From the NCBI GenBank assembly GCA_013152385.1, contig JAADGL010000042.1, forward strand, positions 1-64,000: a stretch of DNA of 64,000 bases. Direction: 5' to 3'. Made by a program: the position numbers and the translations under genes. This document shows positions 1 to 64,000 of this stretch, one piece after another (positions within the stretch are counted from its first letter, which is position 1; each line of letters begins with the position of its first letter). The stretch is from Acidobacteriota bacterium (GTDB taxonomy: Bacteria; Acidobacteriota; Holophagae; Thermotomaculales; Thermotomaculaceae). The notes below the pieces were generated by a model, which saw only the letters and a list, made by a program, of their open reading frames with translations, did not search any database and was not told the origin of the DNA.

Positions 1-761
1 GCCAAAACCACACAATCTCACAGGCAAACCCAAGCATCCTGAACGCAGGAAAAACTGCCACTGCCGATGATATTCTGAATTCAGCAAAACAGCAGGGGGT
101 TCATCACATCACATTCACCTACACAGAACCGACCGTTTTTTATGAACTGATGCTGGAAACAGCCAGACTGGCAAAGCAGAACAGCCTGACCTGCTCTGTG
201 GTATCCAACGGATTTATCAACCCTGAGCCGCTGGCCGGGCTTCTGCCGTTCATTTCCGCTGCAAATATTGATTTAAAATTTTCATCAGACAAGCTCTATC
301 AATCAATTGCCGGAGGCCGGGCAAAACCCGTAATCGAAAGTATCCGTACACTCTATGACTCCGGCATCATAACCGAGGTTACCACCCTGATTATTCCCGG
401 CCTCAATGACGGAAAAGACGAATTCCTGAAAATTGCCCGGTCAATTATGGAAATCTCGCCGGAAATTCCCTGGCACATCAGTGCATTTTATCCCACTTAC
501 AAAATGACAGACCGGCCGCCCACTCCCCCGGACACCCTGACCCGGCTGAGACAAACAGCCCTGAATGCCGGAATGCGGCACGTCTACACCGGAAACATCA
601 CGGACCCGGAAGGAAATACAACTTTCTGCCCCGAGTGCCACAGCGAATTGATCCGGCGCCACCGGCTGTCCTTCCATTCCAGCCGACTGAAAAACGGGCA
701 TTGCCCCAATTGCGGCACGAAAATTTACGGAAAATTTCCGGCAGGTATATTAAATAGATAG
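1..761 (+). CDS. amrS: AmmeMemoRadiSam radical SAM enzyme AmrS, 5' end cut by window
   Basis: Only the C-terminal ~252 residues are present. The open frame starts with QNHTISQ, which in AmrS proteins follows directly after the last cysteine of the CX3CX2C iron-sulfur motif, so the cluster cysteines lie just outside the window. A TYTEPTVFYE segment follows, typical of pyruvate-formate-lyase-activase-like radical SAM proteins. The C-terminus has a zinc-ribbon-like pair (CPECH about 40 residues before the end, then CPNCGTKIYG), also typical of AmrS. Members are ~330-340 residues, so ~80 are missing. Family members use S-adenosylmethionine radical chemistry; the physiological substrate is not established, and partner genes (AmmeMemo proteins) are not visible here. 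Confidence 0.85.
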   Translation, partial: QNHTISQANPSILNAGKTATADDILNSAKQQGVHHITFTYTEPTVFYELMLETARLAKQNSLTCSVVSNGFINPEPLAGLLPFISAANIDLKFSSDKLYQSIAGGRAKPVIESIRTLYDSGIITEVTTLIIPGLNDGKDEFLKIARSIMEISPEIPWHISAFYPTYKMTDRPPTPPDTLTRLRQTALNAGMRHVYTGNITDPEGNTTFCPECHSELIRRHRLSFHSSRLKNGHCPNCGTKIYGKFPAGILNR

Positions 762-803
762 TTTCTTTTTTCTTTTTCCGGCCTTCAACCTTCAGCCCGG
801 CTT

Positions 804-1097
804 TCAGCTCTTTCGTTTAAGAATTTCCTTCCGGATCCGCTCTTTTGCCTCATCGGATAAACATTCGGTCCCCGAAATGGTATTCGCTTTCGGCGCTGCA
901 GGCCCGGATCCCAACATTTCCCGTATCGCAAAGAGCTGACGGCGATATCGATTACAGAATCGACAAAAAAGAATATGGAACCGAATCCGGACTTTATCCC
1001 GCCATGAAATCGGATAATCCATGGATTCCGATATTTTTTCCGTAATCACATCGCAGGGGGCACTCAGCCGGTCAATCAACGGCATCATAATTTTCAT
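804..1097 (-). CDS. Small zinc-finger protein, probable anti-sigma partner of the upstream ECF sigma factor
   Basis: A 97-residue protein starting MKIMMPLID. This start is chosen because GGAG lies about 6 bases upstream; a longer reading would overlap the sigma gene. A conserved-looking core has CDVITEKISESMDYP, then FHILFCRFCNRYRRQL: a Cys...His-X3-Cys-X2-Cys arrangement as in zf-HC2-type anti-sigma zinc fingers. The rest is basic and helical with no membrane segment, so it would be a soluble regulator rather than a membrane-tethered anti-sigma factor. It begins ~28 bases after the sigma factor stop on the same strand. Function is inferred from the motif and the neighbour; binding to the sigma factor is not shown by sequence alone. 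Confidence 0.65.
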   Translation of the reverse strand: MKIMMPLIDRLSAPCDVITEKISESMDYPISWRDKVRIRFHILFCRFCNRYRRQLFAIREMLGSGPAAPKANTISGTECLSDEAKERIRKEILKRKS

Positions 1098-1125
1098 TAA
1101 AACTCCGGATTTCCTTTTCAATTGA

Positions 1126-1770
1126 TCACTCCTTCCCCGGCAACGCATTAAACCAATTCAGATCCAGACATTTACGAAGTTGTGCCCTGGCCCGGTGCAA
1201 CATCACCCACAGGTTAGACGTGGAAATGGAAAATTCCTTACAAATCTCCTCACTTCTCCATCCTTCCATTTCCCGGACAGTAAAAACGACAGCAAGTGAA
1301 CGGGGCAGATATTCAAGACAACGCAACAACACATCATTGAAATCCTTATTTTCCAGAAATCGCTGTGGGTTTTTGCCCCAATCCGACGGTGCAGCACCCG
1401 GTTTCCAGTGGCCTTTCTCTTTCCCTTCCGATTGAAAATCCGCCGCTTCTTCAACAGTATAAAACTCCGGAAAATTGGTTATTCTCGCATTTTTCCGATA
1501 ATGGTCAACAATTTTGCGTTTCAGAATTCCCGTAAGCCAGGTTCTCTCGGAACTTCGCCCCTCAAAACTTGCAGTGGATTTCAGTGCGGCAAGAAAAGTT
1601 TCCTGAACCATATCTTCCGCAAGATGGGTATTGTGAATTCTCAACAATGCGAAACGGTACAGATAATCACCATGATTATCCACCCAATGTTCCGGATCGG
1701 TGAGTAAGCTGTCTCTGTCCCGGACACTTTTTATTTTCTGACTTTCAGTTTCTGGTTCAGACGTGCTCAA
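1126..1770 (-). CDS. ECF-type RNA polymerase sigma factor (sigma-70 family)
   Basis: 214 residues. Region 2 is seen around residues 35-65 (YLYRFALLRI, AEDMVQETFLAAL) and region 2.4 in RTWLTGILKRKIVDHYRK. After a ~45-residue charged linker (EGKEKGHWKPG...) region 4 follows at ~145-205 with the helix-turn-helix EGWRSEEICKEFSISTSNLWVMLHRARAQLRKCL. There is no region 1.1 or 3, as expected for the extracytoplasmic-function class. The linker between regions 2 and 4 is somewhat long. It lies upstream of the small zinc-finger gene on the same strand, the usual sigma/anti-sigma order, and is separated from the cytochrome gene upstream by a strong terminator. Its target promoters are unknown. Confidence 0.92.
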   Translation of the reverse strand: MSTSEPETESQKIKSVRDRDSLLTDPEHWVDNHGDYLYRFALLRIHNTHLAEDMVQETFLAALKSTASFEGRSSERTWLTGILKRKIVDHYRKNARITNFPEFYTVEEAADFQSEGKEKGHWKPGAAPSDWGKNPQRFLENKDFNDVLLRCLEYLPRSLAVVFTVREMEGWRSEEICKEFSISTSNLWVMLHRARAQLRKCLDLNWFNALPGKE

Positions 1771-1879
1771 TACACCGCTCCCTTTAGATTAATCCTGCTG
1801 TGTTCCCTGTACACACAATCACACAAATGGTTCTTTTTCTCAAGTGATTATTGATTCCCCGGGCAATATGCAGGATGAT

Positions 1880-1912
1880 AAAAGGGGAAACCGGAATCCG
1901 GTTTCCCCTTTT
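1880..1912 (-). terminator. Rho-independent terminator of the cytochrome gene
   Basis: Perfect inverted repeat AAAAGGGGAAACCGG-AAT-CCGGTTTCCCCTTTT; read on the minus strand the second arm ends in TTTT. It lies ~60 bases after the cytochrome stop and ahead of the sigma factor, so the two are probably separate transcripts. Confidence 0.85.
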
Positions 1913-1971
1913 ATTATCAAAGAAATTGATCTTTTTTACAAAGATCAACTTCCATCAAGCAGTTTGAAGAA

Positions 1972-3951
1972 TTAATCATCTCCCCCAGGGCCGTTGTGGC
2001 ACTGATAACAGGAAACCCCGCTGGTGCCTCCCCGGTAATCCGCACCGTGGCACCGTGCACAGGACGCGTAGCCATTATTTTCCACATAATCACCGTGGCT
2101 CTTTTCCCAGCCGTCAGGATGCGGACTCGCGGTATGAGGGTTGCTTCCGGTCCGCCCGTCTGTATGACAGACAGAACAGTTTCCCAGCGCACCCGGCTTC
2201 CCCTGCAGAAGGATGTTCTGCTCATTATCCCCGGCATACCCGGATGCGAGAATGGCGTGGGTGGAACCATGACAGGACTCACAGTACATACCGCCATGGC
2301 CGGTAGACATTCTGTAAAGCTGTCCCGCAGGTGTTCCATATTCATGGCAATCTCCGCAATTCGGCTCATCCAGCCACGGCCTCCGGGAACCGTTGCCCAC
2401 ATCCGCCATGGTTCCGTGACAGTCCGTACATTCTTGACCTGCCTGAAACATGGCACCTCTCAGGCATTGGGTAGAGGGTCCGGGATGGCAATTATAACAG
2501 CCGTCGATACCGGCCGGAACTTTATCTTTGTGTTTCCTGTGAATAACATGAGAAAGGTCGTCCTGATTTCCAGTTGTTCCCAAAGCGTTGGACGAATGGC
2601 AGGAAGCACATAAGACCGGGCGATTGTCCATCAAATGTGTCCCTTCCTCTCTGTCATGAAGGCTGAGTATGTTGGTTCTATAGAAACCTGTGGCAATTCC
2701 TTTCACACCATTATCCTCATGGCAGTTAGAACAGTGCATCTCATTTGACACCGGTACAATCGTTCGTGTCTGAGCCAGAATATTTCCGGAGGCATCTTTC
2801 GCCGTCACAACGGCAGTCTGATAATAGTTAACCGTTCCGTCGTCGTTAAATTGGGTTAATGGAATACCTTCCGCTATGAAATGATCGGATGCTCTGTCCA
2901 TTACATCCTCAAGACGTTTTCCTTTCAATCCCACATCCTGAGCCAATTGAAATCCGAAAAGCTTGTCCGCATAATTCCAGAAATTGGTTTTCCCAACTGA
3001 GGTGGTATTATTTTCAAAAGAATAACTGACCGTCACGCCATCTGTAACAATCTCGGGGCTTGCACCCCTTCGAACCACCTGGGCCCAGAGAACATTGTAG
3101 GGGGGCAGAATAGAAAAAGTGGAAAAATCGTCATCATAGCAATGCATACCGAGATCATTCCACGCAATTACCACATAGGCGCTTGCCGGGTCCCCGCCGC
3201 CGGTTCCCCAGGGGACTTCCGTTGCAGGTTCCGCTTCCGTAAACAACAGTTTTTTATTCTGAATACCGGAAATATTCAATCCAGCCAATGAAACCGGTGC
3301 GGATGCATACACTCGAACGCATTGATCCCATGGAAAATCAGGGCCGAACGCATTTCCGTCGTTCAGTACAAATGCCATCCGGCTGTGGCCGGGAACATCA
3401 CGGCTGAAAGATCCCAAAACACGCACACTGCCGTCCACCGCCGAAAACCGAACAGTTGCGGATTGATCCGAGGTATTGACAAGAGCAAGGCCTTTCCACG
3501 TCAGGGCCCGGTTGTAGGTCCCGAAATTGAATGCCAGTATCGGTGCCGTCACCTCAGTCAATCTGAATTCGGCAACACCGCCGTCTATCCGGTTCCGGTA
3601 AACCACACGAAAAGAAAGTGTCGCTCCGTCAGAAACCCGGATCATACCGGTCACGCTGTCAGGAAAACGGCTGTCGAACAGATTAATCTCACTGTATCCG
3701 AATCCCGGAAGCGGGAAATTGTCCGTAAAAACAGATCTTCCCGCTTCATTGAACAGCTCCAGAACAAAACTTGCCTCATTTCCCTGAAGATTATCCACAA
3801 TGAGCAGACAGTCCCATGTGCTTCTTTCCGTGGGAATGTGTGGCAGCACATAGTTTTTTCCGACAGATTGCCCAGCCTGAACCAAACTCCACGGTGCCCC
3901 GGCAAACTGCATGAGTACAACTGCTGCAAACACGTACAATTTCGTTTTCAT
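1972..3951 (-). CDS. Secreted multihaem (nine CXXCH) cytochrome c with N-terminal beta-repeat modules
   Basis: 659 residues. Start ATG at 3951 is set by AGGAGG five to six bases upstream. Residues 1-27 are a signal peptide ending in a V-Q-A type cleavage site. Residues ~30-245 hold two copies of the beta-rich module found in three other secreted proteins of this window (YVLPHIPTERSTW; later LTWKGLALVNTSDQSATV). A middle region with AWNDLGMHCYDDDF follows at ~270-400. The C-terminal ~255 residues hold nine haem-binding CXXCH motifs (CSNCH, CASCH, CYNCH, CTDCH, CGDCH, CESCH, CSVCH, CARCH, CYQCH). The protein should be exported and haem-loaded outside the cytoplasm and act in electron transfer; the redox partner is unknown. 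No cytochrome maturation or porin gene lies nearby. A strong terminator follows. Confidence 0.9.
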   Translation of the reverse strand: MKTKLYVFAAVVLMQFAGAPWSLVQAGQSVGKNYVLPHIPTERSTWDCLLIVDNLQGNEASFVLELFNEAGRSVFTDNFPLPGFGYSEINLFDSRFPDSVTGMIRVSDGATLSFRVVYRNRIDGGVAEFRLTEVTAPILAFNFGTYNRALTWKGLALVNTSDQSATVRFSAVDGSVRVLGSFSRDVPGHSRMAFVLNDGNAFGPDFPWDQCVRVYASAPVSLAGLNISGIQNKKLLFTEAEPATEVPWGTGGGDPASAYVVIAWNDLGMHCYDDDFSTFSILPPYNVLWAQVVRRGASPEIVTDGVTVSYSFENNTTSVGKTNFWNYADKLFGFQLAQDVGLKGKRLEDVMDRASDHFIAEGIPLTQFNDDGTVNYYQTAVVTAKDASGNILAQTRTIVPVSNEMHCSNCHEDNGVKGIATGFYRTNILSLHDREEGTHLMDNRPVLCASCHSSNALGTTGNQDDLSHVIHRKHKDKVPAGIDGCYNCHPGPSTQCLRGAMFQAGQECTDCHGTMADVGNGSRRPWLDEPNCGDCHEYGTPAGQLYRMSTGHGGMYCESCHGSTHAILASGYAGDNEQNILLQGKPGALGNCSVCHTDGRTGSNPHTASPHPDGWEKSHGDYVENNGYASCARCHGADYRGGTSGVSCYQCHNGPGGDD

Positions 3952-4043
3952 CTTTCCTCCTTGTTGTATCCACCCATCCACTCCCCTCACATGATGGGGA
4001 AATTATCAGCCGGTATCAAGGCCCATCCCTGACGATTATTAAT

Positions 4044-4071
4044 AATATATGCATATGCTTATAGAACACAA
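4044..4071 (-). promoter_or_regulatory. Candidate sigma-70-like promoter of the cytochrome gene
   Basis: On the minus strand TTGTGT (-35) and TATATT (-10) are separated by 16 bases; the predicted start would be near 4037, giving a leader of about 85 bases. The match is moderate and inferred from consensus only. Confidence 0.35.
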
Positions 4072-4098
4072 CGTTCTTTTCCCGGTTTATGACGATAC

Positions 4099-4112
4099 GT
4101 GATCCGGCTCAC
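4099..4112. promoter_or_regulatory. CRP-family-like palindrome GTGA-N6-TCAC
   Basis: GTGATCCGGCTCAC has both half-sites of the CRP core exactly. It lies ~68 bases upstream of the predicted cytochrome transcription start, a spacing class used by CRP-type activators. The flanking T/A of the full consensus are missing, so it is a weaker site than the one upstream of the mmd operon. Confidence 0.35.
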
Positions 4113-4294
4113 CATAATAATTCCCATTACTGAAAATATCCGGAGTCCTGAATTGGACTGCAGATAAGCTCACATCCCACAATGAACAGCCTTCGGCTGA
4201 AAGACAGAACTACCGGTTTGCAGGACATTTAGCCAAACTCCGCACTCATCCTCTTCCCCCACTGTAACCTGCAACACAAAGAAAATTATAGTCA

Positions 4295-4322
4295 TTGACA
4301 AAATTTACAAAAAAGTTATATT
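4295..4322 (+). promoter_or_regulatory. Promoter of the LRR protein gene
   Basis: Consensus TTGACA followed after 16 bases by TATATT, in an AT-rich stretch. The ribosome site AGGAGA lies at 4345-4350, six bases before the ATG at 4357. Confidence 0.65.
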
Positions 4323-4356
4323 ATAAGTAATATTTATTCTCGATAGGAGAGAACTC

Positions 4357-6873
4357 ATGAAACGTGCGGCTTTAATTCCGGTTTTATTCATGTTCGGAAT
4401 TTTGGGAATGTCCCAGGATTATTATCTTATTAATCACATCGCGGAAGAGGGTTGGTCCACTACCATCACTGTATACAATGACGGGTTGTCGGACCGCAAC
4501 ATTATCCTTCACTATCGGTCACATCCAGGAGAACCGGAAACCACCTTCGGTGATCTCACAATCCCTGCCAATGAATCCGTTGCTTTTGACAATACATTGT
4601 TCGGGTATGACGGTGTGGCAAAAGTTGAAACAGAGCCGGATGCCCCGGTCCGGGTCAAACTCTCTTACCGCTACGGCGATTCACATTCACTGGCAGAGTT
4701 CATTCTACCAAAGACAACTCCGACAGGCACATCTCCAAGGCAATGGGTCATTCCCAACCCCGGCCTGTCTCATATGGACTGGCTGGGGTTCGCCATTGCC
4801 AATTTTAACACGGACAATGCCAGGGTTACTCTGGAAGCGTACAAAAACGGAGATCTGGTAGGAACAAGTGGCATTGACCTTATTCCGGACAGCAAATACG
4901 TAGATATCAGTTCAGGTTTCTTCCCGGGGCTGAATTATCCGGATATGGACATGGTGATTATAAAATCCGACATTGTGATTCCGCCGCCGGTCGCGATTAT
5001 CGGCAATACCGCACAAGACCGGCACCTGTTCTTCCTCGGCTCTGCTTACGCCGCAGGTATATTTGTTTTTCCCCAAACCTATACGATTCCTCATGTAGCA
5101 GAATCCAAATGGCACACCATAGTTACCGCCATCAACACCGGAGACACGGAGGAAACAATGACATTGAACAGCTGGGAAAGCAACGGAATCACAGACCGGG
5201 CAGGCGTAACATTTGCCGTACCGGCACGGGGCTCCCTCACACTGGCTGCAGGGACAGACTTTGGCCATGAAGGAACAGCATCTGTCACCGTCAATTCATC
5301 GGTGCGGGTCAAACTCAGTTATCAATACCAGGATTCCGAATCCATCAGCGATTTCATGCTGACAGCTGACACCGGGAAAGAGTGGATTCTGCCAAATTCC
5401 ACCCACGCTTGGTTCCAGTGGCTCGGAATCGCTGTAGCCAATCCCAATGAGTTTGAAACTGCCATCGCCATTGACGCATACAACAACGGAATCCTGCTCG
5501 GTACATTCGCCAAAAAACTTGCCCCACATACCAAATTTGTAGACCTTTCCGGCAATATCTGGCCCGGAGTGGATTATACCGGCATTGACATGGTCCTGGT
5601 CCGATCCGATCAGCCGGTCACCGCACCCATTTCCATCACCGGAAACACGGCACAGGACCGGCATGTGTTCTTCCGAGGCTCCAAGTTGAACCGGGAAACC
5701 GAATCCGGAGTATCAGACCCCGCATTCGACGCTTACCTGCTGGCGAATTTCGATACAAATAATGACGGCGTAATCTCAGTCGCGGAACGGGACCTGGTAA
5801 CTGAAATTGACACATCCGTCAACAACCCATGGCATGGGAAAATAAAAGACATCACCGGCATCACCAACTTCAAAAATCTGGATACTCTGATCTGTCAAAA
5901 CGAAAACCTCAGCTGGTTGCCGAACATGCCCGGCATGTCGCACCTGCGTGTTCTGAAAGCACCGAACAATCGTATCGTTCGTATAGATAGCTTTGATCCA
6001 CTGGAGGGCATGTTCCACCTTTACCTGGACAACAACCAGCTGGAGACCATTCCAGATGTCTCCGCCATGACAGCTCTGCAAACGCTCTGGATCAAGTATA
6101 ATCATCTAAGTGAAATCCCCGGTATTTCCACACTCACCGGGCTGAAATTCTTGATGATTGATGGAAACCGATTCACAACGCTACCGGACCTGACAGCGTC
6201 GGCGGCCAGCATCACCAATCTCCGTTTTTCGTCCAATCAGATTGACAGTATCTATAATTTATCGACACTTCCCCATTTGCAGGCCCTGGACTGCAGTTAT
6301 AACAATCTTTCATCCCTTCCGGGGCTTTCGTCGCTCAGCGATCTGAATTTTTTTGTTTGCAGTTTCAATCAGATTACTTCTCTGAACGCACTGTCTTCCA
6401 TGACACACCTCACCTGGATCGGATGCAGTGGCAATCCCCTCATGTCCCTGCCGGATCTTTCCGGAAATACGCAGTTGGCCTACCTGTGGTGTGAAAACAT
6501 GAACATTTCAAGTATACCGGGGCTGCCCGCTTTCTCCCACATGAAGTGGCTGTACTGCGATAATACCGACATCAGTGATCTGTCGGGCATTTCCGGTTTC
6601 ACCGAGTTGGAAAACCTTGATGCCCGGAACACGCTGATCACATCCCTGCCGGATATGTCCGCTCTCACCCAGTTGAAATACCTGTACGTGCATGATTGTC
6701 TCTTAACCGACATCCCGGACATTACCCACAGCACACAGCTCGTAGAGTTCAAATGTTCCGGCAATTATTTCGGGAACGATGATTGCAGCCGGATCCATGC
6801 GATTTCCGCTATGGGGATCCCGGCCTTCATATACAACCCGCAACACGACGGCAGCACGCTGACCTGCCCGTAA
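4357..6873 (+). CDS. Secreted leucine-rich-repeat protein with duplicated beta-modules and an EF-hand-like loop
   Basis: 838 residues. A short signal peptide (MKRAALIPVLFMFGILGMS) is followed by two large homologous halves at ~19-230 and ~240-445. Each ends in nearly the same string (GNTAQDRHLFFLGS and GNTAQDRHVFFRGS) and each is itself made of two of the shared beta-modules. Around residues 466-477 DTNNDGVISVAE is a textbook EF-hand calcium loop. Residues ~490-838 are about 14 short leucine-rich repeats of the LxxLxCxxNxLxxLPxL type, of the irregular 20-23-residue kind seen in secreted bacterial LRR proteins. It probably acts at the cell surface or outside the cell in protein binding; no enzyme domain is seen. 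It has its own promoter and terminator. Confidence 0.85.
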   Translation: MKRAALIPVLFMFGILGMSQDYYLINHIAEEGWSTTITVYNDGLSDRNIILHYRSHPGEPETTFGDLTIPANESVAFDNTLFGYDGVAKVETEPDAPVRVKLSYRYGDSHSLAEFILPKTTPTGTSPRQWVIPNPGLSHMDWLGFAIANFNTDNARVTLEAYKNGDLVGTSGIDLIPDSKYVDISSGFFPGLNYPDMDMVIIKSDIVIPPPVAIIGNTAQDRHLFFLGSAYAAGIFVFPQTYTIPHVAESKWHTIVTAINTGDTEETMTLNSWESNGITDRAGVTFAVPARGSLTLAAGTDFGHEGTASVTVNSSVRVKLSYQYQDSESISDFMLTADTGKEWILPNSTHAWFQWLGIAVANPNEFETAIAIDAYNNGILLGTFAKKLAPHTKFVDLSGNIWPGVDYTGIDMVLVRSDQPVTAPISITGNTAQDRHVFFRGSKLNRETESGVSDPAFDAYLLANFDTNNDGVISVAERDLVTEIDTSVNNPWHGKIKDITGITNFKNLDTLICQNENLSWLPNMPGMSHLRVLKAPNNRIVRIDSFDPLEGMFHLYLDNNQLETIPDVSAMTALQTLWIKYNHLSEIPGISTLTGLKFLMIDGNRFTTLPDLTASAASITNLRFSSNQIDSIYNLSTLPHLQALDCSYNNLSSLPGLSSLSDLNFFVCSFNQITSLNALSSMTHLTWIGCSGNPLMSLPDLSGNTQLAYLWCENMNISSIPGLPAFSHMKWLYCDNTDISDLSGISGFTELENLDARNTLITSLPDMSALTQLKYLYVHDCLLTDIPDITHSTQLVEFKCSGNYFGNDDCSRIHAISAMGIPAFIYNPQHDGSTLTCP

Positions 6874-6881
6874 CGGAATAT

Positions 6882-6924
6882 GCGATTTTCCCTGCCCGGC
6901 CCAATCCCGGCAGGGAAAAATCGC
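6882..6924 (+). terminator. Terminator of the LRR gene
   Basis: GCGATTTTCCCTGCC pairs with GGCAGGGAAAAATCGC nearly perfectly, followed by TCAGTTTTT. It starts nine bases after the stop codon. Confidence 0.75.
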
Positions 6925-6999
6925 TCAGTTTTTCACGGCATAAGTATAAATGCACTGTTCTTTTCAACCCATCACAACTCACAAATTATAAGTCAGTAA

Positions 7000-7008
7000 T
7001 GCTATACT
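7000..7008 (+). promoter_or_regulatory. Extended -10 promoter element for murB
   Basis: TG-C-TATACT matches the extended -10 pattern; no good -35 is visible. The predicted start lies about 20 bases before the murB ATG at 7035. Confidence 0.4.
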
Positions 7009-7034
7009 GTTTCGGGAGAAGACGGAGGGCAACA

Positions 7035-7946
7035 ATGCTGCAAACATGCTCATTTTTACAGCAAAACGGAATTTTGTATCGGGAAAACCACCCGATTCGA
7101 AGCCATACGGCATACAAAGTCGGGGGCAACGCAAAACTGGCGGTGTTTCCCGATTCCCTTCCACAGTTTCACTCCGTCATCGGCTGGTGCCGTTCCCGGA
7201 AACTGCCGTTTTTTCTCATCGGCGGCGGCGCAAACATCATCGTTTCGGATGACGGGCTCCCCGGAGTTACCATCTTTACAGAACAACTGAACCGGTTATT
7301 CCTGAAAAACGGGAAAATCATTGCCCAATGCGGCGTTTCCATGGAATCGCTTGCCCTTTTTGCCGCCGGACACGGCATCAGCGGTTTTGAATTTCTCTAT
7401 GACATTCCCGGATCCGTGGGTGGTGCCCTGGTGATGAACGCCGGAAATAACGACGGCGAAATGAAAAACATTACCTGCTTTGTTCAAGCCGCTGCCGCGA
7501 CGAACCGGCTTGTTACACTGAATCAGCACCAATGCAAATTCAGCTACCGCACCAGCCGGTTCAAAAAAGAAAAACTGGTGGTGCTGCAAGCGGCATTCAA
7601 TGCCTCGAACCGGAAATCGGGAAAGATAATCCGTTCCGAAATGAATCGCATAAAAAACCAGCGCCGCCGGAAATTTCCCATAGAATTCCCCAACGGCGGC
7701 AGTGTGTTCAAACGCCCTCCCGGCGGCTATGCCGGACGCCTTATCGAAACCGCGGGCTGCGGCGGACTGCGGGTGGGAGATGCGCAGGTATCTGAAAAAC
7801 ATCGGGGATTTATTATAAACACGGGCAATGCCACTGCTGCCGATATTCGCGGGCTCATTGCCCTTGTACAAAAGAGGGTCAAAGAAACTCACGGCATTTT
7901 ACTGGAACGGGAACAGATTTTTCTGCCGGAAGACATGGAGAAATGA
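7035..7946 (+). CDS. murB: UDP-N-acetylenolpyruvoylglucosamine reductase MurB (type II)
   Basis: 303 residues; ATG at 7035 is chosen because GGAGGG lies five bases upstream and the protein then begins in register with the family. It performs the NADPH-dependent reduction that makes UDP-N-acetylmuramate for peptidoglycan. FAD-binding motifs are clear: HTAYKVGGNA (~25-35), FFLIGGGANIIVSDDG (~60-75), YDIPGSVGGALVMNAGNN (~118-135). The substrate-binding YRTSRF and the GGSVFKRPPGGYAGRLIETAGC segment with its catalytic serine follow, then VSEKHRGFIIN. The protein lacks the insertion of long type I enzymes. It is followed after one base by a methyltransferase, with no other cell-wall genes nearby. 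Confidence 0.95.
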   Translation: MLQTCSFLQQNGILYRENHPIRSHTAYKVGGNAKLAVFPDSLPQFHSVIGWCRSRKLPFFLIGGGANIIVSDDGLPGVTIFTEQLNRLFLKNGKIIAQCGVSMESLALFAAGHGISGFEFLYDIPGSVGGALVMNAGNNDGEMKNITCFVQAAAATNRLVTLNQHQCKFSYRTSRFKKEKLVVLQAAFNASNRKSGKIIRSEMNRIKNQRRRKFPIEFPNGGSVFKRPPGGYAGRLIETAGCGGLRVGDAQVSEKHRGFIINTGNATAADIRGLIALVQKRVKETHGILLEREQIFLPEDMEK

Positions 7947-7947
7947 A

Positions 7948-8676
7948 ATGTATGAATCCCTCGCATCGGTTTATGAAGAAATTTTTTCGCTGAATCCTGA
8001 GGCTCTTGCCTTTATTCAAAAACAGTTGCCCCCGCCGGGCAGAGATACTACCGTTCTTGATATCGGCTGCGCCACCGGAGAACTGTGCCGCCGGCTTTCG
8101 GCACTGGGCTACTCTGTCACAGGAGCGGAACCGGACAGGGAAATGCTTGCACTGGCAAAAAAACGCTCCCATGGAAAAATCCCCTTTTATCCCATCGGCA
8201 TGGAGGATACCGGAACACATTTCCCGGAAAATTCCTTCACCGCCGTTCTCTGCCTCGGCAACACCCTGGCGCATCTGCAAAACCCGAACGCAGTTCAGAG
8301 CTTTTTCAATGACGTAAAATCCCTTCTTTCGCCGGGCGGCCGGTTTGTTTTTCAGATTGTGAACTTTGACAGACTTTCACCGGAGCATTTGCCGGAATTC
8401 CCGGTAATTGAACGAAATAACATCCGGTTTATCCGAAAATATGAATGGACAGAGAATGGCGGTGCAATCCGTTTCATCACAACACTTGAAAATAAATCCG
8501 GCGGCACCAGGCAGACCGGAGAATGCCGTCTCTTCCCCGCAAAACAGAAACAACTGTCCGGCGCATTGACAAAAGCCGGATTCTCCGGCCAGAGCTGGTT
8601 TGGAAATTACAAAGGCGATCCATTTTTGCCAGACAGCCCCGCTACTATCTGCGTAGCGGAAACCGCGGAGAGATAA
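7948..8676 (+). CDS. Class I SAM-dependent methyltransferase, substrate unknown
   Basis: 242 residues. ATG at 7948 begins one base after the murB stop, with GGAG seven bases upstream inside murB, so translation is probably coupled. The Rossmann-fold SAM motif is VLDIGCATGELCRRL at ~36-50, followed by an acidic residue in GAEPDREML (motif II) and FTAVLCLGNTLAHL (motif IV-like), then LLSPGGRFVFQIVN (post-motif). The C-terminal part is beta-rich. Members of this group methylate small molecules, but the substrate cannot be named. The pairing with murB may be only operonic. Confidence 0.8.
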   Translation: MYESLASVYEEIFSLNPEALAFIQKQLPPPGRDTTVLDIGCATGELCRRLSALGYSVTGAEPDREMLALAKKRSHGKIPFYPIGMEDTGTHFPENSFTAVLCLGNTLAHLQNPNAVQSFFNDVKSLLSPGGRFVFQIVNFDRLSPEHLPEFPVIERNNIRFIRKYEWTENGGAIRFITTLENKSGGTRQTGECRLFPAKQKQLSGALTKAGFSGQSWFGNYKGDPFLPDSPATICVAETAER

Positions 8677-8679
8677 AAA

Positions 8680-8703
8680 AGGCCGGCTGTTTAGAGCCGG
8701 CCT
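8680..8703 (-). terminator. Terminator between convergent methyltransferase and C1A protease genes
   Basis: AGGCCGGCT-GTTTAG-AGCCGGCCT. Read on the minus strand it is followed by TTTTTT, so it is a strong terminator for the protease gene; on the plus strand the T-tract is weak. Confidence 0.75.
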
Positions 8704-8729
8704 GTTCCGTATTTCAAAACAATCAGAAT

Positions 8730-11700
8730 TTATTTTTTCCCGGTTAACGCGGTCATATAGGTTCTGGCATTGTCACCGCTTACCACGAGGCCCAGTACCG
8801 GCACACCGGAACTGTAACGGATATAATCTCCGTCCTCAACAACCGCACTGTCAAACAACTGGCTTACAACTGCCGTAAACCGGCATTTTGCGCCGATATT
8901 CTCCGTCTTTTCCGCTTTCACATCTCCGTCTTTGTTCACCAGCTGAATCGTAACCACCGCCTCATTGTTCCCCGGGTTGGTGATTCCGATACCGGTCCAG
9001 AGGCCCTCGCCGTTCAAAACTTCCGGCAGATACCCCTCCGTTGTGGCAACCGAAGGCAGGCCGAACCCACAGATGGCGGAATCGGCAGTTCCGTAAATTT
9101 CGATTCCGGCAATATCCCGATCCGATTGAATCACGCCCCAATCCACCTGTCCGTAGAGGTCGGGGAAAATGTCCTCAACGGTTTCTTTAATCTTCCCGGA
9201 TGCCGGGATTGTAAGGGACTTTGAACCCTTCAGCTCGCCGTCTTTGGTATACACACTGACTGTAACCGTTGCCGGGGATGCCTGATCCAGATTCACCAGA
9301 GCAAATCCGGTCCAGAAAATATTGGTTTCCTCCGGAATATGCGGAAGAAACAGGGTTGTCCCTCCAAAAGCAGGTAATTCAACAGCCGCACCATCTGTAC
9401 CGTTATGAACAAACATTTCAAATCCATTTAAACTGTTTGTCTGGGACTGGAAAGGATTGCTGGACACGGTTTGCACCGTACCCACACCACAGTTTTCACC
9501 TCCGGATTGAGGCAGAAAAGATTCCAGGTCAATAAAATTCCCCTGTTTATTCAACTGGCTTTCATGGTCGGTACCGGCAACCCGGATATTAATCGTACCC
9601 GGTTGTAAATCCTCAAGAAACATCATGGTATCCCAATAATCCGATTCCTCCGCAATATGAGGAATCGACAAACTTCCATGATACAGCGAAGAAAGATAAG
9701 CTGTCATTTTTCCGTTTTCCATGGACAAAGACGCATAAACCAGGGGACAGCGGTCCGCCTTGGTAATCACATCGGTACAATTCCCGGGAATATCTTCATT
9801 CCCGTTCAGTACCAGCCGCCCGTATGCCGGAATCTCTTTTGAAGTTGTACTCAAAACACTGCCGTCCGCGGCCAGATACTGAATCGTCAAATTCATATCT
9901 GTGTCATTTGTATTGATAAAATTGGTATCCATCCCGGTAAAGGAAATCCCCTTTTGGGAAACAGCCACAACACTGGGAATCACCACCGGAACACTTTCCG
10001 GTTTGATAATGGTAATTTTCGCATCCCGCCCCCGGTCATCTTTCAAAGTTGCCGTTGCCGTTTCGCCCTCATCATCCACAACGGTAACTTTTACCGTATA
10101 CACGCCTTCCTGCCGGAAGGTATAATTCAATACAGGCGCACAGCCGAGAATCTTCTCCGTTTCACTGCCCTGAATTTCCCAGATATACTGCAGAATCTTT
10201 CCGCCGTCCGGATCATCGGCTTCACAGTGAAACTCCACCGCTGTCGGAGCAACAACAGAAATTGTTCTGGTTTCCGCAAGGGAAATCTCCGGATTCAGGG
10301 AAGTGGAAAACTTCGCCTTGATACTGTGGGACGCATTGACATTCAAAAAGGAATAGGTAGAAACTCTTCCGACAGATTGGCCGTCCACCTGAACATCATT
10401 GATAAAATACCCTTCATCCGGCGTAATGGTAAAAGACTGGTCTGTTCCATGCTCCACCTGAATATCTCCGGACGGGTCAATGGAACCGCCCTCAGAAACC
10501 GCTGTGGCAGTGATGGTATAAAATTCCTGATTCACTTCAAACTGCACTTCAATCGTATGATTTGCCTGAATGTTGTGAAACGTGTATACAGTCACAACCC
10601 CCACACTGGAGCCGTCAACCTTTACATCCTTAATGTGATACCCATCATCCGCATGAAAAGTATACGTTTTGTCCGCACCGGCGGAAGCAAGAGAATTTCC
10701 ATCCGGTGAAATGGATCCGCCTTCATTGGCGCTTGCCGTAATGGTGTATACCGTATCTGTAAAATAAACAGTAGCCTGTCCTCCGCTGCTGTAACTGAAA
10801 CTCACCGGTGTATCATAACTGGTGTAATCTTTCCCCGAAGCAATAAAATGTACCGCGTAAGTATTGATTGTTCCGGAGTCCCCGTGATCCAGATCCCCAT
10901 CCGAATTGTAATTCATATGCAAAACAACCGAATCGCAGGTTCCGGGATCAATATCCGTCAGGTCCACCGCAATCGCATTCGTCGGAAAAGGATGATAGTC
11001 ATAATCATCCTGATTCACATAAAAATGCAGGATCTCAAAACTTTCCCCGTTTGAACCTGTAAATTCCGGAACCATCTGCCTTGAATAGCGCTGGACCACC
11101 GAAAAAAGAGCGTAAGAATCCGGTTGGTAATCGTTCCGGTCATCCACCCAATAGGCATACCCGCCGGAAAGGTCGGTTCCATATTTAATTGCCTCATAGG
11201 AAATCCAGTAAAAGCCATTATCTCCCCAGCCGGTCCCCCATGAATTCACCACCCTGAAAGCACCGGTTCCATCCGGGGTTACAATCGTATCGTCGTATCC
11301 GACAATACACTGGGCATGGCCGCCCCGATTCGAACCGGTTTCATCCGCAAGGGCATAAATATTGTTATAATCCGAAATATTGTCATAATTTCCGTAAACA
11401 GCAATTCCAAAGGTTACCAGATGGCCATTCAGCAGAAGTTGTTTCACCTGATCCAGGGCCGCATCGTCCACCAGTTTGAGATAATTCATCGCGTATCCGG
11501 TCGGTGCCTCCGTCCGCTTATACATCGCATTTTTAAAAGCATCGGTAGACGGCCAGGTTGTATAATCACTGCTGTCATATGGCATTTCCGTGAGAGAAGC
11601 ACAGCCAAAATCATCCAGCACCCGGAAAGCATCTTCAAAATATGCGCCGTTGTCCCCTTCCGCATGAACGAGATTATAAATAAATGCCGGACTGCATATA

Positions 11701-12071
11701 TTATCGGTATTCTGCAACTCTGCCGCAGTTGTCCGGTTATGTTCCTTATTTTCCTGATAAGTCTTGTAATAATAGCCGACCGCCCATGCAGTGCAGGACC
11801 CCTGTGCGCCCTGATTGTCCACCGGGGGAAGATACTGGCTATTGTCACAGGATGTCGCCTTATATCGGCTGTAATCAATCGCCTTTGCTGCGGGAAAAAC
11901 TCTCAGCACCCGTCTGGCTTGAGGGTCTGTTTCCGGATTTCTGAAAATCAATCCGGTCTGGTGTGCATTCTTCTCCGAAAGAATAAAAGAACCATTGCTC
12001 TGCTTACTCTGGGAAAAGCCCAGACAAGTAATCAAACTAAAAAAAACTAAGGTAAAAATAATCCGTTTCAT
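8730..12071 (-). CDS. Secreted papain-like (C1A) cysteine protease with InlB/Flg_new-like repeats, PKD domain and C-terminal beta-modules
   Basis: 1113 residues. ATG at 12071 is preferred over a TTG three bases earlier; GGGAGGGG lies 5-12 bases upstream. Signal peptide 1-21. The peptidase domain covers ~65-310 with catalytic Cys93 in QGAQGSCTAWAVGY, His252 in GGHAQCIVGYDD and Asn276 in VVNSWGTGWGDNGFYW, so it looks active. No long inhibitory propeptide is seen. Then come two repeats of ITASANEGGSISP type (~440-590), a PKD-like domain (~600-680, ending VKVTVVDDEGETATA) and about four copies of the shared ~100-residue module (~700-1113; SIPHIAEESDYWDTM, FLPHIPEETNIFWTG). It probably degrades external protein and stays attached to the surface through the C-terminal modules, which is inference. 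Confidence 0.88.
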   Translation of the reverse strand: MKRIIFTLVFFSLITCLGFSQSKQSNGSFILSEKNAHQTGLIFRNPETDPQARRVLRVFPAAKAIDYSRYKATSCDNSQYLPPVDNQGAQGSCTAWAVGYYYKTYQENKEHNRTTAAELQNTDNICSPAFIYNLVHAEGDNGAYFEDAFRVLDDFGCASLTEMPYDSSDYTTWPSTDAFKNAMYKRTEAPTGYAMNYLKLVDDAALDQVKQLLLNGHLVTFGIAVYGNYDNISDYNNIYALADETGSNRGGHAQCIVGYDDTIVTPDGTGAFRVVNSWGTGWGDNGFYWISYEAIKYGTDLSGGYAYWVDDRNDYQPDSYALFSVVQRYSRQMVPEFTGSNGESFEILHFYVNQDDYDYHPFPTNAIAVDLTDIDPGTCDSVVLHMNYNSDGDLDHGDSGTINTYAVHFIASGKDYTSYDTPVSFSYSSGGQATVYFTDTVYTITASANEGGSISPDGNSLASAGADKTYTFHADDGYHIKDVKVDGSSVGVVTVYTFHNIQANHTIEVQFEVNQEFYTITATAVSEGGSIDPSGDIQVEHGTDQSFTITPDEGYFINDVQVDGQSVGRVSTYSFLNVNASHSIKAKFSTSLNPEISLAETRTISVVAPTAVEFHCEADDPDGGKILQYIWEIQGSETEKILGCAPVLNYTFRQEGVYTVKVTVVDDEGETATATLKDDRGRDAKITIIKPESVPVVIPSVVAVSQKGISFTGMDTNFINTNDTDMNLTIQYLAADGSVLSTTSKEIPAYGRLVLNGNEDIPGNCTDVITKADRCPLVYASLSMENGKMTAYLSSLYHGSLSIPHIAEESDYWDTMMFLEDLQPGTINIRVAGTDHESQLNKQGNFIDLESFLPQSGGENCGVGTVQTVSSNPFQSQTNSLNGFEMFVHNGTDGAAVELPAFGGTTLFLPHIPEETNIFWTGFALVNLDQASPATVTVSVYTKDGELKGSKSLTIPASGKIKETVEDIFPDLYGQVDWGVIQSDRDIAGIEIYGTADSAICGFGLPSVATTEGYLPEVLNGEGLWTGIGITNPGNNEAVVTIQLVNKDGDVKAEKTENIGAKCRFTAVVSQLFDSAVVEDGDYIRYSSGVPVLGLVVSGDNARTYMTALTGKK

Positions 12072-12101
12072 CAAACCCCTCCCCGGATTCTTTATCAGGA
12101 A

Positions 12102-12130
12102 ATAATACCACTTTGCACAAACAAAGTTAA
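12102..12130 (-). promoter_or_regulatory. Candidate promoter of the C1A protease gene
   Basis: On the minus strand TTAACT and TATTAT are separated by 17 bases, giving a leader of ~25 bases with the ribosome site. The -35 match is partial. Confidence 0.4.
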
Positions 12131-12138
12131 CGGACGGA

Positions 12139-12154
12139 AGTGACTTGAATCACA
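12139..12154. promoter_or_regulatory. CRP-family-like palindrome upstream of the C1A protease
   Basis: AGTGACTTGAATCACA fits the CRP pattern TGTGA-N6-TCACA with one mismatch, and shares its spacer TTGAA with the site at 16963-16980. It lies ~50 bases upstream of the predicted start site of the protease gene. Confidence 0.45.
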
Positions 12155-12335
12155 AACATCAAAATCCCCGAAAAATCTTCCGCACACCGTCCGAACACCC
12201 GGTTCCAGCCGCCGCATTTAAACGTCAATATGAAACCCATTCGCCGGCACCGCATGTCAAAAAAGATGAAAGAAATCATACAATTGGCCACTTTGTGATT
12301 TTATCAGCCGGCAGTGGACACCGTATACAGTACCG

Positions 12336-13250
12336 TTAAATTCCAGCTCCATCCTGAAGTTTTGCAGTACGAAACTCTCCCTGCGAAATCCTGGAATTCG
12401 GTGCGACATCCCGGGTCACCCATAAATTCCCGCCGATAACACTTCCTGAGCCGACAGTGACACGGCCCAGTACCGTAGCCCCGGCATAAATCGTCACATT
12501 GTCTCCGATAATCGGGTGGCGGGCAATACCTTTGACCGGTTTTCCATCCTTATCCAGCGGAAAACTCTTGGCCCCCAGTGTCACCCCCTGATACAAACGG
12601 ACATGGTGCCCGATAACACAGGTCTCTCCCACCACCACCCCGGTACCGTGGTCAATAAAAAAATGATCCCCGATATCCGCTCCCGGGTGAATATCAATTC
12701 CGGTCTGGGCATGTGCCATCTCCGAGATAATCCGGGGAATCAGCGGAACCCCCATTCTGTAAAGTTCGTGAGCGATGCGATGATGTGTCAAGGCCCGAAG
12801 GCTGGGATAACAGAAAATCGTTTCTCCCACAGCCTTTGCCGCCGGGTCCCCCTGATATGCCGCCAGTGCATCTGTGGCAAGAAGACGGCGAATCTCCGGC
12901 AATCGGGAAATAAGCTCCAGCGTCAACGTCTGTGAATCCTTCAAACATCCGCCGCAGACCGTATCCGTATCATCCTGACAGGGAAAACAAAACCCCCGGT
13001 GAATCTGTTCGTTTAAAAGCCGAACCACCTTATCCACATTGGCACCGATATAATACCGAATCGTATCCGGTGTCACCTCCGAATGGGCAAAATAACCGGG
13101 AAACAGAATACGTTTCAGGTACGTCATAATCTCTTCCAGAGCATCAATGGACGGCATGGACACACCCTGCTTCGCAGACCGGTACACAGCTTGATAGCTT
13201 TCCATCGTACTCAACTCTTCCACCACCCGGTGAACAATTTTTTCAGCCAT
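12336..13250 (-). CDS. cysE: Serine O-acetyltransferase
   Basis: 304 residues. It transfers acetyl from acetyl-CoA to L-serine, the first step toward cysteine. The N-terminal helical part (~1-185) contains a cysteine set FCFPCQ...VCGGC that is unusual for short CysE proteins but occurs in the longer serine acetyltransferase subgroup (EpsC-like annotation). The left-handed beta-helix starts at ~190: HAQTGIDIHPGADIGDHFFIDHGTGVVVGET, then RLYQGVTLGAKSFPLD, HPIIGDNVTIYAGATVLGRVTVGSGSVIGGNLWVTRDV. The catalytic histidine environment (FIDHGTG) is kept. No cysK is next to it. The 260 bases downstream, before the C1A protease promoter, hold no supported gene. Confidence 0.9.
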   Translation of the reverse strand: MAEKIVHRVVEELSTMESYQAVYRSAKQGVSMPSIDALEEIMTYLKRILFPGYFAHSEVTPDTIRYYIGANVDKVVRLLNEQIHRGFCFPCQDDTDTVCGGCLKDSQTLTLELISRLPEIRRLLATDALAAYQGDPAAKAVGETIFCYPSLRALTHHRIAHELYRMGVPLIPRIISEMAHAQTGIDIHPGADIGDHFFIDHGTGVVVGETCVIGHHVRLYQGVTLGAKSFPLDKDGKPVKGIARHPIIGDNVTIYAGATVLGRVTVGSGSVIGGNLWVTRDVAPNSRISQGEFRTAKLQDGAGI

Positions 13251-13412
13251 CTCCGCCTCCCCGCACTACCAATTTTATTCAAAAATGATTATATCATTAT
13301 CAATTCCGAAAAAATCCCCCCTCCGGCCAGACTCACAGGAAAACAAAACCCGGCTGCCCGATCCCATAAATCAATTTTATCCCTTTTCACAATTCACCGG
13401 AACAAAGTCATG

Positions 13413-13439
13413 AAAAAAGGGGGAAATGATTTCCCCCTT
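13413..13439 (-). terminator. Terminator of norZ
   Basis: AAGGGGGAA-ATGAT-TTCCCCCTT with, on the minus strand, TTTTTT directly after the hairpin. It lies ~55 bases after the norZ stop. Confidence 0.85.
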
Positions 13440-13493
13440 CTCAACAATTCAATTAATTTTTATACTCAGTTTCCGGTGGTTACCGGAACCGAT

Positions 13494-15713
13494 TCAGTTT
13501 TCTTTTTTTGACAGAAATGTCTTTTTTACAATGTCAACAAAGATGGTGAGGGCACCGAGAATTATCAGGGAATCCGGCAGAATCCGGAACCACATCCAGC
13601 CTTTTACCGCTTCCACGGTTTCCCTCGCACGGGCGGCATGGTAACCCAGTTTGTAGGCAATTTCCGTCTGATGGAATCCGATTATCAGTGTGGGAAGGGA
13701 GAAGAGGACGATTCCGATTGTTACCAGCCAGAAACCGATTTTGCTGAATTTGTCATCCCATACCCTGCCCTCCGTTGCCGCTTTTGAACGGGCCACAATG
13801 TAGATGAAGGCAATGGAGATGTAGCCGAAAGCACCCAGCAGTGCCACATGGCCGTGAGGCATGATCAGGTAAGTGCCGTGTGAGTAGTAGTTGACAATGG
13901 GCAGGTTTGCAATCATTCCAAGGAAACCGGCACCGTACCAGTTGAGGAAGGCGGAACCGGTCAGCCACATGAAGGGAACGGTGAAGATGAATGCTTTCCC
14001 TTTTTGTTTTGTGTCTTTATATTCTTTCCAGGCTTCTATCATCAGGATAACCAGCGGAACAGGTTCCATTGCGGAGAATGCGCCGCCGATTGCGACCCAG
14101 TATTCGTCCAGCCCCTGCCACCAGTAGTGATGCCCCACACCGAGTATTCCGGACATCATAATCAGAACAAGTTCAAAGAGCATGACCTTTTCAGCGGTTT
14201 TCCGCGGAACCAGCCCCAGCAGGACAGCAAGATAAGCCAGTACGCCGGCTGCGAAAAGTTCAAAGGTCAGTTCCACCCAGAGGTGAACCACCCACCAGCG
14301 GTAGTAGTCATCCACGGTAAAGTTGGGCATGATTTTCTGAACCGGCATCATGCCGGCGATGTAGAGGGTGGCGATTCCAAATGCCGACCAGATGATAGTT
14401 CCCACCATTACGTTGTTTTCTTTGGCTTTCCGGATGGTGCTGAATACCATCAAAAACCAGAGTACCAGGCCCACGACAAGGCCGATATCCCAGACCCGGC
14501 CAAGGTTCAGGTACTCACGGCCCTCATTGCCCAGCCAGAACCAGGCATCACGGAGATGCCCCGTCGCCCCGGCGTAAATGCCGAAGATGCCACCGGCCGC
14601 CACAATGACCAGCGCCAGCCACAGCACGTCCACCAGCCAGGGAAAGCGCAGGTCTTTTTTCGCCACTAAAGGCGCAATGAACATGCCACCCACCAGCCAG
14701 CCGACGGCAACCCAGATAATTGCAATGTTAATATGAAGCGCCCGCATGACATTAAACGGAATGATGCTTTGACTTAAAATAAAGTTCTTTGCTGGTTCCG
14801 TGTAAATGTGCGCGATGTAGCCGCCGAGAATGACCTGCAGGAGAAAAAATAATGACACTACAGGAAGGTATTTGAAGAGTTTTTTCTGGGAAGGAAAGAG
14901 GGAGTCCAGAACCAGAGGTTCTTCCAATACATCATCTTTATTCTTTTTGATGAAATATTCGTACATCAGATAGAGGATAAGGATGGTCATGGTCCAGAGG
15001 AGCAGGACCTCCATCAGTGACCAGAACAGACTGGACCAGCCGACATTCTGATCAATCAGAGGTTCGGACGGCCAGTTATTGCTCCAGGTTCTGTCGGTTC
15101 CCGGCCGTTTTGTTGTCGCGACCAACTGGCCCCAGTCAAAAAATACAGCAATTTTTTTCGCTTCTTCCGGCCGAATGACACCGCCCGGCCATGCAAGCTT
15201 TTTATCTCCGTTAACCAGAAAATTCGTCCAGTAATCCACAGTCCCGCGGAAAGCAGCGGTTGATGCGGGGGAATAGCGAACCAGTTTTTTGTTCAGTTCC
15301 GTTTTGTCCAGATCCGCTTTTACCATTTCTTTGACCGCACCCCGTTGAACATCGGTCAGTTCATCAGCTGTCACACCGAATTTTTCATGGGCATAAGCAT
15401 TATAGAGCGCCAGAATCCGGCGATGCATGGTTTCTTCGGTAAAATCAGGGCCCAGATATGCGCCCATTCCCAGCATCGTGCCGTAATCCATCAGGTCAAA
15501 TTCCTGAAAATAACCTTTTCCCTTCACCACATCGTCGTAGGTGTACAGGGTGGAGCCGTCCGCCGCCACTACTTTCTGCGGAATCGGGGGGACTTCCCTG
15601 ACCAGGTTGGCGGTAAACCCGATCAATGCCACAACCATCACAATGGCAAACGCCCAGAATGCCGTGTACAGCCCCTTTTTACTCATTAACTTGTCCAACC
15701 AGGATTGTTCCAT
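13494..15713 (-). CDS. norZ: Quinol-dependent nitric oxide reductase (qNOR)
   Basis: 739 residues, a normal length for the fused NorC-NorB form. It reduces two NO to N2O with electrons from quinol in the cytoplasmic membrane. An N-terminal helix (~15-37) is followed by a periplasmic domain to ~220 that lacks a haem c CXXCH motif, and then about 12 membrane helices. Active-site motifs are intact: HLWVELTFE near 476, GVGHHYWWQG near 527 (two histidine ligands of the non-haem iron), SAMEPVP, and HGTYLIMPHGHVALLG near 611-626 with the haem b and b3 ligands. No norC or norQ/D partners are needed or seen. It probably serves NO detoxification or denitrification; it stands alone with its own terminator and an FNR/DNR-like site upstream. 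Confidence 0.93.
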   Translation of the reverse strand: MEQSWLDKLMSKKGLYTAFWAFAIVMVVALIGFTANLVREVPPIPQKVVAADGSTLYTYDDVVKGKGYFQEFDLMDYGTMLGMGAYLGPDFTEETMHRRILALYNAYAHEKFGVTADELTDVQRGAVKEMVKADLDKTELNKKLVRYSPASTAAFRGTVDYWTNFLVNGDKKLAWPGGVIRPEEAKKIAVFFDWGQLVATTKRPGTDRTWSNNWPSEPLIDQNVGWSSLFWSLMEVLLLWTMTILILYLMYEYFIKKNKDDVLEEPLVLDSLFPSQKKLFKYLPVVSLFFLLQVILGGYIAHIYTEPAKNFILSQSIIPFNVMRALHINIAIIWVAVGWLVGGMFIAPLVAKKDLRFPWLVDVLWLALVIVAAGGIFGIYAGATGHLRDAWFWLGNEGREYLNLGRVWDIGLVVGLVLWFLMVFSTIRKAKENNVMVGTIIWSAFGIATLYIAGMMPVQKIMPNFTVDDYYRWWVVHLWVELTFELFAAGVLAYLAVLLGLVPRKTAEKVMLFELVLIMMSGILGVGHHYWWQGLDEYWVAIGGAFSAMEPVPLVILMIEAWKEYKDTKQKGKAFIFTVPFMWLTGSAFLNWYGAGFLGMIANLPIVNYYSHGTYLIMPHGHVALLGAFGYISIAFIYIVARSKAATEGRVWDDKFSKIGFWLVTIGIVLFSLPTLIIGFHQTEIAYKLGYHAARARETVEAVKGWMWFRILPDSLIILGALTIFVDIVKKTFLSKKEN

Positions 15714-15809
15714 TGAGACCTCCTAAAATCATCGCTCTTTCCGGATCGCATCGAAAATACGGCCGGTTCTCCCGTTAATTTCGACACGTGTCCGAATTAC
15801 ATCTGATAA

Positions 15810-15850
15810 ATAATGCCTGAATTCTATCAGAAAAACTTGATTCTTGTCAA
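15810..15850 (-). promoter_or_regulatory. FNR/DNR-like site and promoter of norZ
   Basis: TTGATTCTTGTCAA at 15837-15850 matches the FNR/DNR pattern TTGAT-N4-ATCAA in nine of ten defined positions. On the minus strand a -10-like CATTAT at 15810-15815 would place the start ~41.5 bases from the site centre, the classic activating distance. The same site contains TTGACA, which could pair with TAGAAT after 18 bases as an ordinary promoter. Confidence 0.55.
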
Positions 15851-15956
15851 ATATGTAATGTTTTTATCGAAATTAGAGGAAAAAGGAAACAGAAAACTTC
15901 GTTTTAATGTTCTCACCCAAATCCGGTACAATGGGTAGAATCCGGGAGGTGGGGGC

Positions 15957-16853
15957 ATGGAGAAATGGAAACAGTTGCTCAGTGACGCCGGATTATTGTA
16001 TGCAGCTGCAATCTGGGGAGCTACTTTTTTTATGGTAAAAGGAGTACTCCGCCACGTCACGCCGTTGGCGCTCCTGGGGTATCGTTTTCTCATCGCAGCC
16101 GCATTGATGGTAATTCTTCTCATTTTTTTGAAAAAAAATCCTTTTACAGAATGGAAAAAGGGATTAGTTCTGGGATTTTTTCTCTGGACAATCTATGTTC
16201 CGCAGACCATCGGGCTGAAATTTACCACTGCATCAAATTCCGGCTTTATCACAGGACTCTTCATTGTATTTGTCCCGATCTTTTCATTTATTTTTCTGAA
16301 AAAGGTCCCGTCCAAAATGAAATTACTTTCGGTCGCCCTTGCTGTTTCCGGCTTGTTTGTACTGACCGGCGGCCTTCACGATGCCAATTTCGGTGATTTC
16401 CTGACGCTTTTTGCCGCAATGGGATATGCTGTTCATATTCTCATTGCCGATCATTACATGAAGGGCGGTGCCGACCCCTTTACGCTAAATTTCCAGCAGA
16501 TGCTGGTTGTGGGGCTCCTCAGCGTTATCGCAGGAATTGCCACCGGGTCCACGTTGGCCTGCAACTGGAAGGCTGCTCTGGGGATAATTGTATTTCTTGC
16601 CGTTTTTCCCACAGTCAGCGCCTTTGTCATCCAGCTTGTGGCACAACGGCACACAAGCCCGGTAAAAGTGGCAATTATTTTTTCCATGGAACCTGTTTTT
16701 GCCGCTCTTTTTGCCTGGACCCTCGGGCAGGAAAAACTCATTCCCTATCAAGCCCTCGGGGGGCTTCTGATTGTCGCCGCCATGGTGTTGTCCGAAATAC
16801 CAATCGGCCACAGACCGGAAGATAAACTTCATCCGGAAAACGCACCACACTGA
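15957..16853 (+). CDS. EamA/DMT-family transporter
   Basis: 298 residues with GGAGGT six bases before the ATG. It has about ten predicted membrane segments in two EamA halves. The first half begins LLYAAAIWGATFFMVKG and includes LKFTTASNSGFITGL; the second begins GDFLTLFAAMGYAVHILIADHYMKG and includes RHTSPVKVAIIFSMEPVFAALFAW, the usual end of the second repeat. Members export metabolites or drugs, amino acids among them; the substrate here cannot be inferred. It stands alone between norZ (divergent) and the mmd operon. Confidence 0.9.
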   Translation: MEKWKQLLSDAGLLYAAAIWGATFFMVKGVLRHVTPLALLGYRFLIAAALMVILLIFLKKNPFTEWKKGLVLGFFLWTIYVPQTIGLKFTTASNSGFITGLFIVFVPIFSFIFLKKVPSKMKLLSVALAVSGLFVLTGGLHDANFGDFLTLFAAMGYAVHILIADHYMKGGADPFTLNFQQMLVVGLLSVIAGIATGSTLACNWKAALGIIVFLAVFPTVSAFVIQLVAQRHTSPVKVAIIFSMEPVFAALFAWTLGQEKLIPYQALGGLLIVAAMVLSEIPIGHRPEDKLHPENAPH

Positions 16854-16962
16854 AAACAACCGGAAAAACTCCACTACATTATTATATTTCCATCCTGTTT
16901 TCTATTCGTTACAAGGAAAATCCCCGCAATTATGATTGATTTAAAAAAAATTGCTTTTTATG

Positions 16963-16991
16963 TTGTGAATTGAATCACAAGAGTCTACAAT
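16963..16991 (+). promoter_or_regulatory. Perfect CRP-type palindrome overlapping a promoter of the mmd operon
   Basis: TTGTGAATTGAATCACAA (16963-16980) is a perfect inverted repeat with core TGTGA-N6-TCACA. Its left half TTGTGA can serve as -35 with TACAAT 17 bases later (16986-16991), which would make a bound CRP-like protein a repressor. Alternatively CAAAAT at 17001-17006 as -10 would put the site centre near -41.5, an activator position. The leader to the first gene is 120-140 bases. Confidence 0.65.
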
Positions 16992-17132
16992 GGGGGCGTT
17001 CAAAATCAGGGATGCCTGACCGATTTGAACATGGAGGCCGCTTTCGATAAGATGAAAGTTGAAATCAATCAGGCAGGTGCCGGCTGTTTCCGTCAGAAAC
17101 ACCCCGTACCGGAAGGATTTGGAGGTTTGTTC

Positions 17133-17546
17133 ATGATTCGGAAAATTAATCATATCGGCATTGCGGTATCTTCCCTTGAGAGTCAGATTCCCTTTTACCG
17201 GGATGTGCTGAAACTCGCTTTTCTCGGTGAAGAAACCGTTTCCGCCCAAAAGGTCAAGATCGCCATGTTTCAGTGCGGAGAAGTAAAAATTGAGCTGCTG
17301 GAACCCATCGGCCCGGACAGCCCCATCGGCACTTTCCTTGAAAAGAAGGGGCCGGGGATTCACCACATTGCCTATGAAACGGATTCGATTGAAGAGGAAA
17401 TCGCTTCCATGGAAGAAACGGGAATCCGTCTCATTGACAGTAAACCGCGAACCGGTGCCCACGGAACAAAGATTGCGTTTGTACACCCGGCATCGTCGGG
17501 GAAAATTCTCACAGAACTCTGCGAACCCGGAGGGAAAAAGAAATGA
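17133..17546 (+). CDS. mce: Methylmalonyl-CoA epimerase
   Basis: 137 residues, starting MIRKINHIGIAV; GGAGGT lies six bases upstream, whereas an in-frame ATG 108 bases earlier has no family support. It interconverts (R)- and (S)-methylmalonyl-CoA. The glyoxalase/VOC fold is seen as two halves: NHIGIAV with metal-ligand His7, then VKIELLEP, then GIHHIAYE and ILTELCEP with the C-terminal glutamate ligand. Length is typical. Its stop overlaps the start of the next gene (ATGA), so the epimerase supplies the isomer used by the downstream decarboxylase, in the propionate/succinate pathway. Confidence 0.93.
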   Translation: MIRKINHIGIAVSSLESQIPFYRDVLKLAFLGEETVSAQKVKIAMFQCGEVKIELLEPIGPDSPIGTFLEKKGPGIHHIAYETDSIEEEIASMEETGIRLIDSKPRTGAHGTKIAFVHPASSGKILTELCEPGGKKK

Positions 17547-19093
17547 GTCGGCAACGGAAGCTGCTCGAATTGAAAGAACTGAGCGAAAAAGCCCTTGTGG
17601 GCGGCGGATTGAAGGCTGTCGAAAAACAGCACGCGAAGGGAAAGCTGACGGCACGGGAACGAATCGCCCTGCTTTTAGACCCGAAAAGCTTTGAGGAAGT
17701 GGACGCGCTGCGCACCCATGAATGCCATGAATTCGGCATGGAGAAAAAAAAGTATCTCGGAGACGGCGTGGTCACCGGGTACGGCAGTATTTTCGGACGG
17801 CTGGTTTTTGTTTACGCATTTGACTTTACGGTTTTCGGAGGCTCGCTCTCCAAAACCGCCGGTGAAAAAATAGCCAAGATTCAGGATATGGCCATGAAGG
17901 TAGGTGCCCCCATCATCGGAATCAATGATTCGGGAGGCGCAAGAATTCAGGAAGGAGTAGATTCTCTGGCCGCTTATACCGGAATCTTTCTGCGTAACGT
18001 TACTGCATCCGGTGTCATCCCGCAGCTATCTGCTGTGGTCGGCCCGGCAGCCGGCGGCGCCGTTTACTCCCCTGCCCTGACGGATTTCGTATTCATGGTG
18101 AAACATTCCGCCCACATGTTTTTAACCGGGCCCAAGATTGTGAAAACTGTCACCCATGAGGATGTTACAGCTGAGGAACTCGGGGGGGCAAGGATGCACG
18201 CGTCCAAAAGCGGAATCACTCATCTCACTTTTGACGATGAGCAGTCGCTCTTTGCCGCCATGCGGGAGATGTTCGCCTATATCCCCCAGAATAATATGGA
18301 AGAGCCGCCGGCAATGGAAACGGGAGACCCCGCAAACCGCCTGGAAGAAGAACTGAATTATATTGTTCCGGAAAATCCCGGAAAACCCTATGACATGAGA
18401 AAAGTACTGAAAATGGTACTGGACAATGGCATCTTTTTTGAAATCCAACCGGTTTTCGCCCCCAATATTCTCATCGGGTTCGGACGCCTTAACGGAAAAC
18501 CGGTTGGAATTGTTGCCAATCAACCTAAACACCTTGCCGGCGTACTGGACATTAACGCATCTGTCAAAGGTGCACGTTTTATCCGGTTCTGCGATGCTTT
18601 CAATATTCCCATTCTCACATTCGAAGATGTTCCGGGCTTCATGCCGGGTACGGCACAGGAATTCGGCGGGGTTATCCGCCACGGCGCCAAACTGCTCTAT
18701 GCCTATGCCGAGGCAACGGTACCCAAGCTCACTGTTGTCACCCGGAAGGCATACGGCGGTGCCTACTGCGTAATGAACTCCAAACAGCTCCGCGGAGATA
18801 TGATTTTCGCCTGGCCCTGTGCTGAAATCGCAGTCATGGGCTCGGAAGGCGCGTGCGAAATCATTTTTTCAAAGGAAATCCGGGAAGCCGAAAATCCGGC
18901 CGAAAAACTCCGTGAAAAAAATGAAGAATACCGGAAACGTTTTGCAACCCCCTATGTGGCCGCATCCAAAGGTTTTATTGATGAGGTTATTGAACCCCGG
19001 ATGACCCGGTATAAACTCATCAAAGCACTTGAAATGCTCCGGAATAAACGGGACGAAAACCCGCCGAAGAAACACGGAAACATTCCGTTGTAG
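17543..19093 (+). CDS. mmdA: Methylmalonyl-CoA decarboxylase alpha subunit / acyl-CoA carboxyltransferase
   Basis: 516 residues, the normal length of the carboxyltransferase (propionyl-CoA carboxylase beta-like) subunit. The N-terminal AKGKLTARERIALLLDPKSFEE is the family start. Two crotonase-like halves follow: oxyanion-hole regions in SGGARIQEGVDSLAAYTGIF and GPAAGGAVYSPALTDF, then DVPGFMPGTAQEFGGVIRHGAKLLYAYAEA and RKAYGGAYCVMNSKQLRGDMIFAWPCAEIAVMGSEGA. It moves carboxyl from (S)-methylmalonyl-CoA to biotin on the carrier subunit. Similarity alone would also allow propionyl-CoA carboxylase, but the adjacent gamma, delta and beta subunits point to the sodium-pumping decarboxylase. It overlaps mce by four bases. 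Confidence 0.92.
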   Translation: MSRQRKLLELKELSEKALVGGGLKAVEKQHAKGKLTARERIALLLDPKSFEEVDALRTHECHEFGMEKKKYLGDGVVTGYGSIFGRLVFVYAFDFTVFGGSLSKTAGEKIAKIQDMAMKVGAPIIGINDSGGARIQEGVDSLAAYTGIFLRNVTASGVIPQLSAVVGPAAGGAVYSPALTDFVFMVKHSAHMFLTGPKIVKTVTHEDVTAEELGGARMHASKSGITHLTFDDEQSLFAAMREMFAYIPQNNMEEPPAMETGDPANRLEEELNYIVPENPGKPYDMRKVLKMVLDNGIFFEIQPVFAPNILIGFGRLNGKPVGIVANQPKHLAGVLDINASVKGARFIRFCDAFNIPILTFEDVPGFMPGTAQEFGGVIRHGAKLLYAYAEATVPKLTVVTRKAYGGAYCVMNSKQLRGDMIFAWPCAEIAVMGSEGACEIIFSKEIREAENPAEKLREKNEEYRKRFATPYVAASKGFIDEVIEPRMTRYKLIKALEMLRNKRDENPPKKHGNIPL

Positions 19094-19102
19094 GATGGCA
19101 CC

Positions 19103-19471
19103 ATGTGGGAAAATATCACTCAAAATAACGGGTGGGCAATCTCCGCAGGGGGATTGCTCATTGTGTTCGGCGGCCTGATTCTCATCGCCTGCGTTATTCT
19201 CCTGTTCAACCGAATTCTGGAATTTGTTGAAAAAAGGAGTGTCAAGCCCGAAAAAATGGAAACAGAACCGCCTGTCCGAACAACTGAACTCCCTGAAACG
19301 TTTACCGAACCGGTTCCCGAAGAAGATCAAATCGCCATTGCCGCGCTGATTGAGCTGTACCGGAGAGTTCATTTTGATGCCATTCAAAGTGAAATTACGT
19401 TTGTCCACGGCAACGACGCACAGAACGCCTGGCGTCTCGGTTTCAAATACGGACAACGAAAAAGCAGTTGA
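19103..19471 (+). CDS. mmdD: OadG-like small membrane subunit (delta) of the sodium pump decarboxylase
   Basis: 122 residues. One N-terminal membrane helix (~13-36, LLIVFGGLILIACVILLF) is followed by a conserved-looking segment and an acidic/proline linker (EPPVRTTELPETFTEPVPEE). The C-terminal part (EEDQIAIAALIELYRRVH) is the usual tail of this subunit. It anchors the carboxyltransferase and biotin carrier to the membrane. It starts nine bases after mmdA and ends just before mmdC, with only weak ribosome-site sequence (AGGATGG). Sequence conservation in this subunit is low, so identification rests strongly on position. Confidence 0.8.
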   Translation: MWENITQNNGWAISAGGLLIVFGGLILIACVILLFNRILEFVEKRSVKPEKMETEPPVRTTELPETFTEPVPEEDQIAIAALIELYRRVHFDAIQSEITFVHGNDAQNAWRLGFKYGQRKSS

Positions 19472-19479
19472 GGAATGAA

Positions 19480-19968
19480 ATGAAAGAAGTAAAATTCGAT
19501 ATCAACGGAAAAGAATATACTGTGGAAATCAATGAATTCGGCGCCTACGAGGCTGCCCTGACTGTCAACGGCCGAAGCTACCGGGTCGGCTTGAAAGATC
19601 TTGGGATTGAATCCGTCTCCGACATCAAACCGCAGCCGGCAAACCGGACAACTCCGGCAAGCCCCGGTACAGGGCAGGTGCTGTTTTCGGAAGCACCCAT
19701 CGAAAACCCGCGATCAGCAGGGCCGGTCACTCACAAGCCGGCATCTGTCGTCAATGCGTCTTCCATTGTGGCACCGCTTCCCGGCCTGATCCTGAAAATC
19801 ATGGTTAAAGTCGGAGAGGTTGTCAAGTCCGGCCAGGAAGTAATGGTTATGGAAGCCATGAAAATGGAAAATGAAATTCAGTCTCACATCAACGGTACTG
19901 TCCGGGAAATCAAGGTTAAAGAGGGCGATTCCATCAGTGAAGGGGATGTTCTCATCGTACTGGAATAG
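19480..19968 (+). CDS. mmdC: Biotin carrier (gamma) subunit of methylmalonyl-CoA decarboxylase
   Basis: 162 residues from the ATG at 19480, with GAGGA five to six bases upstream; an in-frame TTG at 19468 is less likely. Residues 1-45 form a small beta domain (VKFDINGKEYTVEI), 46-92 are a proline/alanine/threonine-rich linker, and 93-162 are a biotinyl domain with the motif VMEAMKMENE, in which Lys128 would carry biotin. The swinging domain accepts carboxyl from MmdA and delivers it to the membrane beta subunit. The gene lies between mmdD and mmdB, an order also used in known mmd operons. Confidence 0.93.
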   Translation: MKEVKFDINGKEYTVEINEFGAYEAALTVNGRSYRVGLKDLGIESVSDIKPQPANRTTPASPGTGQVLFSEAPIENPRSAGPVTHKPASVVNASSIVAPLPGLILKIMVKVGEVVKSGQEVMVMEAMKMENEIQSHINGTVREIKVKEGDSISEGDVLIVLE

Positions 19969-19977
19969 GAGAAAACA

Positions 19978-21105
19978 ATGGAAATTCTGATAAAGGCACT
20001 TGGAACGACCGGATTTGCCAGCCTGACATGGGGCAACAGTATCATGATTTTTGTGGGCTGTGTCGCCGTTTACCTGGCAATTGTAAAAAAATTCGAACCG
20101 CTTCTCCTTCTGCCCATCGGGTTCGGCGTCATTGTCGGCAACATGCCCTACATGGCCGGACTTCCCATCGGAGTCTATGACAAAGGAAGTGTATTCAGCC
20201 TGATTTACTATGGCGTTACATCCGGCGTGTTTCCGCCGCTTATTTTCCTCGGAATCGGGGCACTTACCGACTTCTCCACCCTCATCTCCAGCCCGAAATC
20301 CATGCTCCTCGGAGCGGCAGCTCAAGTCGGCATTTTCGGCACTTACATCGGCGCTCTTCTTATTGGATTCACCAGCCGGGAAGCCGCCTCCATCGGTATT
20401 ATCGGAGGCGCAGACGGCCCGACGTCAATCTTTCTGTCTTCTCAGCTTGCACCACAGCTTCTCGGCCCCATTGCCATCGCCGCGTATTCCTACATGGCAC
20501 TGGTTCCGGTAATTCAGCCCCCCATCATGAAACTTCTGACCACAGAAAAAGAAAGAAAAATCAGGATGAAACCGCCAAGACGGGTCAGCAGGCGGGAAAA
20601 AATTCTTTTTCCCATCATCGCTTTCATGGTCTCCGCTCTCATTGCACCGGGCTCCATTACCCTGGTCGGCATGCTCATGCTGGGTAATCTCCTGAAAGAA
20701 TCCGGTGTCACCGACCGCCTGGCAAAAACAGCTTCCTCGTCCGTTCTGGACACCTGTACCATTCTGCTTGCATTCGCGGTGGGCGCCAGCACTCAGGCAT
20801 CTCAGTTTCTCAATGCGCGGTCAGTCGGAATCTTCGGGCTGGGACTTCTTTCTTTTGCCATCGCCACCGCGGGGGGCCTGCTGTTCGCAAAACTGATGAA
20901 CCTGTTCCTGAAAGAAAAAATCAACCCCCTCATCGGTGCGGCCGGAGTATCTGCGGTACCGGATTCCGCCAGAGTGGTTCATCAGTTCGGGCGGAAATAC
21001 GATAAAGACAACCACCTGCTGATGCACGCCATGGCCCCCAACGTCGCAGGCGTTATCGGCTCCGCCATTGCGGCAGGCGTTTTTATTGCAATATTCCATC
21101 ATTAA
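19978..21105 (+). CDS. mmdB: Sodium-pumping decarboxylase beta subunit
   Basis: 375 residues and many membrane helices. Signature segments are GIIGGADGPTSIFLSS (~140-155, with the aspartate needed for carboxybiotin decarboxylation and sodium transport), FPPLIFLGIGALTDFS, GAAGVSAVPDSARVVH and MAPNVAGVIGSAIAAG. It decarboxylates carboxybiotin and exports two Na+ ions per turnover, so the operon converts methylmalonyl-CoA to propionyl-CoA with a gain in membrane energy. It follows mmdC after nine bases with GGAG upstream. The loop ~190-205 is very basic (KERKIRMKPPRRVSRREK). Confidence 0.95.
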   Translation: MEILIKALGTTGFASLTWGNSIMIFVGCVAVYLAIVKKFEPLLLLPIGFGVIVGNMPYMAGLPIGVYDKGSVFSLIYYGVTSGVFPPLIFLGIGALTDFSTLISSPKSMLLGAAAQVGIFGTYIGALLIGFTSREAASIGIIGGADGPTSIFLSSQLAPQLLGPIAIAAYSYMALVPVIQPPIMKLLTTEKERKIRMKPPRRVSRREKILFPIIAFMVSALIAPGSITLVGMLMLGNLLKESGVTDRLAKTASSSVLDTCTILLAFAVGASTQASQFLNARSVGIFGLGLLSFAIATAGGLLFAKLMNLFLKEKINPLIGAAGVSAVPDSARVVHQFGRKYDKDNHLLMHAMAPNVAGVIGSAIAAGVFIAIFHH

Positions 21106-21357
21106 ATTTACAGCTGATGAAAAGAAACAGGGAAATCAGAGTCACAGAGCCGGAATAGCAAAATATACACTTGACGCACCGGCAAAAACATTACAGGAGA
21201 ATACCTTCCGGATTTACTGGAAATTCGGGACAGCTTTCTGCCCCACAGGCAATAAAAATTTATTTTTCGGAGATACGGATGCCGAAAGCCCTGAAAACTG
21301 GATTTTCCGCAATGATTCTGGCATAATAAACGAAAATACGGAACAGGGGAGAAAGCA
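21106..21357. other. Intergenic region upstream of cpaF
   Basis: 252 bases, no supported gene and no clear hairpin terminator. TTGACG at ~21171 lacks a matching -10. GGGGAGA just before 21358 is the ribosome site of the next gene. Confidence 0.4.
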
Positions 21358-22815
21358 ATGGCTTATGTTGTGGAAGTTACCCATTCGGATACAGGTGAAA
21401 AGAAATTTATTCCCATAAAAGCTCGGATGCTCTTCATCGGACGGACAACTGCCAATGATGTTGCTCTGAATGATGCGACAGTTTCCTCCCGTCACGCGCG
21501 GGTACGGATCAATGAAGATAAAATTGAGCTGGAAGACCTGAAAAGTGCCAACGGTGTATATGTAAACGGGGAAAAAATCACCCGTACCGCCATCCTGAAA
21601 AAAGGGGATGCATTCAAAATCGGCCCGTACATCCTGAAAATCCTTGAACAGAATGCCGAAACAATTGAGGCTGAAAAAATCGCAGAAGCCCGGCGACAGG
21701 AGAAAAGCGAAGAAGCCGAATACCGCTATGACCCCTTTGCATTTGTCAAACCATTCCTGGAACCCATCAATGAATTCCTTGAGGCAGATGGAATTTCAGA
21801 AATTATGATCAATGGGCACGACAAAATTTACGTGGAAAAAGGCGGAAAAATTGTCAAAACAGATAAACAGTTCTCCAGCGAAAAAGCACTGCTGGCCGCA
21901 ATAAAAAACATCGGACGAACCCTGGGAAAAGAACTGAACGAACAATCACCGAGACTGGACGCAAGATTGGATGACGGTTCCCGTGTGGCTGCCGTCATTC
22001 CCCCCTGTGCCATGACCGGAACCTATGTTTCCATCCGAAAATTCTCAAAGAAAGCCCTTGGGATTCAGGATTTGATCAATTTCGGAGCCATTACCGAACA
22101 GGCGGTCCGTTTCATGAAACTCGTTGTGGTAATGAAAAAAAATATTCTGGTTTCCGGCGGGACCGGTTCCGGTAAAACCACCCTGCTCAACATTATCTCC
22201 ACCCTCATCCCCCACGACGAACGCATCCTCGTTATTGAAGACACGGCGGAACTCCAGCTTCAGCAGGAACACTGCCTGAGAATGGAAGCCAAACCGGCGG
22301 ATAAAAAGGGCCGGGGAGAAGTCACCATCCGGGATCTGCTTCACTCCACCCTGCGGATGCGGCCCGACCGCATTATCATCGGTGAAATCCGGGGCGGCGA
22401 GGCTTTTGACCTGCTCCAGGCCATGAACACCGGCCACGGCGGCTCCATGTCCACCATTCATGCCAACTCTCCGGTGGATGCCCTCTCCCGGCTGGAAAAC
22501 ACCACACTGCAGAGCGGAATCGAACTGCCGCTTAAAGCTATCCGGGATCAAATTTCTTCCGCAATCAATATTGTGGTCCAAACCTCCCGTTTTGAAGACG
22601 GTTCCCGTAAAATCAGCCATATCAATGAAGTACTGGGCCTGAAAGAAGATATGAGCTACCAGGTTCAGACTATTTATAAATTTGAACGTGCAGGGAAAAG
22701 CAAAGACGGGAAAGTACTGGGACACCTGACCTACACCGGGAATATCCCCACCTTCCTGGACGAAGCTATCAAGGCTGATTTTGTAAAAAGCGCGGAAGAA
22801 CTTTTTAAAGAATAA
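21358..22815 (+). CDS. cpaF: FHA-domain fused CpaF/TadA-type secretion ATPase
   Basis: 485 residues. Residues ~5-95 are an FHA phosphothreonine-binding domain ([25 protein letters not shown]; later [12 protein letters not shown]). A charged linker (~98-122) follows and then the CpaF-type ATPase: [40 protein letters not shown], Walker [10 protein letters not shown] near 266-274, DTAELQL, Walker [34 protein letters not shown]. Such ATPases power Tad-type pilus assembly or secretion; the FHA domain implies control by Ser/Thr phosphorylation. A prepilin gene and an MglA-like GTPase follow, but no tadB/C or secretin is seen in the window. Confidence 0.92.
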
Positions 22816-22817
22816 CA

Positions 22818-22888
22818 GGGACAGACACCCTCGGGAGTTGACAATGCCGGCCCCATTACAAAAAAGAGATATCGCTTCGGCTCTCTTT
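22818..22888 (+). terminator. Weak hairpins after cpaF
   Basis: AGGG-ACAGACA-CCCT right after the stop, and AAAGAGA / TCTCTTT at 22863-22888 with a 12-base loop. Neither has a clear T-tract, so termination here is uncertain. Confidence 0.25.
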
Positions 22889-23004
22889 GAGTACAACTCA
22901 TAATATTTCTCTTTCTGCTGCCGTTGCCGAAATAACACAAAAATCGCCTTCCATTCATCACTGCTTAACTTTTTTACAAATATACTATTTTTACCAATAA
23001 TCCC

Positions 23005-23032
23005 TTGCAAATACGGGGAAACAGGCTATAAT
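23005..23032 (+). promoter_or_regulatory. Promoter of the prepilin gene
   Basis: TTGCAA and consensus TATAAT separated by 16 bases; predicted start near 23039 and AAGGAGGT ~6 bases before the ATG at 23064. A strong own promoter fits an abundant pilin. Confidence 0.7.
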
Positions 23033-23063
23033 TTGAAGTGATACCAAATCAAGGAGGTATATC

Positions 23064-23510
23064 ATGAAAAAGCAGAAGGGGTTCACACTAATTGAACTGG
23101 TAATGGTCATTGTATTAATCGGCATCCTCGCTGCAGTTGCAATGCCCAAGTATGTGAACATGCAGAAAGAGGCAAAAAGTGCCGCCGCCAAAGGCGTAAT
23201 CGGAACAATTCGCTCTGCAGTCGCCATTCAGTACGCAAAAAATGCACTGGCCGGCTCTCCTACATTCCCCACTGTGGCCGAACTGACCGCCACAGACAAC
23301 ACATCTATTTTCGCAGAACGGAAAATGCCGGATTCTCCTGTTGACAAAGGCGGAAATCTGAATGATGTCCTTAGCACAACAGACGACCCGATCACAGACA
23401 CAACCTGCACAGAAGCAACTGCTTATGTGTATAATCCGGGTTCAGGTGAAATCCGTTTTAACAACAAAGACACAGATCCCATCACAGGGAAACAGTGGAA
23501 CCAATTCTGA
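23064..23510 (+). CDS. Type IV prepilin-like protein
   Basis: 148 residues. The N-terminus KKQKG-FTLIELVMVIVLIGILAAVAMPKYV is a class III signal: short basic leader, cleavage after Gly6, N-terminal Phe, Glu at +5 and a hydrophobic helix to ~30. The remainder is a small globular pilin-like domain (~35-148) with two cysteines only in TTCTEA at best and an acidic/threonine-rich end (TDPITGKQW). It would be processed by prepilin peptidase and form a pilus or pseudopilus. It has its own strong promoter and lies between cpaF and the GTPase gene; the type IVa-like signal with a Tad-type ATPase is an odd pairing, so the ATPase may serve another system. Confidence 0.88.
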   Translation: MKKQKGFTLIELVMVIVLIGILAAVAMPKYVNMQKEAKSAAAKGVIGTIRSAVAIQYAKNALAGSPTFPTVAELTATDNTSIFAERKMPDSPVDKGGNLNDVLSTTDDPITDTTCTEATAYVYNPGSGEIRFNNKDTDPITGKQWNQF

Positions 23511-23524
23511 GTACAAAATTCTGA

Positions 23525-24766
23525 GTGGTTCAGTTCAATTCGCAGAACAATGAAATTCTAATAAAGGTCGTTTATTTCGGCCCCGGTCTCTCCGGAAAAA
23601 CAACAAATCTCAGAGTTCTGCACAAGCTGATAAATCAGGAAACACATACGGAACTGTTCTCCGTGGATACCATGGAGGACAGAACCCTTTTTTTCGACCT
23701 GATGCCGGTTCAATTGCCGGTATCAGGTCGTACTCTAAAATTTCAGGTCTATACTGTTCCCGGACAAGTTCATTATGACTCCACACGGAGAATTATTCTT
23801 TCCGGAGCCGACGGGGTGGTTTTTGTTGCCGACAGCCAGACGGATAAAATGTCCGAAAATGTCGAATCTTTAAATAACCTCCACAAAAACCTTAACGCAA
23901 ACCGCCTGAACATCAAAACCATCCCACTGGTGTTCCAGTTTAATAAACGGGACCTCGAAAATATCACGCCTCTGCAGTTGATGAATCAACGGCTGAATTT
24001 TCGGGATGGCCCCACATTCCCCGCAGTGGCAATAAGCGGAGACGGGGTGATGGAAACATTCCGGCAGATTGTTCAAGATTCTACAACACACATCATTGAG
24101 AAATATCAACTTGTACGGGATCCGTTGGAAAAAGGAAAAATCCTTTCGGAACTGGAATCTCTCCTGCCGAATCAGGTGCTCGAAGAAACAATATCTTCCG
24201 GCGAAATGGAAAACAAACCGGCAGCCACAACCTTAAATTACCTGGGAAATGAAGGAGAAGTAACCGGACAGGAGGTACTTGAAAAAGCGGTTCTGGCGGT
24301 TGAGGACTCGGCACAGCTCATTACCGAGGTGAAAAAACTCAATGCGGAATTGGAAGAAAAAAATAGAAAACTACATACATTGCTGGAAGAAAACCGCTAT
24401 ATCCGGAAATTTCTCGAAGCCCTTTTTCACCATGCAGGCCTGCCGATTATCACTTTCAGCCCCCGGGGACTTATTACCAACTGGAACCGTGCGGCGGAAA
24501 AAACCTTCGGCTATTCTAAAGCCGAAGCTAAAAAACTTTATTTTTCCGAGCTGGTATCCGAACATTCCATTCTGGATCTTCAAACCCTGATCTCACTGAT
24601 CACTTCTAAAAAACAAACACTGACCACCCCGCTCATCATGGTCCCCTCTTCGGGAAAAACCATCCGCCTGTCCTGTGTTCTTTCTCCAATTACCGGTGAA
24701 AAAGGGCAACTTATCAACATTGCGGCCATCCTTTCACCGGTCAGGGAAGGCACGAGTCAGGGCTGA
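23525..24766 (+). CDS. MglA-like small GTPase fused to a coiled coil and C-terminal PAS domain
   Basis: 413 residues from GTG at 23525, chosen because MVQFN is the usual MglA start. The GTPase (~1-200) has P-loop GPGLSGKTTN (19-28), switch-region TVPGQVHYDSTRR and NKRD. A linker of ~80 residues follows; a coiled coil spans ~265-300 (LITEVKKLNAELEEKNRKLH) and a PAS domain ~300-405 (GLITNWNRAAEKTFGYSKAEAKKL). MglA sets front-rear polarity and steers type IV pilus or gliding machinery in Myxococcus. A sensor domain on the same chain suggests signal-dependent switching. The ribosome site is poor and the gene starts 14 bases after the prepilin stop. No MglB-type GAP is nearby. Confidence 0.85.
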   Translation: MVQFNSQNNEILIKVVYFGPGLSGKTTNLRVLHKLINQETHTELFSVDTMEDRTLFFDLMPVQLPVSGRTLKFQVYTVPGQVHYDSTRRIILSGADGVVFVADSQTDKMSENVESLNNLHKNLNANRLNIKTIPLVFQFNKRDLENITPLQLMNQRLNFRDGPTFPAVAISGDGVMETFRQIVQDSTTHIIEKYQLVRDPLEKGKILSELESLLPNQVLEETISSGEMENKPAATTLNYLGNEGEVTGQEVLEKAVLAVEDSAQLITEVKKLNAELEEKNRKLHTLLEENRYIRKFLEALFHHAGLPIITFSPRGLITNWNRAAEKTFGYSKAEAKKLYFSELVSEHSILDLQTLISLITSKKQTLTTPLIMVPSSGKTIRLSCVLSPITGEKGQLINIAAILSPVREGTSQG

Positions 24767-24837
24767 AAACCGAAACACCGGTCAGCTTTATTCCTCATTA
24801 CTCAATTTTTTTTGATTTTATCCAGCCTGAAAAGAAA

Positions 24838-24914
<77 letters not shown>

Positions 24915-24925
24915 ATCCGCGGTAC

Positions 24926-24954
24926 AGTGTACAGAGCCCCACCTTTCTTGTCAA
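24926..24954 (-). promoter_or_regulatory. Promoter of tRNA-Arg
   Basis: On the minus strand TTGACA and TACACT are separated by 17 bases, ending ~12 bases before the tRNA. Confidence 0.7.
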
Positions 24955-25082
24955 GCACGAAGATGCTTTTTCTAAAAAACATCGGGAATCTCTTGAAAAA
25001 CAGAAGGCTCTGGGATAGGATGCCGAAGAGCTTCCGGGCAAAGGTTCTTCTCCGGAACTTAATTCATTCAAACGGACGGAAA

Positions 25083-25481
25083 ATGGAAAAAGTTTTGAAA
25101 AGAATTCTGGTCATTGCCGCAGGGGGCGGATTGGGGGCTATTCTTCGTTATCTGCTGTCTGAAGCCGTTTACAGAATCAGCGGCCCCACCTTTCCCTGGG
25201 GAACGCTCACTGTAAATCTGGTGGGGTGCTATTTAATCGGCCTGGCATGGCAGTATTCCGAAATGTTTCTGGTAAGCAGCGGAATTCGGATCTTCATTTT
25301 AACCGGCGTTCTCGGAGCATTCACCACATTCTCCACTTTTTCCCTGGAAACACTGACTCTTTTGAGAGACGGTGAAATTAAAATGGCCGTTTCAAACCAA
25401 ATTCTCAGTGTCGCATTCGGGTTGATACTGGTAATCGCAGGCACACTGACAGTTCGGTATATTCACGGAATTCTGCACTGA
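25083..25481 (+). CDS. crcB: Fluoride channel FluC/CrcB
   Basis: 132 residues; the start MEKVLKRILVIAAGGGLGAILRYLL is chosen to match the family, and the ribosome site is weak. Four membrane helices are predicted. Signature segments are GTLTVNLVGCYLIGLAW (~38-54, containing the pore asparagine) and GVLGAFTTFSTFSLET (~74-89), the sodium-site and phenylalanine-box region. The dual-topology dimer exports fluoride. The next gene, a DUF190 protein, is a common partner. No fluoride riboswitch pattern is visible in the leader between the tRNA-Arg and this gene. Confidence 0.93.
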   Translation: MEKVLKRILVIAAGGGLGAILRYLLSEAVYRISGPTFPWGTLTVNLVGCYLIGLAWQYSEMFLVSSGIRIFILTGVLGAFTTFSTFSLETLTLLRDGEIKMAVSNQILSVAFGLILVIAGTLTVRYIHGILH

Positions 25482-25491
25482 GGAGGTCGCA

Positions 25492-25833
25492 ATGTTTCTT
25501 CCGAAAGAAGGGCTGTTACTCCGGATTTTTGTTGGGGAAGATGATTCAACAAATCACAAAACTTTATATGAGGCAATTGTACTGAAAGCACGGGAATTAA
25601 ATATTGCCGGTGCTACGGTCCTCAGGGGTGGAATGGGATTCGGTGCATCCAGCCGGATTCATACTTCCAAAATTCTCCGATTGTCCGAGGACCTGCCGGT
25701 TGTTATTGAAATTGTGGATACAGAAGAAAAAATCAATTTGCTGCTTCCCTATCTGGATGAGGTGATTAAAGGCGGTATGGTCACACTGGAAAAAGTAAAA
25801 ATTCTGAAATATCTTCCGGATTCGTCCCGTTAA
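25492..25833 (+). CDS. DUF190 protein
   Basis: 113 residues with AGGAGGT before the ATG. The fold is the small PII-like/DUF190 domain: LLRIFVGEDD, LYEAIVLKARELNIAGATVLRGGMGFGASSRIHTSKILRLSEDLPVVIEIVDTEEKI as the central signature. It follows crcB by ten bases. Genes of this family are very often next to fluC and may act as its regulator, but a biochemical role is not established; that link is inference from co-occurrence. Confidence 0.88.
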   Translation: MFLPKEGLLLRIFVGEDDSTNHKTLYEAIVLKARELNIAGATVLRGGMGFGASSRIHTSKILRLSEDLPVVIEIVDTEEKINLLLPYLDEVIKGGMVTLEKVKILKYLPDSSR

Positions 25834-25838
25834 AAAGT

Positions 25839-25867
25839 TTGGGAGAATTAACTTCCTTTGTTATAAT
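25839..25867 (+). promoter_or_regulatory. Promoter of the CAU-anticodon tRNA
   Basis: TTGGGA and consensus TATAAT separated by 17 bases; the predicted start lies ~20 bases before the tRNA. Confidence 0.6.
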
Positions 25868-25895
25868 GAAATCGGTTTTTGATAATTCTGAGTTC

Positions 25896-25971
25896 GGGCC
25901 CATAGCTCAGCTGGCAGAGCCCCCGGCTCATAACCGGATGGTCCCAGGTTCGATCCCTGGTGGGCCCACCA
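25896..25971 (+). tRNA. tRNA with CAU anticodon (elongator Met or lysidine-type Ile)
   Basis: 76 bases with encoded CCA. Acceptor GGGCCCA/TGGGCCC, anticodon loop CTCATAA, T arm CCAGG-TTCGATC-CCTGG. The anticodon stem CCCGG/CCGGA has a C27-A43 mismatch at its outermost pair. CAU alone cannot separate Met from the tRNA-Ile2 modified by TilS. Confidence 0.95.
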
Positions 25972-26000
25972 TAAAGGTGGTTACGTTGATTGAGAAAAGA

Positions 26001-26028
26001 TTGAAAACAATCACATGGATCTGATAAA
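26001..26028 (+). promoter_or_regulatory. Candidate promoter of the zinc-ribbon/yggS operon
   Basis: TTGAAA and GATAAA separated by 16 bases. The predicted start (~26035) falls inside the following hairpin, so that hairpin would be partly in the leader. Confidence 0.3.
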
Positions 26029-26056
26029 GGTGTTCTAACAATAGAACACCTTTTTT
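26026..26056 (+). terminator. Terminator after the CAU tRNA
   Basis: AAAGGTGTTCTA-ACAA-TAGAACACCTTT followed by TTT. It ends only 18 bases before the next start codon. Confidence 0.85.
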
Positions 26057-26073
26057 CATTAGAGGAGGTGGCT

Positions 26074-26799
26074 TTGAAAAATGTGTTAAGAAATCTGCTG
26101 CATTATCAGGATTTGCTCTTGAAAATCAGACAGTTGGAGCATGAACTGACAACCTATCCCGAATCCATTGAAAAGCTGGGGCGCGAGTTGAAACAGCACC
26201 GAATTGCTGTTGCCCGTGCTGAAGAGCAGCTTTCGGAAAACAGTAAACAGAAAGAACGGAAAGAAGAATATCTTGTTTTATGCAAAGATAATCTTGAAAA
26301 ATTTGAACAGGACCTCATGGAAGTTACAAACCAGAAAGAATATTCGGCTGTCCTGAAAGAAATTGACAGTACAAAACGTGAGATACAGGAAACCGAGACT
26401 ACCATTATCACAATTATGGAAAGTTCAAAAGAACTGGAAATCGAATATGAAAAACTGAAAAACACCATGATTCAGCTCGAATCCACACATAACGAAGCCG
26501 TTTCAGGATTCCAGGAGAATAACCAGGAAAAAATCGCAGAAAAGAAGAAGCTGGAAAAGGAAAAGCGTGCCCTTGAGAAAGACATTCCGGCTCCCTATAT
26601 GAGAAAATTCAACCAGATTGCTGCCAAACGTTCCGGAATCGCCGTTTCCACGGTTTCGGGAGAATGTTGCTCCGCATGCAACATGAAAATACGGCCGCAA
26701 ATGGTCAATAATATGCAGCGAAATCCAAATGAGCTTTTTATTTGTGATAACTGCCAGCGAATACTTGTCCTGCCGGAACCTGATGACAACGACAGCTGA
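26074..26799 (+). CDS. Coiled-coil C4-type zinc-ribbon protein
   Basis: 241 residues. TTG at 26074 is chosen because AGAGGAGG lies 5 bases upstream; a GTG at 26068 overlaps that site. Residues ~5-180 form a long antiparallel coiled coil (repeated E/K/L heptads). Residues ~195-232 form a zinc ribbon (CCSACNMKIRPQ ... FICDNCQRIL, CX2C...CX2C), the zf-RING_7/PF02591-like end. Homologues occur beside genes for RNase H, Nif3-like proteins and YggS-type proteins; they have been suggested to help secretion or nucleic-acid handling. Function is not defined. It overlaps yggS by 17 bases. Confidence 0.85.
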   Translation: MKNVLRNLLHYQDLLLKIRQLEHELTTYPESIEKLGRELKQHRIAVARAEEQLSENSKQKERKEEYLVLCKDNLEKFEQDLMEVTNQKEYSAVLKEIDSTKREIQETETTIITIMESSKELEIEYEKLKNTMIQLESTHNEAVSGFQENNQEKIAEKKKLEKEKRALEKDIPAPYMRKFNQIAAKRSGIAVSTVSGECCSACNMKIRPQMVNNMQRNPNELFICDNCQRILVLPEPDDNDS

Positions 26800-27490
26800 A
26801 CGCCTTTTCGATTTAAAACAGAAGATACGGGAAACCGCACTTTCCTACGGCCGTGTTCCGGATTCGATCCACCTTGTCGCAGTATCCAAGCGAAAGCCGG
26901 TTTCAGATGTGCAATCCGCCGCAAAGGCGGGACAAATTATTTTTGGAGAAAATCATGTTCAGGAGGCAGCGGAAAAACAGGCACAATGTAAAAACCTGAA
27001 TATAAGCTGGCACATGATCGGCCACCTCCAAAGAAATAAAGCCCGGGCAGCCGCAGGTATTTTTGATGTGATTCATTCCATTGACAGTGTTGAACTTGCT
27101 GAGAAACTGAACTTGGAACTTGAAAAAAAAATCCGGAAAATATCCTGTTTCATCCAAATAAAACTATCCCCTGAAGAAACCAAAACCGGTATCTCTCCGG
27201 ACAAACTGACTCCCCTTGTAGAACGAATCCTGAACTTGAATCATCTGAACCTTATCGGCCTCATGGGAATCCCTCCATACACACCGAATCCCGAAGATTC
27301 TGCTCCCTATTTCAGAAAACTCCGCCAAATTCGAGACAATCTGAACCGGGAAATTCTCCATTCCAGCCCGATTCATGAACTCTCCATGGGCATGAGTCAT
27401 GATTTCAGGGTTGCCATTCGGGAAGGTGCAACGTATATTCGTATTGGAACACTGTTATTCGGGGAGAGAAGTTATGATAATCGCAAATAA
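26783..27490 (+). CDS. yggS: YggS/PLPBP family pyridoxal-phosphate-binding protein
   Basis: 235 residues; MTTTAERLF start overlaps the previous stop. PLP lysine is Lys36 in LVAVSKRKPV; other motifs are FGENHVQEAAEK, WHMIGHLQRNKAR, LMGIPPY, LSMGMSHDF and GATYIRIGTLLFGER, all standard for the family. The protein is a single TIM-barrel domain without the second domain of alanine racemases. It maintains vitamin B6 homeostasis rather than catalysing a known reaction. With yggT and divIVA behind it, this is a conserved ylm-like neighbourhood better known in Gram-positives and cyanobacteria. Confidence 0.94.
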   Translation: MTTTAERLFDLKQKIRETALSYGRVPDSIHLVAVSKRKPVSDVQSAAKAGQIIFGENHVQEAAEKQAQCKNLNISWHMIGHLQRNKARAAAGIFDVIHSIDSVELAEKLNLELEKKIRKISCFIQIKLSPEETKTGISPDKLTPLVERILNLNHLNLIGLMGIPPYTPNPEDSAPYFRKLRQIRDNLNREILHSSPIHELSMGMSHDFRVAIREGATYIRIGTLLFGERSYDNRK

Positions 27491-27767
27491 CTTTCTTTTT
27501 GCATTGGGCACTGTACTGGGCTACGTGCTGGAGCTCTACATCTGGATTGTAATTATTCGGTCACTCCTTACATGGGTCAATGCGGACCCGAGAAATCCTC
27601 TGGTACAATTTCTTGTGGTACTTGTGGATCCGGTTACACGAAAAATCAGGCGTGCAATGCCGTTTCTCAGAATGGGAATGGTGGACATTTCCCCGCTGGT
27701 TTTGATTTTTTTCCTGTTTTTCCTGAAAATTTTTGTTGTCCGAACCCTGATTCAGCTTTCAATGTAA
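27474..27767 (+). CDS. yggT: YggT family membrane protein
   Basis: 97 residues with GGGGAGAG just before the ATG at 27474, inside the end of yggS (17-base overlap). Two membrane helices (~10-35 and ~72-94) flank the signature LLTWVNADPRNPLVQFLVVLVDPVTRKIRRAMPFLRMGMVDISPLV. Homologues in other bacteria (YlmG/Ycf19) affect division or nucleoid distribution, and YggT has been linked to osmotic and K+ stress. The function here is inferred from neighbourhood only. Confidence 0.9.
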   Translation: MIIANNFLFALGTVLGYVLELYIWIVIIRSLLTWVNADPRNPLVQFLVVLVDPVTRKIRRAMPFLRMGMVDISPLVLIFFLFFLKIFVVRTLIQLSM

Positions 27768-27776
27768 GGAGGCCTC

Positions 27777-28253
27777 ATGCGTTTTACTCCCATGGATATT
27801 ACCAACCGTACCTTTTCCCGATCTTTCCGTGGATACGATACCGAGGAAGTAAAAAACTTCTTGCAGCTGGTATCTGAAGATTTGGAAGCCCTCATCGCAG
27901 AGCAGAGTGAACAGAAAAAGGAACTGGAACATCTGAAAGAATCTCTGTCTGACCTCCGGGAACGGGAAAGAATTCTGAAAGACACAATGCTCCTTGCTCA
28001 GGAAACCAAAGAAGAAATTCAGAAAAACGCCATGAAAGAAGCGGAAATTATCGTCCGGGAAAGTGAACTTCAAGCGGAACGGATTATCGCCACCGCACAT
28101 AATCGGGCAGCCGGCATTCAGCAGGAAATTGATGATCTGATCCGGAACCGAAGTCAGCTTGTCAGAGAATTGAACGGGCTGATTCAAAAAACCGAATCAT
28201 TTCTGGAAACACTGAAACAGCCGGACATTGACCAGTCTCAGCACGAGGACTGA
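27777..28253 (+). CDS. divIVA: DivIVA-domain protein
   Basis: 158 residues with AAGGAGG upstream. The N-terminal MRFTPMDITNRTFSRSFRGYDTEEVKNFL contains the membrane-curvature-binding DivIVA motif (F-x-x-x-x-RGYD-x-x-EV). A long coiled coil runs from ~30 to ~150 with a break around 78-100 rich in A/E (KNAMKEAEIIVRESELQAERI). DivIVA/GpsB-like proteins mark cell poles and septa. It lies behind yggS-yggT, and its stop is just ahead of hutI. A DivIVA-like protein in a genome with LPS genes is known for several deltaproteobacterial and acidobacterial-type groups. Confidence 0.9.
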   Translation: MRFTPMDITNRTFSRSFRGYDTEEVKNFLQLVSEDLEALIAEQSEQKKELEHLKESLSDLRERERILKDTMLLAQETKEEIQKNAMKEAEIIVRESELQAERIIATAHNRAAGIQQEIDDLIRNRSQLVRELNGLIQKTESFLETLKQPDIDQSQHED

Positions 28254-28263
28254 GTGTGTGCCC

Positions 28264-29502
28264 ATGAAGATCAGAATTACAAATATCCGTGAAATTGTCA
28301 CCCCGGTTTCCAGGGATGTAGCCCGGGGCCCGGGCATGAACCAGTTGACAATTTATACAGATTCCGACCTTGTCCTCTCAAACGAAAGAATAGATTCTAT
28401 TATTCCCCGAAACGACTTCATAGAAGGCATTGAGCATACAATTGATGCCGGAAATTCCATAGTGCTCCCGGCATTCGCAGATCCCCATACCCACCTGGTA
28501 TTCGGCGGGACAAGAGAAGACGAGTTTAATCTCCGCATCAAAGGCAGAAAATATATGGAGATCGCGGCAATGGGCGGCGGAATCAATTCAACTGTCAGGG
28601 AAACAAGAAAAGCAAGTGAAGAGCAGCTTTTTGAAAATGCTGTAAAAAACATCCGGGACATGATTGCCCACGGTACCGCAAGCTTTGAGATTAAGAGCGG
28701 TTATGGACTTGAAACTCAGACAGAACTGAAACAGCTCCGGGTAATCCGTCGGTTGCAGGAAACACAGCCGGTGGATATCAAAGCGACGTTCCTCGGCGCA
28801 CACGAAATTCCCCCTGAGTTTTCCAATAACAAAGAAGGATATGTTTCTTTACTCTGCAAAGAAATGCTCCCGGCAGTAAAGGAACAGGGAATTGCGGAAT
28901 ACTGTGATATTTTCTGCGAAACCGGTGTATTTGATATCGAAGAATCCCATAAAATTCTCAATACGGCAGCAGAACTCGGATTCAAATTGCGTATCCATGC
29001 GGATGAAATCACCCCCATCGGAGGCGCAGAACTTGCTGCCGAACTGGGTGCAGTCAGTGCAGATCATCTGGTTTACATTTCCGATACCGGCATAAAACGA
29101 ATGGTAGAAGCGGGAACAGTGTTTACCATGCTGCCCGGAACCACATTCTTTCTCATGTCAGACAAATATGCTCCGGCAAGAAAAATCCTTGAATCCGGCG
29201 GAATTCTGGCCCTCAGTACGGATTTCAACCCCGGATCTTCTTATACCCATTCCATGCCCATGGTGATTACCATTGCCTGCCTGAAGATGGGCCTGACGAT
29301 TGAAGAAGGAATCAATGCCGCAACCATTAACGGAGCATATTCCCTGGGGCTCCAGGATATCACCGGTTCCATTCATCCGGGAAAACAGGCGGATTTAATC
29401 TTTCTGAAGGCTCCGTCCTACAAATTTCTCGTCTATAATTTTGGTGTCAATCGGATTGGCGCGGTAATGAAAAAAGGGGAATTTATTTATCAAAAATCCT
29501 GA
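28264..29502 (+). CDS. hutI: Imidazolonepropionase
   Basis: 412 residues starting MKIRITNIREIV; a GTG six bases earlier is possible and the ribosome site (GAGGA) is distant. It hydrolyses imidazolone-5-propionate to N-formimino-L-glutamate in histidine degradation. Amidohydrolase motifs: metal-binding DPHTHLVFGG, the substrate loop RIKGRKYMEIAAMGGGINSTVRETR, KSGYGL, HADEITPIGGAELAAELGAVSADHL, and LSTDFNPGSSYTHSMPMVI. Length is normal. No hutH, hutU or hutF is adjacent, so the pathway is either split or this gene rides at the end of the yggS-divIVA operon. Its 3' end overlaps the convergent DUF192 gene by 20 bases. Confidence 0.94.
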   Translation: MKIRITNIREIVTPVSRDVARGPGMNQLTIYTDSDLVLSNERIDSIIPRNDFIEGIEHTIDAGNSIVLPAFADPHTHLVFGGTREDEFNLRIKGRKYMEIAAMGGGINSTVRETRKASEEQLFENAVKNIRDMIAHGTASFEIKSGYGLETQTELKQLRVIRRLQETQPVDIKATFLGAHEIPPEFSNNKEGYVSLLCKEMLPAVKEQGIAEYCDIFCETGVFDIEESHKILNTAAELGFKLRIHADEITPIGGAELAAELGAVSADHLVYISDTGIKRMVEAGTVFTMLPGTTFFLMSDKYAPARKILESGGILALSTDFNPGSSYTHSMPMVITIACLKMGLTIEEGINAATINGAYSLGLQDITGSIHPGKQADLIFLKAPSYKFLVYNFGVNRIGAVMKKGEFIYQKS

Positions 29503-29929
29503 TTTCAAATTTGTCGCCCAGCTTTAATTTATGTTTTTTGACCACACCCGGATTCACTTCAACTACATATTTCGCCAGATTCATACTCCCGTAACTGGGA
29601 CAGTCCGGCTGATCGCAGGGAGGGACATTTTCCACAAAATACACAATTTTTTTGTCTGCTGAAAGCCAGATAATGTCCAAATGAATGAAACAGTTCTTCA
29701 TCCAGAATGTGTATGGCCCCGGCTGTTTATAAATAAACAGCATTCCGGTTTCCGGCGGCAGTGAATGACGAAACATCAATCCCCGTGCCCATTGTTCCGG
29801 TGTTGTGGCCAGTTCCACCGTAAAAACGGTGTGATCCGGTAGAATCACCGCTCCGAATTGAGGTTTTTCCTTTGCGAAAACGAAAAATGAAACAACAAAC
29901 AGTAAAATAACAATCAATATCTTTTTCAT
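29483..29929 (-). CDS. Secreted DUF192 protein
   Basis: 148 residues. Signal peptide 1-19 (KKILIVILLFVVSFFVFA). The DUF192 domain is complete: VELATTPEQWARGLMFRHSLPPETGMLFIY, PYTFWMKNCFIHLDIIWLSADKKIVYFVENVPPC, YVVEVNPGVVKKHKLKLGDKFEI. Function of the family is unknown. Start overlaps the stop of the upstream gene by ATGA, so it belongs to the minus-strand operon that starts at the glutamine synthetase family gene. Confidence 0.9.
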   Translation of the reverse strand: MKKILIVILLFVVSFFVFAKEKPQFGAVILPDHTVFTVELATTPEQWARGLMFRHSLPPETGMLFIYKQPGPYTFWMKNCFIHLDIIWLSADKKIVYFVENVPPCDQPDCPSYGSMNLAKYVVEVNPGVVKKHKLKLGDKFEIRIFDK

Positions 29930-30354
29930 AACGAACTCAATATAATTCGGCTTTCCAGTTTAATAAAGGAATGTTTACATCCCCAGCTGTTACAAATCAC
30001 AACAGCTTCCCTGTATTGGCAATCCGGCTTCAAATAAATTGCAATAAACATACCGTGCCGGCAATAACAGGGAGCCACCGCTTCAAAAGACGCCCCGCAA
30101 ACCGGGCAGAAAACATCAAGCAATTCCCCTTCCGGAATCTGATCTCCCCCCATTACACGGGGGTCTCCCTGAATTGGGCTCAGATACAGATCTGTCTCCC
30201 CGGTTGTCGATCGGACTCTCAGATGAATGGTCGCCAGATCATCAATACACGGATTCTCCTCACTGACCAGGGGATGCCCGTTACAACAGAATGCGGATAC
30301 GACAATACGCCGTCCGTTATCATCTTTCAGGATTCCAAAGGCCTGCTGTGTCAT
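29926..30354 (-). CDS. Uncharacterised cysteine-rich protein
   Basis: 142 residues, GGAGATGAG before ATG. Ten or so cysteines fall in clusters: FCCNGHPLV near 22-30, VFCPVCGASFEAVAPCYCRHG around 80-102, and VICNSWGCKHS at ~120-130. The CPVCG knuckle plus CYC suggests a zinc or iron-sulfur binding fold. There is no signal peptide or membrane helix, so it should be cytoplasmic. I do not recognise a family with confidence; a distant CpXC-like zinc ribbon is possible. It lies between a K+ channel gene and a DUF192 gene and shares ATGA with the latter. Confidence 0.7.
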   Translation of the reverse strand: MTQQAFGILKDDNGRRIVVSAFCCNGHPLVSEENPCIDDLATIHLRVRSTTGETDLYLSPIQGDPRVMGGDQIPEGELLDVFCPVCGASFEAVAPCYCRHGMFIAIYLKPDCQYREAVVICNSWGCKHSFIKLESRIILSSL

Positions 30355-30372
30355 CTCATCTCCATTTCCAAA

Positions 30373-31353
30373 TTAGTTATAAAGCTCCGAAACTCTCCCG
30401 ATCTGCGCCCTTTCTCCCATAATAATCAACGTATCCCCCGCCTGCATCCGATAATCAGAATCCGGATTAAACAACACTTTCCCGCTTCTGTGGCGAACAG
30501 CCAGTATCAGAGCGCCTGTTTTGCGTTTCAAATTAATGCCGCTGATGCTGACTCCGATTATCTCTTCGTTCTGATCCACCGCAATCTCTCCAACTTCCAG
30601 AAACAAATTACGGGCCGGTGTCATAATGTCCACAAGATTCACAAGATTCGGCTGAATCAGAACCGTTGCCATCCTCCTGGCACTGATCTCATGCATGCAA
30701 ACCACATCATCGGCTCCTGCACGCCTCAATTTCCCAACACTCCCGCCGGCAATTGCTCTGGACACAACCCGAACAGCGGGGTTCAGGGTTTTGGCACTGA
30801 GAGCCAGGAAAACATTGTCCGCATCATTGGACAGACAGGCGACAACCGCATCCGCCCGTTCAATTCCAGCATCCAGCAACACCTGATCTTCAGTCGCATC
30901 TCCGGTAAGCAAAACAACTTCTTCCGGCTGAACAATCACTTCCCTGTCCACTACAACAATCTGTTTCCCGTTCTGCATCAGAATTGCCGCCACATCCCGG
31001 CCCATACGCCCATATCCACAGACAATGATGTGATGTTTCATTCTGGAAATGGCTTTCTCCATTTTTCTCCCCCTGATGATTTGCTGCAATTTCCCTTCAA
31101 TGAAAAATGAGGTGATCCGGGTGAAAGAATACCCGATCAGCCCGACACCGACCACAATCAAAACCATTGTAAATACACGGCCGGCTCCTGATAGTGGGAA
31201 CACTTCACGAAACCCCACCGTTGAAATGGTAATCACCGTCATGTATGCACTGTCCAGAAAAGACGCGTGCTCAATCAGGTGATAACCAAACGTTCCAACA
31301 GTAAGAAGGGCAAAGAGCAGCGCAAGCAGACGAAAAAGGTGCCGGATTCGCAT
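30373..31353 (-). CDS. TrkA-N (RCK) domain potassium channel
   Basis: 326 residues from ATG at 31353 (a TTG at 31359 is possible; no ribosome site is seen, so coupling to the upstream gene six bases away is likely). Two membrane helices (~9-27 and ~62-82) flank the pore with selectivity filter TISTVGFREV, where TVGF replaces the common TVGYG. The RCK domain starts at ~108 with the dinucleotide-binding IIVCGYGRMGRDVA, and a C-terminal TrkA-C-like part covers ~245-326. The tetramer conducts K+ under ligand control. Confidence 0.9.
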   Translation of the reverse strand: MRIRHLFRLLALLFALLTVGTFGYHLIEHASFLDSAYMTVITISTVGFREVFPLSGAGRVFTMVLIVVGVGLIGYSFTRITSFFIEGKLQQIIRGRKMEKAISRMKHHIIVCGYGRMGRDVAAILMQNGKQIVVVDREVIVQPEEVVLLTGDATEDQVLLDAGIERADAVVACLSNDADNVFLALSAKTLNPAVRVVSRAIAGGSVGKLRRAGADDVVCMHEISARRMATVLIQPNLVNLVDIMTPARNLFLEVGEIAVDQNEEIIGVSISGINLKRKTGALILAVRHRSGKVLFNPDSDYRMQAGDTLIIMGERAQIGRVSELYN

Positions 31354-31359
31354 AATCAA

Positions 31360-31737
31360 TTAAAAGTTGTAAACAATCTTGGAAACCTCCGGGTTCATGC
31401 TGATCTTTTTCTTCATAAAGAGAAAATTAATCTCCACCTCGTAATGAGCGGAAATCTCCACATTCTTTCCCCGTTTGATAATTTTAAAACTATCGGGGGT
31501 AACCGGAAGGCCGAGATCCATCCCTTTTTTGGCCAGATTCTTTTTCATTGATGCCATGTGGCCGCGAAACTGATTGTACGACGCTGCCATCTCTTCCATT
31601 CCCCCCATTCCCTGCTTCAATTGAAGGTTGTTGTACATCAGCGGAATAACCTGAAAACCGATGATAACTACATATATTACAAGCAGGATATACAAAATAC
31701 AGCCGAGACGGCTTTCACCCTTTTGTTTCTCCATCAT
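31360..31737 (-). CDS. Small single-helix membrane protein, function unknown
   Basis: 125 residues. GGAGG lies seven bases before the ATG, inside the end of the upstream plsC-like gene. One membrane helix (~13-35, CILYILLVIYVVIIGFQVIPL) is followed by a short helical segment (MGGMEEMAASYNQFRGHM) and a beta-like tail. The layout (N-terminal anchor and small periplasmic domain) recalls DUF4845-like proteins, but I cannot assign it. It overlaps the acyltransferase gene by 23 bases, which implies linked expression. Confidence 0.7.
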   Translation of the reverse strand: MMEKQKGESRLGCILYILLVIYVVIIGFQVIPLMYNNLQLKQGMGGMEEMAASYNQFRGHMASMKKNLAKKGMDLGLPVTPDSFKIIKRGKNVEISAHYEVEINFLFMKKKISMNPEVSKIVYNF

Positions 31738-32527
31738 CCAACAGCCTCCTTTCTTTCAATGGTTTTGCAAGAACTTCTTTTATATTCTGCACCAATTGAT
31801 CCCGTTCGTCAATGCCGTAAGCGGAAGGGGCAATGATAGAATGGACGACCAGTTCAATGGTTTTTCCCGGATTTATCAGCCCCAGCCCTTTTACATGAAC
31901 CTCATCCGCATTGATAATCGTAACAGGGAGCAACGGAACTCCATACTGAATTGCAGTTACCGCCGGGCCCTTTTTCATTTTGTGTTTCAAAAAATCCCGG
32001 TTCCGGACCCGGGTACCGGTAAGGGCCATGATATAGGGATAACGGTTAAACATTTTTGCGGCCCGATTGATGGAACGAATGGCACGTTTTGTATTTTTTC
32101 GGTCAATGGGGACAAAACCGAAAAAATATATTATCCACCCAAAGAACGGATAATACATCAGCTCTTTTTTCATTATCGCCCGGTAAATTCTGGGAAGGCC
32201 TGCCATCAGGGCATAAATGTCAAAATCACTTTGATGGTTAAATACAATGATATAAGGCGGTTTTTTCGGAACATTGTCCCAGCCTGACCATTTCAGTTTC
32301 ACATTGGCAGAGAGCAGACAGCTTCTTGCCCAGATCCGTGCGAAAAAATCCACAATACGATCTTTAAACGGAAACAGAACAATAGTCAACACGGACAATA
32401 TTGCCAGAATCAGCAGCGTGGAACAAAAAAGCACAATACGGTAGGAAAGTGTCCAAAATGTACGCCTGATCAAAAAACCATCTCCCGGTTCACGGATTGC
32501 ATACCACACTGTTCCCAACTTGAACAT
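31715..32527 (-). CDS. plsC: 1-acyl-sn-glycerol-3-phosphate acyltransferase (PlsC-like)
   Basis: 270 residues. A membrane helix at ~32-54 precedes the acyltransferase domain. The HX4D box is NHQSDFD (His98, Asp103), block 2 is GFVPIDRKNTKRA, and the substrate-binding FPEGTRS block is changed to LTGTRVRNR. PVTIINA follows. It should acylate lysophosphatidate to phosphatidate at the inner membrane. The altered third block (loss of the usual glutamate) is worth noting because it may change acceptor choice. It follows the glutamine synthetase family gene by 15 bases. Confidence 0.88.
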   Translation of the reverse strand: MFKLGTVWYAIREPGDGFLIRRTFWTLSYRIVLFCSTLLILAILSVLTIVLFPFKDRIVDFFARIWARSCLLSANVKLKWSGWDNVPKKPPYIIVFNHQSDFDIYALMAGLPRIYRAIMKKELMYYPFFGWIIYFFGFVPIDRKNTKRAIRSINRAAKMFNRYPYIMALTGTRVRNRDFLKHKMKKGPAVTAIQYGVPLLPVTIINADEVHVKGLGLINPGKTIELVVHSIIAPSAYGIDERDQLVQNIKEVLAKPLKERRLLDDGETKG

Positions 32528-32542
32528 TCTTCCCTTGGCCTA

Positions 32543-34093
32543 TTAATGGCGGTGGAGGTTTCCGTGCATAATTTTTAAAGATTCATTCAAACGCTGATCT
32601 GCCGGCATACTGGTTAACCTCTGATTCATATCCTCATCATCCTCGGCCAGCAACAGCTCCGTCATGTACCTGAGAATAGATTCATGGAAAACCCCTTCCC
32701 TTGTATAAAGATCGGCTTTCCTGCGGAGAACACGGGCAGACTCCACACAACTTCGGGGGAGCGGCGGCAGGTGGCCCAGAAATTCTCCGTCTCTGGAATT
32801 CTCCACCGGCAGATACAGTGTCCGCGCAATTTCAAGAGATTCCCCGGGATGAGATAAACCCCACTGGGCCGCCATTGTTATCCCGGAAAGAATCAAATGA
32901 ATCAGTGCGCTGCCGTCTGCCGTTCTCAATTCAACAGTCTGACGGCTTTTTCCGGGAACGGCATCCTCTTCATCGGCAGGATTAAGATTGGCAGCCAAGT
33001 CATGAACGGTCTGCCATCCAAGGGGAACACGAATCATAGCTGTTCGGTTCAAATCACTCCAACAGACCCGTGTCGGTGCCTCCTGACCCGGTACAAGCCG
33101 GAGATAGGCGGAAGAAACGGTGTTACCGAATGCGGTCAGAGAATCGGCATAATGACAAATACCGCCAATCAGCTGCCGGGCAGCCTCGGATAATTCCCCC
33201 TTGTCACCAACCATCACATTCTTATCACCTTCTCTCAACATCATATGGAAATGAAATCCGTTTCCGGCCACCCCCTCTTCAAGTTTGGGGGCAAAGGTTG
33301 CAATGCAGCCGTGTTTCTGTGCCACATTGCGAACAATCCATTTTGCAATCACCAAATCGTCTGCCATATCAGATACCGGTGCCGGCAGAAACTCAATCTC
33401 CCACTGCTCTCCGAACCTGCCGTCAATCTCCGGAATATTACTCGCCAGATTCCGGATTACCCCCACCTCACTGTGAGCATACTTCACCGAACCGGTTATC
33501 CGGGAAATGTGCCGAACCATCTCTTCCACAATAGCGCCGTGCTTTACAAACGGCCCGGTCGCATGATAACCGGACTGCATCGGCAGCGGATAATGATCTC
33601 CGTCTTCCGTCTCCGGGCGGTAAAGCAGAAAAAACTCAAGCTCTCCCAGAGCGTGAAGCGAAAGCCCGGTTGAAGACCGCAGCAACTCCGATGCCCGGTG
33701 AAGAATACTGCCCGGTGCAAAATCCGCCAGTTTTCCTTCCCGGTCAAAAAAACGGCACATCATTCCAAGAGTGTTTTCGCTGAACGGATTGAGAAAAGCT
33801 GTCCGATACAAGGGAACCACGTACAAATCAGAACACGCGGTGTCCACCAACCCTTTAAACAGGGAAGAACCATCCGCCCGCTCCCCATCAGCCAATAGTT
33901 GAAGAACCTGAGATCTGCTCTGAACCGGAAGCCGAAGCTCTTTCAACTTGCCGTCAATTCCCGTATAATGAAACGAGAGCAGTTCAATTCCCATCTCTTC
34001 AATTACCCGGAGAATATCTCCCCGGGTGAAGTCATTTCGCTCTTTGTCCAAAAACAGTTCAAGGGGATTTTCAAGACCGAACGGCCTGCCCAT
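32543..34093 (-). CDS. glnA: Glutamine synthetase family ligase
   Basis: 516 residues, AGGAGG five bases before ATG. Catalytic motifs of the GS fold are present though divergent: GELEFFLL (metal glutamates), FGEQWEIEFLP, GNGFHFHMML in place of the usual GSGMHVHxSL, LRLVPGQEAPTRVCWSDLNRTAMIRVP, and TVELRTADGSALIHL instead of RTVEFRxPDxSANPYL. An extra segment (SEVGVIRNLASNIPEIDGR) lies before the metal glutamate. The main ligands are kept, so an ATP-dependent glutamate ligase is likely, but true ammonia-assimilating activity or a gamma-glutamyl-amine ligase role cannot be decided. It opens the minus-strand operon. Confidence 0.82.
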   Translation of the reverse strand: MGRPFGLENPLELFLDKERNDFTRGDILRVIEEMGIELLSFHYTGIDGKLKELRLPVQSRSQVLQLLADGERADGSSLFKGLVDTACSDLYVVPLYRTAFLNPFSENTLGMMCRFFDREGKLADFAPGSILHRASELLRSSTGLSLHALGELEFFLLYRPETEDGDHYPLPMQSGYHATGPFVKHGAIVEEMVRHISRITGSVKYAHSEVGVIRNLASNIPEIDGRFGEQWEIEFLPAPVSDMADDLVIAKWIVRNVAQKHGCIATFAPKLEEGVAGNGFHFHMMLREGDKNVMVGDKGELSEAARQLIGGICHYADSLTAFGNTVSSAYLRLVPGQEAPTRVCWSDLNRTAMIRVPLGWQTVHDLAANLNPADEEDAVPGKSRQTVELRTADGSALIHLILSGITMAAQWGLSHPGESLEIARTLYLPVENSRDGEFLGHLPPLPRSCVESARVLRRKADLYTREGVFHESILRYMTELLLAEDDEDMNQRLTSMPADQRLNESLKIMHGNLHRH

Positions 34094-34377
34094 TTACGCC
34101 TCCTGCAACAGTTGTCCTCCCATTATGCCAGATTTGTCAGCCCTTGCAACTGCAAAGGGTTCCGCTTCCCTCTTCTTCGCATGCCGGCATATGACTCCGG
34201 AAAAATGACAACTGGTCAGATTCTGATCACAGCCAACAGAAACTGGTGAATTGATCTGGTCTTCCATCCTGCCCGAATTTAATATATACATCTATTTTCT
34301 ATAAATTATATTTTTTTAATTTCTGGCACAAAACTGGGATCAAAATAGAGTGAGTTAAAAAGAATTAAGGAAGCAAT
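34094..34377. other. Divergent intergenic region, glutamine synthetase family gene and receiver gene
   Basis: 284 bases, AT-rich near 34290-34370. No hairpin or clear -10/-35 pair is assigned. AAGGAAG at ~34369 is the ribosome site of the receiver gene. Confidence 0.35.
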
Positions 34378-34761
34378 ATGAATATTGTCATCGTTGATAA
34401 TGAACAAACCATTCTCAGAAGTCTTGAAATTTTGCTGAAACCGAAAACAGATGAGATTCACTGTTTTTTAAACCCGAAAGAAGCTCTTGAATACATAAAA
34501 ACTCACGGATACACAATTGATATTCTTCTTGCCGATTATTTCATGCCTGACATGAACGGACTGGAACTGATCCGGAAAGGAACCCCTTTCCTGAACCCGG
34601 AAACCGTGAAAGTAATTATCTCAGGCCATGTGGAACTCATTCCGGACGCACTGAATAACCAGTGGCCTGTTGATCATCTGCTCTCCAAACCTTTTGATCT
34701 TGCCCGATTATTTTCTTTACTGCCCTCCGGGGCCCGGACAAAAATATCCGGTTCAACATAA
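34378..34761 (+). CDS. Single-domain response regulator (receiver only)
   Basis: 127 residues consisting of one receiver domain. Acidic pocket Asp7-Asn8, phosphoacceptor Asp53 in LLADYFMPDMNG, conserved Ser82 in IISG and Lys104 in LLSKPF. There is no output domain, so it would work by protein-protein contacts like CheY or Spo0F. A cognate kinase is not adjacent; the soluble kinase at 51720 is the only one in the window. It lies 91 bases upstream of a secreted YHS-like protein. Confidence 0.9.
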   Translation: MNIVIVDNEQTILRSLEILLKPKTDEIHCFLNPKEALEYIKTHGYTIDILLADYFMPDMNGLELIRKGTPFLNPETVKVIISGHVELIPDALNNQWPVDHLLSKPFDLARLFSLLPSGARTKISGST

Positions 34762-34852
34762 CAAATAAGAAACAGGGAGGTGAACATCGAAAATTATTCA
34801 AAATTGAAGTAATCCGGATATATGAACCGATAAAAATTTAAAGGAGCAACAA

Positions 34853-35359
34853 ATGAAAAAAAGACTGTTTTCCATAATGGGTGGAATCGTACTATCTGGA
34901 ATCATGGTTTTTGCCGGTGGAGCCCAAACCATCTGCCCCATCTGCAAAAGCCCTGTAAACAAAAACCTCCACGTAGATTACAAAGGAAAACGTATCTATT
35001 TCGGCTGCGGAGGATGCCCCGAAAAATTCATGAAAAACCCGGACAAATTTATGGCGGAAATGAAAGCAGACGGAATAAAACTCGCTCCGTCACCTACTGA
35101 AAATAACTCTGCCGCCCATTCCGGAAAAATGAAACACCATGGGCAGCAGGCCTCCCGGGCAGAGTTAACTCGCCGGATCCAGCCCAAGTGTCCATACAGC
35201 GGAAAAAGCATTGACCATTCCGTTTACACAGACGTTTCAGGAAAACGAGTCTATTTCTGTGGAAATGGCTGCAAAACAAATTTTCTGAAGAACCCGAAAA
35301 AAAATCTCATCAGATTTGAGAAAAAGGGAATGAAGTTCCAACAGACTCCACATAAATGA
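34853..35359 (+). CDS. Secreted protein with two YHS/TRASH-like metal-binding domains
   Basis: 168 residues with AAAGGAG before the ATG and a signal peptide to ~23 (…MVFAGGAQ). Two similar domains follow: CPICKSPVNKN...YKGKRIYFGCGGCPEKFMKNPDKFM (~27-66) and CPYSGKSIDHS...VSGKRVYFCGNGCKTNFLKNPKKNL (~122-162). In the second the CPIC pair has become CPYS, so the two copies may differ in metal binding. YHS/TRASH domains are linked to heavy-metal sensing or sequestration. A His/Gln-rich linker (KMKHHGQQ) between them could also bind metal. Function is inferred only. Confidence 0.85.
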   Translation: MKKRLFSIMGGIVLSGIMVFAGGAQTICPICKSPVNKNLHVDYKGKRIYFGCGGCPEKFMKNPDKFMAEMKADGIKLAPSPTENNSAAHSGKMKHHGQQASRAELTRRIQPKCPYSGKSIDHSVYTDVSGKRVYFCGNGCKTNFLKNPKKNLIRFEKKGMKFQQTPHK

Positions 35360-35381
35360 TTTTCCTCTCTCATCTTCTATA

Positions 35382-35409
35382 AAAAAGGCGGCATTTCAGC
35401 CGCCTTTTT
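35382..35409. terminator. Bidirectional terminator
   Basis: AAAAAGGCGGC-ATTTCA-GCCGCCTTTTT between convergent genes; T-tracts exist in both directions. Confidence 0.9.
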
Positions 35410-35427
35410 CCTTTCACATTCCGAAAA

Positions 35428-35712
35428 TTAACGGTAAATACTTTCCACCCATACCACACGGCCATTGGGATACACAACTTTTACCCGGCTTCCCCTCCTG
35501 CTTTTCACAACACAGCGCCGTCCGTTTATAATGATTACATGACCCGGGCGAACAGCCCGGGGGACAACAAGTACACGCCTGCCGGACACGACCCGGTAAT
35601 GAACAGTCACCGCAGGTACCGGAACCACCGCACGGGCCCGTACCACACAGCTGGTATTTACCGGAACGAGAATCAAACCGGTCATAATCAAAACACTTAA
35701 TAAAGATTTCAT
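35428..35712 (-). CDS. Small secreted basic protein
   Basis: 94 residues, AGGAGG seven bases before the ATG. The N-terminal ~20 residues are a signal peptide; Cys22 in PVNTSC might be a lipoprotein cysteine but the lipobox is poor. The mature part is short, Val- and Arg-rich (VRARAVVPVP, RRVLVVPRAVRPGHVIIINGRR) and ends with an SH3-like beta segment (KVVYPNGRVVWVESIYR). I recognise no family. It faces the YHS-like gene across a shared terminator. A degenerate palindrome GTGA-CCTGCG-TCAT lies ~85 bases upstream. Confidence 0.75.
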   Translation of the reverse strand: MKSLLSVLIMTGLILVPVNTSCVVRARAVVPVPAVTVHYRVVSGRRVLVVPRAVRPGHVIIINGRRCVVKSRRGSRVKVVYPNGRVVWVESIYR

Positions 35713-35912
35713 GCTGCACCTCCTGTTATCGCTTCATGACAGTGCCATGGCTCTATTATCAGGTGCAACCTCCGTACCGGATTTCCTGTCCCCGACGTGA
35801 CCTGCGTCATATTTTTTATATTGTTACATTCCACTTACATTATTTTCTGAAAAACAAATTTACGAAGTTCGGATTGGACTCATGACAGCCAAATTCCAAA
35901 AGGGTTTCCCTT

Positions 35913-36200
35913 TTATTTTTTCAATATTACATTAAGGTGATTAAGATGAAGAGGATAGTTGTTCAAGGCCCGGATAATCGTGTCCGCTTCATCGCGGAAG
36001 GCAACGAGATATTCCCTGCCTTTTACCGCAACTGTCAGCTTTCCGCCTGAAAGAGCAACCGGAATCCCCCACTCACAAACCGGTTCCGGAATCGTCCGCC
36101 TCCATACCAGTTTAACAAACTCCAGAGGCGGACATCCCCATTTCAACAGCAGTTCCGGTGAAATTGTCTTGAAATATTTATTTGTCAGGTTCAATGCCAA
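35913..36200 (-). CDS. Small DciA/DUF721-like protein
   Basis: 95 residues if TTG at 36200 is used; the true start is uncertain (another TTG at 36194, no clean ribosome site). The pattern VWRRTIPEPVCEWGIPVALSGGKLTVAVKGREYLVAF...IIRALN resembles the C-terminal fold of DUF721/DciA proteins, which help load the replicative helicase. The N-terminal part is short, so it may be only the core domain. It overlaps the end of the FHA-GGDEF gene by 23 bases, so the pair is probably co-translated. Confidence 0.5.
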   Translation of the reverse strand: MALNLTNKYFKTISPELLLKWGCPPLEFVKLVWRRTIPEPVCEWGIPVALSGGKLTVAVKGREYLVAFRDEADTIIRALNNYPLHLNHLNVILKK

Positions 36201-37092
36201 CTACCCTGTTTTTGCCCTCTTGTTTCGCTTTGTACATCATCGAATCCACCGCCGCCAGCATTTCCTGAAACGAATTGAAATTTCCATTTTTCAGGGTTAC
36301 GACACCAAAACTCGCCGTAACTGAAAGTGATGTCGCCCCATATTCAAACTTGTGACGGAAAAGTGCTTCCCGCAGAATCTCGGTTTTTTTCATTGCAGCC
36401 GGATAGTCCGTATTTTTCATTAAAATTACCATTTCCTCTCCGCCGTAACGGGAAAAAAAGTCAATTTCACGAATCTTTCTTTTTACGATAAATACAACAT
36501 CCTTCAGAACGATATCACCGCAGGTGTGGCCATAGCGGTCATTCACAAGTTTGAAATCATCCAGGTCAAAGAAGACCAGGCTCAGGGGCAATCCGGTTCG
36601 ATGATGAAAAAGAAATTCTTTTCGGCAATTCTCCTGAAAATAGGTCCGGTTGTAAATCCCCGTCAGAGGGTCCCGGGTCGCCTTGTCAAACAGCATCCGG
36701 TTGATATCCAGATCAATCTGATCCGTAAAGGCAAATTTGAACACGCAAATGTCCCCGAGAAACACCCGGTCACCGTTTTTCAACACCCGAGTCTCAATTC
36801 TTTCCCCATTGACAAAAGTCCCGTTTGTACTGTCCAGGTCCCGGACAAAAACATTCTTTCCCTGCCGGAAAACAGCACAATGTTTTCTGGAAAGTGCGGT
36901 GATGTCAAGGGAAACATCACATTCTTCGCTGCGCCCGATAATCACCTCCATTCCGGAAGTGATCGTAATGGTTTTTCCCAGCATCTCATTCACCAGCAGG
37001 GTGATGGTCGGTGTGATACTGGGTTTCATCAATGCCTGCTTTTTAAGTTCCGCCACGTTGATAATATCCGTTGTATCAAATCGCTTTTTCAT
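36178..37092 (-). CDS. FHA-GGDEF diguanylate cyclase
   Basis: 304 residues. Residues ~30-125 are an FHA domain (VIIGRSEECDVSLDITALSRKHCAVF, DLDSTNGTFVNG). Residues ~140-300 are a GGDEF domain (ATRDPLTGIYNRTYFQE, SLVFFDLDDFKLVNDRYGH, active-site RYGGEEMVI, AVDSMMYKAK). The signature is GGEEM rather than GGDEF/GGEEF; the last position tolerates change, so activity is likely but not certain. It should make c-di-GMP under phospho-dependent control. A candidate -10 TATAAT lies at 37113-37118 with a weak -35; no ribosome site is obvious. Confidence 0.9.
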   Translation of the reverse strand: MKKRFDTTDIINVAELKKQALMKPSITPTITLLVNEMLGKTITITSGMEVIIGRSEECDVSLDITALSRKHCAVFRQGKNVFVRDLDSTNGTFVNGERIETRVLKNGDRVFLGDICVFKFAFTDQIDLDINRMLFDKATRDPLTGIYNRTYFQENCRKEFLFHHRTGLPLSLVFFDLDDFKLVNDRYGHTCGDIVLKDVVFIVKRKIREIDFFSRYGGEEMVILMKNTDYPAAMKKTEILREALFRHKFEYGATSLSVTASFGVVTLKNGNFNSFQEMLAAVDSMMYKAKQEGKNRVVGIEPDK

Positions 37093-37134
37093 AGCAAATA
37101 TTTTACCAGAAAATTATAAAACATGGGAAATTCC

Positions 37135-38073
37135 CTAAAAATAACACCGATAAAAACCGGAATCCGTCTTTTTTACCGGTGGAGCAGCATCTTGGCAACA
37201 CTCTGCAGCATAAGGACACCTTGCCCAATAACTGCAGGAATTCTTCGATGTTGAAATTGTTTCCACCGAGGTTTCCGGTACTCTCAATAACATTTCCCTC
37301 GTATAAGGCGGTGTTGCGCTCAAAAGCTCCTTTGTATAAGGATGACGGGGAAATGACAGAATTTCTTTCGTTTTCCCAATCTCCACAATCTCCCCTTGAT
37401 ACATAATTGCCACTCTGTCTGCTATTCCCCTGAACAGTCCCAAATCATGGGCAACCAGCAAAACCGCAAGCCCGTATTGATCCCTGCTTGCTTTTATAAG
37501 GGCCAGAATGCCTCCCTGAAGCTCGGCATCCAGGGCACTGACCGGCTCATCCGCCACCAGAAGCCCGGGCTGTAATGCCAGGGCCCGGGCAATACACACC
37601 CGTTGCTGCTCCCCCCCGGATAACTGATCCGGCCTCTTGTTCATGCACTCGGAACCCAGGCCCACTTGAGCCAATAATTTCTCCACTTTTCGACGGCTCC
37701 CTCCCGGGAAACGGAGGTTCTGAATCCGAAACGGCTCCGCCACAATTTCCTCCACACGCATCACCGGGTTCAGCGAAGCCAGCGGATCCTGAAAAATTGC
37801 CTGAATCCCGCCATTCATCCGGCATTGTTTAGCATATTTCCCGGATGTGAAAGATGTTCCGTGATAGTAAATTTCCCCCTCATCCGGTTCTTCCAACCCC
37901 AGAAGAAGACGGGAAAGCGTGGTTTTTCCTGAACCGGACTCACCGGCGAGGCCCAGAATTTCTCCTTCACCGATTTCAAAGGAGACATCCTGCAGTGCAA
38001 GAACATCCAAAGCTCGGCCTCCGTCACCGGAAAAACGTTTGCTGCAATGTGAAACAGTCAGTATCGATGGCAT
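37135..38073 (-). CDS. Opp/Dpp-type ABC transporter ATPase (OppF-like)
   Basis: 312 residues. Walker A GLAGESGSGKTTLSRL, Q-loop IFQDPLASLNPV, signature [16 protein letters not shown], Walker B LLVADEPVSALD, H-loop VAHDL. The C-terminal oligopeptide-transporter extension has the cysteine cluster CSYWARCPYAAECC plus CYF, likely an iron-sulfur site as in other family members. It overlaps the sister ATPase by 16 bases. No permease or substrate-binding gene is adjacent, which is unusual because Opp operons usually carry all five. Confidence 0.92.
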   Translation of the reverse strand: MPSILTVSHCSKRFSGDGGRALDVLALQDVSFEIGEGEILGLAGESGSGKTTLSRLLLGLEEPDEGEIYYHGTSFTSGKYAKQCRMNGGIQAIFQDPLASLNPVMRVEEIVAEPFRIQNLRFPGGSRRKVEKLLAQVGLGSECMNKRPDQLSGGEQQRVCIARALALQPGLLVADEPVSALDAELQGGILALIKASRDQYGLAVLLVAHDLGLFRGIADRVAIMYQGEIVEIGKTKEILSFPRHPYTKELLSATPPYTREMLLRVPETSVETISTSKNSCSYWARCPYAAECCQDAAPPVKKTDSGFYRCYF

Positions 38074-38978
38074 CGAACCTTCCTCCCATCCACCTCCCGA
38101 ACATCAGGAATCTTTGTAAAACACTGTTCCATTGGTTCGCCGCAACGTTCGGCGAATGGGCAACCGCGGCAATCGGCCCGTCCGTTTAATTTCCGGAACA
38201 AGCTCCTTCCCTCCTGATGCCGGGCTTTAAGAAGCACCTGCGAATATCCGTGCAACGGGGTTTCAAGAATTTTCTCTGTCGGGCCGGATTCTACAATCAT
38301 TCCCCCGTTCATCACCGCCGTTTTATCCGTTATCCCGCCAAGAAGAAATATATTGTGCGTAATCATGATCATGCCGGAATTCTCCGCAACTTTCAGCAGC
38401 AGACTCATCATTTTCTTTTCTGTTGTGGAATCCAGGCCGCTTGAAAATTCATCCGCGATTACCAATTTCGGTTTCAGCATAAATACCATGGCAAGATACA
38501 CCCGTTGCGCCATCCCTCCACTCAAAGTATGGGGATAAGACGACAGAACCCGGGATACATCCCGCAAACCGACTTTTTTCAGCCATGAAATTGAAATCCG
38601 AACCGCATCTCCGCGGGAATCGGCAGCTCCGTTTGACAGCAGAGCTTCCGTCATCTGTTGTTCAACCGTGTATACCGGGTCCAGGCCGGAAGATGTATTC
38701 TGCACCAGATATCCGATCCCGGAACCCCGAATCGATACTTTTTCAGTTTCTTTCATTCCCAGCCAATCCTCTCCCCTGTACAGAATCCGCCCCTCTGCCA
38801 CTGCCACCCCTCTCGGCAACAAAGCTGAAATCGAACGGGCCAAGATACTTTTTCCCGCACCGGATGCACCCACAATGCCCCACACCTCTCCCTCTTCGAC
38901 ACGCAGAGAAACATCGCACAACAGCATCCGCTTCCGTGTTCCCACAGACAAATTTTCCACATCCAGGAGAGCGGGCAT
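38058..38978 (-). CDS. Opp/Dpp-type ABC transporter ATPase (OppD-like), divergent
   Basis: 306 residues. Walker A GIVGASGAGKSILARS, Q-loop YLVQNTSSGLDPVYTV (usually QDPMTSLNP), signature TLSGGMAQRVYLAM, Walker B LVIADEFSSGLD with Phe for the common Pro after the catalytic Glu, H-loop MITHN. The C-terminal extension ends in CRGCPFAERCGEPMEQC...VRCHRY, again the Opp-type cysteine cluster. Sequence looks more divergent than its partner. It overlaps ruvB by one base (TGATG), so expression is linked to ruvB, a housekeeping gene, by position. Confidence 0.9.
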   Translation of the reverse strand: MPALLDVENLSVGTRKRMLLCDVSLRVEEGEVWGIVGASGAGKSILARSISALLPRGVAVAEGRILYRGEDWLGMKETEKVSIRGSGIGYLVQNTSSGLDPVYTVEQQMTEALLSNGAADSRGDAVRISISWLKKVGLRDVSRVLSSYPHTLSGGMAQRVYLAMVFMLKPKLVIADEFSSGLDSTTEKKMMSLLLKVAENSGMIMITHNIFLLGGITDKTAVMNGGMIVESGPTEKILETPLHGYSQVLLKARHQEGRSLFRKLNGRADCRGCPFAERCGEPMEQCFTKIPDVREVDGRKVRCHRY

Positions 38979-39991
38979 CAGAAAAGTTTCCTGTCAGGTG
39001 CGGAAAAACCGAATAAAGTATAGGCTTTTCCCGTTACGCATCGCCCCCGCGGCGTCCGTTCCAGAAACCCCGTCTGTAAAAGAAAAGGCTCATACACATC
39101 TTCAATTGTATCGCGATCCTCTGAAATTGCGGCGGAAAGCGTACCCAGCCCCACCGGCCCGCCGCCGTAATTCTCAATAATTGTTCTTAAAATACGCCGG
39201 TCCACTTCATCAAATCCATGCTCATCCACATCCAATCTTTCCAAGCCCATTGCCGCAATTTTCCGGTCAATGATGCCGTCTCCTTTCACATCTGCAAAAT
39301 CCCGGAGACGGCGCAGCAGCCGGTTGGCAATTCTGGGAGTTCCCCGGGAACGGCGGGCAACCTCATACGCTCCGTCATGATCAATTGGCACCCCGAGAAT
39401 TCCTGCTGAACGCTTTACAATCACAGTCAGCTCGTCTACGGTATAAAAATTCAAGCGGTGGACAACTCCGAAACGGTCCCGGAGCGGTGCAGTCAGCATT
39501 CCTGCCCGTGTGGTTGCCCCCACCAGGGTAAAGGGATTCAGTTTAAAACGAAATGAACGGGCGCCGGGGCCTGCCCCGGTCACCAGATCCAACTGAAAAT
39601 CTTCCATTGCCGGATACAGAATTTCTTCCACGGAAGCCGGAAGGCGGTGAATTTCATCCACAAACAATACGTCCCCCGGTGCCAGTTTTGTTAAAATTGC
39701 CGCCAAATCTCCGGCTTTTTCAATTACCGGCCCCGATGTTGTTTTAATATGTACATTCAATTCATTGGCAATAATCATTGCCAGGGTTGTCTTTCCCAGC
39801 CCCGGCGGTCCGTAAAAAAGACAATGATCCAGCGCTTCCCCCCGCCGCCTTGCCGCCTCAATATAAACCGCAAGGTTTTCCTTCACCCGCTCCTGCCCTA
39901 CATAATCCGCCAGAACCACAGGCCGAAGCGACTGTTCAAATACCGACTCATCATTATTTAACTGTTCCGCATCATGCATCATATCTTCCAT
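38978..39991 (-). CDS. ruvB: Holliday junction branch migration ATPase RuvB
   Basis: 337 residues, standard length. N-terminal [20 protein letters not shown], Walker [10 protein letters not shown] (61-69), Walker [10 protein letters not shown], sensor and arginine-finger regions in [17 protein letters not shown], and the winged-helix C-terminus ([37 protein letters not shown]). Hexameric RuvB drives branch migration with RuvA. ruvA and ruvC are not next to it. It lies divergent from lysS and is followed by the two ABC ATPases. Confidence 0.97.
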
Positions 39992-40052
39992 GCCTTCAGT
40001 TTACAGCAAAAGTTCAAAGGCTTCAATGACAGAGAATGGCACTATGCCGCCA

Positions 40053-40081
40053 TTGACTTTAGGCCCTGCCTCACATATAAT
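40053..40081 (+). promoter_or_regulatory. Strong promoter of the lysS-lolC-...-lpxA operon
   Basis: TTGACT and consensus TATAAT with exactly 17 bases between them, ~36 bases before the lysS ATG. It is the only strong promoter seen before a run of nine genes. Confidence 0.75.
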
Positions 40082-40116
40082 ACGGCTTGTTTATTTTGAG
40101 GATAAGGGGAACAAAA

Positions 40117-41619
40117 ATGGATCAGCAGCAAAGAAACGAAAATGAGTACATTCAGCAGCGGAGACAGCATCTCCTGGACATAAAAGAAGCGGGCATCAAT
40201 CCGTTTCCGATAAAATTCGACTATGATATTACAGCGGAAGAAATTAAGGAAATATTTGAAAAATATAGCAAAGAAGAACTGGAAGGCCTGGAAAAACATG
40301 TAAAAACCTGCGGCCGCATCATGTCCAGACGGATGCAGGGCCGTGCATGCTTTATGCATATTGCCTATGGAAATGCGAAAATTCAACTTTATATCCGGCA
40401 GGACAAAGTGGGAAAACCAGGCTATAAACTTCTGAAAAAAATAGAAGTCGGCGACTTTATCGGCGTTTCCGGCACGCTGTTCCGCACCCGGACGGAAGAA
40501 TTGACGGTTTTAGTGGAAGAATACACCTTCCTGTCAAAAGCCCTCCGGCCGATGCCGGAAAAATGGCATGGCTTAAAAGACAAGGAACTCCGCTACCGGA
40601 TGCGATATCTGGATCTGATGAGCAATGAAGATGTCCGGCAGACTTTCTCCACCCGCAGCGCACTGATTTCAGAAACACGGAAATTTTTTGAAATGAAAGG
40701 CTACATGGAAGTGGAAACCCCCATGATGCAGCTGATTCCCGGCGGCGCGGCGGCAAAGCCCTTTATCACCCATCACAACGCACTGGATCTGGACCTTTAC
40801 CTCCGCATTGCGCCGGAACTGTTTTTAAAACGCCTGATTATCGGCGGATTTCCCCGTGTGTTTGAAATCAACCGGAATTTCCGTAACGAAGGGGTAGACT
40901 CCCAGCACAATCCCGAATTCACCATGGTGGAATTTTACGAAGCCTACGCGGATCTCCGGGACATGATGACCATCACCGAAGAGCTGTTTACCCAGCTTTG
41001 CGACAATGTCCTCAAAACCAGAAAAGTTAAATACGGCAATCATACACTCAGCTTTGAAACCCCGTTCCGCCGTCTGACCATGCGGGAAGCGATTCGCGAA
41101 TACGGAAACATCCCCATGGAAAAATTAAATGATATTGAAACCTTACTTCCCGAAGCCAGAAAACTGAACATTGAAGATGCCGAAAAAATGAATTACGGAA
41201 AACTCCTTTCGGAAATCTTTGAAGCCGTAGCGGAAGAAAAGCTGATTCAGCCGACTTTCATCACGGAATACCCCATTGAAGTCTCTCCCCTTACCAAAAA
41301 TATCCCCGGAGACAACCGTTTTGTCGACCGTTTTGAACTGTTCATTGCCGGAATGGAGCTGGCAAACGCCTACAGCGAACTCAACGACCCGGAAGAGCAG
41401 CTGCGCCGGTTTAAAATGCAGCTTTCCGAACGGGAAAAGGGGGACGATGAGGCCCAGATGATGGACCGTGATTTTCTCACCGCAATGGAACATGGCATGC
41501 CGCCCACCGGCGGAGAGGGAATCGGGATTGACCGGCTGGTAATGGTACTGACAAATTCCCAGTCCATCCGCGACGTCATCCTGTTTCCATACATGCGCCC
41601 GAGAAAAAATGAAGATTGA
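40117..41619 (+). CDS. lysS: Lysyl-tRNA synthetase, class II
   Basis: 500 residues from ATG at 40117 (AAGGGGA seven bases upstream). It charges tRNA-Lys. The N-terminal OB-fold anticodon-binding domain covers ~55-145 (GRIMSRRMQGRACFMHI). Class II motifs: motif 1 in RSALISETRKFFEMKGYMEVETPMM, motif 2 in FEINRNFRNEGVDSQHNPEFTMVEFYEAY, motif 3 in GGEGIGIDRLVMVLTNSQSIRDVILFP. Its 3' end overlaps lolC by 11 bases; the coupling of lysS to lipoprotein-export and outer-membrane genes is seen in several Gram-negative groups. Confidence 0.97.
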   Translation: MDQQQRNENEYIQQRRQHLLDIKEAGINPFPIKFDYDITAEEIKEIFEKYSKEELEGLEKHVKTCGRIMSRRMQGRACFMHIAYGNAKIQLYIRQDKVGKPGYKLLKKIEVGDFIGVSGTLFRTRTEELTVLVEEYTFLSKALRPMPEKWHGLKDKELRYRMRYLDLMSNEDVRQTFSTRSALISETRKFFEMKGYMEVETPMMQLIPGGAAAKPFITHHNALDLDLYLRIAPELFLKRLIIGGFPRVFEINRNFRNEGVDSQHNPEFTMVEFYEAYADLRDMMTITEELFTQLCDNVLKTRKVKYGNHTLSFETPFRRLTMREAIREYGNIPMEKLNDIETLLPEARKLNIEDAEKMNYGKLLSEIFEAVAEEKLIQPTFITEYPIEVSPLTKNIPGDNRFVDRFELFIAGMELANAYSELNDPEEQLRRFKMQLSEREKGDDEAQMMDRDFLTAMEHGMPPTGGEGIGIDRLVMVLTNSQSIRDVILFPYMRPRKNED

Positions 41620-42826
41620 AAACTTCATCGCGTTCCGTTACCTGAAGGCGAGGCGAAATCAGGCTTTTATCGGTACCATTACGCTGATCTCCGTCCTGGG
41701 CATCATTATCGGGGTAATGTCCCTGATCATCGCTCTTTCCCTGATGACCGGTTTCCATAACAAAATGGAAGAAAACCTGCTTTCCGCCAATTCGCACCTG
41801 ACAATTCACGGCCTGTCCGGCCCGATGTCGGATAAAGATGCGGCATCACTGACCCAAACACTGAAAACAATTCCGGGTTTCACCGCCGCATCACCGGAGA
41901 TTCTGACTCAGGGGCTTCTCCGGGGAGGGATGTCTCAGGAACCTTCCCCCGTTGTGGTGAAGGGAATGGAACTTGCCGGAGAAAAAAAAGTTTCCGGCAT
42001 CCTCAAAAATCTGAAACGAAACAGGCTGAACCCGGGCGAAGTCCTGATCGGGAGAGACCTTGCCCGTCAAAACGGCATCACAATCGGCGACAAAATTACC
42101 GTCATGTTTTTTAAACCCACCCAGACACCGCTGGGAATTATGCCCAAAATGCGCACTTTCACCGTAGCCGGAATTTTTTACAGCGGTATTTATGAATATG
42201 ATAAAACCTGGGTTATGCTCCCGCTGAAAACCCTCGCGGCAATCCTCAACATGAAGGGGAAAGTGGATTTCCTCGCGGTTCGGACGCGTTCCATGGATGC
42301 CATTGACGGGTTCAAACGTATTCTCAATACCAAACTGCCTCCGCAGTTCTTTGTCATTGACCTCAGAGAAACCAATAAACGCCTGTTCTCCGCAATCAAA
42401 GTTGAAAAAATGGTCGTTTCCCTCATCATCGGGTTAATCATGCTGGTTGCGGCACTGAATATCACTTCATCCCTTGTCCTTATGGTAATGGAAAAACACC
42501 GGGATATCGGCATTATGATGGCAATGGGAATGAACAGAAAACGGATCATGAAAGTTTTTCAGATACAGGGGTTGACTGTGGGCCTGACCGGCGCAACAAT
42601 CGGGACTGTCCTCGGAGTCGGCATTTCTATTGTATTGAATACATTCAGGGTTCTGAAGCTGCCGCCGGATGTCTATGATTTTCTTTCCTACATCCCTTTT
42701 GAAGTCCGGCCGCTGGATGTCACCCTTGTTTTTCTCATTACAGTGGCGGTTTCCTACATTGCCACCCTGTATCCGTCCAGGCGTGCGGCTGCGCTGGATC
42801 CGGTCGAGGCTATTCGCTATGAATAA
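41609..42826 (+). CDS. lolC: Lipoprotein-releasing ABC transporter permease (LolC/LolE)
   Basis: 405 residues with four membrane helices (one at ~22-47, three in the C-terminal third: ~270-295, ~318-345, ~368-390). The FtsX/LolC pattern is clear: FIAFRYLKARRNQAFIGTITLISVLGIIIGVMSLI, periplasmic domain ~50-265, then NITSSLVLMVMEKHRDIGIMMAMGMNRKRIMKVFQIQG and [20 protein letters not shown] at the end. With LolD it extracts lipoproteins from the inner membrane for transfer to the outer membrane. Only one permease gene is present, suggesting a homodimeric (LolF-like) complex rather than LolC+LolE. Confidence 0.93.
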   Translation: MKIENFIAFRYLKARRNQAFIGTITLISVLGIIIGVMSLIIALSLMTGFHNKMEENLLSANSHLTIHGLSGPMSDKDAASLTQTLKTIPGFTAASPEILTQGLLRGGMSQEPSPVVVKGMELAGEKKVSGILKNLKRNRLNPGEVLIGRDLARQNGITIGDKITVMFFKPTQTPLGIMPKMRTFTVAGIFYSGIYEYDKTWVMLPLKTLAAILNMKGKVDFLAVRTRSMDAIDGFKRILNTKLPPQFFVIDLRETNKRLFSAIKVEKMVVSLIIGLIMLVAALNITSSLVLMVMEKHRDIGIMMAMGMNRKRIMKVFQIQGLTVGLTGATIGTVLGVGISIVLNTFRVLKLPPDVYDFLSYIPFEVRPLDVTLVFLITVAVSYIATLYPSRRAAALDPVEAIRYE

Positions 42827-43511
42827 AATGCTGACCCTGACAAATGTAAGCAAAACCTTTCCGGTCAGGGATACCAGCCTGACAGTCTTCAAGAACCTTT
42901 CCCTTGAAATGTGCGAAGGAGAATTTCTTGCCGTCACCGGCGTATCGGGGATCGGGAAAAGCACATTACTCCACCTGGTCGGCCTCCTGGACACTCCGAG
43001 CAGCGGTGAAATACAATTGGATAATATTGTTTACAGCTCACTGAAACCGGAAGAAGCCAGTAGATTCCGCAACCAAAAAGTGGGCTTTGTTTTCCAGTTT
43101 CATCATCTGCTGCCGGAATTTACCGTACTGGAAAATGTCGAAATGCCTTTTCTGATCGGGGGTGGAGAAAAAAACGAAGCCAGAGAACGTGCCGGAGAAA
43201 TCCTGGACATCATGGGACTTTCGAACCGCCTGGAACATTTCCCCGCCATGCTCTCCGGAGGTGAACAGCAGCGCACTGCCATTGCCCGAGCACTGATCAA
43301 TGAACCGGCACTCCTCCTGATGGATGAGCCCACCGGCAATCTGGATCCCCGGACGGGAAACGCTGTAATGGATCATTTGGACAGCCTGAGAAAAAAACGA
43401 AAATACAGTTGCATTGTGGCCACTCACAACATGAAAATTGCCGCCCGATGTGATAGAATCTTCCCCATGAGCGGAAACGGAGAGAACCATGCTGGAGAAA
43501 TACTCAGATAA
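42819..43511 (+). CDS. lolD: Lipoprotein-releasing ABC transporter ATPase LolD
   Basis: 230 residues; ATG at 42819 overlaps the lolC stop by eight bases, with another ATG nine bases later. Walker [14 protein letters not shown] (Ile replaces Ser in the common GSGKST), Q-loop [18 protein letters not shown] (the LolD/MacB-type QFHHLLPEF), signature [16 protein letters not shown], Walker [14 protein letters not shown]-loop VATHN. It powers lipoprotein release with LolC. It overlaps clpC by 23 bases. Confidence 0.94.
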
Positions 43512-45891
43512 AGCCAGGCGCATCCTGTTCTTTGCAAGGAACAAGGCCGCCCAGTTTTCAAATCCATATATTGATACCGTCCATATTCTTCACGGAATTT
43601 TAATGGAAGAAGATGCGTACATGAGCCGTCTTTTCAGAAATTTGAATCTGGACACCGTACAAATGCGGCGCTCCATCGATTCCCTGTGCCTGAAACTGGG
43701 ACGCTCCACTCACAGCGGGGATATGCCGATGACGGATGCCTCAACCAAACTGCTTCAGATGGCTGTCAGAGAAGCTTTCACCCTTGGAGAAGAAAAAGTG
43801 GAAGTACACCATATCTTCCTTGCCATGCTGTCCCAGCACACCTCCACCGCCGTAACCGCCCTCCGGGAATCCGGGCTCGGAAGCCTCATTGAAGCTAAAA
43901 ACCAGGTTATCAACGACATTATGCTGGACAGCGACGAGGAACTGACTGAAGAAGAAAATGCAGAACAGCAGCTCCCCATCCTTTCGAAATTCGGACGGGA
44001 TATTACAAAAATGGCACGGAAAGGCCGGTTCGACCGTTGTATCGGGCGAGAACGGGAAATGGATCGAATTATCCACATCCTGACCCGGCGAAGGAAAAAC
44101 AACCCGCTCCTCCTCGGAGAAGCGGGGGTTGGTAAAACAGCCATTGTAGAGGGCCTGGCCACACGCATTGCCAATGGGAATGTTCCCGCCCCTTTGAAAG
44201 ATCGGCTTATCTATGGAATTGATATCTACAATATCGTTGCCGGCACAAAATATCGCGGACAATTCGAGGAACGCCTCAGAGATATTATTGAAGAGGCTGC
44301 CTCAAATGACGTCATTCTGTTTATTGACGAATTCCACTCCATTGTCGGCGCCGGTTCGGCGGAAGGCTCCCTGGATGCCGCCAATATCATGAAACCCGCT
44401 CTTGCCAGAAGTGAACTTCAGGTCATTGCGTCTTCCACATACAGAGAATTCTCCAAAACAATTGAAAAAGACAAATCATTGATGCGGCGTTTCCAGTCGC
44501 TTTCCATCCGGCAGCCGAATCCCGCAGAAACCCTGGATATTCTGAAAGGCATTAAAGACCGCTACGAAGATTTCCACTGCGTTCGATTTGAGGAAGGCGC
44601 ACTGGAATCCGCTGTGACCCTCTCCGAACGGTATATCACCGACAGAATGCAGCCGGACAAGGCAATTGACCTCCTGGACGAGACCGGTGCCAGGGTAAAA
44701 TTACGTCATATGGCTGACAATGAAAAAAATAAAGAACAATATCCTGAATCTTGCGAGGAAGCACCGTTCAAATCCATGTTTCCCATGATTGGGCCGGTGG
44801 ATGAATTGTCAATTGAAGCACCTGAAACCAAAAAAGACCGTTCAAAATGGCCGGCTGTTACCGTCAACGACATTGAAGAAGCCGTTTCCATCTGGACCGG
44901 TATTCCGGTAACTGCCGTTACGGAAAGTGAAAAAGAACGCCTGTTGAACCTGAAAGATTATCTGGTCTCCCGGGTGGTGGGACAAAACCGCGCCGTTAAT
45001 ACACTTGTAAAAGCCATTAAACGTGCCCGTCTCGGGATGTCAAACCCTGATCGCCCCACCGGTGTCTTTATGTTCCTGGGCCCGACAGGAGTCGGGAAGA
45101 CAGAATTGAGTAAACAATTGGCAACTTACCTTTTCCGATCTGAGAAAAACCTCGTCCGTTTTGACATGTCCGAATACATGGAAAAACATGCGGTATCGAG
45201 ACTGATTGGCTCCCCCCCCGGTTATGTGGGGTACGAAGAGGGCGGACAACTCACGGAACGGGTCAAAAAAAAGCCCTATTCCGTTGTCCTTCTGGACGAA
45301 ATCGAAAAAGCTCACCCCGAGCTTATCAACGTTTTACTCCAAATATTTGATGAAGGCCGAATTACCGACGCGTTCGGAGAACTCATTAATTTCAGAAATA
45401 CAATTATAATTATGACTTCCAATGTGGGCTCCAGAATCATCACCGAAGACAAAGGCGTTGGCTTTGATACCGGCAATCCCGGGAAACCGGCAAACCGCGG
45501 AGAACGGATTCTGAAAGAAGTCCGGCGTTTTTTTGCCCCGGAATTTCTGAACCGTATTGACGATATCATCGTTTTCAATCCGTTGGGCAGTAAAGAACTC
45601 TCGGAAATTGTATATATCCTGATTAATGATCTCAACGAGCTGCTCATACACAAAGGCATCCGTGTACAGCTGAGTACAGAAGCAACAAACTGGCTTACCC
45701 GGCAGGCCTGCCTGAAAATTCAATACGGTGCCCGGCCCCTGAAACGGGCAATTCAGGTTCATGTCCAGGACAAGCTCTCCGACATCATGATTTCCAATGG
45801 GAACAATGTAAAAGGCGAATATCTGTTTGAAGTCGAAAATGACCACTTAACTGTCCGTAAAGTCAGTGAAATCCTGGAGGTTAAATGCTGA
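43489..45891 (+). CDS. clpC: ClpC/ClpA-type AAA+ unfoldase
   Basis: 800 residues. An N-terminal Clp_N double repeat covers ~3-145 ([36 protein letters not shown]). First AAA+ module: Walker [10 protein letters not shown] (~209-217), Walker [16 protein letters not shown]. Second: GPTGVGKTE (~529-537), [30 protein letters not shown], Walker [14 protein letters not shown]. The region between them (~405-470) is divergent ([23 protein letters not shown]) and does not show the coiled-coil middle domain usual in ClpC. It should unfold proteins for ClpP, though no clpP is nearby. Its position between lolD and bamA suggests envelope quality control, which is inference. Start and stop overlap both neighbours. 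Confidence 0.9.
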
Positions 45892-48227
45892 AACCCCTGC
45901 AACGAATTCTAATTTTCCTGCTGTTTGCGAGTGCAGTCACAGCGCATGCTGAGACAATTGAAAAAATCAATATCGTGGGCAATCATCGTATTTCAACCAG
46001 CTCGATTCAATTCAGAATCCATAGCAAAGAAGGTAAAGCTCTTGACCTTCCAACGATTCGAGACGACGTCAAAAGGTTATGGGACCTGCACGTATTTGCT
46101 GACATTCAGGTGGACGTAACCCATGGAAAAACCGGCGAAATTGTAACTTACCTGGTCAAAGAAAGGCCGATAATCAAAGATTACCGTTTTTTTGGAAACC
46201 ATGCTTTCGGCCCCAATTTATTGAAAGATAAACTAAAAGAAAAAGGAATTCAATTACGCCAGAACATTCAGCTGGACTATGCCGAATTAAGCAAAATCAA
46301 ACAGGCCATTTTAGACCTATACCATGAAAAAGGCTATCGGAACGTGTCGGTATCCCACGTGTTGGAAAATGCGGGACGGGGAATTGCATATCTCACCATC
46401 ACCATTCAGGAAGGTGGGAAAGCCCACGTATACGGAATCAAGTTTGTCGGCAACACGGTTTTTTCCAACAAGAAACTGAGAAAATCCATGAAAAAAATCA
46501 AAAAGCACTGGATGTTCTCTTTCCTTGGCGGTACTGATATTTATTCCGAAAAGAAATTTTCAGAAGCGGTGGACAATATCAAAAAACTGTACTGGAAAAA
46601 AGGCTACAAAGACATCTTTGTCGGCCAGCCCATCATTAAAGTTAAAGACTTTACATCCGAGCGGCAGAAACGAAAAAATATCAAACGGGCAAAAGCCCGC
46701 AAGAAACTCAAAAAAGACATCCGGATGTTCCTGACCATCCCCGTTTATGAAGGACAGGCATACAAAATCGGGAATGTTTCTTTTGAAGGAAACAAGCTCC
46801 TTCCCGACAGCATCCTTTACAGCAAATGGAAGCTGAAAAAAGGTTCGCCTTTCGATGTGGGTAAAATCAATGAATTTCAATCCGATATTGAGAAACTCTA
46901 CAACAACTCCGGTTACCTCCAATTTTACATGGAGCGAATCCTGAACAAAGAAAAAGACCACATCGAAGATATTACATTCCGAATCAAAGAAAACAAACGC
47001 TTCAAACTTCACAGGCTGGAATTTGAAGGCAATGTGGTCACCCGGGATAAGGTGCTGCGTCGGGAATTTATGATCCCGGAAGGTTCTCCTTTCGGTCTTC
47101 AGACCTTTAAAGACAGCATGCTGCGAATCAATCAGCTTGGGTTCTTTGACGTCTCAAAATCAAACCCCGACGTTAAATTCGTACCGGGAAAAGATCAGGT
47201 AGACGTTAAAATCAAAGGGGAAGAGTCCGGTGTTAATGAGCTCAATTTCGGTGGTGGCTACAGTGAATTTGCCGGATTCTTCCTGCAGTCTTCATACACC
47301 ACCCGAAATTTTCTCGGAAAAGGTGAACAATTGACATTACAGGGGTCCTTCGGCTCCAGAATTACATATTACAACCTCTCCTTCACCGAACCGTGGTTGT
47401 TTGACTACCCGCACTCCTTCACCATTAACCTCTTTAACAGTGAAACAACCTACTACAACTACAGTCGGAAAAGCACCGGATTCAGTATCGGATTCGGATT
47501 CCGTTTAAAAACATTCCTCACCTATTCCGTAGCATACAGTTTTGAACTGGTGGATGTACCGGGGTCTTCTCTCCAGGACAATACAATCTTCAAACCGGTG
47601 TCCAACCGGCTGACCAGCTCCATTACACAATCATTGAATTACTCCACCCTGGATAACCCGTTCATGCCGATCAAAGGCTCCAAATACACATTGAGCTTTC
47701 TCTGGGCAGGATGGCAGCTTGGAGGAGATAATCTCAAATATCAGATTAACGTACGGGCCGCACATTTATTCAAAGGCTATAAATCGACAATATTCCTTGC
47801 CAATGTCCGTGCAAGCTATCAACAGGCACTTGAGGGGAACACAATCCCCTATTACGACAGATTCTTTATAGGAGGTGAGAGTACAGTCAGAGGTTACGAT
47901 TTCAGAAGAATTTCTCCCGTTGATCCCGCCACGAACATTGCCATTGGCGGCACAAAGATGTTTGTGGGTAATTTTGAGTGGATCTTCCCCATTGAACACA
48001 AATTCCAATTCGCCGTATTCTATGATGTCGGCGGTGTCTGGCTGGAAGACGAATCCTTCTTTTCCGGAGCAAATTCGTTGAAAAGATCCTGGGGCTTTGA
48101 AGCAAGATTTAACCTGCCGGTTTTTCAGATGCCGATTCGTCTGACCTATGGCATTCCGCTGGATACTATTCCGGGTCAGATCAAATCAGGCGGTAATCTT
48201 GAATTTACAATCGGTACAATTTTTTAA
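45885..48227 (+). CDS. bamA: Outer-membrane protein assembly factor BamA
   Basis: 780 residues. Signal peptide 1-22 (…AVTAHA). POTRA domains run from ~24 to ~430 (IEKINIVGNHRISTSSIQ is POTRA1; FKLHRLEFEGNVVTRDKVLRREFMIPEGSPF is the last). A beta-barrel of the Omp85 type follows (FGGGYSEFAGFFLQSSYTTRNFLGKGEQL, the loop-6 motif VRGYDF), ending in an aromatic residue (TIGTIF) as a BAM substrate should. A lysine-rich insert of ~20 residues lies in the third POTRA (QKRKNIKRAKARKKLKKD, ~263-280). It inserts beta-barrels into the outer membrane. It overlaps clpC by seven bases. Confidence 0.95.
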   Translation: MLKPLQRILIFLLFASAVTAHAETIEKINIVGNHRISTSSIQFRIHSKEGKALDLPTIRDDVKRLWDLHVFADIQVDVTHGKTGEIVTYLVKERPIIKDYRFFGNHAFGPNLLKDKLKEKGIQLRQNIQLDYAELSKIKQAILDLYHEKGYRNVSVSHVLENAGRGIAYLTITIQEGGKAHVYGIKFVGNTVFSNKKLRKSMKKIKKHWMFSFLGGTDIYSEKKFSEAVDNIKKLYWKKGYKDIFVGQPIIKVKDFTSERQKRKNIKRAKARKKLKKDIRMFLTIPVYEGQAYKIGNVSFEGNKLLPDSILYSKWKLKKGSPFDVGKINEFQSDIEKLYNNSGYLQFYMERILNKEKDHIEDITFRIKENKRFKLHRLEFEGNVVTRDKVLRREFMIPEGSPFGLQTFKDSMLRINQLGFFDVSKSNPDVKFVPGKDQVDVKIKGEESGVNELNFGGGYSEFAGFFLQSSYTTRNFLGKGEQLTLQGSFGSRITYYNLSFTEPWLFDYPHSFTINLFNSETTYYNYSRKSTGFSIGFGFRLKTFLTYSVAYSFELVDVPGSSLQDNTIFKPVSNRLTSSITQSLNYSTLDNPFMPIKGSKYTLSFLWAGWQLGGDNLKYQINVRAAHLFKGYKSTIFLANVRASYQQALEGNTIPYYDRFFIGGESTVRGYDFRRISPVDPATNIAIGGTKMFVGNFEWIFPIEHKFQFAVFYDVGGVWLEDESFFSGANSLKRSWGFEARFNLPVFQMPIRLTYGIPLDTIPGQIKSGGNLEFTIGTIF

Positions 48228-48256
48228 TAATGTATATTTCTAAAAAGGAGTTTGAT

Positions 48257-48769
48257 ATGAAAAAAGTTTCCATTCTTTTTATGGTTCTCGTTACACTTGT
48301 CGCATCTTCTGCCGTGATGGCTCAGACCCGCATCGGTGTCGTGGACGCAGATCAGGTGATTTACAAATCTGCAAAGGGGAAAGCATTTTTGCAGAGCCTG
48401 AACAAATACGTAAAAGAAAAACAGGATGCTATCAAGAAAGTCGTTCTGGAAGCTCAGAAAACTGAAAAAGAGTACAAATCAAAACTTGCATCCCTGTCCG
48501 ATGAAAAACAGCTGGCAATGGAAAAAAAGCTCTCCGATTACCAGACAAAAATTAAACGCATGCAGGAAGATGCAAAACGTGAATACCAGATCAGGCAAAA
48601 AGAAGGTTTTGATAAATTTCAGAAAATTCTGACTCCAATTATTGCCCAACTGGCAAAAGAAAAAAACCTTGACGTTGTCTTCAGTCGTGCATCCAGTGGA
48701 ATTGTGTATCTGTCACCCACTGCCGACCTGACTGCCGAAGTGATCAAGCGGGTTGATGCACAGAATTGA
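48257..48769 (+). CDS. skp: OmpH/Skp-family periplasmic chaperone
   Basis: 170 residues, AAGGAG before ATG at 48257. Signal peptide 1-23 (…SSAVMAQ). The mature protein starts TRIGVVDADQVIYKSAKGKAFLQSLNKYV and continues as a long coiled-coil arm (~50-120, rich in K/E/Q), ending PTADLTAEVIKRVDAQ, exactly the Skp/OmpH layout. It holds unfolded outer-membrane proteins on their way to BamA, the gene just upstream. Position between bamA and lpxD matches many Gram-negatives. lpxD starts within its last codons. Confidence 0.93.
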   Translation: MKKVSILFMVLVTLVASSAVMAQTRIGVVDADQVIYKSAKGKAFLQSLNKYVKEKQDAIKKVVLEAQKTEKEYKSKLASLSDEKQLAMEKKLSDYQTKIKRMQEDAKREYQIRQKEGFDKFQKILTPIIAQLAKEKNLDVVFSRASSGIVYLSPTADLTAEVIKRVDAQN

Positions 48770-49778
48770 GGTTTCACTTAGACTCTCAAAACTGGTAAAT
48801 GAACTCGGCCTGGCTCTGGACGGGCCGGATTGCACAATTTCCGGAGTGGCATCACTGGAAGACGCCACTCCGGAAAAGCTGTCTTATGTAAAAAATTCCA
48901 CATTTCTTGAAAATGCACAACACTCAAAAGCCGGTGCATTGATCATTCCAAAAGACATGAAGGCAAATTTTTCTTGCCCGATCATCAGGGCAGATGATCC
49001 CTATTTTGCCTTCATTCGTGCTTCAATGTATTTTGTTTCTCATTATTCCGTCTATCCGCAAGAAAAACTTTCCTTTATCCATCCCGATACGGAAATCCAT
49101 CCTGAAGCCGAACTCGGCGCATTTGTCACGGTGTCCCCCGGATGCAAAATTGGAGCCGGTGCCCGTATACATCCCGGAGTTAAACTGATGAACAATGTCT
49201 CTATCGGAGAAGGAACGATAATCTACGGAAATACTGTGATTTTCCCCGGCTGCATAATCGGAAAAGACTGTATGATCGGAGCAAACACCGTTATCGGAGG
49301 AGAAGGCTTCGGCTTCCATTTTGCCGGAGGACAACACCGGAAAGTTCCCCAAACCGGAATCGTCCGAATCGGAAACAATGTTGAAATCGGATCCTGCGTC
49401 TCCATTGACAGAGGCACATTCGGAGAAACTTTTATTGATAACGGAACCAAGATTGACAATCAAGTTCAAATTGCACATAACGTAACAATCGGGAAACATG
49501 TCATTATTGTAGCCCAATCCGGCATCTCCGGCAGTACCAGTATTGATGACTATGCGGTTCTTGCAGGTAAATCGGGTCTGGTGGGGCATATTCACATAGG
49601 AAAAGGGGTAACGGTCGGAGGAGGCTCTGTTGTCACAAAATCCGTACCGGACGGACGTTTCGTAATCGGTTATCCGGCAACGGAACACAGGGCATGGAAA
49701 AAACAAATTGCCGCCCTTTCAAAACTTCCGGAATTGTCTAAAAAATTGCGCAGGTTATTGAAAAGAGAAAACAGATGA
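48756..49778 (+). CDS. lpxD: UDP-3-O-(3-hydroxyacyl)glucosamine N-acyltransferase LpxD
   Basis: 340 residues from ATG at 48756 (a TTG three bases earlier is possible); it overlaps skp by 14 bases. N-terminal uridine-binding domain ~1-100 (ISGVASLEDATPEKLSYVKN). Left-handed beta-helix ~108-300 with hexapeptide repeats (IHPEAELGAFVTVSPG, IGGEGFGFHFAGGQHRK with the family's catalytic-region histidine, DNQVQIAHNVTIGKHVIIVAQSGISGSTSIDD). A short helical C-terminus trimer tail follows. It adds the N-linked acyl chain in lipid A synthesis. Confidence 0.96.
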   Translation: MHRIEVSLRLSKLVNELGLALDGPDCTISGVASLEDATPEKLSYVKNSTFLENAQHSKAGALIIPKDMKANFSCPIIRADDPYFAFIRASMYFVSHYSVYPQEKLSFIHPDTEIHPEAELGAFVTVSPGCKIGAGARIHPGVKLMNNVSIGEGTIIYGNTVIFPGCIIGKDCMIGANTVIGGEGFGFHFAGGQHRKVPQTGIVRIGNNVEIGSCVSIDRGTFGETFIDNGTKIDNQVQIAHNVTIGKHVIIVAQSGISGSTSIDDYAVLAGKSGLVGHIHIGKGVTVGGGSVVTKSVPDGRFVIGYPATEHRAWKKQIAALSKLPELSKKLRRLLKRENR

Positions 49779-49811
49779 TCAGAAAAGAATAAATATACAG
49801 GGAGAAAATTC

Positions 49812-50249
49812 ATGCCACAAACCATTGATTACGAAGAAATCAAAACCATCATGCCACACCGTTATCCCTTTCTCCTGGTGGACAGGGTTACACAATTTGA
49901 AGATGACAAATACATTGAAGCTTATAAAAATGTCACCGGAAATGAACCTTTCTTCCAGGGCCATTTCCCCGGTAAAGCGGTCATGCCAGGCGTTCTGGTC
50001 ATTGAAGCCATGGCACAGGCCGGGGGGGTTCTGCTTCTTAAAAACAAGAAAGGAACCGGCGGACTTGTCTATTTTACTTCAATTGAAAAAGCACGCTTCC
50101 GGCATCCGGTTGTTCCGGGGGACCGATTGCGTTTTGAAGTAAAAGTTCTCCGCCTGAAATCCAGTTACTGCAAACTTTCCGGAAAAGCCTTTGTGGAAGA
50201 TAAACTTGTCGCCGAGGCTGTTTTTTCCTCAGCGCTTTCGGTAAAATGA
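49812..50249 (+). CDS. fabZ: 3-hydroxyacyl-ACP dehydratase FabZ
   Basis: 145 residues, AGGGAG seven bases before ATG. The hot-dog fold motifs are intact: [14 protein letters not shown], catalytic His51 in [20 protein letters not shown] and Glu65. It dehydrates 3-hydroxyacyl-ACP in fatty-acid elongation, competing with LpxA/LpxD for the same substrate. The lpxD-fabZ-lpxA order is a classic arrangement. Confidence 0.96.
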
Positions 50250-50299
50250 ACCTGTAAACAACAGGGTCGCCCTGTTTTCTGAATCAAAAGGAGGGAACC

Positions 50300-51070
50300 A
50301 TGATTCATCCGACAGCTGTCATCGCTCAGGATGTTGAAATCGCGGAAAGTGCCGATATCGGCCCGTTTTGTGTCATCGGAAACAATGTAAAAATCGGAGA
50401 AAAAACAAAACTTACAGCGTCTGTTCAGATTGATTCCCACACCACAATTGGAGCCGACAATACAATTTACCCCTTTTGCTGCATCGGATTCCCCCCCCAG
50501 GACACAAAATATCATGGAGAAGCCACCGAAACGATAATCGGAGACAACAACATCATCCGGGAAAACAGCACGATTCACCGGGGAACAAAAACCGGCCGGG
50601 GAAAAACGGTTCTCGGATCAGGTAATTTCCTGATGGCATATTCTCACATTGCCCATGACTGTATCGTAGGTGACAAAAACATCTTTGTAAACGCCGCCAC
50701 CCTGGGCGGCCATGTCAGTGTCGGAGACCATGTTTACATTGGCGCATACTCTGGTGTTCATCAATTCTGTAGAATTGGAAATCACGCATTCGTCGGGGGG
50801 TATTCCGTAATCACTCAGGATGCCCTTCCCTTTGTAAAAACGGTGGGAAACCGGGCAAAAACCTACGATATCAACACAATGGGGCTGGAACGCAAGGGAT
50901 TCCGCCCGGAAACCATCACCGCACTGAAAAAAGCCTACAGAATTCTGTTAAGACGAAAACTGCAGATGGCGGATGCATTGACAGAAATGAGAAAAGAATT
51001 TCCAGGAATTAAAGAAGTACTGTATTTTGCAGACTTTATTGAAAATAGTGAACGGGGAATTTGCCGCTGA
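50300..51070 (+). CDS. lpxA: UDP-N-acetylglucosamine acyltransferase LpxA
   Basis: 256 residues, AAAAGGAGGG before ATG. Left-handed beta-helix ~1-185: IHPTAVIAQDVEIAESADIGPFCVIG, FPPQDTKYHGEATETIIGDNNIIRENSTIHRGT (substrate loop), catalytic-histidine segment AYSHIAHDCIVG, and GGHVSVGDHVYIGAYSGVHQFCRIG. The helical C-terminus follows from ~195. It starts lipid A synthesis by O-acylation of UDP-GlcNAc. It is the last gene of the plus-strand run; lpxB and lpxI/H are not in the window. The 54 bases after it show no clear hairpin. Confidence 0.96.
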   Translation: MIHPTAVIAQDVEIAESADIGPFCVIGNNVKIGEKTKLTASVQIDSHTTIGADNTIYPFCCIGFPPQDTKYHGEATETIIGDNNIIRENSTIHRGTKTGRGKTVLGSGNFLMAYSHIAHDCIVGDKNIFVNAATLGGHVSVGDHVYIGAYSGVHQFCRIGNHAFVGGYSVITQDALPFVKTVGNRAKTYDINTMGLERKGFRPETITALKKAYRILLRRKLQMADALTEMRKEFPGIKEVLYFADFIENSERGICR

Positions 51071-51124
51071 TTCCGTTTTGATCCCACGCTTTTATCTGAA
51101 TCTGAAAAAGATACCCGGATTTCA

Positions 51125-51640
51125 TCAACTCAGGATTGTCAGACATTTCCCTCTATTTGCCGGAGAACTGTTCATGTCAGGACATTCCTGCAATAATCGG
51201 GATAAATCCCGGCCGCCGGCTCCAGGGGGCTGAAAATCCGGGATCAATTCGCAAAGCGGTTCCAACACAAACCGGCGAACAGAAAATGATTCATGGGGAA
51301 CAATCAGATTATTTGTATTTATCAGGCTGTGGCCAAAAAAAATCAAATCTATATCAATTTTTCTGGGCCCTTTCTCTATTGTACGCACTCTCCCCATTTC
51401 CGTCTCAATACTGAGAATCAACTTCAAAACCTCAAAAGGAGAATAGTTGAAATCACAATTAAACAACCCTGCAGCATTAATATAATCAGGTTGATCCGTC
51501 AAACCAACCGCTTTTGACTCATAACAGCTTGAAATCGCATTGCAGCGAAGTCCGAAATCCGAAAGCCGGTTAACCGCCTCCTGAATTTGTTCAACACGGT
51601 CTCCCACATTACTGCCAAATGCCAGCATAAGTTCCGTCAT
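51125..51640 (-). CDS. folK: Dihydropterin pyrophosphokinase FolK (HPPK)
   Basis: 171 residues, AAGGGGG five bases before the ATG. Motifs: LAFGSNVGDR (~6-15), YINAAGLFNCDF, METEMGR-like SIETEMGRVRTIEKGPRKIDIDLIFFG with the two catalytic aspartates, and VPHESFSVRRFVLEPL. It pyrophosphorylates 6-hydroxymethyl-dihydropterin in folate synthesis. A ~25-residue C-terminal tail (ECPDMNSSPANRGKC...) goes beyond the usual end. It is convergent with lpxA and divergent from the histidine kinase gene; no other folate gene is nearby. Confidence 0.94.
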   Translation of the reverse strand: MTELMLAFGSNVGDRVEQIQEAVNRLSDFGLRCNAISSCYESKAVGLTDQPDYINAAGLFNCDFNYSPFEVLKLILSIETEMGRVRTIEKGPRKIDIDLIFFGHSLINTNNLIVPHESFSVRRFVLEPLCELIPDFQPPGAGGRDLSRLLQECPDMNSSPANRGKCLTILS

Positions 51641-51719
51641 ACATTCCCCCTTGAAAATATTGTAACACAGCAGACTCTAAATCTGTTCAAAAGTGGTAAA
51701 ACATGCTAACATTTCGGGT

Positions 51720-52670
51720 ATGGATAAAAAGTATGAATTTGACCTTTCAAGAATTGACAAATCAACAGTTGACCCAAACGAATTGGTTCGTAAAGCTGTA
51801 GAAACACTTAATCGGTATCCTCAGCCGTTTGCTGCCACGTTTACCGTAAACGGGAAAAAATTTGTTATCGGGGGAAAAAGAGATAAAAAAATTCTTATTG
51901 ATTCTCTGGATGGAATCTCCAGCCTTCTCACCAGCCGATCCATGCTGTCTCAACTTCAAAGAAACGCATTAACTCACATCCGGGGACTTAACCATAACCT
52001 CAGAGGCTCCCTCAGCGGTATCCGAAGCCGCCTGGATCTGTTTACGCGGGAATTGAAAGGGGGGAATATGAAACCCGCCCCGGAAAATTCCACCACCGTC
52101 CCTGTGCAGAAAATAGAAGAAGTTTTCGGGAAATTGATTCACTCCGCCGATAATCTTCAGAAACAACTTTCGGACTTTGAACAGGTAATTTCATGGCTTG
52201 ATCCTGAGCACGACATTTGCATGCTGCTTCCGAACCAGGTTCTCGAAACCATTATTGAATATATGATCACCGACCTCTTCGTGAAAAAGGAAGTTACAAT
52301 TTCCATTCAACCACAACCACCTGTACGCAGTGTCACCATTCACCCGATGCTCTTTGTGGAACCCATATTGCACATTCTGGAAAATGCGGTACAGTCATTG
52401 CGCTGCCGTGGAGGCGGCAACATTCGAATCATGGTCTCATCCTCCGGAAGTGACTGTATTGTTGAAATTCATAACAACGGGCCTCGTATCTCCGAAGAAC
52501 TCCTTCAACCCTCTCTTTTCGAGCCGGGGACCGGTGATTTCGAGAATGGACCCGGGATGGGCCTTGCCTTCAGCAAATGGCTTACGGAAACAGCAGGAGG
52601 CGAGCTTTCCCTGTTACAGAATGAAGACTCCAATGTTGCTTTTAGACTTCGATATCCCCGACGGCCATGA
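51720..52670 (+). CDS. Soluble histidine kinase
   Basis: 316 residues using ATG at 51720; a GTG at 51693 is less likely since neither has a good ribosome site. There is no signal peptide or membrane helix. An N-terminal ~70 residues (KYEFDLSRIDKSTVDPNELVRKAVETLNRYPQ) have no recognised domain. A dimerisation-type helix with phosphoacceptor-like His is in LNHNLRGSLSGIRSRLDLF (~100-118). The HATPase domain covers ~190-310: N-box ILENAVQSL, GPGMGLAFSKWL, but the G1-type DxGxG is replaced by HNNGPRIS. It may be an active kinase or a scaffold. ATGA overlap links it to tadA. Confidence 0.8.
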   Translation: MDKKYEFDLSRIDKSTVDPNELVRKAVETLNRYPQPFAATFTVNGKKFVIGGKRDKKILIDSLDGISSLLTSRSMLSQLQRNALTHIRGLNHNLRGSLSGIRSRLDLFTRELKGGNMKPAPENSTTVPVQKIEEVFGKLIHSADNLQKQLSDFEQVISWLDPEHDICMLLPNQVLETIIEYMITDLFVKKEVTISIQPQPPVRSVTIHPMLFVEPILHILENAVQSLRCRGGGNIRIMVSSSGSDCIVEIHNNGPRISEELLQPSLFEPGTGDFENGPGMGLAFSKWLTETAGGELSLLQNEDSNVAFRLRYPRRP

Positions 52671-53128
52671 GCATCAAACACGAAACCGATACATATTTCA
52701 TGCGCCTCGCAATGGAAGAAGCTGATTTGGCTTTTCAAACAGGCGAAGTCCCGATCGGCGCGGTAATCGTAGATAAAAACGGCCTGGTGTGTGGGAAAGG
52801 GTATAATTCGCCGATTTTCCTCAATGATCCAACCGCCCATGCGGAGATACAGGCAATCCGGGATGCCGCCGGATTTCTGAAAAACTACCGCCTTACCGGA
52901 TTAACCCTTTACGTCACTTTGGAACCATGTATAATGTGCTTTGGCGCCATGGTTCATGCACGAATCTCCCGCCTCGTTTTCGGAGCCGCAGACAAAAGAA
53001 GCGGGATCACACGGAGACTTCCTTTTATAAATGACATGAACCTGAATCATAGCTTTGATATTGACGGTCCTGTTCTTGAAAATGAATGCAGCACAATGTT
53101 AAGCGATTTTTTTAAAAACAGGCGATAA
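52667..53128 (+). CDS. tadA: tRNA adenosine(34) deaminase TadA
   Basis: 153 residues overlapping the kinase stop by ATGA. Zinc site: His58-Ala-Glu60 (TAHAEIQAI) and Cys88-X2-Cys91 (LEPCIMCFGAMVHARI), the CDA-type deaminase pattern. GEVPIGAVIVDKNG and the C-terminal NHSFDIDGPVLENEC are TadA-typical. It converts A34 to inosine in tRNA-Arg(ACG), and exactly that tRNA is encoded at 24838-24914. A cytosine deaminase is unlikely given the length and the flanking motifs. Confidence 0.95.
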   Translation: MSIKHETDTYFMRLAMEEADLAFQTGEVPIGAVIVDKNGLVCGKGYNSPIFLNDPTAHAEIQAIRDAAGFLKNYRLTGLTLYVTLEPCIMCFGAMVHARISRLVFGAADKRSGITRRLPFINDMNLNHSFDIDGPVLENECSTMLSDFFKNRR

Positions 53129-53133
53129 TCAGC

Positions 53134-53223
53134 GGAGGGGTGCCGGAGTGGTCGAACGGGGGCGACTCGAAATCGTCTGTCCGTTAACGCGGACCGTGGG
53201 TTCGAATCCCACCTCCTCCGCCA
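53134..53223 (+). tRNA. tRNA-Ser (anticodon CGA)
   Basis: 90 bases with encoded CCA. Acceptor GGAGGGG pairs with CTCCTCC (one G-U), discriminator G, anticodon loop CTCGAAA, a long variable arm (GTCCGTTAACGCGGAC) as in class II tRNAs, T arm GTGGG-TTCGAAT-CCCAC. TTTTTT follows the CCA directly and can serve as terminator tail. Confidence 0.97.
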
Positions 53224-53356
53224 TTTTTTGAACTAAAGCGCTCAAAAAATACAACAGCTATCAGAAAACATAAAAAGCTATAGAAGCGCATCCTCCTGAA
53301 ACCGGTATGCAGCTTCCCCAATCAAACAAAAAATAAAAAATTGGACAGGTGTTGAA
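53224..53356. other. Spacer between tRNA-Ser and lpxC
   Basis: No gene seen. The region is AT-rich; no clear hairpin terminator for lpxC was recognised downstream of its stop. Confidence 0.35.
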
Positions 53357-54283
53357 TCAGTACTGTGAAGAAAGTTCGGCAGCTTCTTCCATAGCGTTTC
53401 GGGCATCCGCATGTTTCACAAGGGCAGAGAGCGGTACGATCTCAAATGCAGCCTGACTTTCCCGAATCTTTTTGGCAAGGCCTGCGTGAATTTCATGTCC
53501 GGCCCGATGCGCAACCACATGCCCCCGTATCGAATATCCCAACAAGCCCATGTCACCCATCACATCCAGAATTTTGTGACGGACAAATTCATCTTTAAAA
53601 CGAAGATGTGAATTTAAAACACGGTCGGTATCAATCACAATTGCATTATCAAGAGAACCACCGAGTGCCAAGCCGTTTTTTCTGAGCATCTCAACATCTT
53701 TCAGAAAACCAAAAGTCCGAGCCCCCGAAATCTCATTTTCGAAGATGGAAGCCGTATCAATCCCAATTGTTTTTGTCTGAGAACCGACAACAGCATGATC
53801 AAATTCAATTGAATAGGTGATTTTGTAATTTTCAGCCGGGTAAACGGAGACACGCCGGTCTCCCACAGCAAAATGAACCGGCTTCAGCACATTCAAAACT
53901 TTTTTCTCCGCATCACCATGGCGAACACCCGCTTCGTTAATGAGATAAACAAAAGCTGAAGCACTGCCATCCATAATGGGAACTTCTTCGGCATCAATAT
54001 CCACAAAAACATTGTCTATACCCAAACCAATCAAGGTTCCGAGGAGATGTTCGGTTGTCGCAATCGACACCCCGTTTCGGCTCAAATTCGTCGCATAACT
54101 CAGTCGGGATGCGTATTTGATATCCGCTTTGATGGGGAAATAATTCAAATCAACACGGCGAAATACAACCCCGGTATGATCCGGAGCCGGTGTCAATGTC
54201 AACTTCACCTTTTTCCCGGAATGCAATCCGATTCCTGAGCAACTTACCTGTGAACGTATCGTTTTCTGTCTGAACATCACCAT
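53357..54283 (-). CDS. lpxC: UDP-3-O-acyl-N-acetylglucosamine deacetylase LpxC
   Basis: 308 residues. The start could be ATG at 54283 (MVMFRQ) or ATG at 54277; neither has a ribosome site. All zinc and catalytic residues sit at the usual places: His79 in TTEHLLGTLIGLGIDN, His236 and Asp240 in HKILDVMGDMGLLG, His263 in AHRAGHEIH, plus Glu78. It deacetylates the LpxA product, the committed step of lipid A synthesis. It is away from lpxD-fabZ-lpxA but only ~2 kb from them. It is separated from the S8 protease upstream by a hairpin. Confidence 0.96.
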   Translation of the reverse strand: MVMFRQKTIRSQVSCSGIGLHSGKKVKLTLTPAPDHTGVVFRRVDLNYFPIKADIKYASRLSYATNLSRNGVSIATTEHLLGTLIGLGIDNVFVDIDAEEVPIMDGSASAFVYLINEAGVRHGDAEKKVLNVLKPVHFAVGDRRVSVYPAENYKITYSIEFDHAVVGSQTKTIGIDTASIFENEISGARTFGFLKDVEMLRKNGLALGGSLDNAIVIDTDRVLNSHLRFKDEFVRHKILDVMGDMGLLGYSIRGHVVAHRAGHEIHAGLAKKIRESQAAFEIVPLSALVKHADARNAMEEAAELSSQY

Positions 54284-54290
54284 GACAACT

Positions 54291-54296
54291 TTTATA
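54291..54296 (-). promoter_or_regulatory. Possible -10 element placing lpxC transcription start at or near its ATG
   Basis: On the minus strand TATAAA lies seven bases before the ATG at 54283; the next good -35 is absent. If used, the mRNA would be leaderless. This fits the missing ribosome site but is weak evidence. Confidence 0.25.
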
Positions 54297-54300
54297 AAGC

Positions 54301-54331
54301 AAGAACGGTGCCAAAAGATGGCACCGTTCTT
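54301..54331 (-). terminator. Hairpin terminator after the S8 protease gene
   Basis: AAGAACGGTGCCA-AAAGA-TGGCACCGTTCTT, a 13-bp perfect stem. On the minus strand it is followed by GCTTTATAAAAG, a modest T-tract. It lies ~17 bases upstream of lpxC, so it could also act as an attenuator for lpxC read-through. Confidence 0.7.
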
Positions 54332-54405
54332 TTCTTACAATTACATTACAAGTTTTAAATATTGTGTGGCTGATATACCACACAAATATCTAAAAAACAC
54401 ACACT

Positions 54406-57400
54406 TTAATAAAGTGCATTCACCCCGCTCAAGTACATGAAATTCTGATCGCCAAACAGTTCAAACCCGTGAATCGGCTGATCGGAAGTTACCTTAATCC
54501 AGCGAATATCATCTGTCACGGAAGAAAAAATATCGTTGGTACCTGTTCCGCCGACAACAGAAACAACCCGTTTCCCTTTTGCAAGGAGTTTTGTGGTATG
54601 CGCTACCTGCTCACCCACCGCATTGTACCCGTTAATTGTCACATTGGCGAGACTGTCGCCTGCATTCAAGAGGACAATTCCCGACCAGACGTTCGAGGTC
54701 AGTTTTGGGGTGTACGCATAGACCAGTTCCGAAGATCCGGCATCCAGAGGCCTGGCTTCCACACCGGCCAGCGCATCCTTTGAACTTGCATCTCCGGAAG
54801 AATCAATCCCGAACAGCTCATATCCGGTAATGGGAGCATCAGCTGTCACTTTAATCCACTTCACACCATCCGGATACTCACCATCTGCCCAGAACGACTG
54901 AACGAGCTTGGCCAGCTTCTCTCCGGCATCCATCGTAAAACTTGTCGCAGTCAATTCGTTTCCATTATCATCGTAGGGAGTAAACGTCACATTAATCGTT
55001 GAGGCATTGGGATTATTCAATGCTATCCCGGTCCACCAGAGCCAGGATGTCTCCACATGGGGAATTACAATTTCATTTGAAGTGGTTTCATTGAGGAGCA
55101 ATGCGGCTGCCTGGTTCAGATTGTCATTCTCCTGAACAAAAACTTCCATTCCCACAATACCGGCATTACTGACAATTTTCCCCCACCAATGAGAGCTGTC
55201 AGAAGAGCTGAACGGGTAAGTGCCGTTGTAAAGGTCCTGGACAACATCAAGGAAATTGGAAGTATCCACCCCGCTGAAATCTGGAATATCAATAGCCGTA
55301 CCACCCTGGGGCACAAATTGAGCACTAACGCTTCCGGTCCCGGGATTCGCCACACTGATCATTGTATTCCACTGATTTGTCTGTTCCGCAATATGGGGGA
55401 CATAGAGCATATTAGACAAGGTGCCGGTCCCGGGAATTGCGGCTGCTGACTGTTCACTGCCGTCTGCGTTATAGATGTCAACTCCAGCCATGGCCTTAAC
55501 CTCTTTATTTGACATAACAACGGCCCAACCCTGGTCTGAAGGGTCTAAATTGTTGTCAGCCATGAACACCCGCCAACCATTTGCCCCCAATGTCCGCTCA
55601 ATGGGTGTTTGAACCAGTTCTCCCTTCTTATCGTAAAACAGAACAACCACTTTCGCACTTGATAAATTCGGGTTTACCACGTAAATGCTGGTAAAATCTT
55701 CCTCATCCCGATCATAATTGGTAACCGTCAACGGAATGTAAACCTTGTTGGTGTAAGACGGAATGGTCGGGGAATCCGTGGCGTTTGCCGGATCCGTACT
55801 GGGTGTTGCATTCAGTTCGGCACCGTCATTGGTGCCATCACCGTCCGTATCCGCCACAAAGGGGTCCGAATGAACATACAGCTCATCACTTTTTTGAAGC
55901 CCGTCGTTATCATTATCAGAGGAACTGGCGACACCGGCAAGAGCTGCCGAATCTACAAAACGGCCAAAATACGGAACCGTGTATGTGTTGCCATAATTAT
56001 CATAGAACTGAAGATAACCTTGAAGATCTGTCGCCACCGGGCCCTGATAGGTAACATTCAAAGTAACAGTCGCAGTTGCACCGGCTGCGAGGCTGATTTC
56101 AGCGGTTGATGCGAGAGAAGCACTGACTTTGCTGTTATCCACCAATTTGATCATGGACGGTTCCAGTTTAATATCAACACCGCTGATATTCTTTACCGTC
56201 ACATCGGTACTGACGGTTGTTGCGTCCTTTGAACTGCTGACATCCACACTTCCAAAACTGATGGCATTGGGAATAATCGTCACTTTTGCATTTGCCGCCC
56301 GCTCCATATTGATTCGTCCGGAACCGGTGAAAACCGTAGATGCCAGGCCGCGGTGATAACTCAAATAATCTATCCCTTTCTCCGTCTGAAAATAGTTCTG
56401 TGTAAAATCAGCGGTGATACACAGAATACTTTTCCAGTCAGCCGGTGTCAATCCGGGAAACAATTGTTTGACTACAGCAGAATATCCTGCAGTCAAAGGT
56501 GTGGAGAAACTGGTCCCCGCCTCAAGAACCGCAAATCCGCTTTCATCATACATGGTATTTGAATCATGGTTAATGGACTGAGTGGCCAATGTCAGCTGAT
56601 TTCCGATTGTAGATACATCCGGTTTCAGGTTGTAATCAATATTTGTCGGCCCGTAAGAAGAAAATATAGACTTGTATCCATCACTCTGCGCCGGATACGC
56701 CGTGCCGAAAGAGGCCTCAACGTCATAACCGTTTTGCAACATCTGAATAATCTGCTGGCCTTCCTCAAGACGAATGAAAAAACCGGGGATTGTTGTCTGA
56801 TAGGGTGCACAGGTCAGTCCACTCATATCCATGTTCAAAATTCCGCCCTGCTGAGTGCCGTCCTGGGAAGTTGTGCCGTCTGCGAGGTAGTTGTAAACAA
56901 TAACCCCGATTGCTCCGGCCTGTTCCGCATTATAAATTTTCTGGCAGAATGCACAGCTTCCGCGTTTAATCAGGGCAATTTTTCCCGTGAGATCAACGGA
57001 ACCGAAATCGCTGCACCCCTCGGGATCAACACCGAGATCTTCAATGCTGACCACAGGGTACGGCCCGAAATGACTTAAGTTTTTTGCGACCCGCGTATCT
57101 GTTCCGTAGCGGAAATTATCCAAAGAATCAGGAACCGTCCCGTTACTGGATGTGATTGTTCCGGCAAGCATCAATGTCCGTGCATTCTCAACCGCACCGA
57201 CGGTTACCGCGCTGGGGGCAATCCCGGGGCTGCCAACACTCCCCTCTGCAAGTTCAAATGTGTCCCAATTGTAACTTCCATCAGGATTTTTGCTGACAGT
57301 ATATCCCTCATTTCCCGCAGCGATACAGACCATGGTCCCTGCCTGTACGGCATTCTCCACCGCGGTTACCTGAGAATCGTTGTCCGCGCTTTGCGTAGCT

Positions 57401-58239
57401 GTTCCCCCGAGACTCAGATTAATAACATCCATCCCATCCCCGACAGCGGCATTGATTCCGGCAACAATGGCATAATTCGTAGCACCGGGCTCACCGGTCT
57501 GCGGATCATTATGATTAAAAACTTTATAGTTGCCAAGATACGCACCGGGGGCACTTCCTTTCAAGGTGAAAGAAAAATTCCCCCATGTCATATCCACTTC
57601 CCGGCCTGCGGCTGCGGACGCACAGGCCGTACCGTGCCCGAACTGATCGCTGGCATCGGTATCATCACCAAAATTCTTTGCCACAATAACTTTATTATTG
57701 GTCAAAGAACTGTCATTTGTTGTCCCAGGGTCAAAGCCTTCCGGGTAAGTGTATCCGGTATCGTCAAACATCGGATTCGTAATATCAATTCCGGTATCCA
57801 GGATTGCAATTTTCAACCCCTTTCCCATATCCTGCGGCGTCAACCCCAACTGATGGCGAAGCATATTCATATGAGAAACCCGGTCCGCCATATCCAGAGC
57901 CAAATGATAACGAACCTTATTTTCCTCGATTCTTACAACATCCGGCTGAGACAAGAGCTTTTGAACATCACTCTCATCAATTGAGACAAGGAGAGCGTTC
58001 AATACAATCGCCACACTGTCTTTTACCTTTCCGTCAAGCTTCTTTTCAATGTAAGTACGAACCTTTGCCTGTTCGTCCAGCACAATTTTTCTCTGTACCG
58101 ACACCGCCTTGCTGTGCAGTCCCGACTTCATCACCTTTGCAACAGGTTCCTTTTGGAGTATAACAACATAGTCTTTCACCGCCGCTTCCGCCGCAACGCA
58201 AAGCAGAAACAGCAAACCCAATACAAAAAGTTTTCTCAT
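54406..58239 (-). CDS. Large secreted subtilisin-like (S8) protease with PA domain, Ca-binding repeats and C-terminal beta-modules
   Basis: 1277 residues; GGAGG about nine bases before ATG. Signal peptide 1-20 (…AAEAA), inhibitor-like propeptide ~22-112 (YVVILQKEP...). The S8 domain has Asp148 in AILDTGID, His202 in FGHGTACASA, Asn310 in AAGNEG and Ser577 in EAGTSFSTPLTAG, so it looks active. A PA domain is inserted at ~395-490 (GKIALIKRGSCAFCQKIYNAEQAGAIGVIVYN). A beta domain follows, then a calcium-binding DxDxDG-type stretch (DNDNDGLQKSDE, DTDGDGTNDGAE, ~790-830), then four copies of the shared ~100-residue module (~850-1277; YVPHIAEQTNQWNT, IVIPHVETSWLWWTG). It should act as an extracellular, possibly surface-attached protease. 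It forms an operon with the TPR gene upstream. Confidence 0.9.
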   Translation of the reverse strand: MRKLFVLGLLFLLCVAAEAAVKDYVVILQKEPVAKVMKSGLHSKAVSVQRKIVLDEQAKVRTYIEKKLDGKVKDSVAIVLNALLVSIDESDVQKLLSQPDVVRIEENKVRYHLALDMADRVSHMNMLRHQLGLTPQDMGKGLKIAILDTGIDITNPMFDDTGYTYPEGFDPGTTNDSSLTNNKVIVAKNFGDDTDASDQFGHGTACASAAAGREVDMTWGNFSFTLKGSAPGAYLGNYKVFNHNDPQTGEPGATNYAIVAGINAAVGDGMDVINLSLGGTATQSADNDSQVTAVENAVQAGTMVCIAAGNEGYTVSKNPDGSYNWDTFELAEGSVGSPGIAPSAVTVGAVENARTLMLAGTITSSNGTVPDSLDNFRYGTDTRVAKNLSHFGPYPVVSIEDLGVDPEGCSDFGSVDLTGKIALIKRGSCAFCQKIYNAEQAGAIGVIVYNYLADGTTSQDGTQQGGILNMDMSGLTCAPYQTTIPGFFIRLEEGQQIIQMLQNGYDVEASFGTAYPAQSDGYKSIFSSYGPTNIDYNLKPDVSTIGNQLTLATQSINHDSNTMYDESGFAVLEAGTSFSTPLTAGYSAVVKQLFPGLTPADWKSILCITADFTQNYFQTEKGIDYLSYHRGLASTVFTGSGRINMERAANAKVTIIPNAISFGSVDVSSSKDATTVSTDVTVKNISGVDIKLEPSMIKLVDNSKVSASLASTAEISLAAGATATVTLNVTYQGPVATDLQGYLQFYDNYGNTYTVPYFGRFVDSAALAGVASSSDNDNDGLQKSDELYVHSDPFVADTDGDGTNDGAELNATPSTDPANATDSPTIPSYTNKVYIPLTVTNYDRDEEDFTSIYVVNPNLSSAKVVVLFYDKKGELVQTPIERTLGANGWRVFMADNNLDPSDQGWAVVMSNKEVKAMAGVDIYNADGSEQSAAAIPGTGTLSNMLYVPHIAEQTNQWNTMISVANPGTGSVSAQFVPQGGTAIDIPDFSGVDTSNFLDVVQDLYNGTYPFSSSDSSHWWGKIVSNAGIVGMEVFVQENDNLNQAAALLLNETTSNEIVIPHVETSWLWWTGIALNNPNASTINVTFTPYDDNGNELTATSFTMDAGEKLAKLVQSFWADGEYPDGVKWIKVTADAPITGYELFGIDSSGDASSKDALAGVEARPLDAGSSELVYAYTPKLTSNVWSGIVLLNAGDSLANVTINGYNAVGEQVAHTTKLLAKGKRVVSVVGGTGTNDIFSSVTDDIRWIKVTSDQPIHGFELFGDQNFMYLSGVNALY

Positions 58240-58280
58240 CCTCGTTCTCCTCCCCTCAAAATTAATCCGAACCGGCCGGC

Positions 58281-59222
58281 CTACTGCATGGATTTCAACG
58301 CAGTAATAAACTGCTTTGCTTCCGCAGCATGTTTGCCATCGGGTTTAATTGACAGATATTTCTGTAGATTTTCAATACTTTTGGCATACGCCCCGCTTCT
58401 CATGAAGCACATCCCCAATTGATAATAGCTATCAACAAATTCAGGATTTACTTTAATTGCTTTTTCAAGAAGGGGAATCGCCGTATCATCTTTACCGTTA
58501 TTGATTGCCTCTACCGCCTGATTATAATAGACCCCGGCTGAAACCGCCCCCCGCAATTCCGCCTCTTTCAGGTATTTTTCATAATTCTCCTTATCACCTT
58601 TCCGCTTGTAAACTTCCGCCAGCATTCCATAAACCGGGTTTAAATCCGGCTTCAAAGAAATCGCCTTCAGCAGCATTTTCTCAGCATCATCCAATTGATT
58701 GTTCTTCAATTCAATTCGTCCAAGCTGAAATAATACCGGGGCCAGGTTCGGATCCAGCTTCATAATCTCCTGTAATTTGGGTAAAGCAGCCGCATCATCG
58801 CCTTTTTTCAAAAGCGGAACCAGGTTATTGTATTCCATGATTGCTTTCTGTTCCGGAGTTAACTTCTCACTTTCCTGCAGCTTTTTCACGGCTTCTTTTA
58901 CAGATTCCATTTTAATTTGAATCGTTTTCCTGTCGCCAAGCAGAGGTTTTACAGTCTTCTCAAAAGGAGCAAAACCATCTTTGGTAAATTTCGCATCAAA
59001 ATGGCCCAGTTTCAACAATACCTTGGCTTTTCCCTTTTCATCCGTAACCAGTTTTGCCTCGAACTTTACGTCCTTTTTGTTATGAACGACAATATGCACC
59101 CCTTTAATCGGAGTCCCGTTTTCATCCCTCACCTGAAAAATCACAAGCCCGGCCGGCATCAAAGCCTGAACTGCCGTCGCGAACAACAGGAAAAAAAGAC
59201 TTAAAATCACATATTTTTTCAT
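58281..59222 (-). CDS. Secreted protein with carboxypeptidase-regulatory-like domain and TPR repeats
   Basis: 313 residues, AAGGAAGGAGC before the ATG. Signal peptide 1-20 (…ATAVQA). Residues ~27-107 form a small beta domain (GLVIFQVRDENGTPIKGVHIVVHN...AKFTKDGFAPFEKTVKPL) like a CarboxypepD_reg/Big-type fold. About five TPR units run from ~120 to 305 (LPKLQEIMKLDPNLAPVLFQLGRIEL, AEKMLLKAISLKPDLNPVYGMLAEVYKRKG, SIENLQKYLSIKPDGKHAAEA). It probably mediates protein contacts in the periplasm or at the surface. It lies 18 bases after rimO and 41 bases before the S8 protease. Confidence 0.87.
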   Translation of the reverse strand: MKKYVILSLFFLLFATAVQALMPAGLVIFQVRDENGTPIKGVHIVVHNKKDVKFEAKLVTDEKGKAKVLLKLGHFDAKFTKDGFAPFEKTVKPLLGDRKTIQIKMESVKEAVKKLQESEKLTPEQKAIMEYNNLVPLLKKGDDAAALPKLQEIMKLDPNLAPVLFQLGRIELKNNQLDDAEKMLLKAISLKPDLNPVYGMLAEVYKRKGDKENYEKYLKEAELRGAVSAGVYYNQAVEAINNGKDDTAIPLLEKAIKVNPEFVDSYYQLGMCFMRSGAYAKSIENLQKYLSIKPDGKHAAEAKQFITALKSMQ

Positions 59223-59240
59223 GACTGCTCCTTCCTTTTT

Positions 59241-60560
59241 TTAAATAATTTTACCAACAATATCATAAACCAGCGCCTGTTCAATTACAACAGGCTTTTT
59301 GTCCCCCACATCAGCCTCTCCGTCATTGATTAATACCACACCATCAATATCCGGAGCCTGGCCCATGTACCGCCCCTGTAACAATAAATCCGTTTCCTCT
59401 GAAACCCCCTCGACTATCACCTCCAGAGTCTGACCGACAAGTCTCTCGCACCATTCCTTTGATACTTTTTTCTGCGCCTCAATTATAACAGATGCCCGTT
59501 CCTCTTTCACTTTATCGGGAATGGGATCTCCCAATGCAAATGCCGGGGTTCCCTCTTCCCTGGAATAGGTAAAAACGCCAAGGTGCTGAAACTTTGCTTC
59601 TCTGACAAATTCAAGCAGGCGCTCAACATCCGAATCCGTTTCTCCCGGATATCCGACAATGAGAGAGGTCCGGACAGCCACTTCCGGAATTTTCTTCCGA
59701 ATTCTTTCCAGCAGCCGGAGATACGCCTCACTTCCACCGGGACGCCGCATGCTCCCCAATAAAGATTTGGAACTGTGTTGAAGCGGAATGTCCACGTATG
59801 GGCATATTTTTTCAGAATCTGCCATTACACCCAGCAACCGGTCTGTAATTTTACCGGGAAACATATACATCGGACGAATCCAGCAGCTGTTTTCGAGCCT
59901 GTCCAGAGTTTCCAGCAATGCGCTGAGCCCGTCTGTCAAGCCAAGATCGCTTCCGTAAGATGTGCTGTCCTGAGCTACCAGAATCAGCTCCTGAATCCCC
60001 CTGTCAGCCAGAACTTCTGCCTCTTGGGCAATGTCTGAAATCGGACGGCTCCGCTGTTTCCCCCTGATTTCAGGAATCGCACAAAAAGAACAACTGTGAT
60101 TGCAGCCATCGGCTATTTTCAGGTATGCATAACATTTTCCGGTAGAAACCGCACGGGGGGACTGATGGGAATAAATGTAGAGCGGTGATGCACTCACAAC
60201 CGGTATCAGCTCATTCTCAAGAAAATCCGCGATACTTTCCACCCCGTCAATACCAAACAACAGATCAATTTCCGGAATTTCCTGCCGCAACGCATTCGGG
60301 TATCGCTGGGCAAGGCACCCGGCCACAACCAGTCTCCCGGCCCTTCCCGCCGCTTTTGCCTCAACCGCCTCCATTATACGTGCAATGGATTCTTCTTTGG
60401 CGGATTCAATAAATCCGCAAGTATTTAAAACCAGCACATCCACAAAATCATTCAATTCCGAAACAGGCTTATATCCTTTGTTAATCAACACACCCGCCAT
60501 TACTTCCGAATCAACCGTATTTTTGGGACAGCCAAGGGAAACCAGATAAAATGTTTTCAA
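59241..60560 (-). CDS. rimO: Ribosomal protein S12 methylthiotransferase RimO
   Basis: 439 residues starting at a TTG (GGGAGG ~9 bases upstream). It methylthiolates an aspartate of ribosomal protein S12. N-terminal UPF0004 domain with cysteines in SLGCPKNTVDSE, LNTCGFIESAKEES and VVAGCLAQRY; radical SAM CX3CX2C in KIADGCNHSCSFCAIPEIRGKQRSRP; C-terminal TRAM domain ~375-439 (VGQTLEVIVEG). RGKQRSR and the TRAM layout separate RimO from MiaB. Its promoter must lie within the short gap after the asnS terminator, or it is read from asnS. Confidence 0.95.
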   Translation of the reverse strand: MKTFYLVSLGCPKNTVDSEVMAGVLINKGYKPVSELNDFVDVLVLNTCGFIESAKEESIARIMEAVEAKAAGRAGRLVVAGCLAQRYPNALRQEIPEIDLLFGIDGVESIADFLENELIPVVSASPLYIYSHQSPRAVSTGKCYAYLKIADGCNHSCSFCAIPEIRGKQRSRPISDIAQEAEVLADRGIQELILVAQDSTSYGSDLGLTDGLSALLETLDRLENSCWIRPMYMFPGKITDRLLGVMADSEKICPYVDIPLQHSSKSLLGSMRRPGGSEAYLRLLERIRKKIPEVAVRTSLIVGYPGETDSDVERLLEFVREAKFQHLGVFTYSREEGTPAFALGDPIPDKVKEERASVIIEAQKKVSKEWCERLVGQTLEVIVEGVSEETDLLLQGRYMGQAPDIDGVVLINDGEADVGDKKPVVIEQALVYDIVGKII

Positions 60561-60581
60561 TAAAATTAACCTCCCGGAAAC

Positions 60582-60607
60582 AAAAACCGCCCGGCATCAG
60601 CCGGGCG
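60582..60607 (-). terminator. Terminator between asnS and rimO
   Basis: CGCCCGGC-ATCA-GCCGGGCG; on the minus strand followed by GGTTTTTG. It ends ~20 bases before the rimO start. Confidence 0.8.
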
Positions 60608-60649
60608 ATCACTCATTGTCTTTCAGTCAAAACAGCATGCCGATTCACG

Positions 60650-61939
60650 TCAGGGATACATTCTGCTGAGCATACGCGGCCATGGTATTGTTTCCCGCAC
60701 ATGATGCAGGCCGCAGATCCATGCAACAGTCCGCTCCACACCCAGCCCGAAACCCCCATGGGGAACAGATCCGTACCGGCGGAGATCCAGATACCAGCCA
60801 TAGGCATCTGCCGGAAGCTTTTCTTCCTCAATCCGTTTCAGCAGATGATTGATGTCTGCCGACCGCTCTCCACCCCCTACAATCTCGCCGTATCCTTCCG
60901 GCGCCAGTACATCCACACCCATTGCCAGTTTCGGATCATCCTTATCAAGCTCAAAATAGAAAGCCTTAAAGCTTGCCGGAAAGCGATGAACCACAAGGGG
61001 ACGATCATATTCCTTTGTCAGCATCGTTTCATCATCCCCGCCGAAATCATCTCCCCACTCAATATCCGATCCCAGTTCGTGGAGTTTGTCCACCGCTTCG
61101 GAATAGGTCATACGGACAAAAGGCCGCTTTATCTTTTTTAGCGGCTCAATATCCCGTTCCAGTACCGCCAGTTCGTCCTGCCGATTTAAAAGAACCTTAT
61201 CCACAATATAGGCCACAAACTCTTCCGCCAGGTCCATGACCTCATTCAAAGTCACAAAGGCCATTTCCGGTTCCACCATCCAGAACTCTGTCAAATGACG
61301 CCGGGTCTTTGATTTCTCCGCACGGAAGGTCGGGCCGAAACAATACACCTTTTTAAAAGCCGCGATTGCAGCTTCGGAATAGAGTTGGCCGGACTGAGTC
61401 AGGTAAGCGGGATCGCCGAAGTAGTCTGTTTCAAACAGGGTCGTTGACCCCTCTGCCGCGCTGGGTGCCAGAATCGGAGAATCAATCAGGGTAAAATCCC
61501 TTTCATCAAAAAAATCCCGACAAGCCTTGATAATCTCATGGCGAATCCGTAAAATCGCCCACTGCCGCTTGGAGCGAAGCCAAAGGTGGCGCCTGTCCAT
61601 CAGGTATTCCACCCCATGCTCTTTCGGTGTAATGGGAAACGGCTCCGCAACCTGATAGATTTTCATAGACTTCACAAGAAGTTCTTCGGTGTTATTTCTG
61701 GGGTTGTGCTGAACGGTCCCGGTCACTTCAATGGCACTTTCCTGTGTCAGTTTCTGGAACAACTCCAGTGTTCCCGAATCTGTAACGCCTTTTACAAGGA
61801 CACATTGAACAAATGCCGTCCCATCCCGCAATTCAATAAATTTAATTTTCCCGCTGCTTCGTTTCAATCGAACCCAGCCCTGAAGGGTTACTTCCTGATC
61901 CGGATAGTTTTTCAAGTATTTTGCCAGAATTACAGGCAT
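60650..61939 (-). CDS. asnS: Asparaginyl-tRNA synthetase
   Basis: 429 residues, GGAGG six bases before ATG, 17 bases after the pnp stop. It charges tRNA-Asn. N-terminal OB-fold ~15-100 ([32 protein letters not shown]); class II motifs in [17 protein letters not shown], motif 2 [28 protein letters not shown] and motif 3 [35 protein letters not shown]. The [12 protein letters not shown] segment and the short length fit the AsnRS group rather than AspRS. Its presence implies direct rather than amidotransferase-made Asn-tRNA. Confidence 0.95.
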
Positions 61940-61956
61940 TCTTGCCTCCAGATTTT

Positions 61957-64000
61957 TCAGCGGTTCCGTCTATTGTCACCGCCTCTTGGCTCGCGGTTCC
62001 CACCGCGGCTGTGGTCGTCCCGTCTGCGATGGTCATGCCGGTCTCCACCGTCATTCCGGTGGCTGTCCCGGTTTACATCCCCTTCTTCCCGAGGCAATAA
62101 AACCTTCCGGCTGAGATTCAAACGGCCCTGAGAGTCAATTTCCATCAACTTCACTTCAATTTCCTGGCCCAGCTGAAGCTCATCTTCCACACTGCGAACC
62201 CGGTAATTTGCAATTTCACTGATATGAAGCAAACCGTCTTTTCCGGGAAGCACCTCAACAAAAGCACCGAACTTCTCAATTCGCTTAACAATACCTTTGT
62301 AAACCGTTCCGACTTCAGGCTCCTGAATAATCTGCCGAATCATATCCATGGCTTTTGTGGCAGACGCCTCGCTTGTCGCCGCAACCAAACAGGTACCATC
62401 ATCCTCGATGTCAATCTTTGCTCCGCTCTTCTCCACAATTTCACGAATCACTTTGCCCCCCGGGCCGATAATTTCACGAATCTTATCCGGATGGACCTTT
62501 ATGCTTGTAATCCTCGGAGCAAAAGGAGAATAATTGTCCCGCGGAACCGGCAGGGTAGCCACCATTTTGTCAAGAATCTCATTGTACGCGCGGACAGCCT
62601 GGTCCAATGCTTCCGCCATAATTGCTTCCGTGAGGCCCTTGACCTTCAAATCCATCTGCAGGGCGGTTATACCGTCCCGGGTTCCGGTCACTTTAAAATC
62701 CATATCGCCATAATGATCTTCCTCACCGGCAATATCGGTCAGAATCGCGTATTTTTCATCCTCTTTCACCATTCCCATGGCAATACCTGCCACAGGTTTT
62801 TTAAGCGGCACACCGGCATCCATCAATGCCAGCGTGGCACCGCAAGTGGTAGCCATTGAAGACGAGCCGTTTGATTCCAGAATCTCCGAAACAATCCGGA
62901 CAACATAGGGAAAATCATCATCCTCCATTGTCGGCATCATGGGTTCTATTGCCCGTTTGGCCAATGCGCCGTGTCCGATTTCCCTGCGGCCGGGAGACCT
63001 TAAAAACTTGACTTCACCAACGCTGAATGGCGGGAAATTGTAATGAAGCATAAACCTTTCATCTTCTTCCCCCTCCAGGCCGTCAATCATCTGGGCATCG
63101 CCGAAAGTCCCAAGGGTAGCCATTACCAGTGCCTGGGTCTCCCCCCGGGTGAAAATAGCCGAACCGTGGGTCCGGGGCAGTACCCCGACTTCGCATGTAA
63201 TGGGTCGAATCTCATCGAACGCCCGCCCGTCCAGCCTGCGGCCCTGGCTCAGAAGCGTTTCGCGGAATAAACGTTCTTTTATGCTGTCAAACATCAGTCC
63301 CGCATCAAACTGTTCGTCTTCTTCAAATGATTCTTTAATTTCTTTCTTCAGTAACCTGACCGCATTGTATTTCTTAATTTTATCTTTAATCTGCAATGCT
63401 TCCAGAAGCCGGTTGCCCAAAAGCCCTTTCACCCTGTCTTCCAAGCCGTCCGGAAACACTTTCGGTGAAACTTCCCACTTTTGAGGTGCCACCATTGCCT
63501 GCAGCTCCCGCTGCACCGCAACAAGTTTCCGAATCTGCTCATGGGCAAAAGTCAGTGCGTCCACCATAATTTTGGCACTGACTTCTTTCGCGCCGGCCTC
63601 AACCATAACAATCGCCTCATCCGTTCCTGCCACAACCAGGTCCAACATGGAATCTGCTTTCTCCTGATACAGGGGATTCGCAACGAATTCGCCGTCAATT
63701 AATCCCACCCGAACAGACGCAATCGCAGTATCAAATGGAATATCAGAAATACAGAGAGCAACCGAGGCACCGGTCAAAGCCAGCATTTCAGTCTCATTTT
63801 CTCCGTCAAATGAATAGACATTGGCAATCACCTGCGTCTCATTCTGAAATCCATCCGGAAAGAGCGGACGCAGCGGCCTGTCAATTAACCGGCTGGTCAG
63901 CACCTCTTTTTTAGAAGGCCTGCCCTCTCTTTTGAAAAATCCGCCGGGGATTTTGCCTGCAGCAGAAGTATGCTCCCGGTAATCCACAGTCAACGGGAAA
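61957..64000 (-). CDS. pnp: Polynucleotide phosphorylase, 5' end outside the window
   Basis: About 680 residues are visible; the N-terminal ~60-70 lie past the window edge (reading starts in [28 protein letters not shown]). The frame includes the first RNase PH domain, an alpha-helical linker (~165-235), the second RNase PH domain with [42 protein letters not shown] domain (~510-570, [24 protein letters not shown]) and S1 domain (~575-640, [34 protein letters not shown]). It degrades RNA 3'-5' using phosphate. After the S1 domain a ~40-residue tail is extremely rich in R, D, G, H and N. It is followed by asnS in the same direction. Confidence 0.95.

Follow-up and report, generated by a model that had tools for sequence, protein, structure and literature searches.

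Four exported proteins encoded in the window, the whole 64-kb stretch of acidobacterial DNA analysed here, share one repeated module. We propose that the module belongs to a divergent ASRAH branch, related to ASRT and TM1070, which multiplied in this lineage of acidobacteria as an appendage that can be transferred between the termini of exported proteins, and that it attaches these proteins by binding glycans; for identity and role taken together we estimate a probability of roughly 0.6. Three things previously apart are now linked: an orphan repeat, the functionally unassigned Pfam family DUF5719 and the ASRT fold. For a domain type that may rank among the commonest in the secretome of the lineage, the link supplies a structural template as well as a class of ligands that can be tested.

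A repeated module on four exported proteins

The four carriers are an exported nine-haem c-type cytochrome (positions 1972-3990, minus strand) with nine CxxCH motifs and matches to Cytochrome_C7 and MtrC/MtrF-like II/IV; an exported leucine-rich-repeat (LRR) protein (4357-6873, plus strand); an exported C1A protease of the papain family that also contains InlB-B-type and PKD repeats (8730-12074, minus strand); and an exported subtilase S8 protease with a PA domain (54406-58239, minus strand). The cytochrome has two units and the LRR protein four, all N-terminal, and each protease has four C-terminal units. These copy numbers, 14 units of about 105 residues, agree with those in a preliminary description of the window, which had also called the two halves of the LRR module near-identical; their identity is only 38%.

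Units are classed by the position of a Trp relative to the Asn typical of the superfamily. Iterated profiles identified 88 units across 29 frames of retrieved loci; the Asn is present in 83 of these units, and the Trp lies at N-7 in 43 (B-type, WTGhAhhN) and at N-8 in 22 (A-type, PHhAEE..W.T), that is, in 65/88 overall. Pro and His usually stand upstream of the Trp, and Ala occupies N-3 in 38/88. In the cytochrome, an A-type unit (3550-3864, minus strand) starts right behind the signal peptide and is followed by a B-type unit (3220-3549, minus strand) and then by the nine-haem region. The LRR module likewise starts right behind the signal peptide and alternates A-type (4411-4734), B-type (4735-5073), A-type (5074-5373) and B-type units (5374-5688, all plus strand) before an EF-hand-like stretch and the leucine-rich repeats. 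The C1A tetrad, on the minus strand, consists of a divergent unit without the PH motif (9675-9992), a divergent A-like unit (9360-9674) and two B-type units (9042-9359 and 8733-9041), the last of which ends at the stop codon. The S8 tetrad, also on the minus strand, runs from a divergent unit without Trp (55423-55755) through an A-type unit (55078-55422) to two B-type units (54733-55077 and 54409-54732), again ending at the stop codon. Elsewhere in the window, the large membrane protein encoded at 13494-15713 appears by eye to be a quinol-dependent nitric oxide reductase.

Homology of the units was assessed by leaving out one protein at a time: a hidden Markov model (HMM) built from the units of three proteins was searched against the omitted fourth, all window frames and 50 shuffles per protein. 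Each omitted protein was recovered, with full-sequence E-values of 5.6e-29 (S8), 4.1e-13 (cytochrome), 6.4e-21 (LRR) and 7.8e-28 (C1A), and outscored its 50 shuffles and the other window frames, with only the three training proteins ranking higher. Four single units (C1A_1, C1A_2, S8_2 and LRR_1) scored weakly with these models (i-E 0.1-0.8), and weakly scoring units were accepted on tandem context and the iterated profile. The 14 window units are thus homologous and the repeat is real, and the sharing of one module by these four proteins, as first described, is confirmed by all leave-one-out profiles.

Fold and family identity

AlphaFold2 (AF2) models, built from window sequences and related loci only, are nearly all beta for both the C1A tetrad (pTM 0.86) and the cytochrome dyad (pTM 0.77), each cytochrome unit having eight strands; the shared beta-sandwich anticipated in the preliminary description was predicted for the units of both proteins. 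When the two models were searched against the PDB with Foldseek, both matched TM1070 (1nc7; probability 1.00, TMt 0.61-0.64), and the C1A model also matched ASRT (2ii7/2ii8/2ii9; probability 1.00, TMt up to 0.73); across the TM1070 and ASRT matches the target-normalised TM score was 0.52-0.73. Better-ranked Foldseek matches (complement, GH2 enzymes, CD109 and the adhesin 6xi3) were discarded on account of TM scores below 0.3 and r.m.s.d. of about 15-41 Å.

Profile comparisons point to the same family. Searched against PDB sequences, the unit HMM matched ASRT at E=0.007 over profile positions 21-89. An IgA FC receptor was the best match in that search (E 0.002); it covers only profile positions 12-55, is absent among the listed structural matches and was set aside. 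HHalign gave probabilities, with E-values for single comparisons, of 93% between the units and a set of bridging acidobacterial tetrads, 94.5% between the bridge and ASRT, and 77% between the units and ASRT directly; the control profiles FN3, DUF11, PKD and InlB all stayed below 4%. FN3, which the preliminary description had named as an example of a well-known family whose high-scoring match to all units would refute its reading, showed no relationship in profile-profile comparison: FN3, PKD and DUF11 gave 0.3-3.5% in HHalign, and no such Pfam match lies over the units. The bridge consists of tandem WYFAEG-type tetrads (L073 and L074) that connect ASRT, DUF5719 and the window units; unlike the window units they keep the strand-1 Trp and AEG motif of ASRT, and they come from another acidobacterial family (G154). 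One of them, L074 (G154:C1, 679-2898), exceeds the Pfam cut-offs of both PF07100 (ASRT) and PF18986 (DUF5719), which is direct evidence that these two families are related, and it is also matched by the unit HMM (unit E 1.9e-4). The direct sequence links between the units and ASRT are modest (E 0.007, HHalign 77%). From profile, HHalign and Foldseek results together, the units are divergent relatives of ASRT/ASRAH and DUF5719 (PF18986), contrary to the earlier view that they could not be tied to a named family, and we regard their homology to the ASRAH superfamily as very likely.

The ASRAH superfamily was defined by De Souza, Iyer and Aravind in 2009 and includes ASRT of Anabaena and TM1070 of Thermotoga (PMC2739507). 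Its described members have strands 1, 3 and 4 arranged against strand 2 in two internal repeats (PMC2739507), an arrangement for which the Foldseek matches give indirect support in the units, and the AF2 models of the units share the eight-stranded beta-sandwich of the TM1070 fold. The units also have the nearly invariant superfamily Asn that closes strand 2, followed by an ungapped turn over which they align with ASRT without gaps. The well-conserved hallmark Trp at the start of strand 1, which follows a polar residue in ASRAH domains, is mostly missing: among 47 scorable units, Trp is found in 5 and Trp, Tyr or Phe in 13, and Leu, Tyr or Ile mostly take its place. The units are therefore best described as a divergent homologous branch outside all described ASRAH families. 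The pocket signature of ASRAH family 1 (ASRT-like), SHExxCxxN, is replaced in the units: B-type units have Trp instead of the His, and Ala often stands in for the Cys. Partner range differs as well, with the units riding on many different partners and ASRAH families on one amidase or one lipoprotein.

DUF5719, the sole family that Pfam shows for the units, resembles them in its repeated matches at unit positions, its 319 profile positions corresponding to about three units, and four carriers in the source genome (L031, L035, L038 and L041) exceed its cut-off, although no window protein does so in hmmscan (C1A scored 22.4 bits against a cut-off of 26.2). Among the papers searched, none mentions DUF5719 and a single one uses ASRAH as the name of a domain. 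We infer that DUF5719 corresponds to the third ASRAH family, that of actinobacteria.

Distribution across the Acidobacteriota

The preliminary figure of about 14 units holds within the window and falls far short of the genome. A whole-genome profile search of the 2.57-Mb source genome, assigned to the Acidobacteriota, returned 94 unit matches at E<=0.01, and the 29 frames from fetched loci plus four further carriers that were read amount to 30-odd carriers. The expectation that more exported proteins with unrelated partner domains would carry the module was thereby borne out. Enzymatic partners comprise S8, C1A and C25 peptidases, endonuclease/exonuclease/phosphatase, beta-lactamase-type, GH114 and PHB-esterase domains; the others are the nine-haem cytochrome, LRRs, FG-GAP/LVIVD/PD40 propellers, DUF11, transglutaminase elicitor and beta-helix domains. 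The true number of carriers is probably higher than this count, as repeated modules may break the assembly. Unit matches occur at several contig ends (C6:3-95 and C27:5152-5244, and also C13, C16 and C55), and the ends of C6 and C27 hold the same short match. An LTD/endonuclease-family carrier (L033, G000:C55:1-7000) has unit 4 in a different frame from units 1-3; its frames, 232-5385 and 3-368, overlap in an apparent frameshift near the contig end, either real or an assembly error.

Matches numbered 28-95 per genome in eight other sampled genomes of the same bacterial family, 52-112 in sampled genomes of a second family within that class (f3) and 0 in those of a third (f2). Phylum-wide, 73 of 297 sampled genomes had matches. 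All named near relatives from a scan with the C1A-type alignment as query were Acidobacteriota metagenome-assembled genomes, and tblastn against plasmids and phages gave no matches. Similar repeats are presumably present in deltaproteobacteria, which we take as a lead only. A 24,790-residue carrier in genome G002 was dropped, its frame crossing a stretch of Ns.

Placement at the termini of exported proteins

Nearly all carriers with intact N-termini have a signal-peptide-like hydrophobic stretch, as judged by a hydropathy heuristic rather than SignalP. Modules are mostly terminal, about half of them N-terminal, with one internal exception (L067). N-terminal modules begin shortly downstream of the signal peptide, and in C-terminal modules the last strand mostly ends 10-16 residues from the stop codon, without a tail beyond. 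The restriction of carriers to proteins with signal-peptide-like N-termini, and a type II secretin GspD encoded in the genome, would accord with an export or sorting signal read by a secretion machine, as in the C-terminal domains of the type IX secretion system (T9SS) or of sortase substrates. The preliminary description had named export sorting among the possible roles. Placement at either end and the missing tail weigh against a dedicated sorting signal, as does the T9SS C-terminal domain (PF18962), found once in the genome and outside the unit matches, and we consider this reading highly improbable. SprA was not detected in the genome by a search without a positive control. The lone T9SS-type match, at G000:C42:2370-2576, scores 41 bits and is not a unit match.

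A gingipain-type C25 peptidase (L039:1898-6007) with a propeptide and a MAM domain has a unit tetrad at its end. Bacteroidota homologues would have a T9SS sorting domain at that end.

The mostly terminal position of the modules, their high sequence divergence and their co-occurrence on carriers with PKD, FN3 and InlB-type repeats would also suit an inert spacer or stability domain akin to bacterial Ig-like repeats, serving to distance catalytic domains from the surface or to shield termini in a hot, proteolytic setting. However, a spacer would be expected mostly between an anchor and an enzyme, yet nothing lies beyond the C-terminal modules, and the conserved PH...W...N motifs together with a superfamily that has a ligand cleft imply more than spacing; such a role seems rather unlikely.

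Unit order and a putative glycan-binding role

In secreted ASRAH families the domain invariably comes in dyads or tetrads (PMC2739507), a rule that the window modules follow with 4, 4, 4 and 2 units. Most other modules have two or four detected units, and several with three have a gap the length of one unit or lie at the end of a contig. Unit order is regular: ABAB in the LRR protein and in modules on contigs C18, C58 and C1, AB in the cytochrome and other dyads, and 0ABB in S8, C11, C49 and apparently C1A, where 0 denotes a divergent unit without Trp. TM1070 and ASRT are tetramers (PMC2739507), and each dyad or tetrad of units may by analogy fold into a compact oligomer or pseudo-oligomer resembling the TM1070 tetramer.

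Because the relatives are tetramers, the main rival to glycan binding is a protein-protein or oligomerization scaffold, in which A and B units would pair within or between carriers to build a surface lattice or complex with no glycan involved. Besides the tetrameric state of TM1070/ASRT (PMC2739507), the regular Trp-spacing patterns ABAB (or AB) and 0ABB and the confident multi-unit AF2 models (pTM 0.77-0.86) are in its favour, but within a single chain a tetrad's interfaces could already be satisfied, and we rate a scaffold as a minority possibility.

A glycan-binding role draws on what has been predicted for the superfamily. The ASRAH-type domain is known but little studied, and is predicted to be sugar-binding: a small molecule, most probably a sugar, would be held in a cleft, and the 1nc7 pocket was reported with 1,2-ethanediol (PMC2739507). 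By extension, the clefts of the proposed pseudo-oligomer may bind a sugar or glycan, and, once exported by Sec, proteases, cytochromes, LRR proteins and propeller proteins would then be kept by the module at the cell surface, in the extracellular matrix or on a polysaccharide substrate. Some carriers, namely propeller or LRR proteins, have no obvious link to glycans, which counts against glycan binding; the mostly missing strand-1 Trp, the replaced pocket signature and the modest direct sequence links to ASRT also weigh against the overall proposal. A surface- or matrix-binding role of the module is plausible; for glycan-mediated attachment of the carriers, considered alone, the odds are close to even, if slightly adverse. 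Attachment of this kind would explain the shared extracellular location of diverse proteases, LRR proteins and the nine-haem cytochrome. A broader and more doubtful version would have the ASRAH-like tetrads and dyads act as a general surface-display tag, recognizing a single shared glycan of the envelope or matrix and needing neither sortase nor lipid anchor nor T9SS. If so, the tag would hold a large and functionally mixed set of exported proteins, a multihaem cytochrome among them.

Exchange of whole tetrads between partners

Related partner domains may carry tetrads of different types. The catalytic domains of the window C1A protease and of a C1A protease on contig C17 are 46% identical (E 1e-86), and their tetrads gave no mutual BLAST match at 1e-3. 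The C-terminal tetrad of the C17 protease has 39-42% identity to the N-terminal tetrads of two LRR proteins, and that of the window protease 33-35% to the tetrads of DUF11 and FG-GAP carriers. This pattern shows that tetrads were transferred whole, both from partner to partner and from one protein end to the other, and such en bloc exchange is a clear case of bacterial terminal-module shuffling. At another locus (L045:1-5100), three adjacent paralogues have very similar N-terminal dyads (GRTYYIPHIHT...), apparently through local tandem gene duplication.
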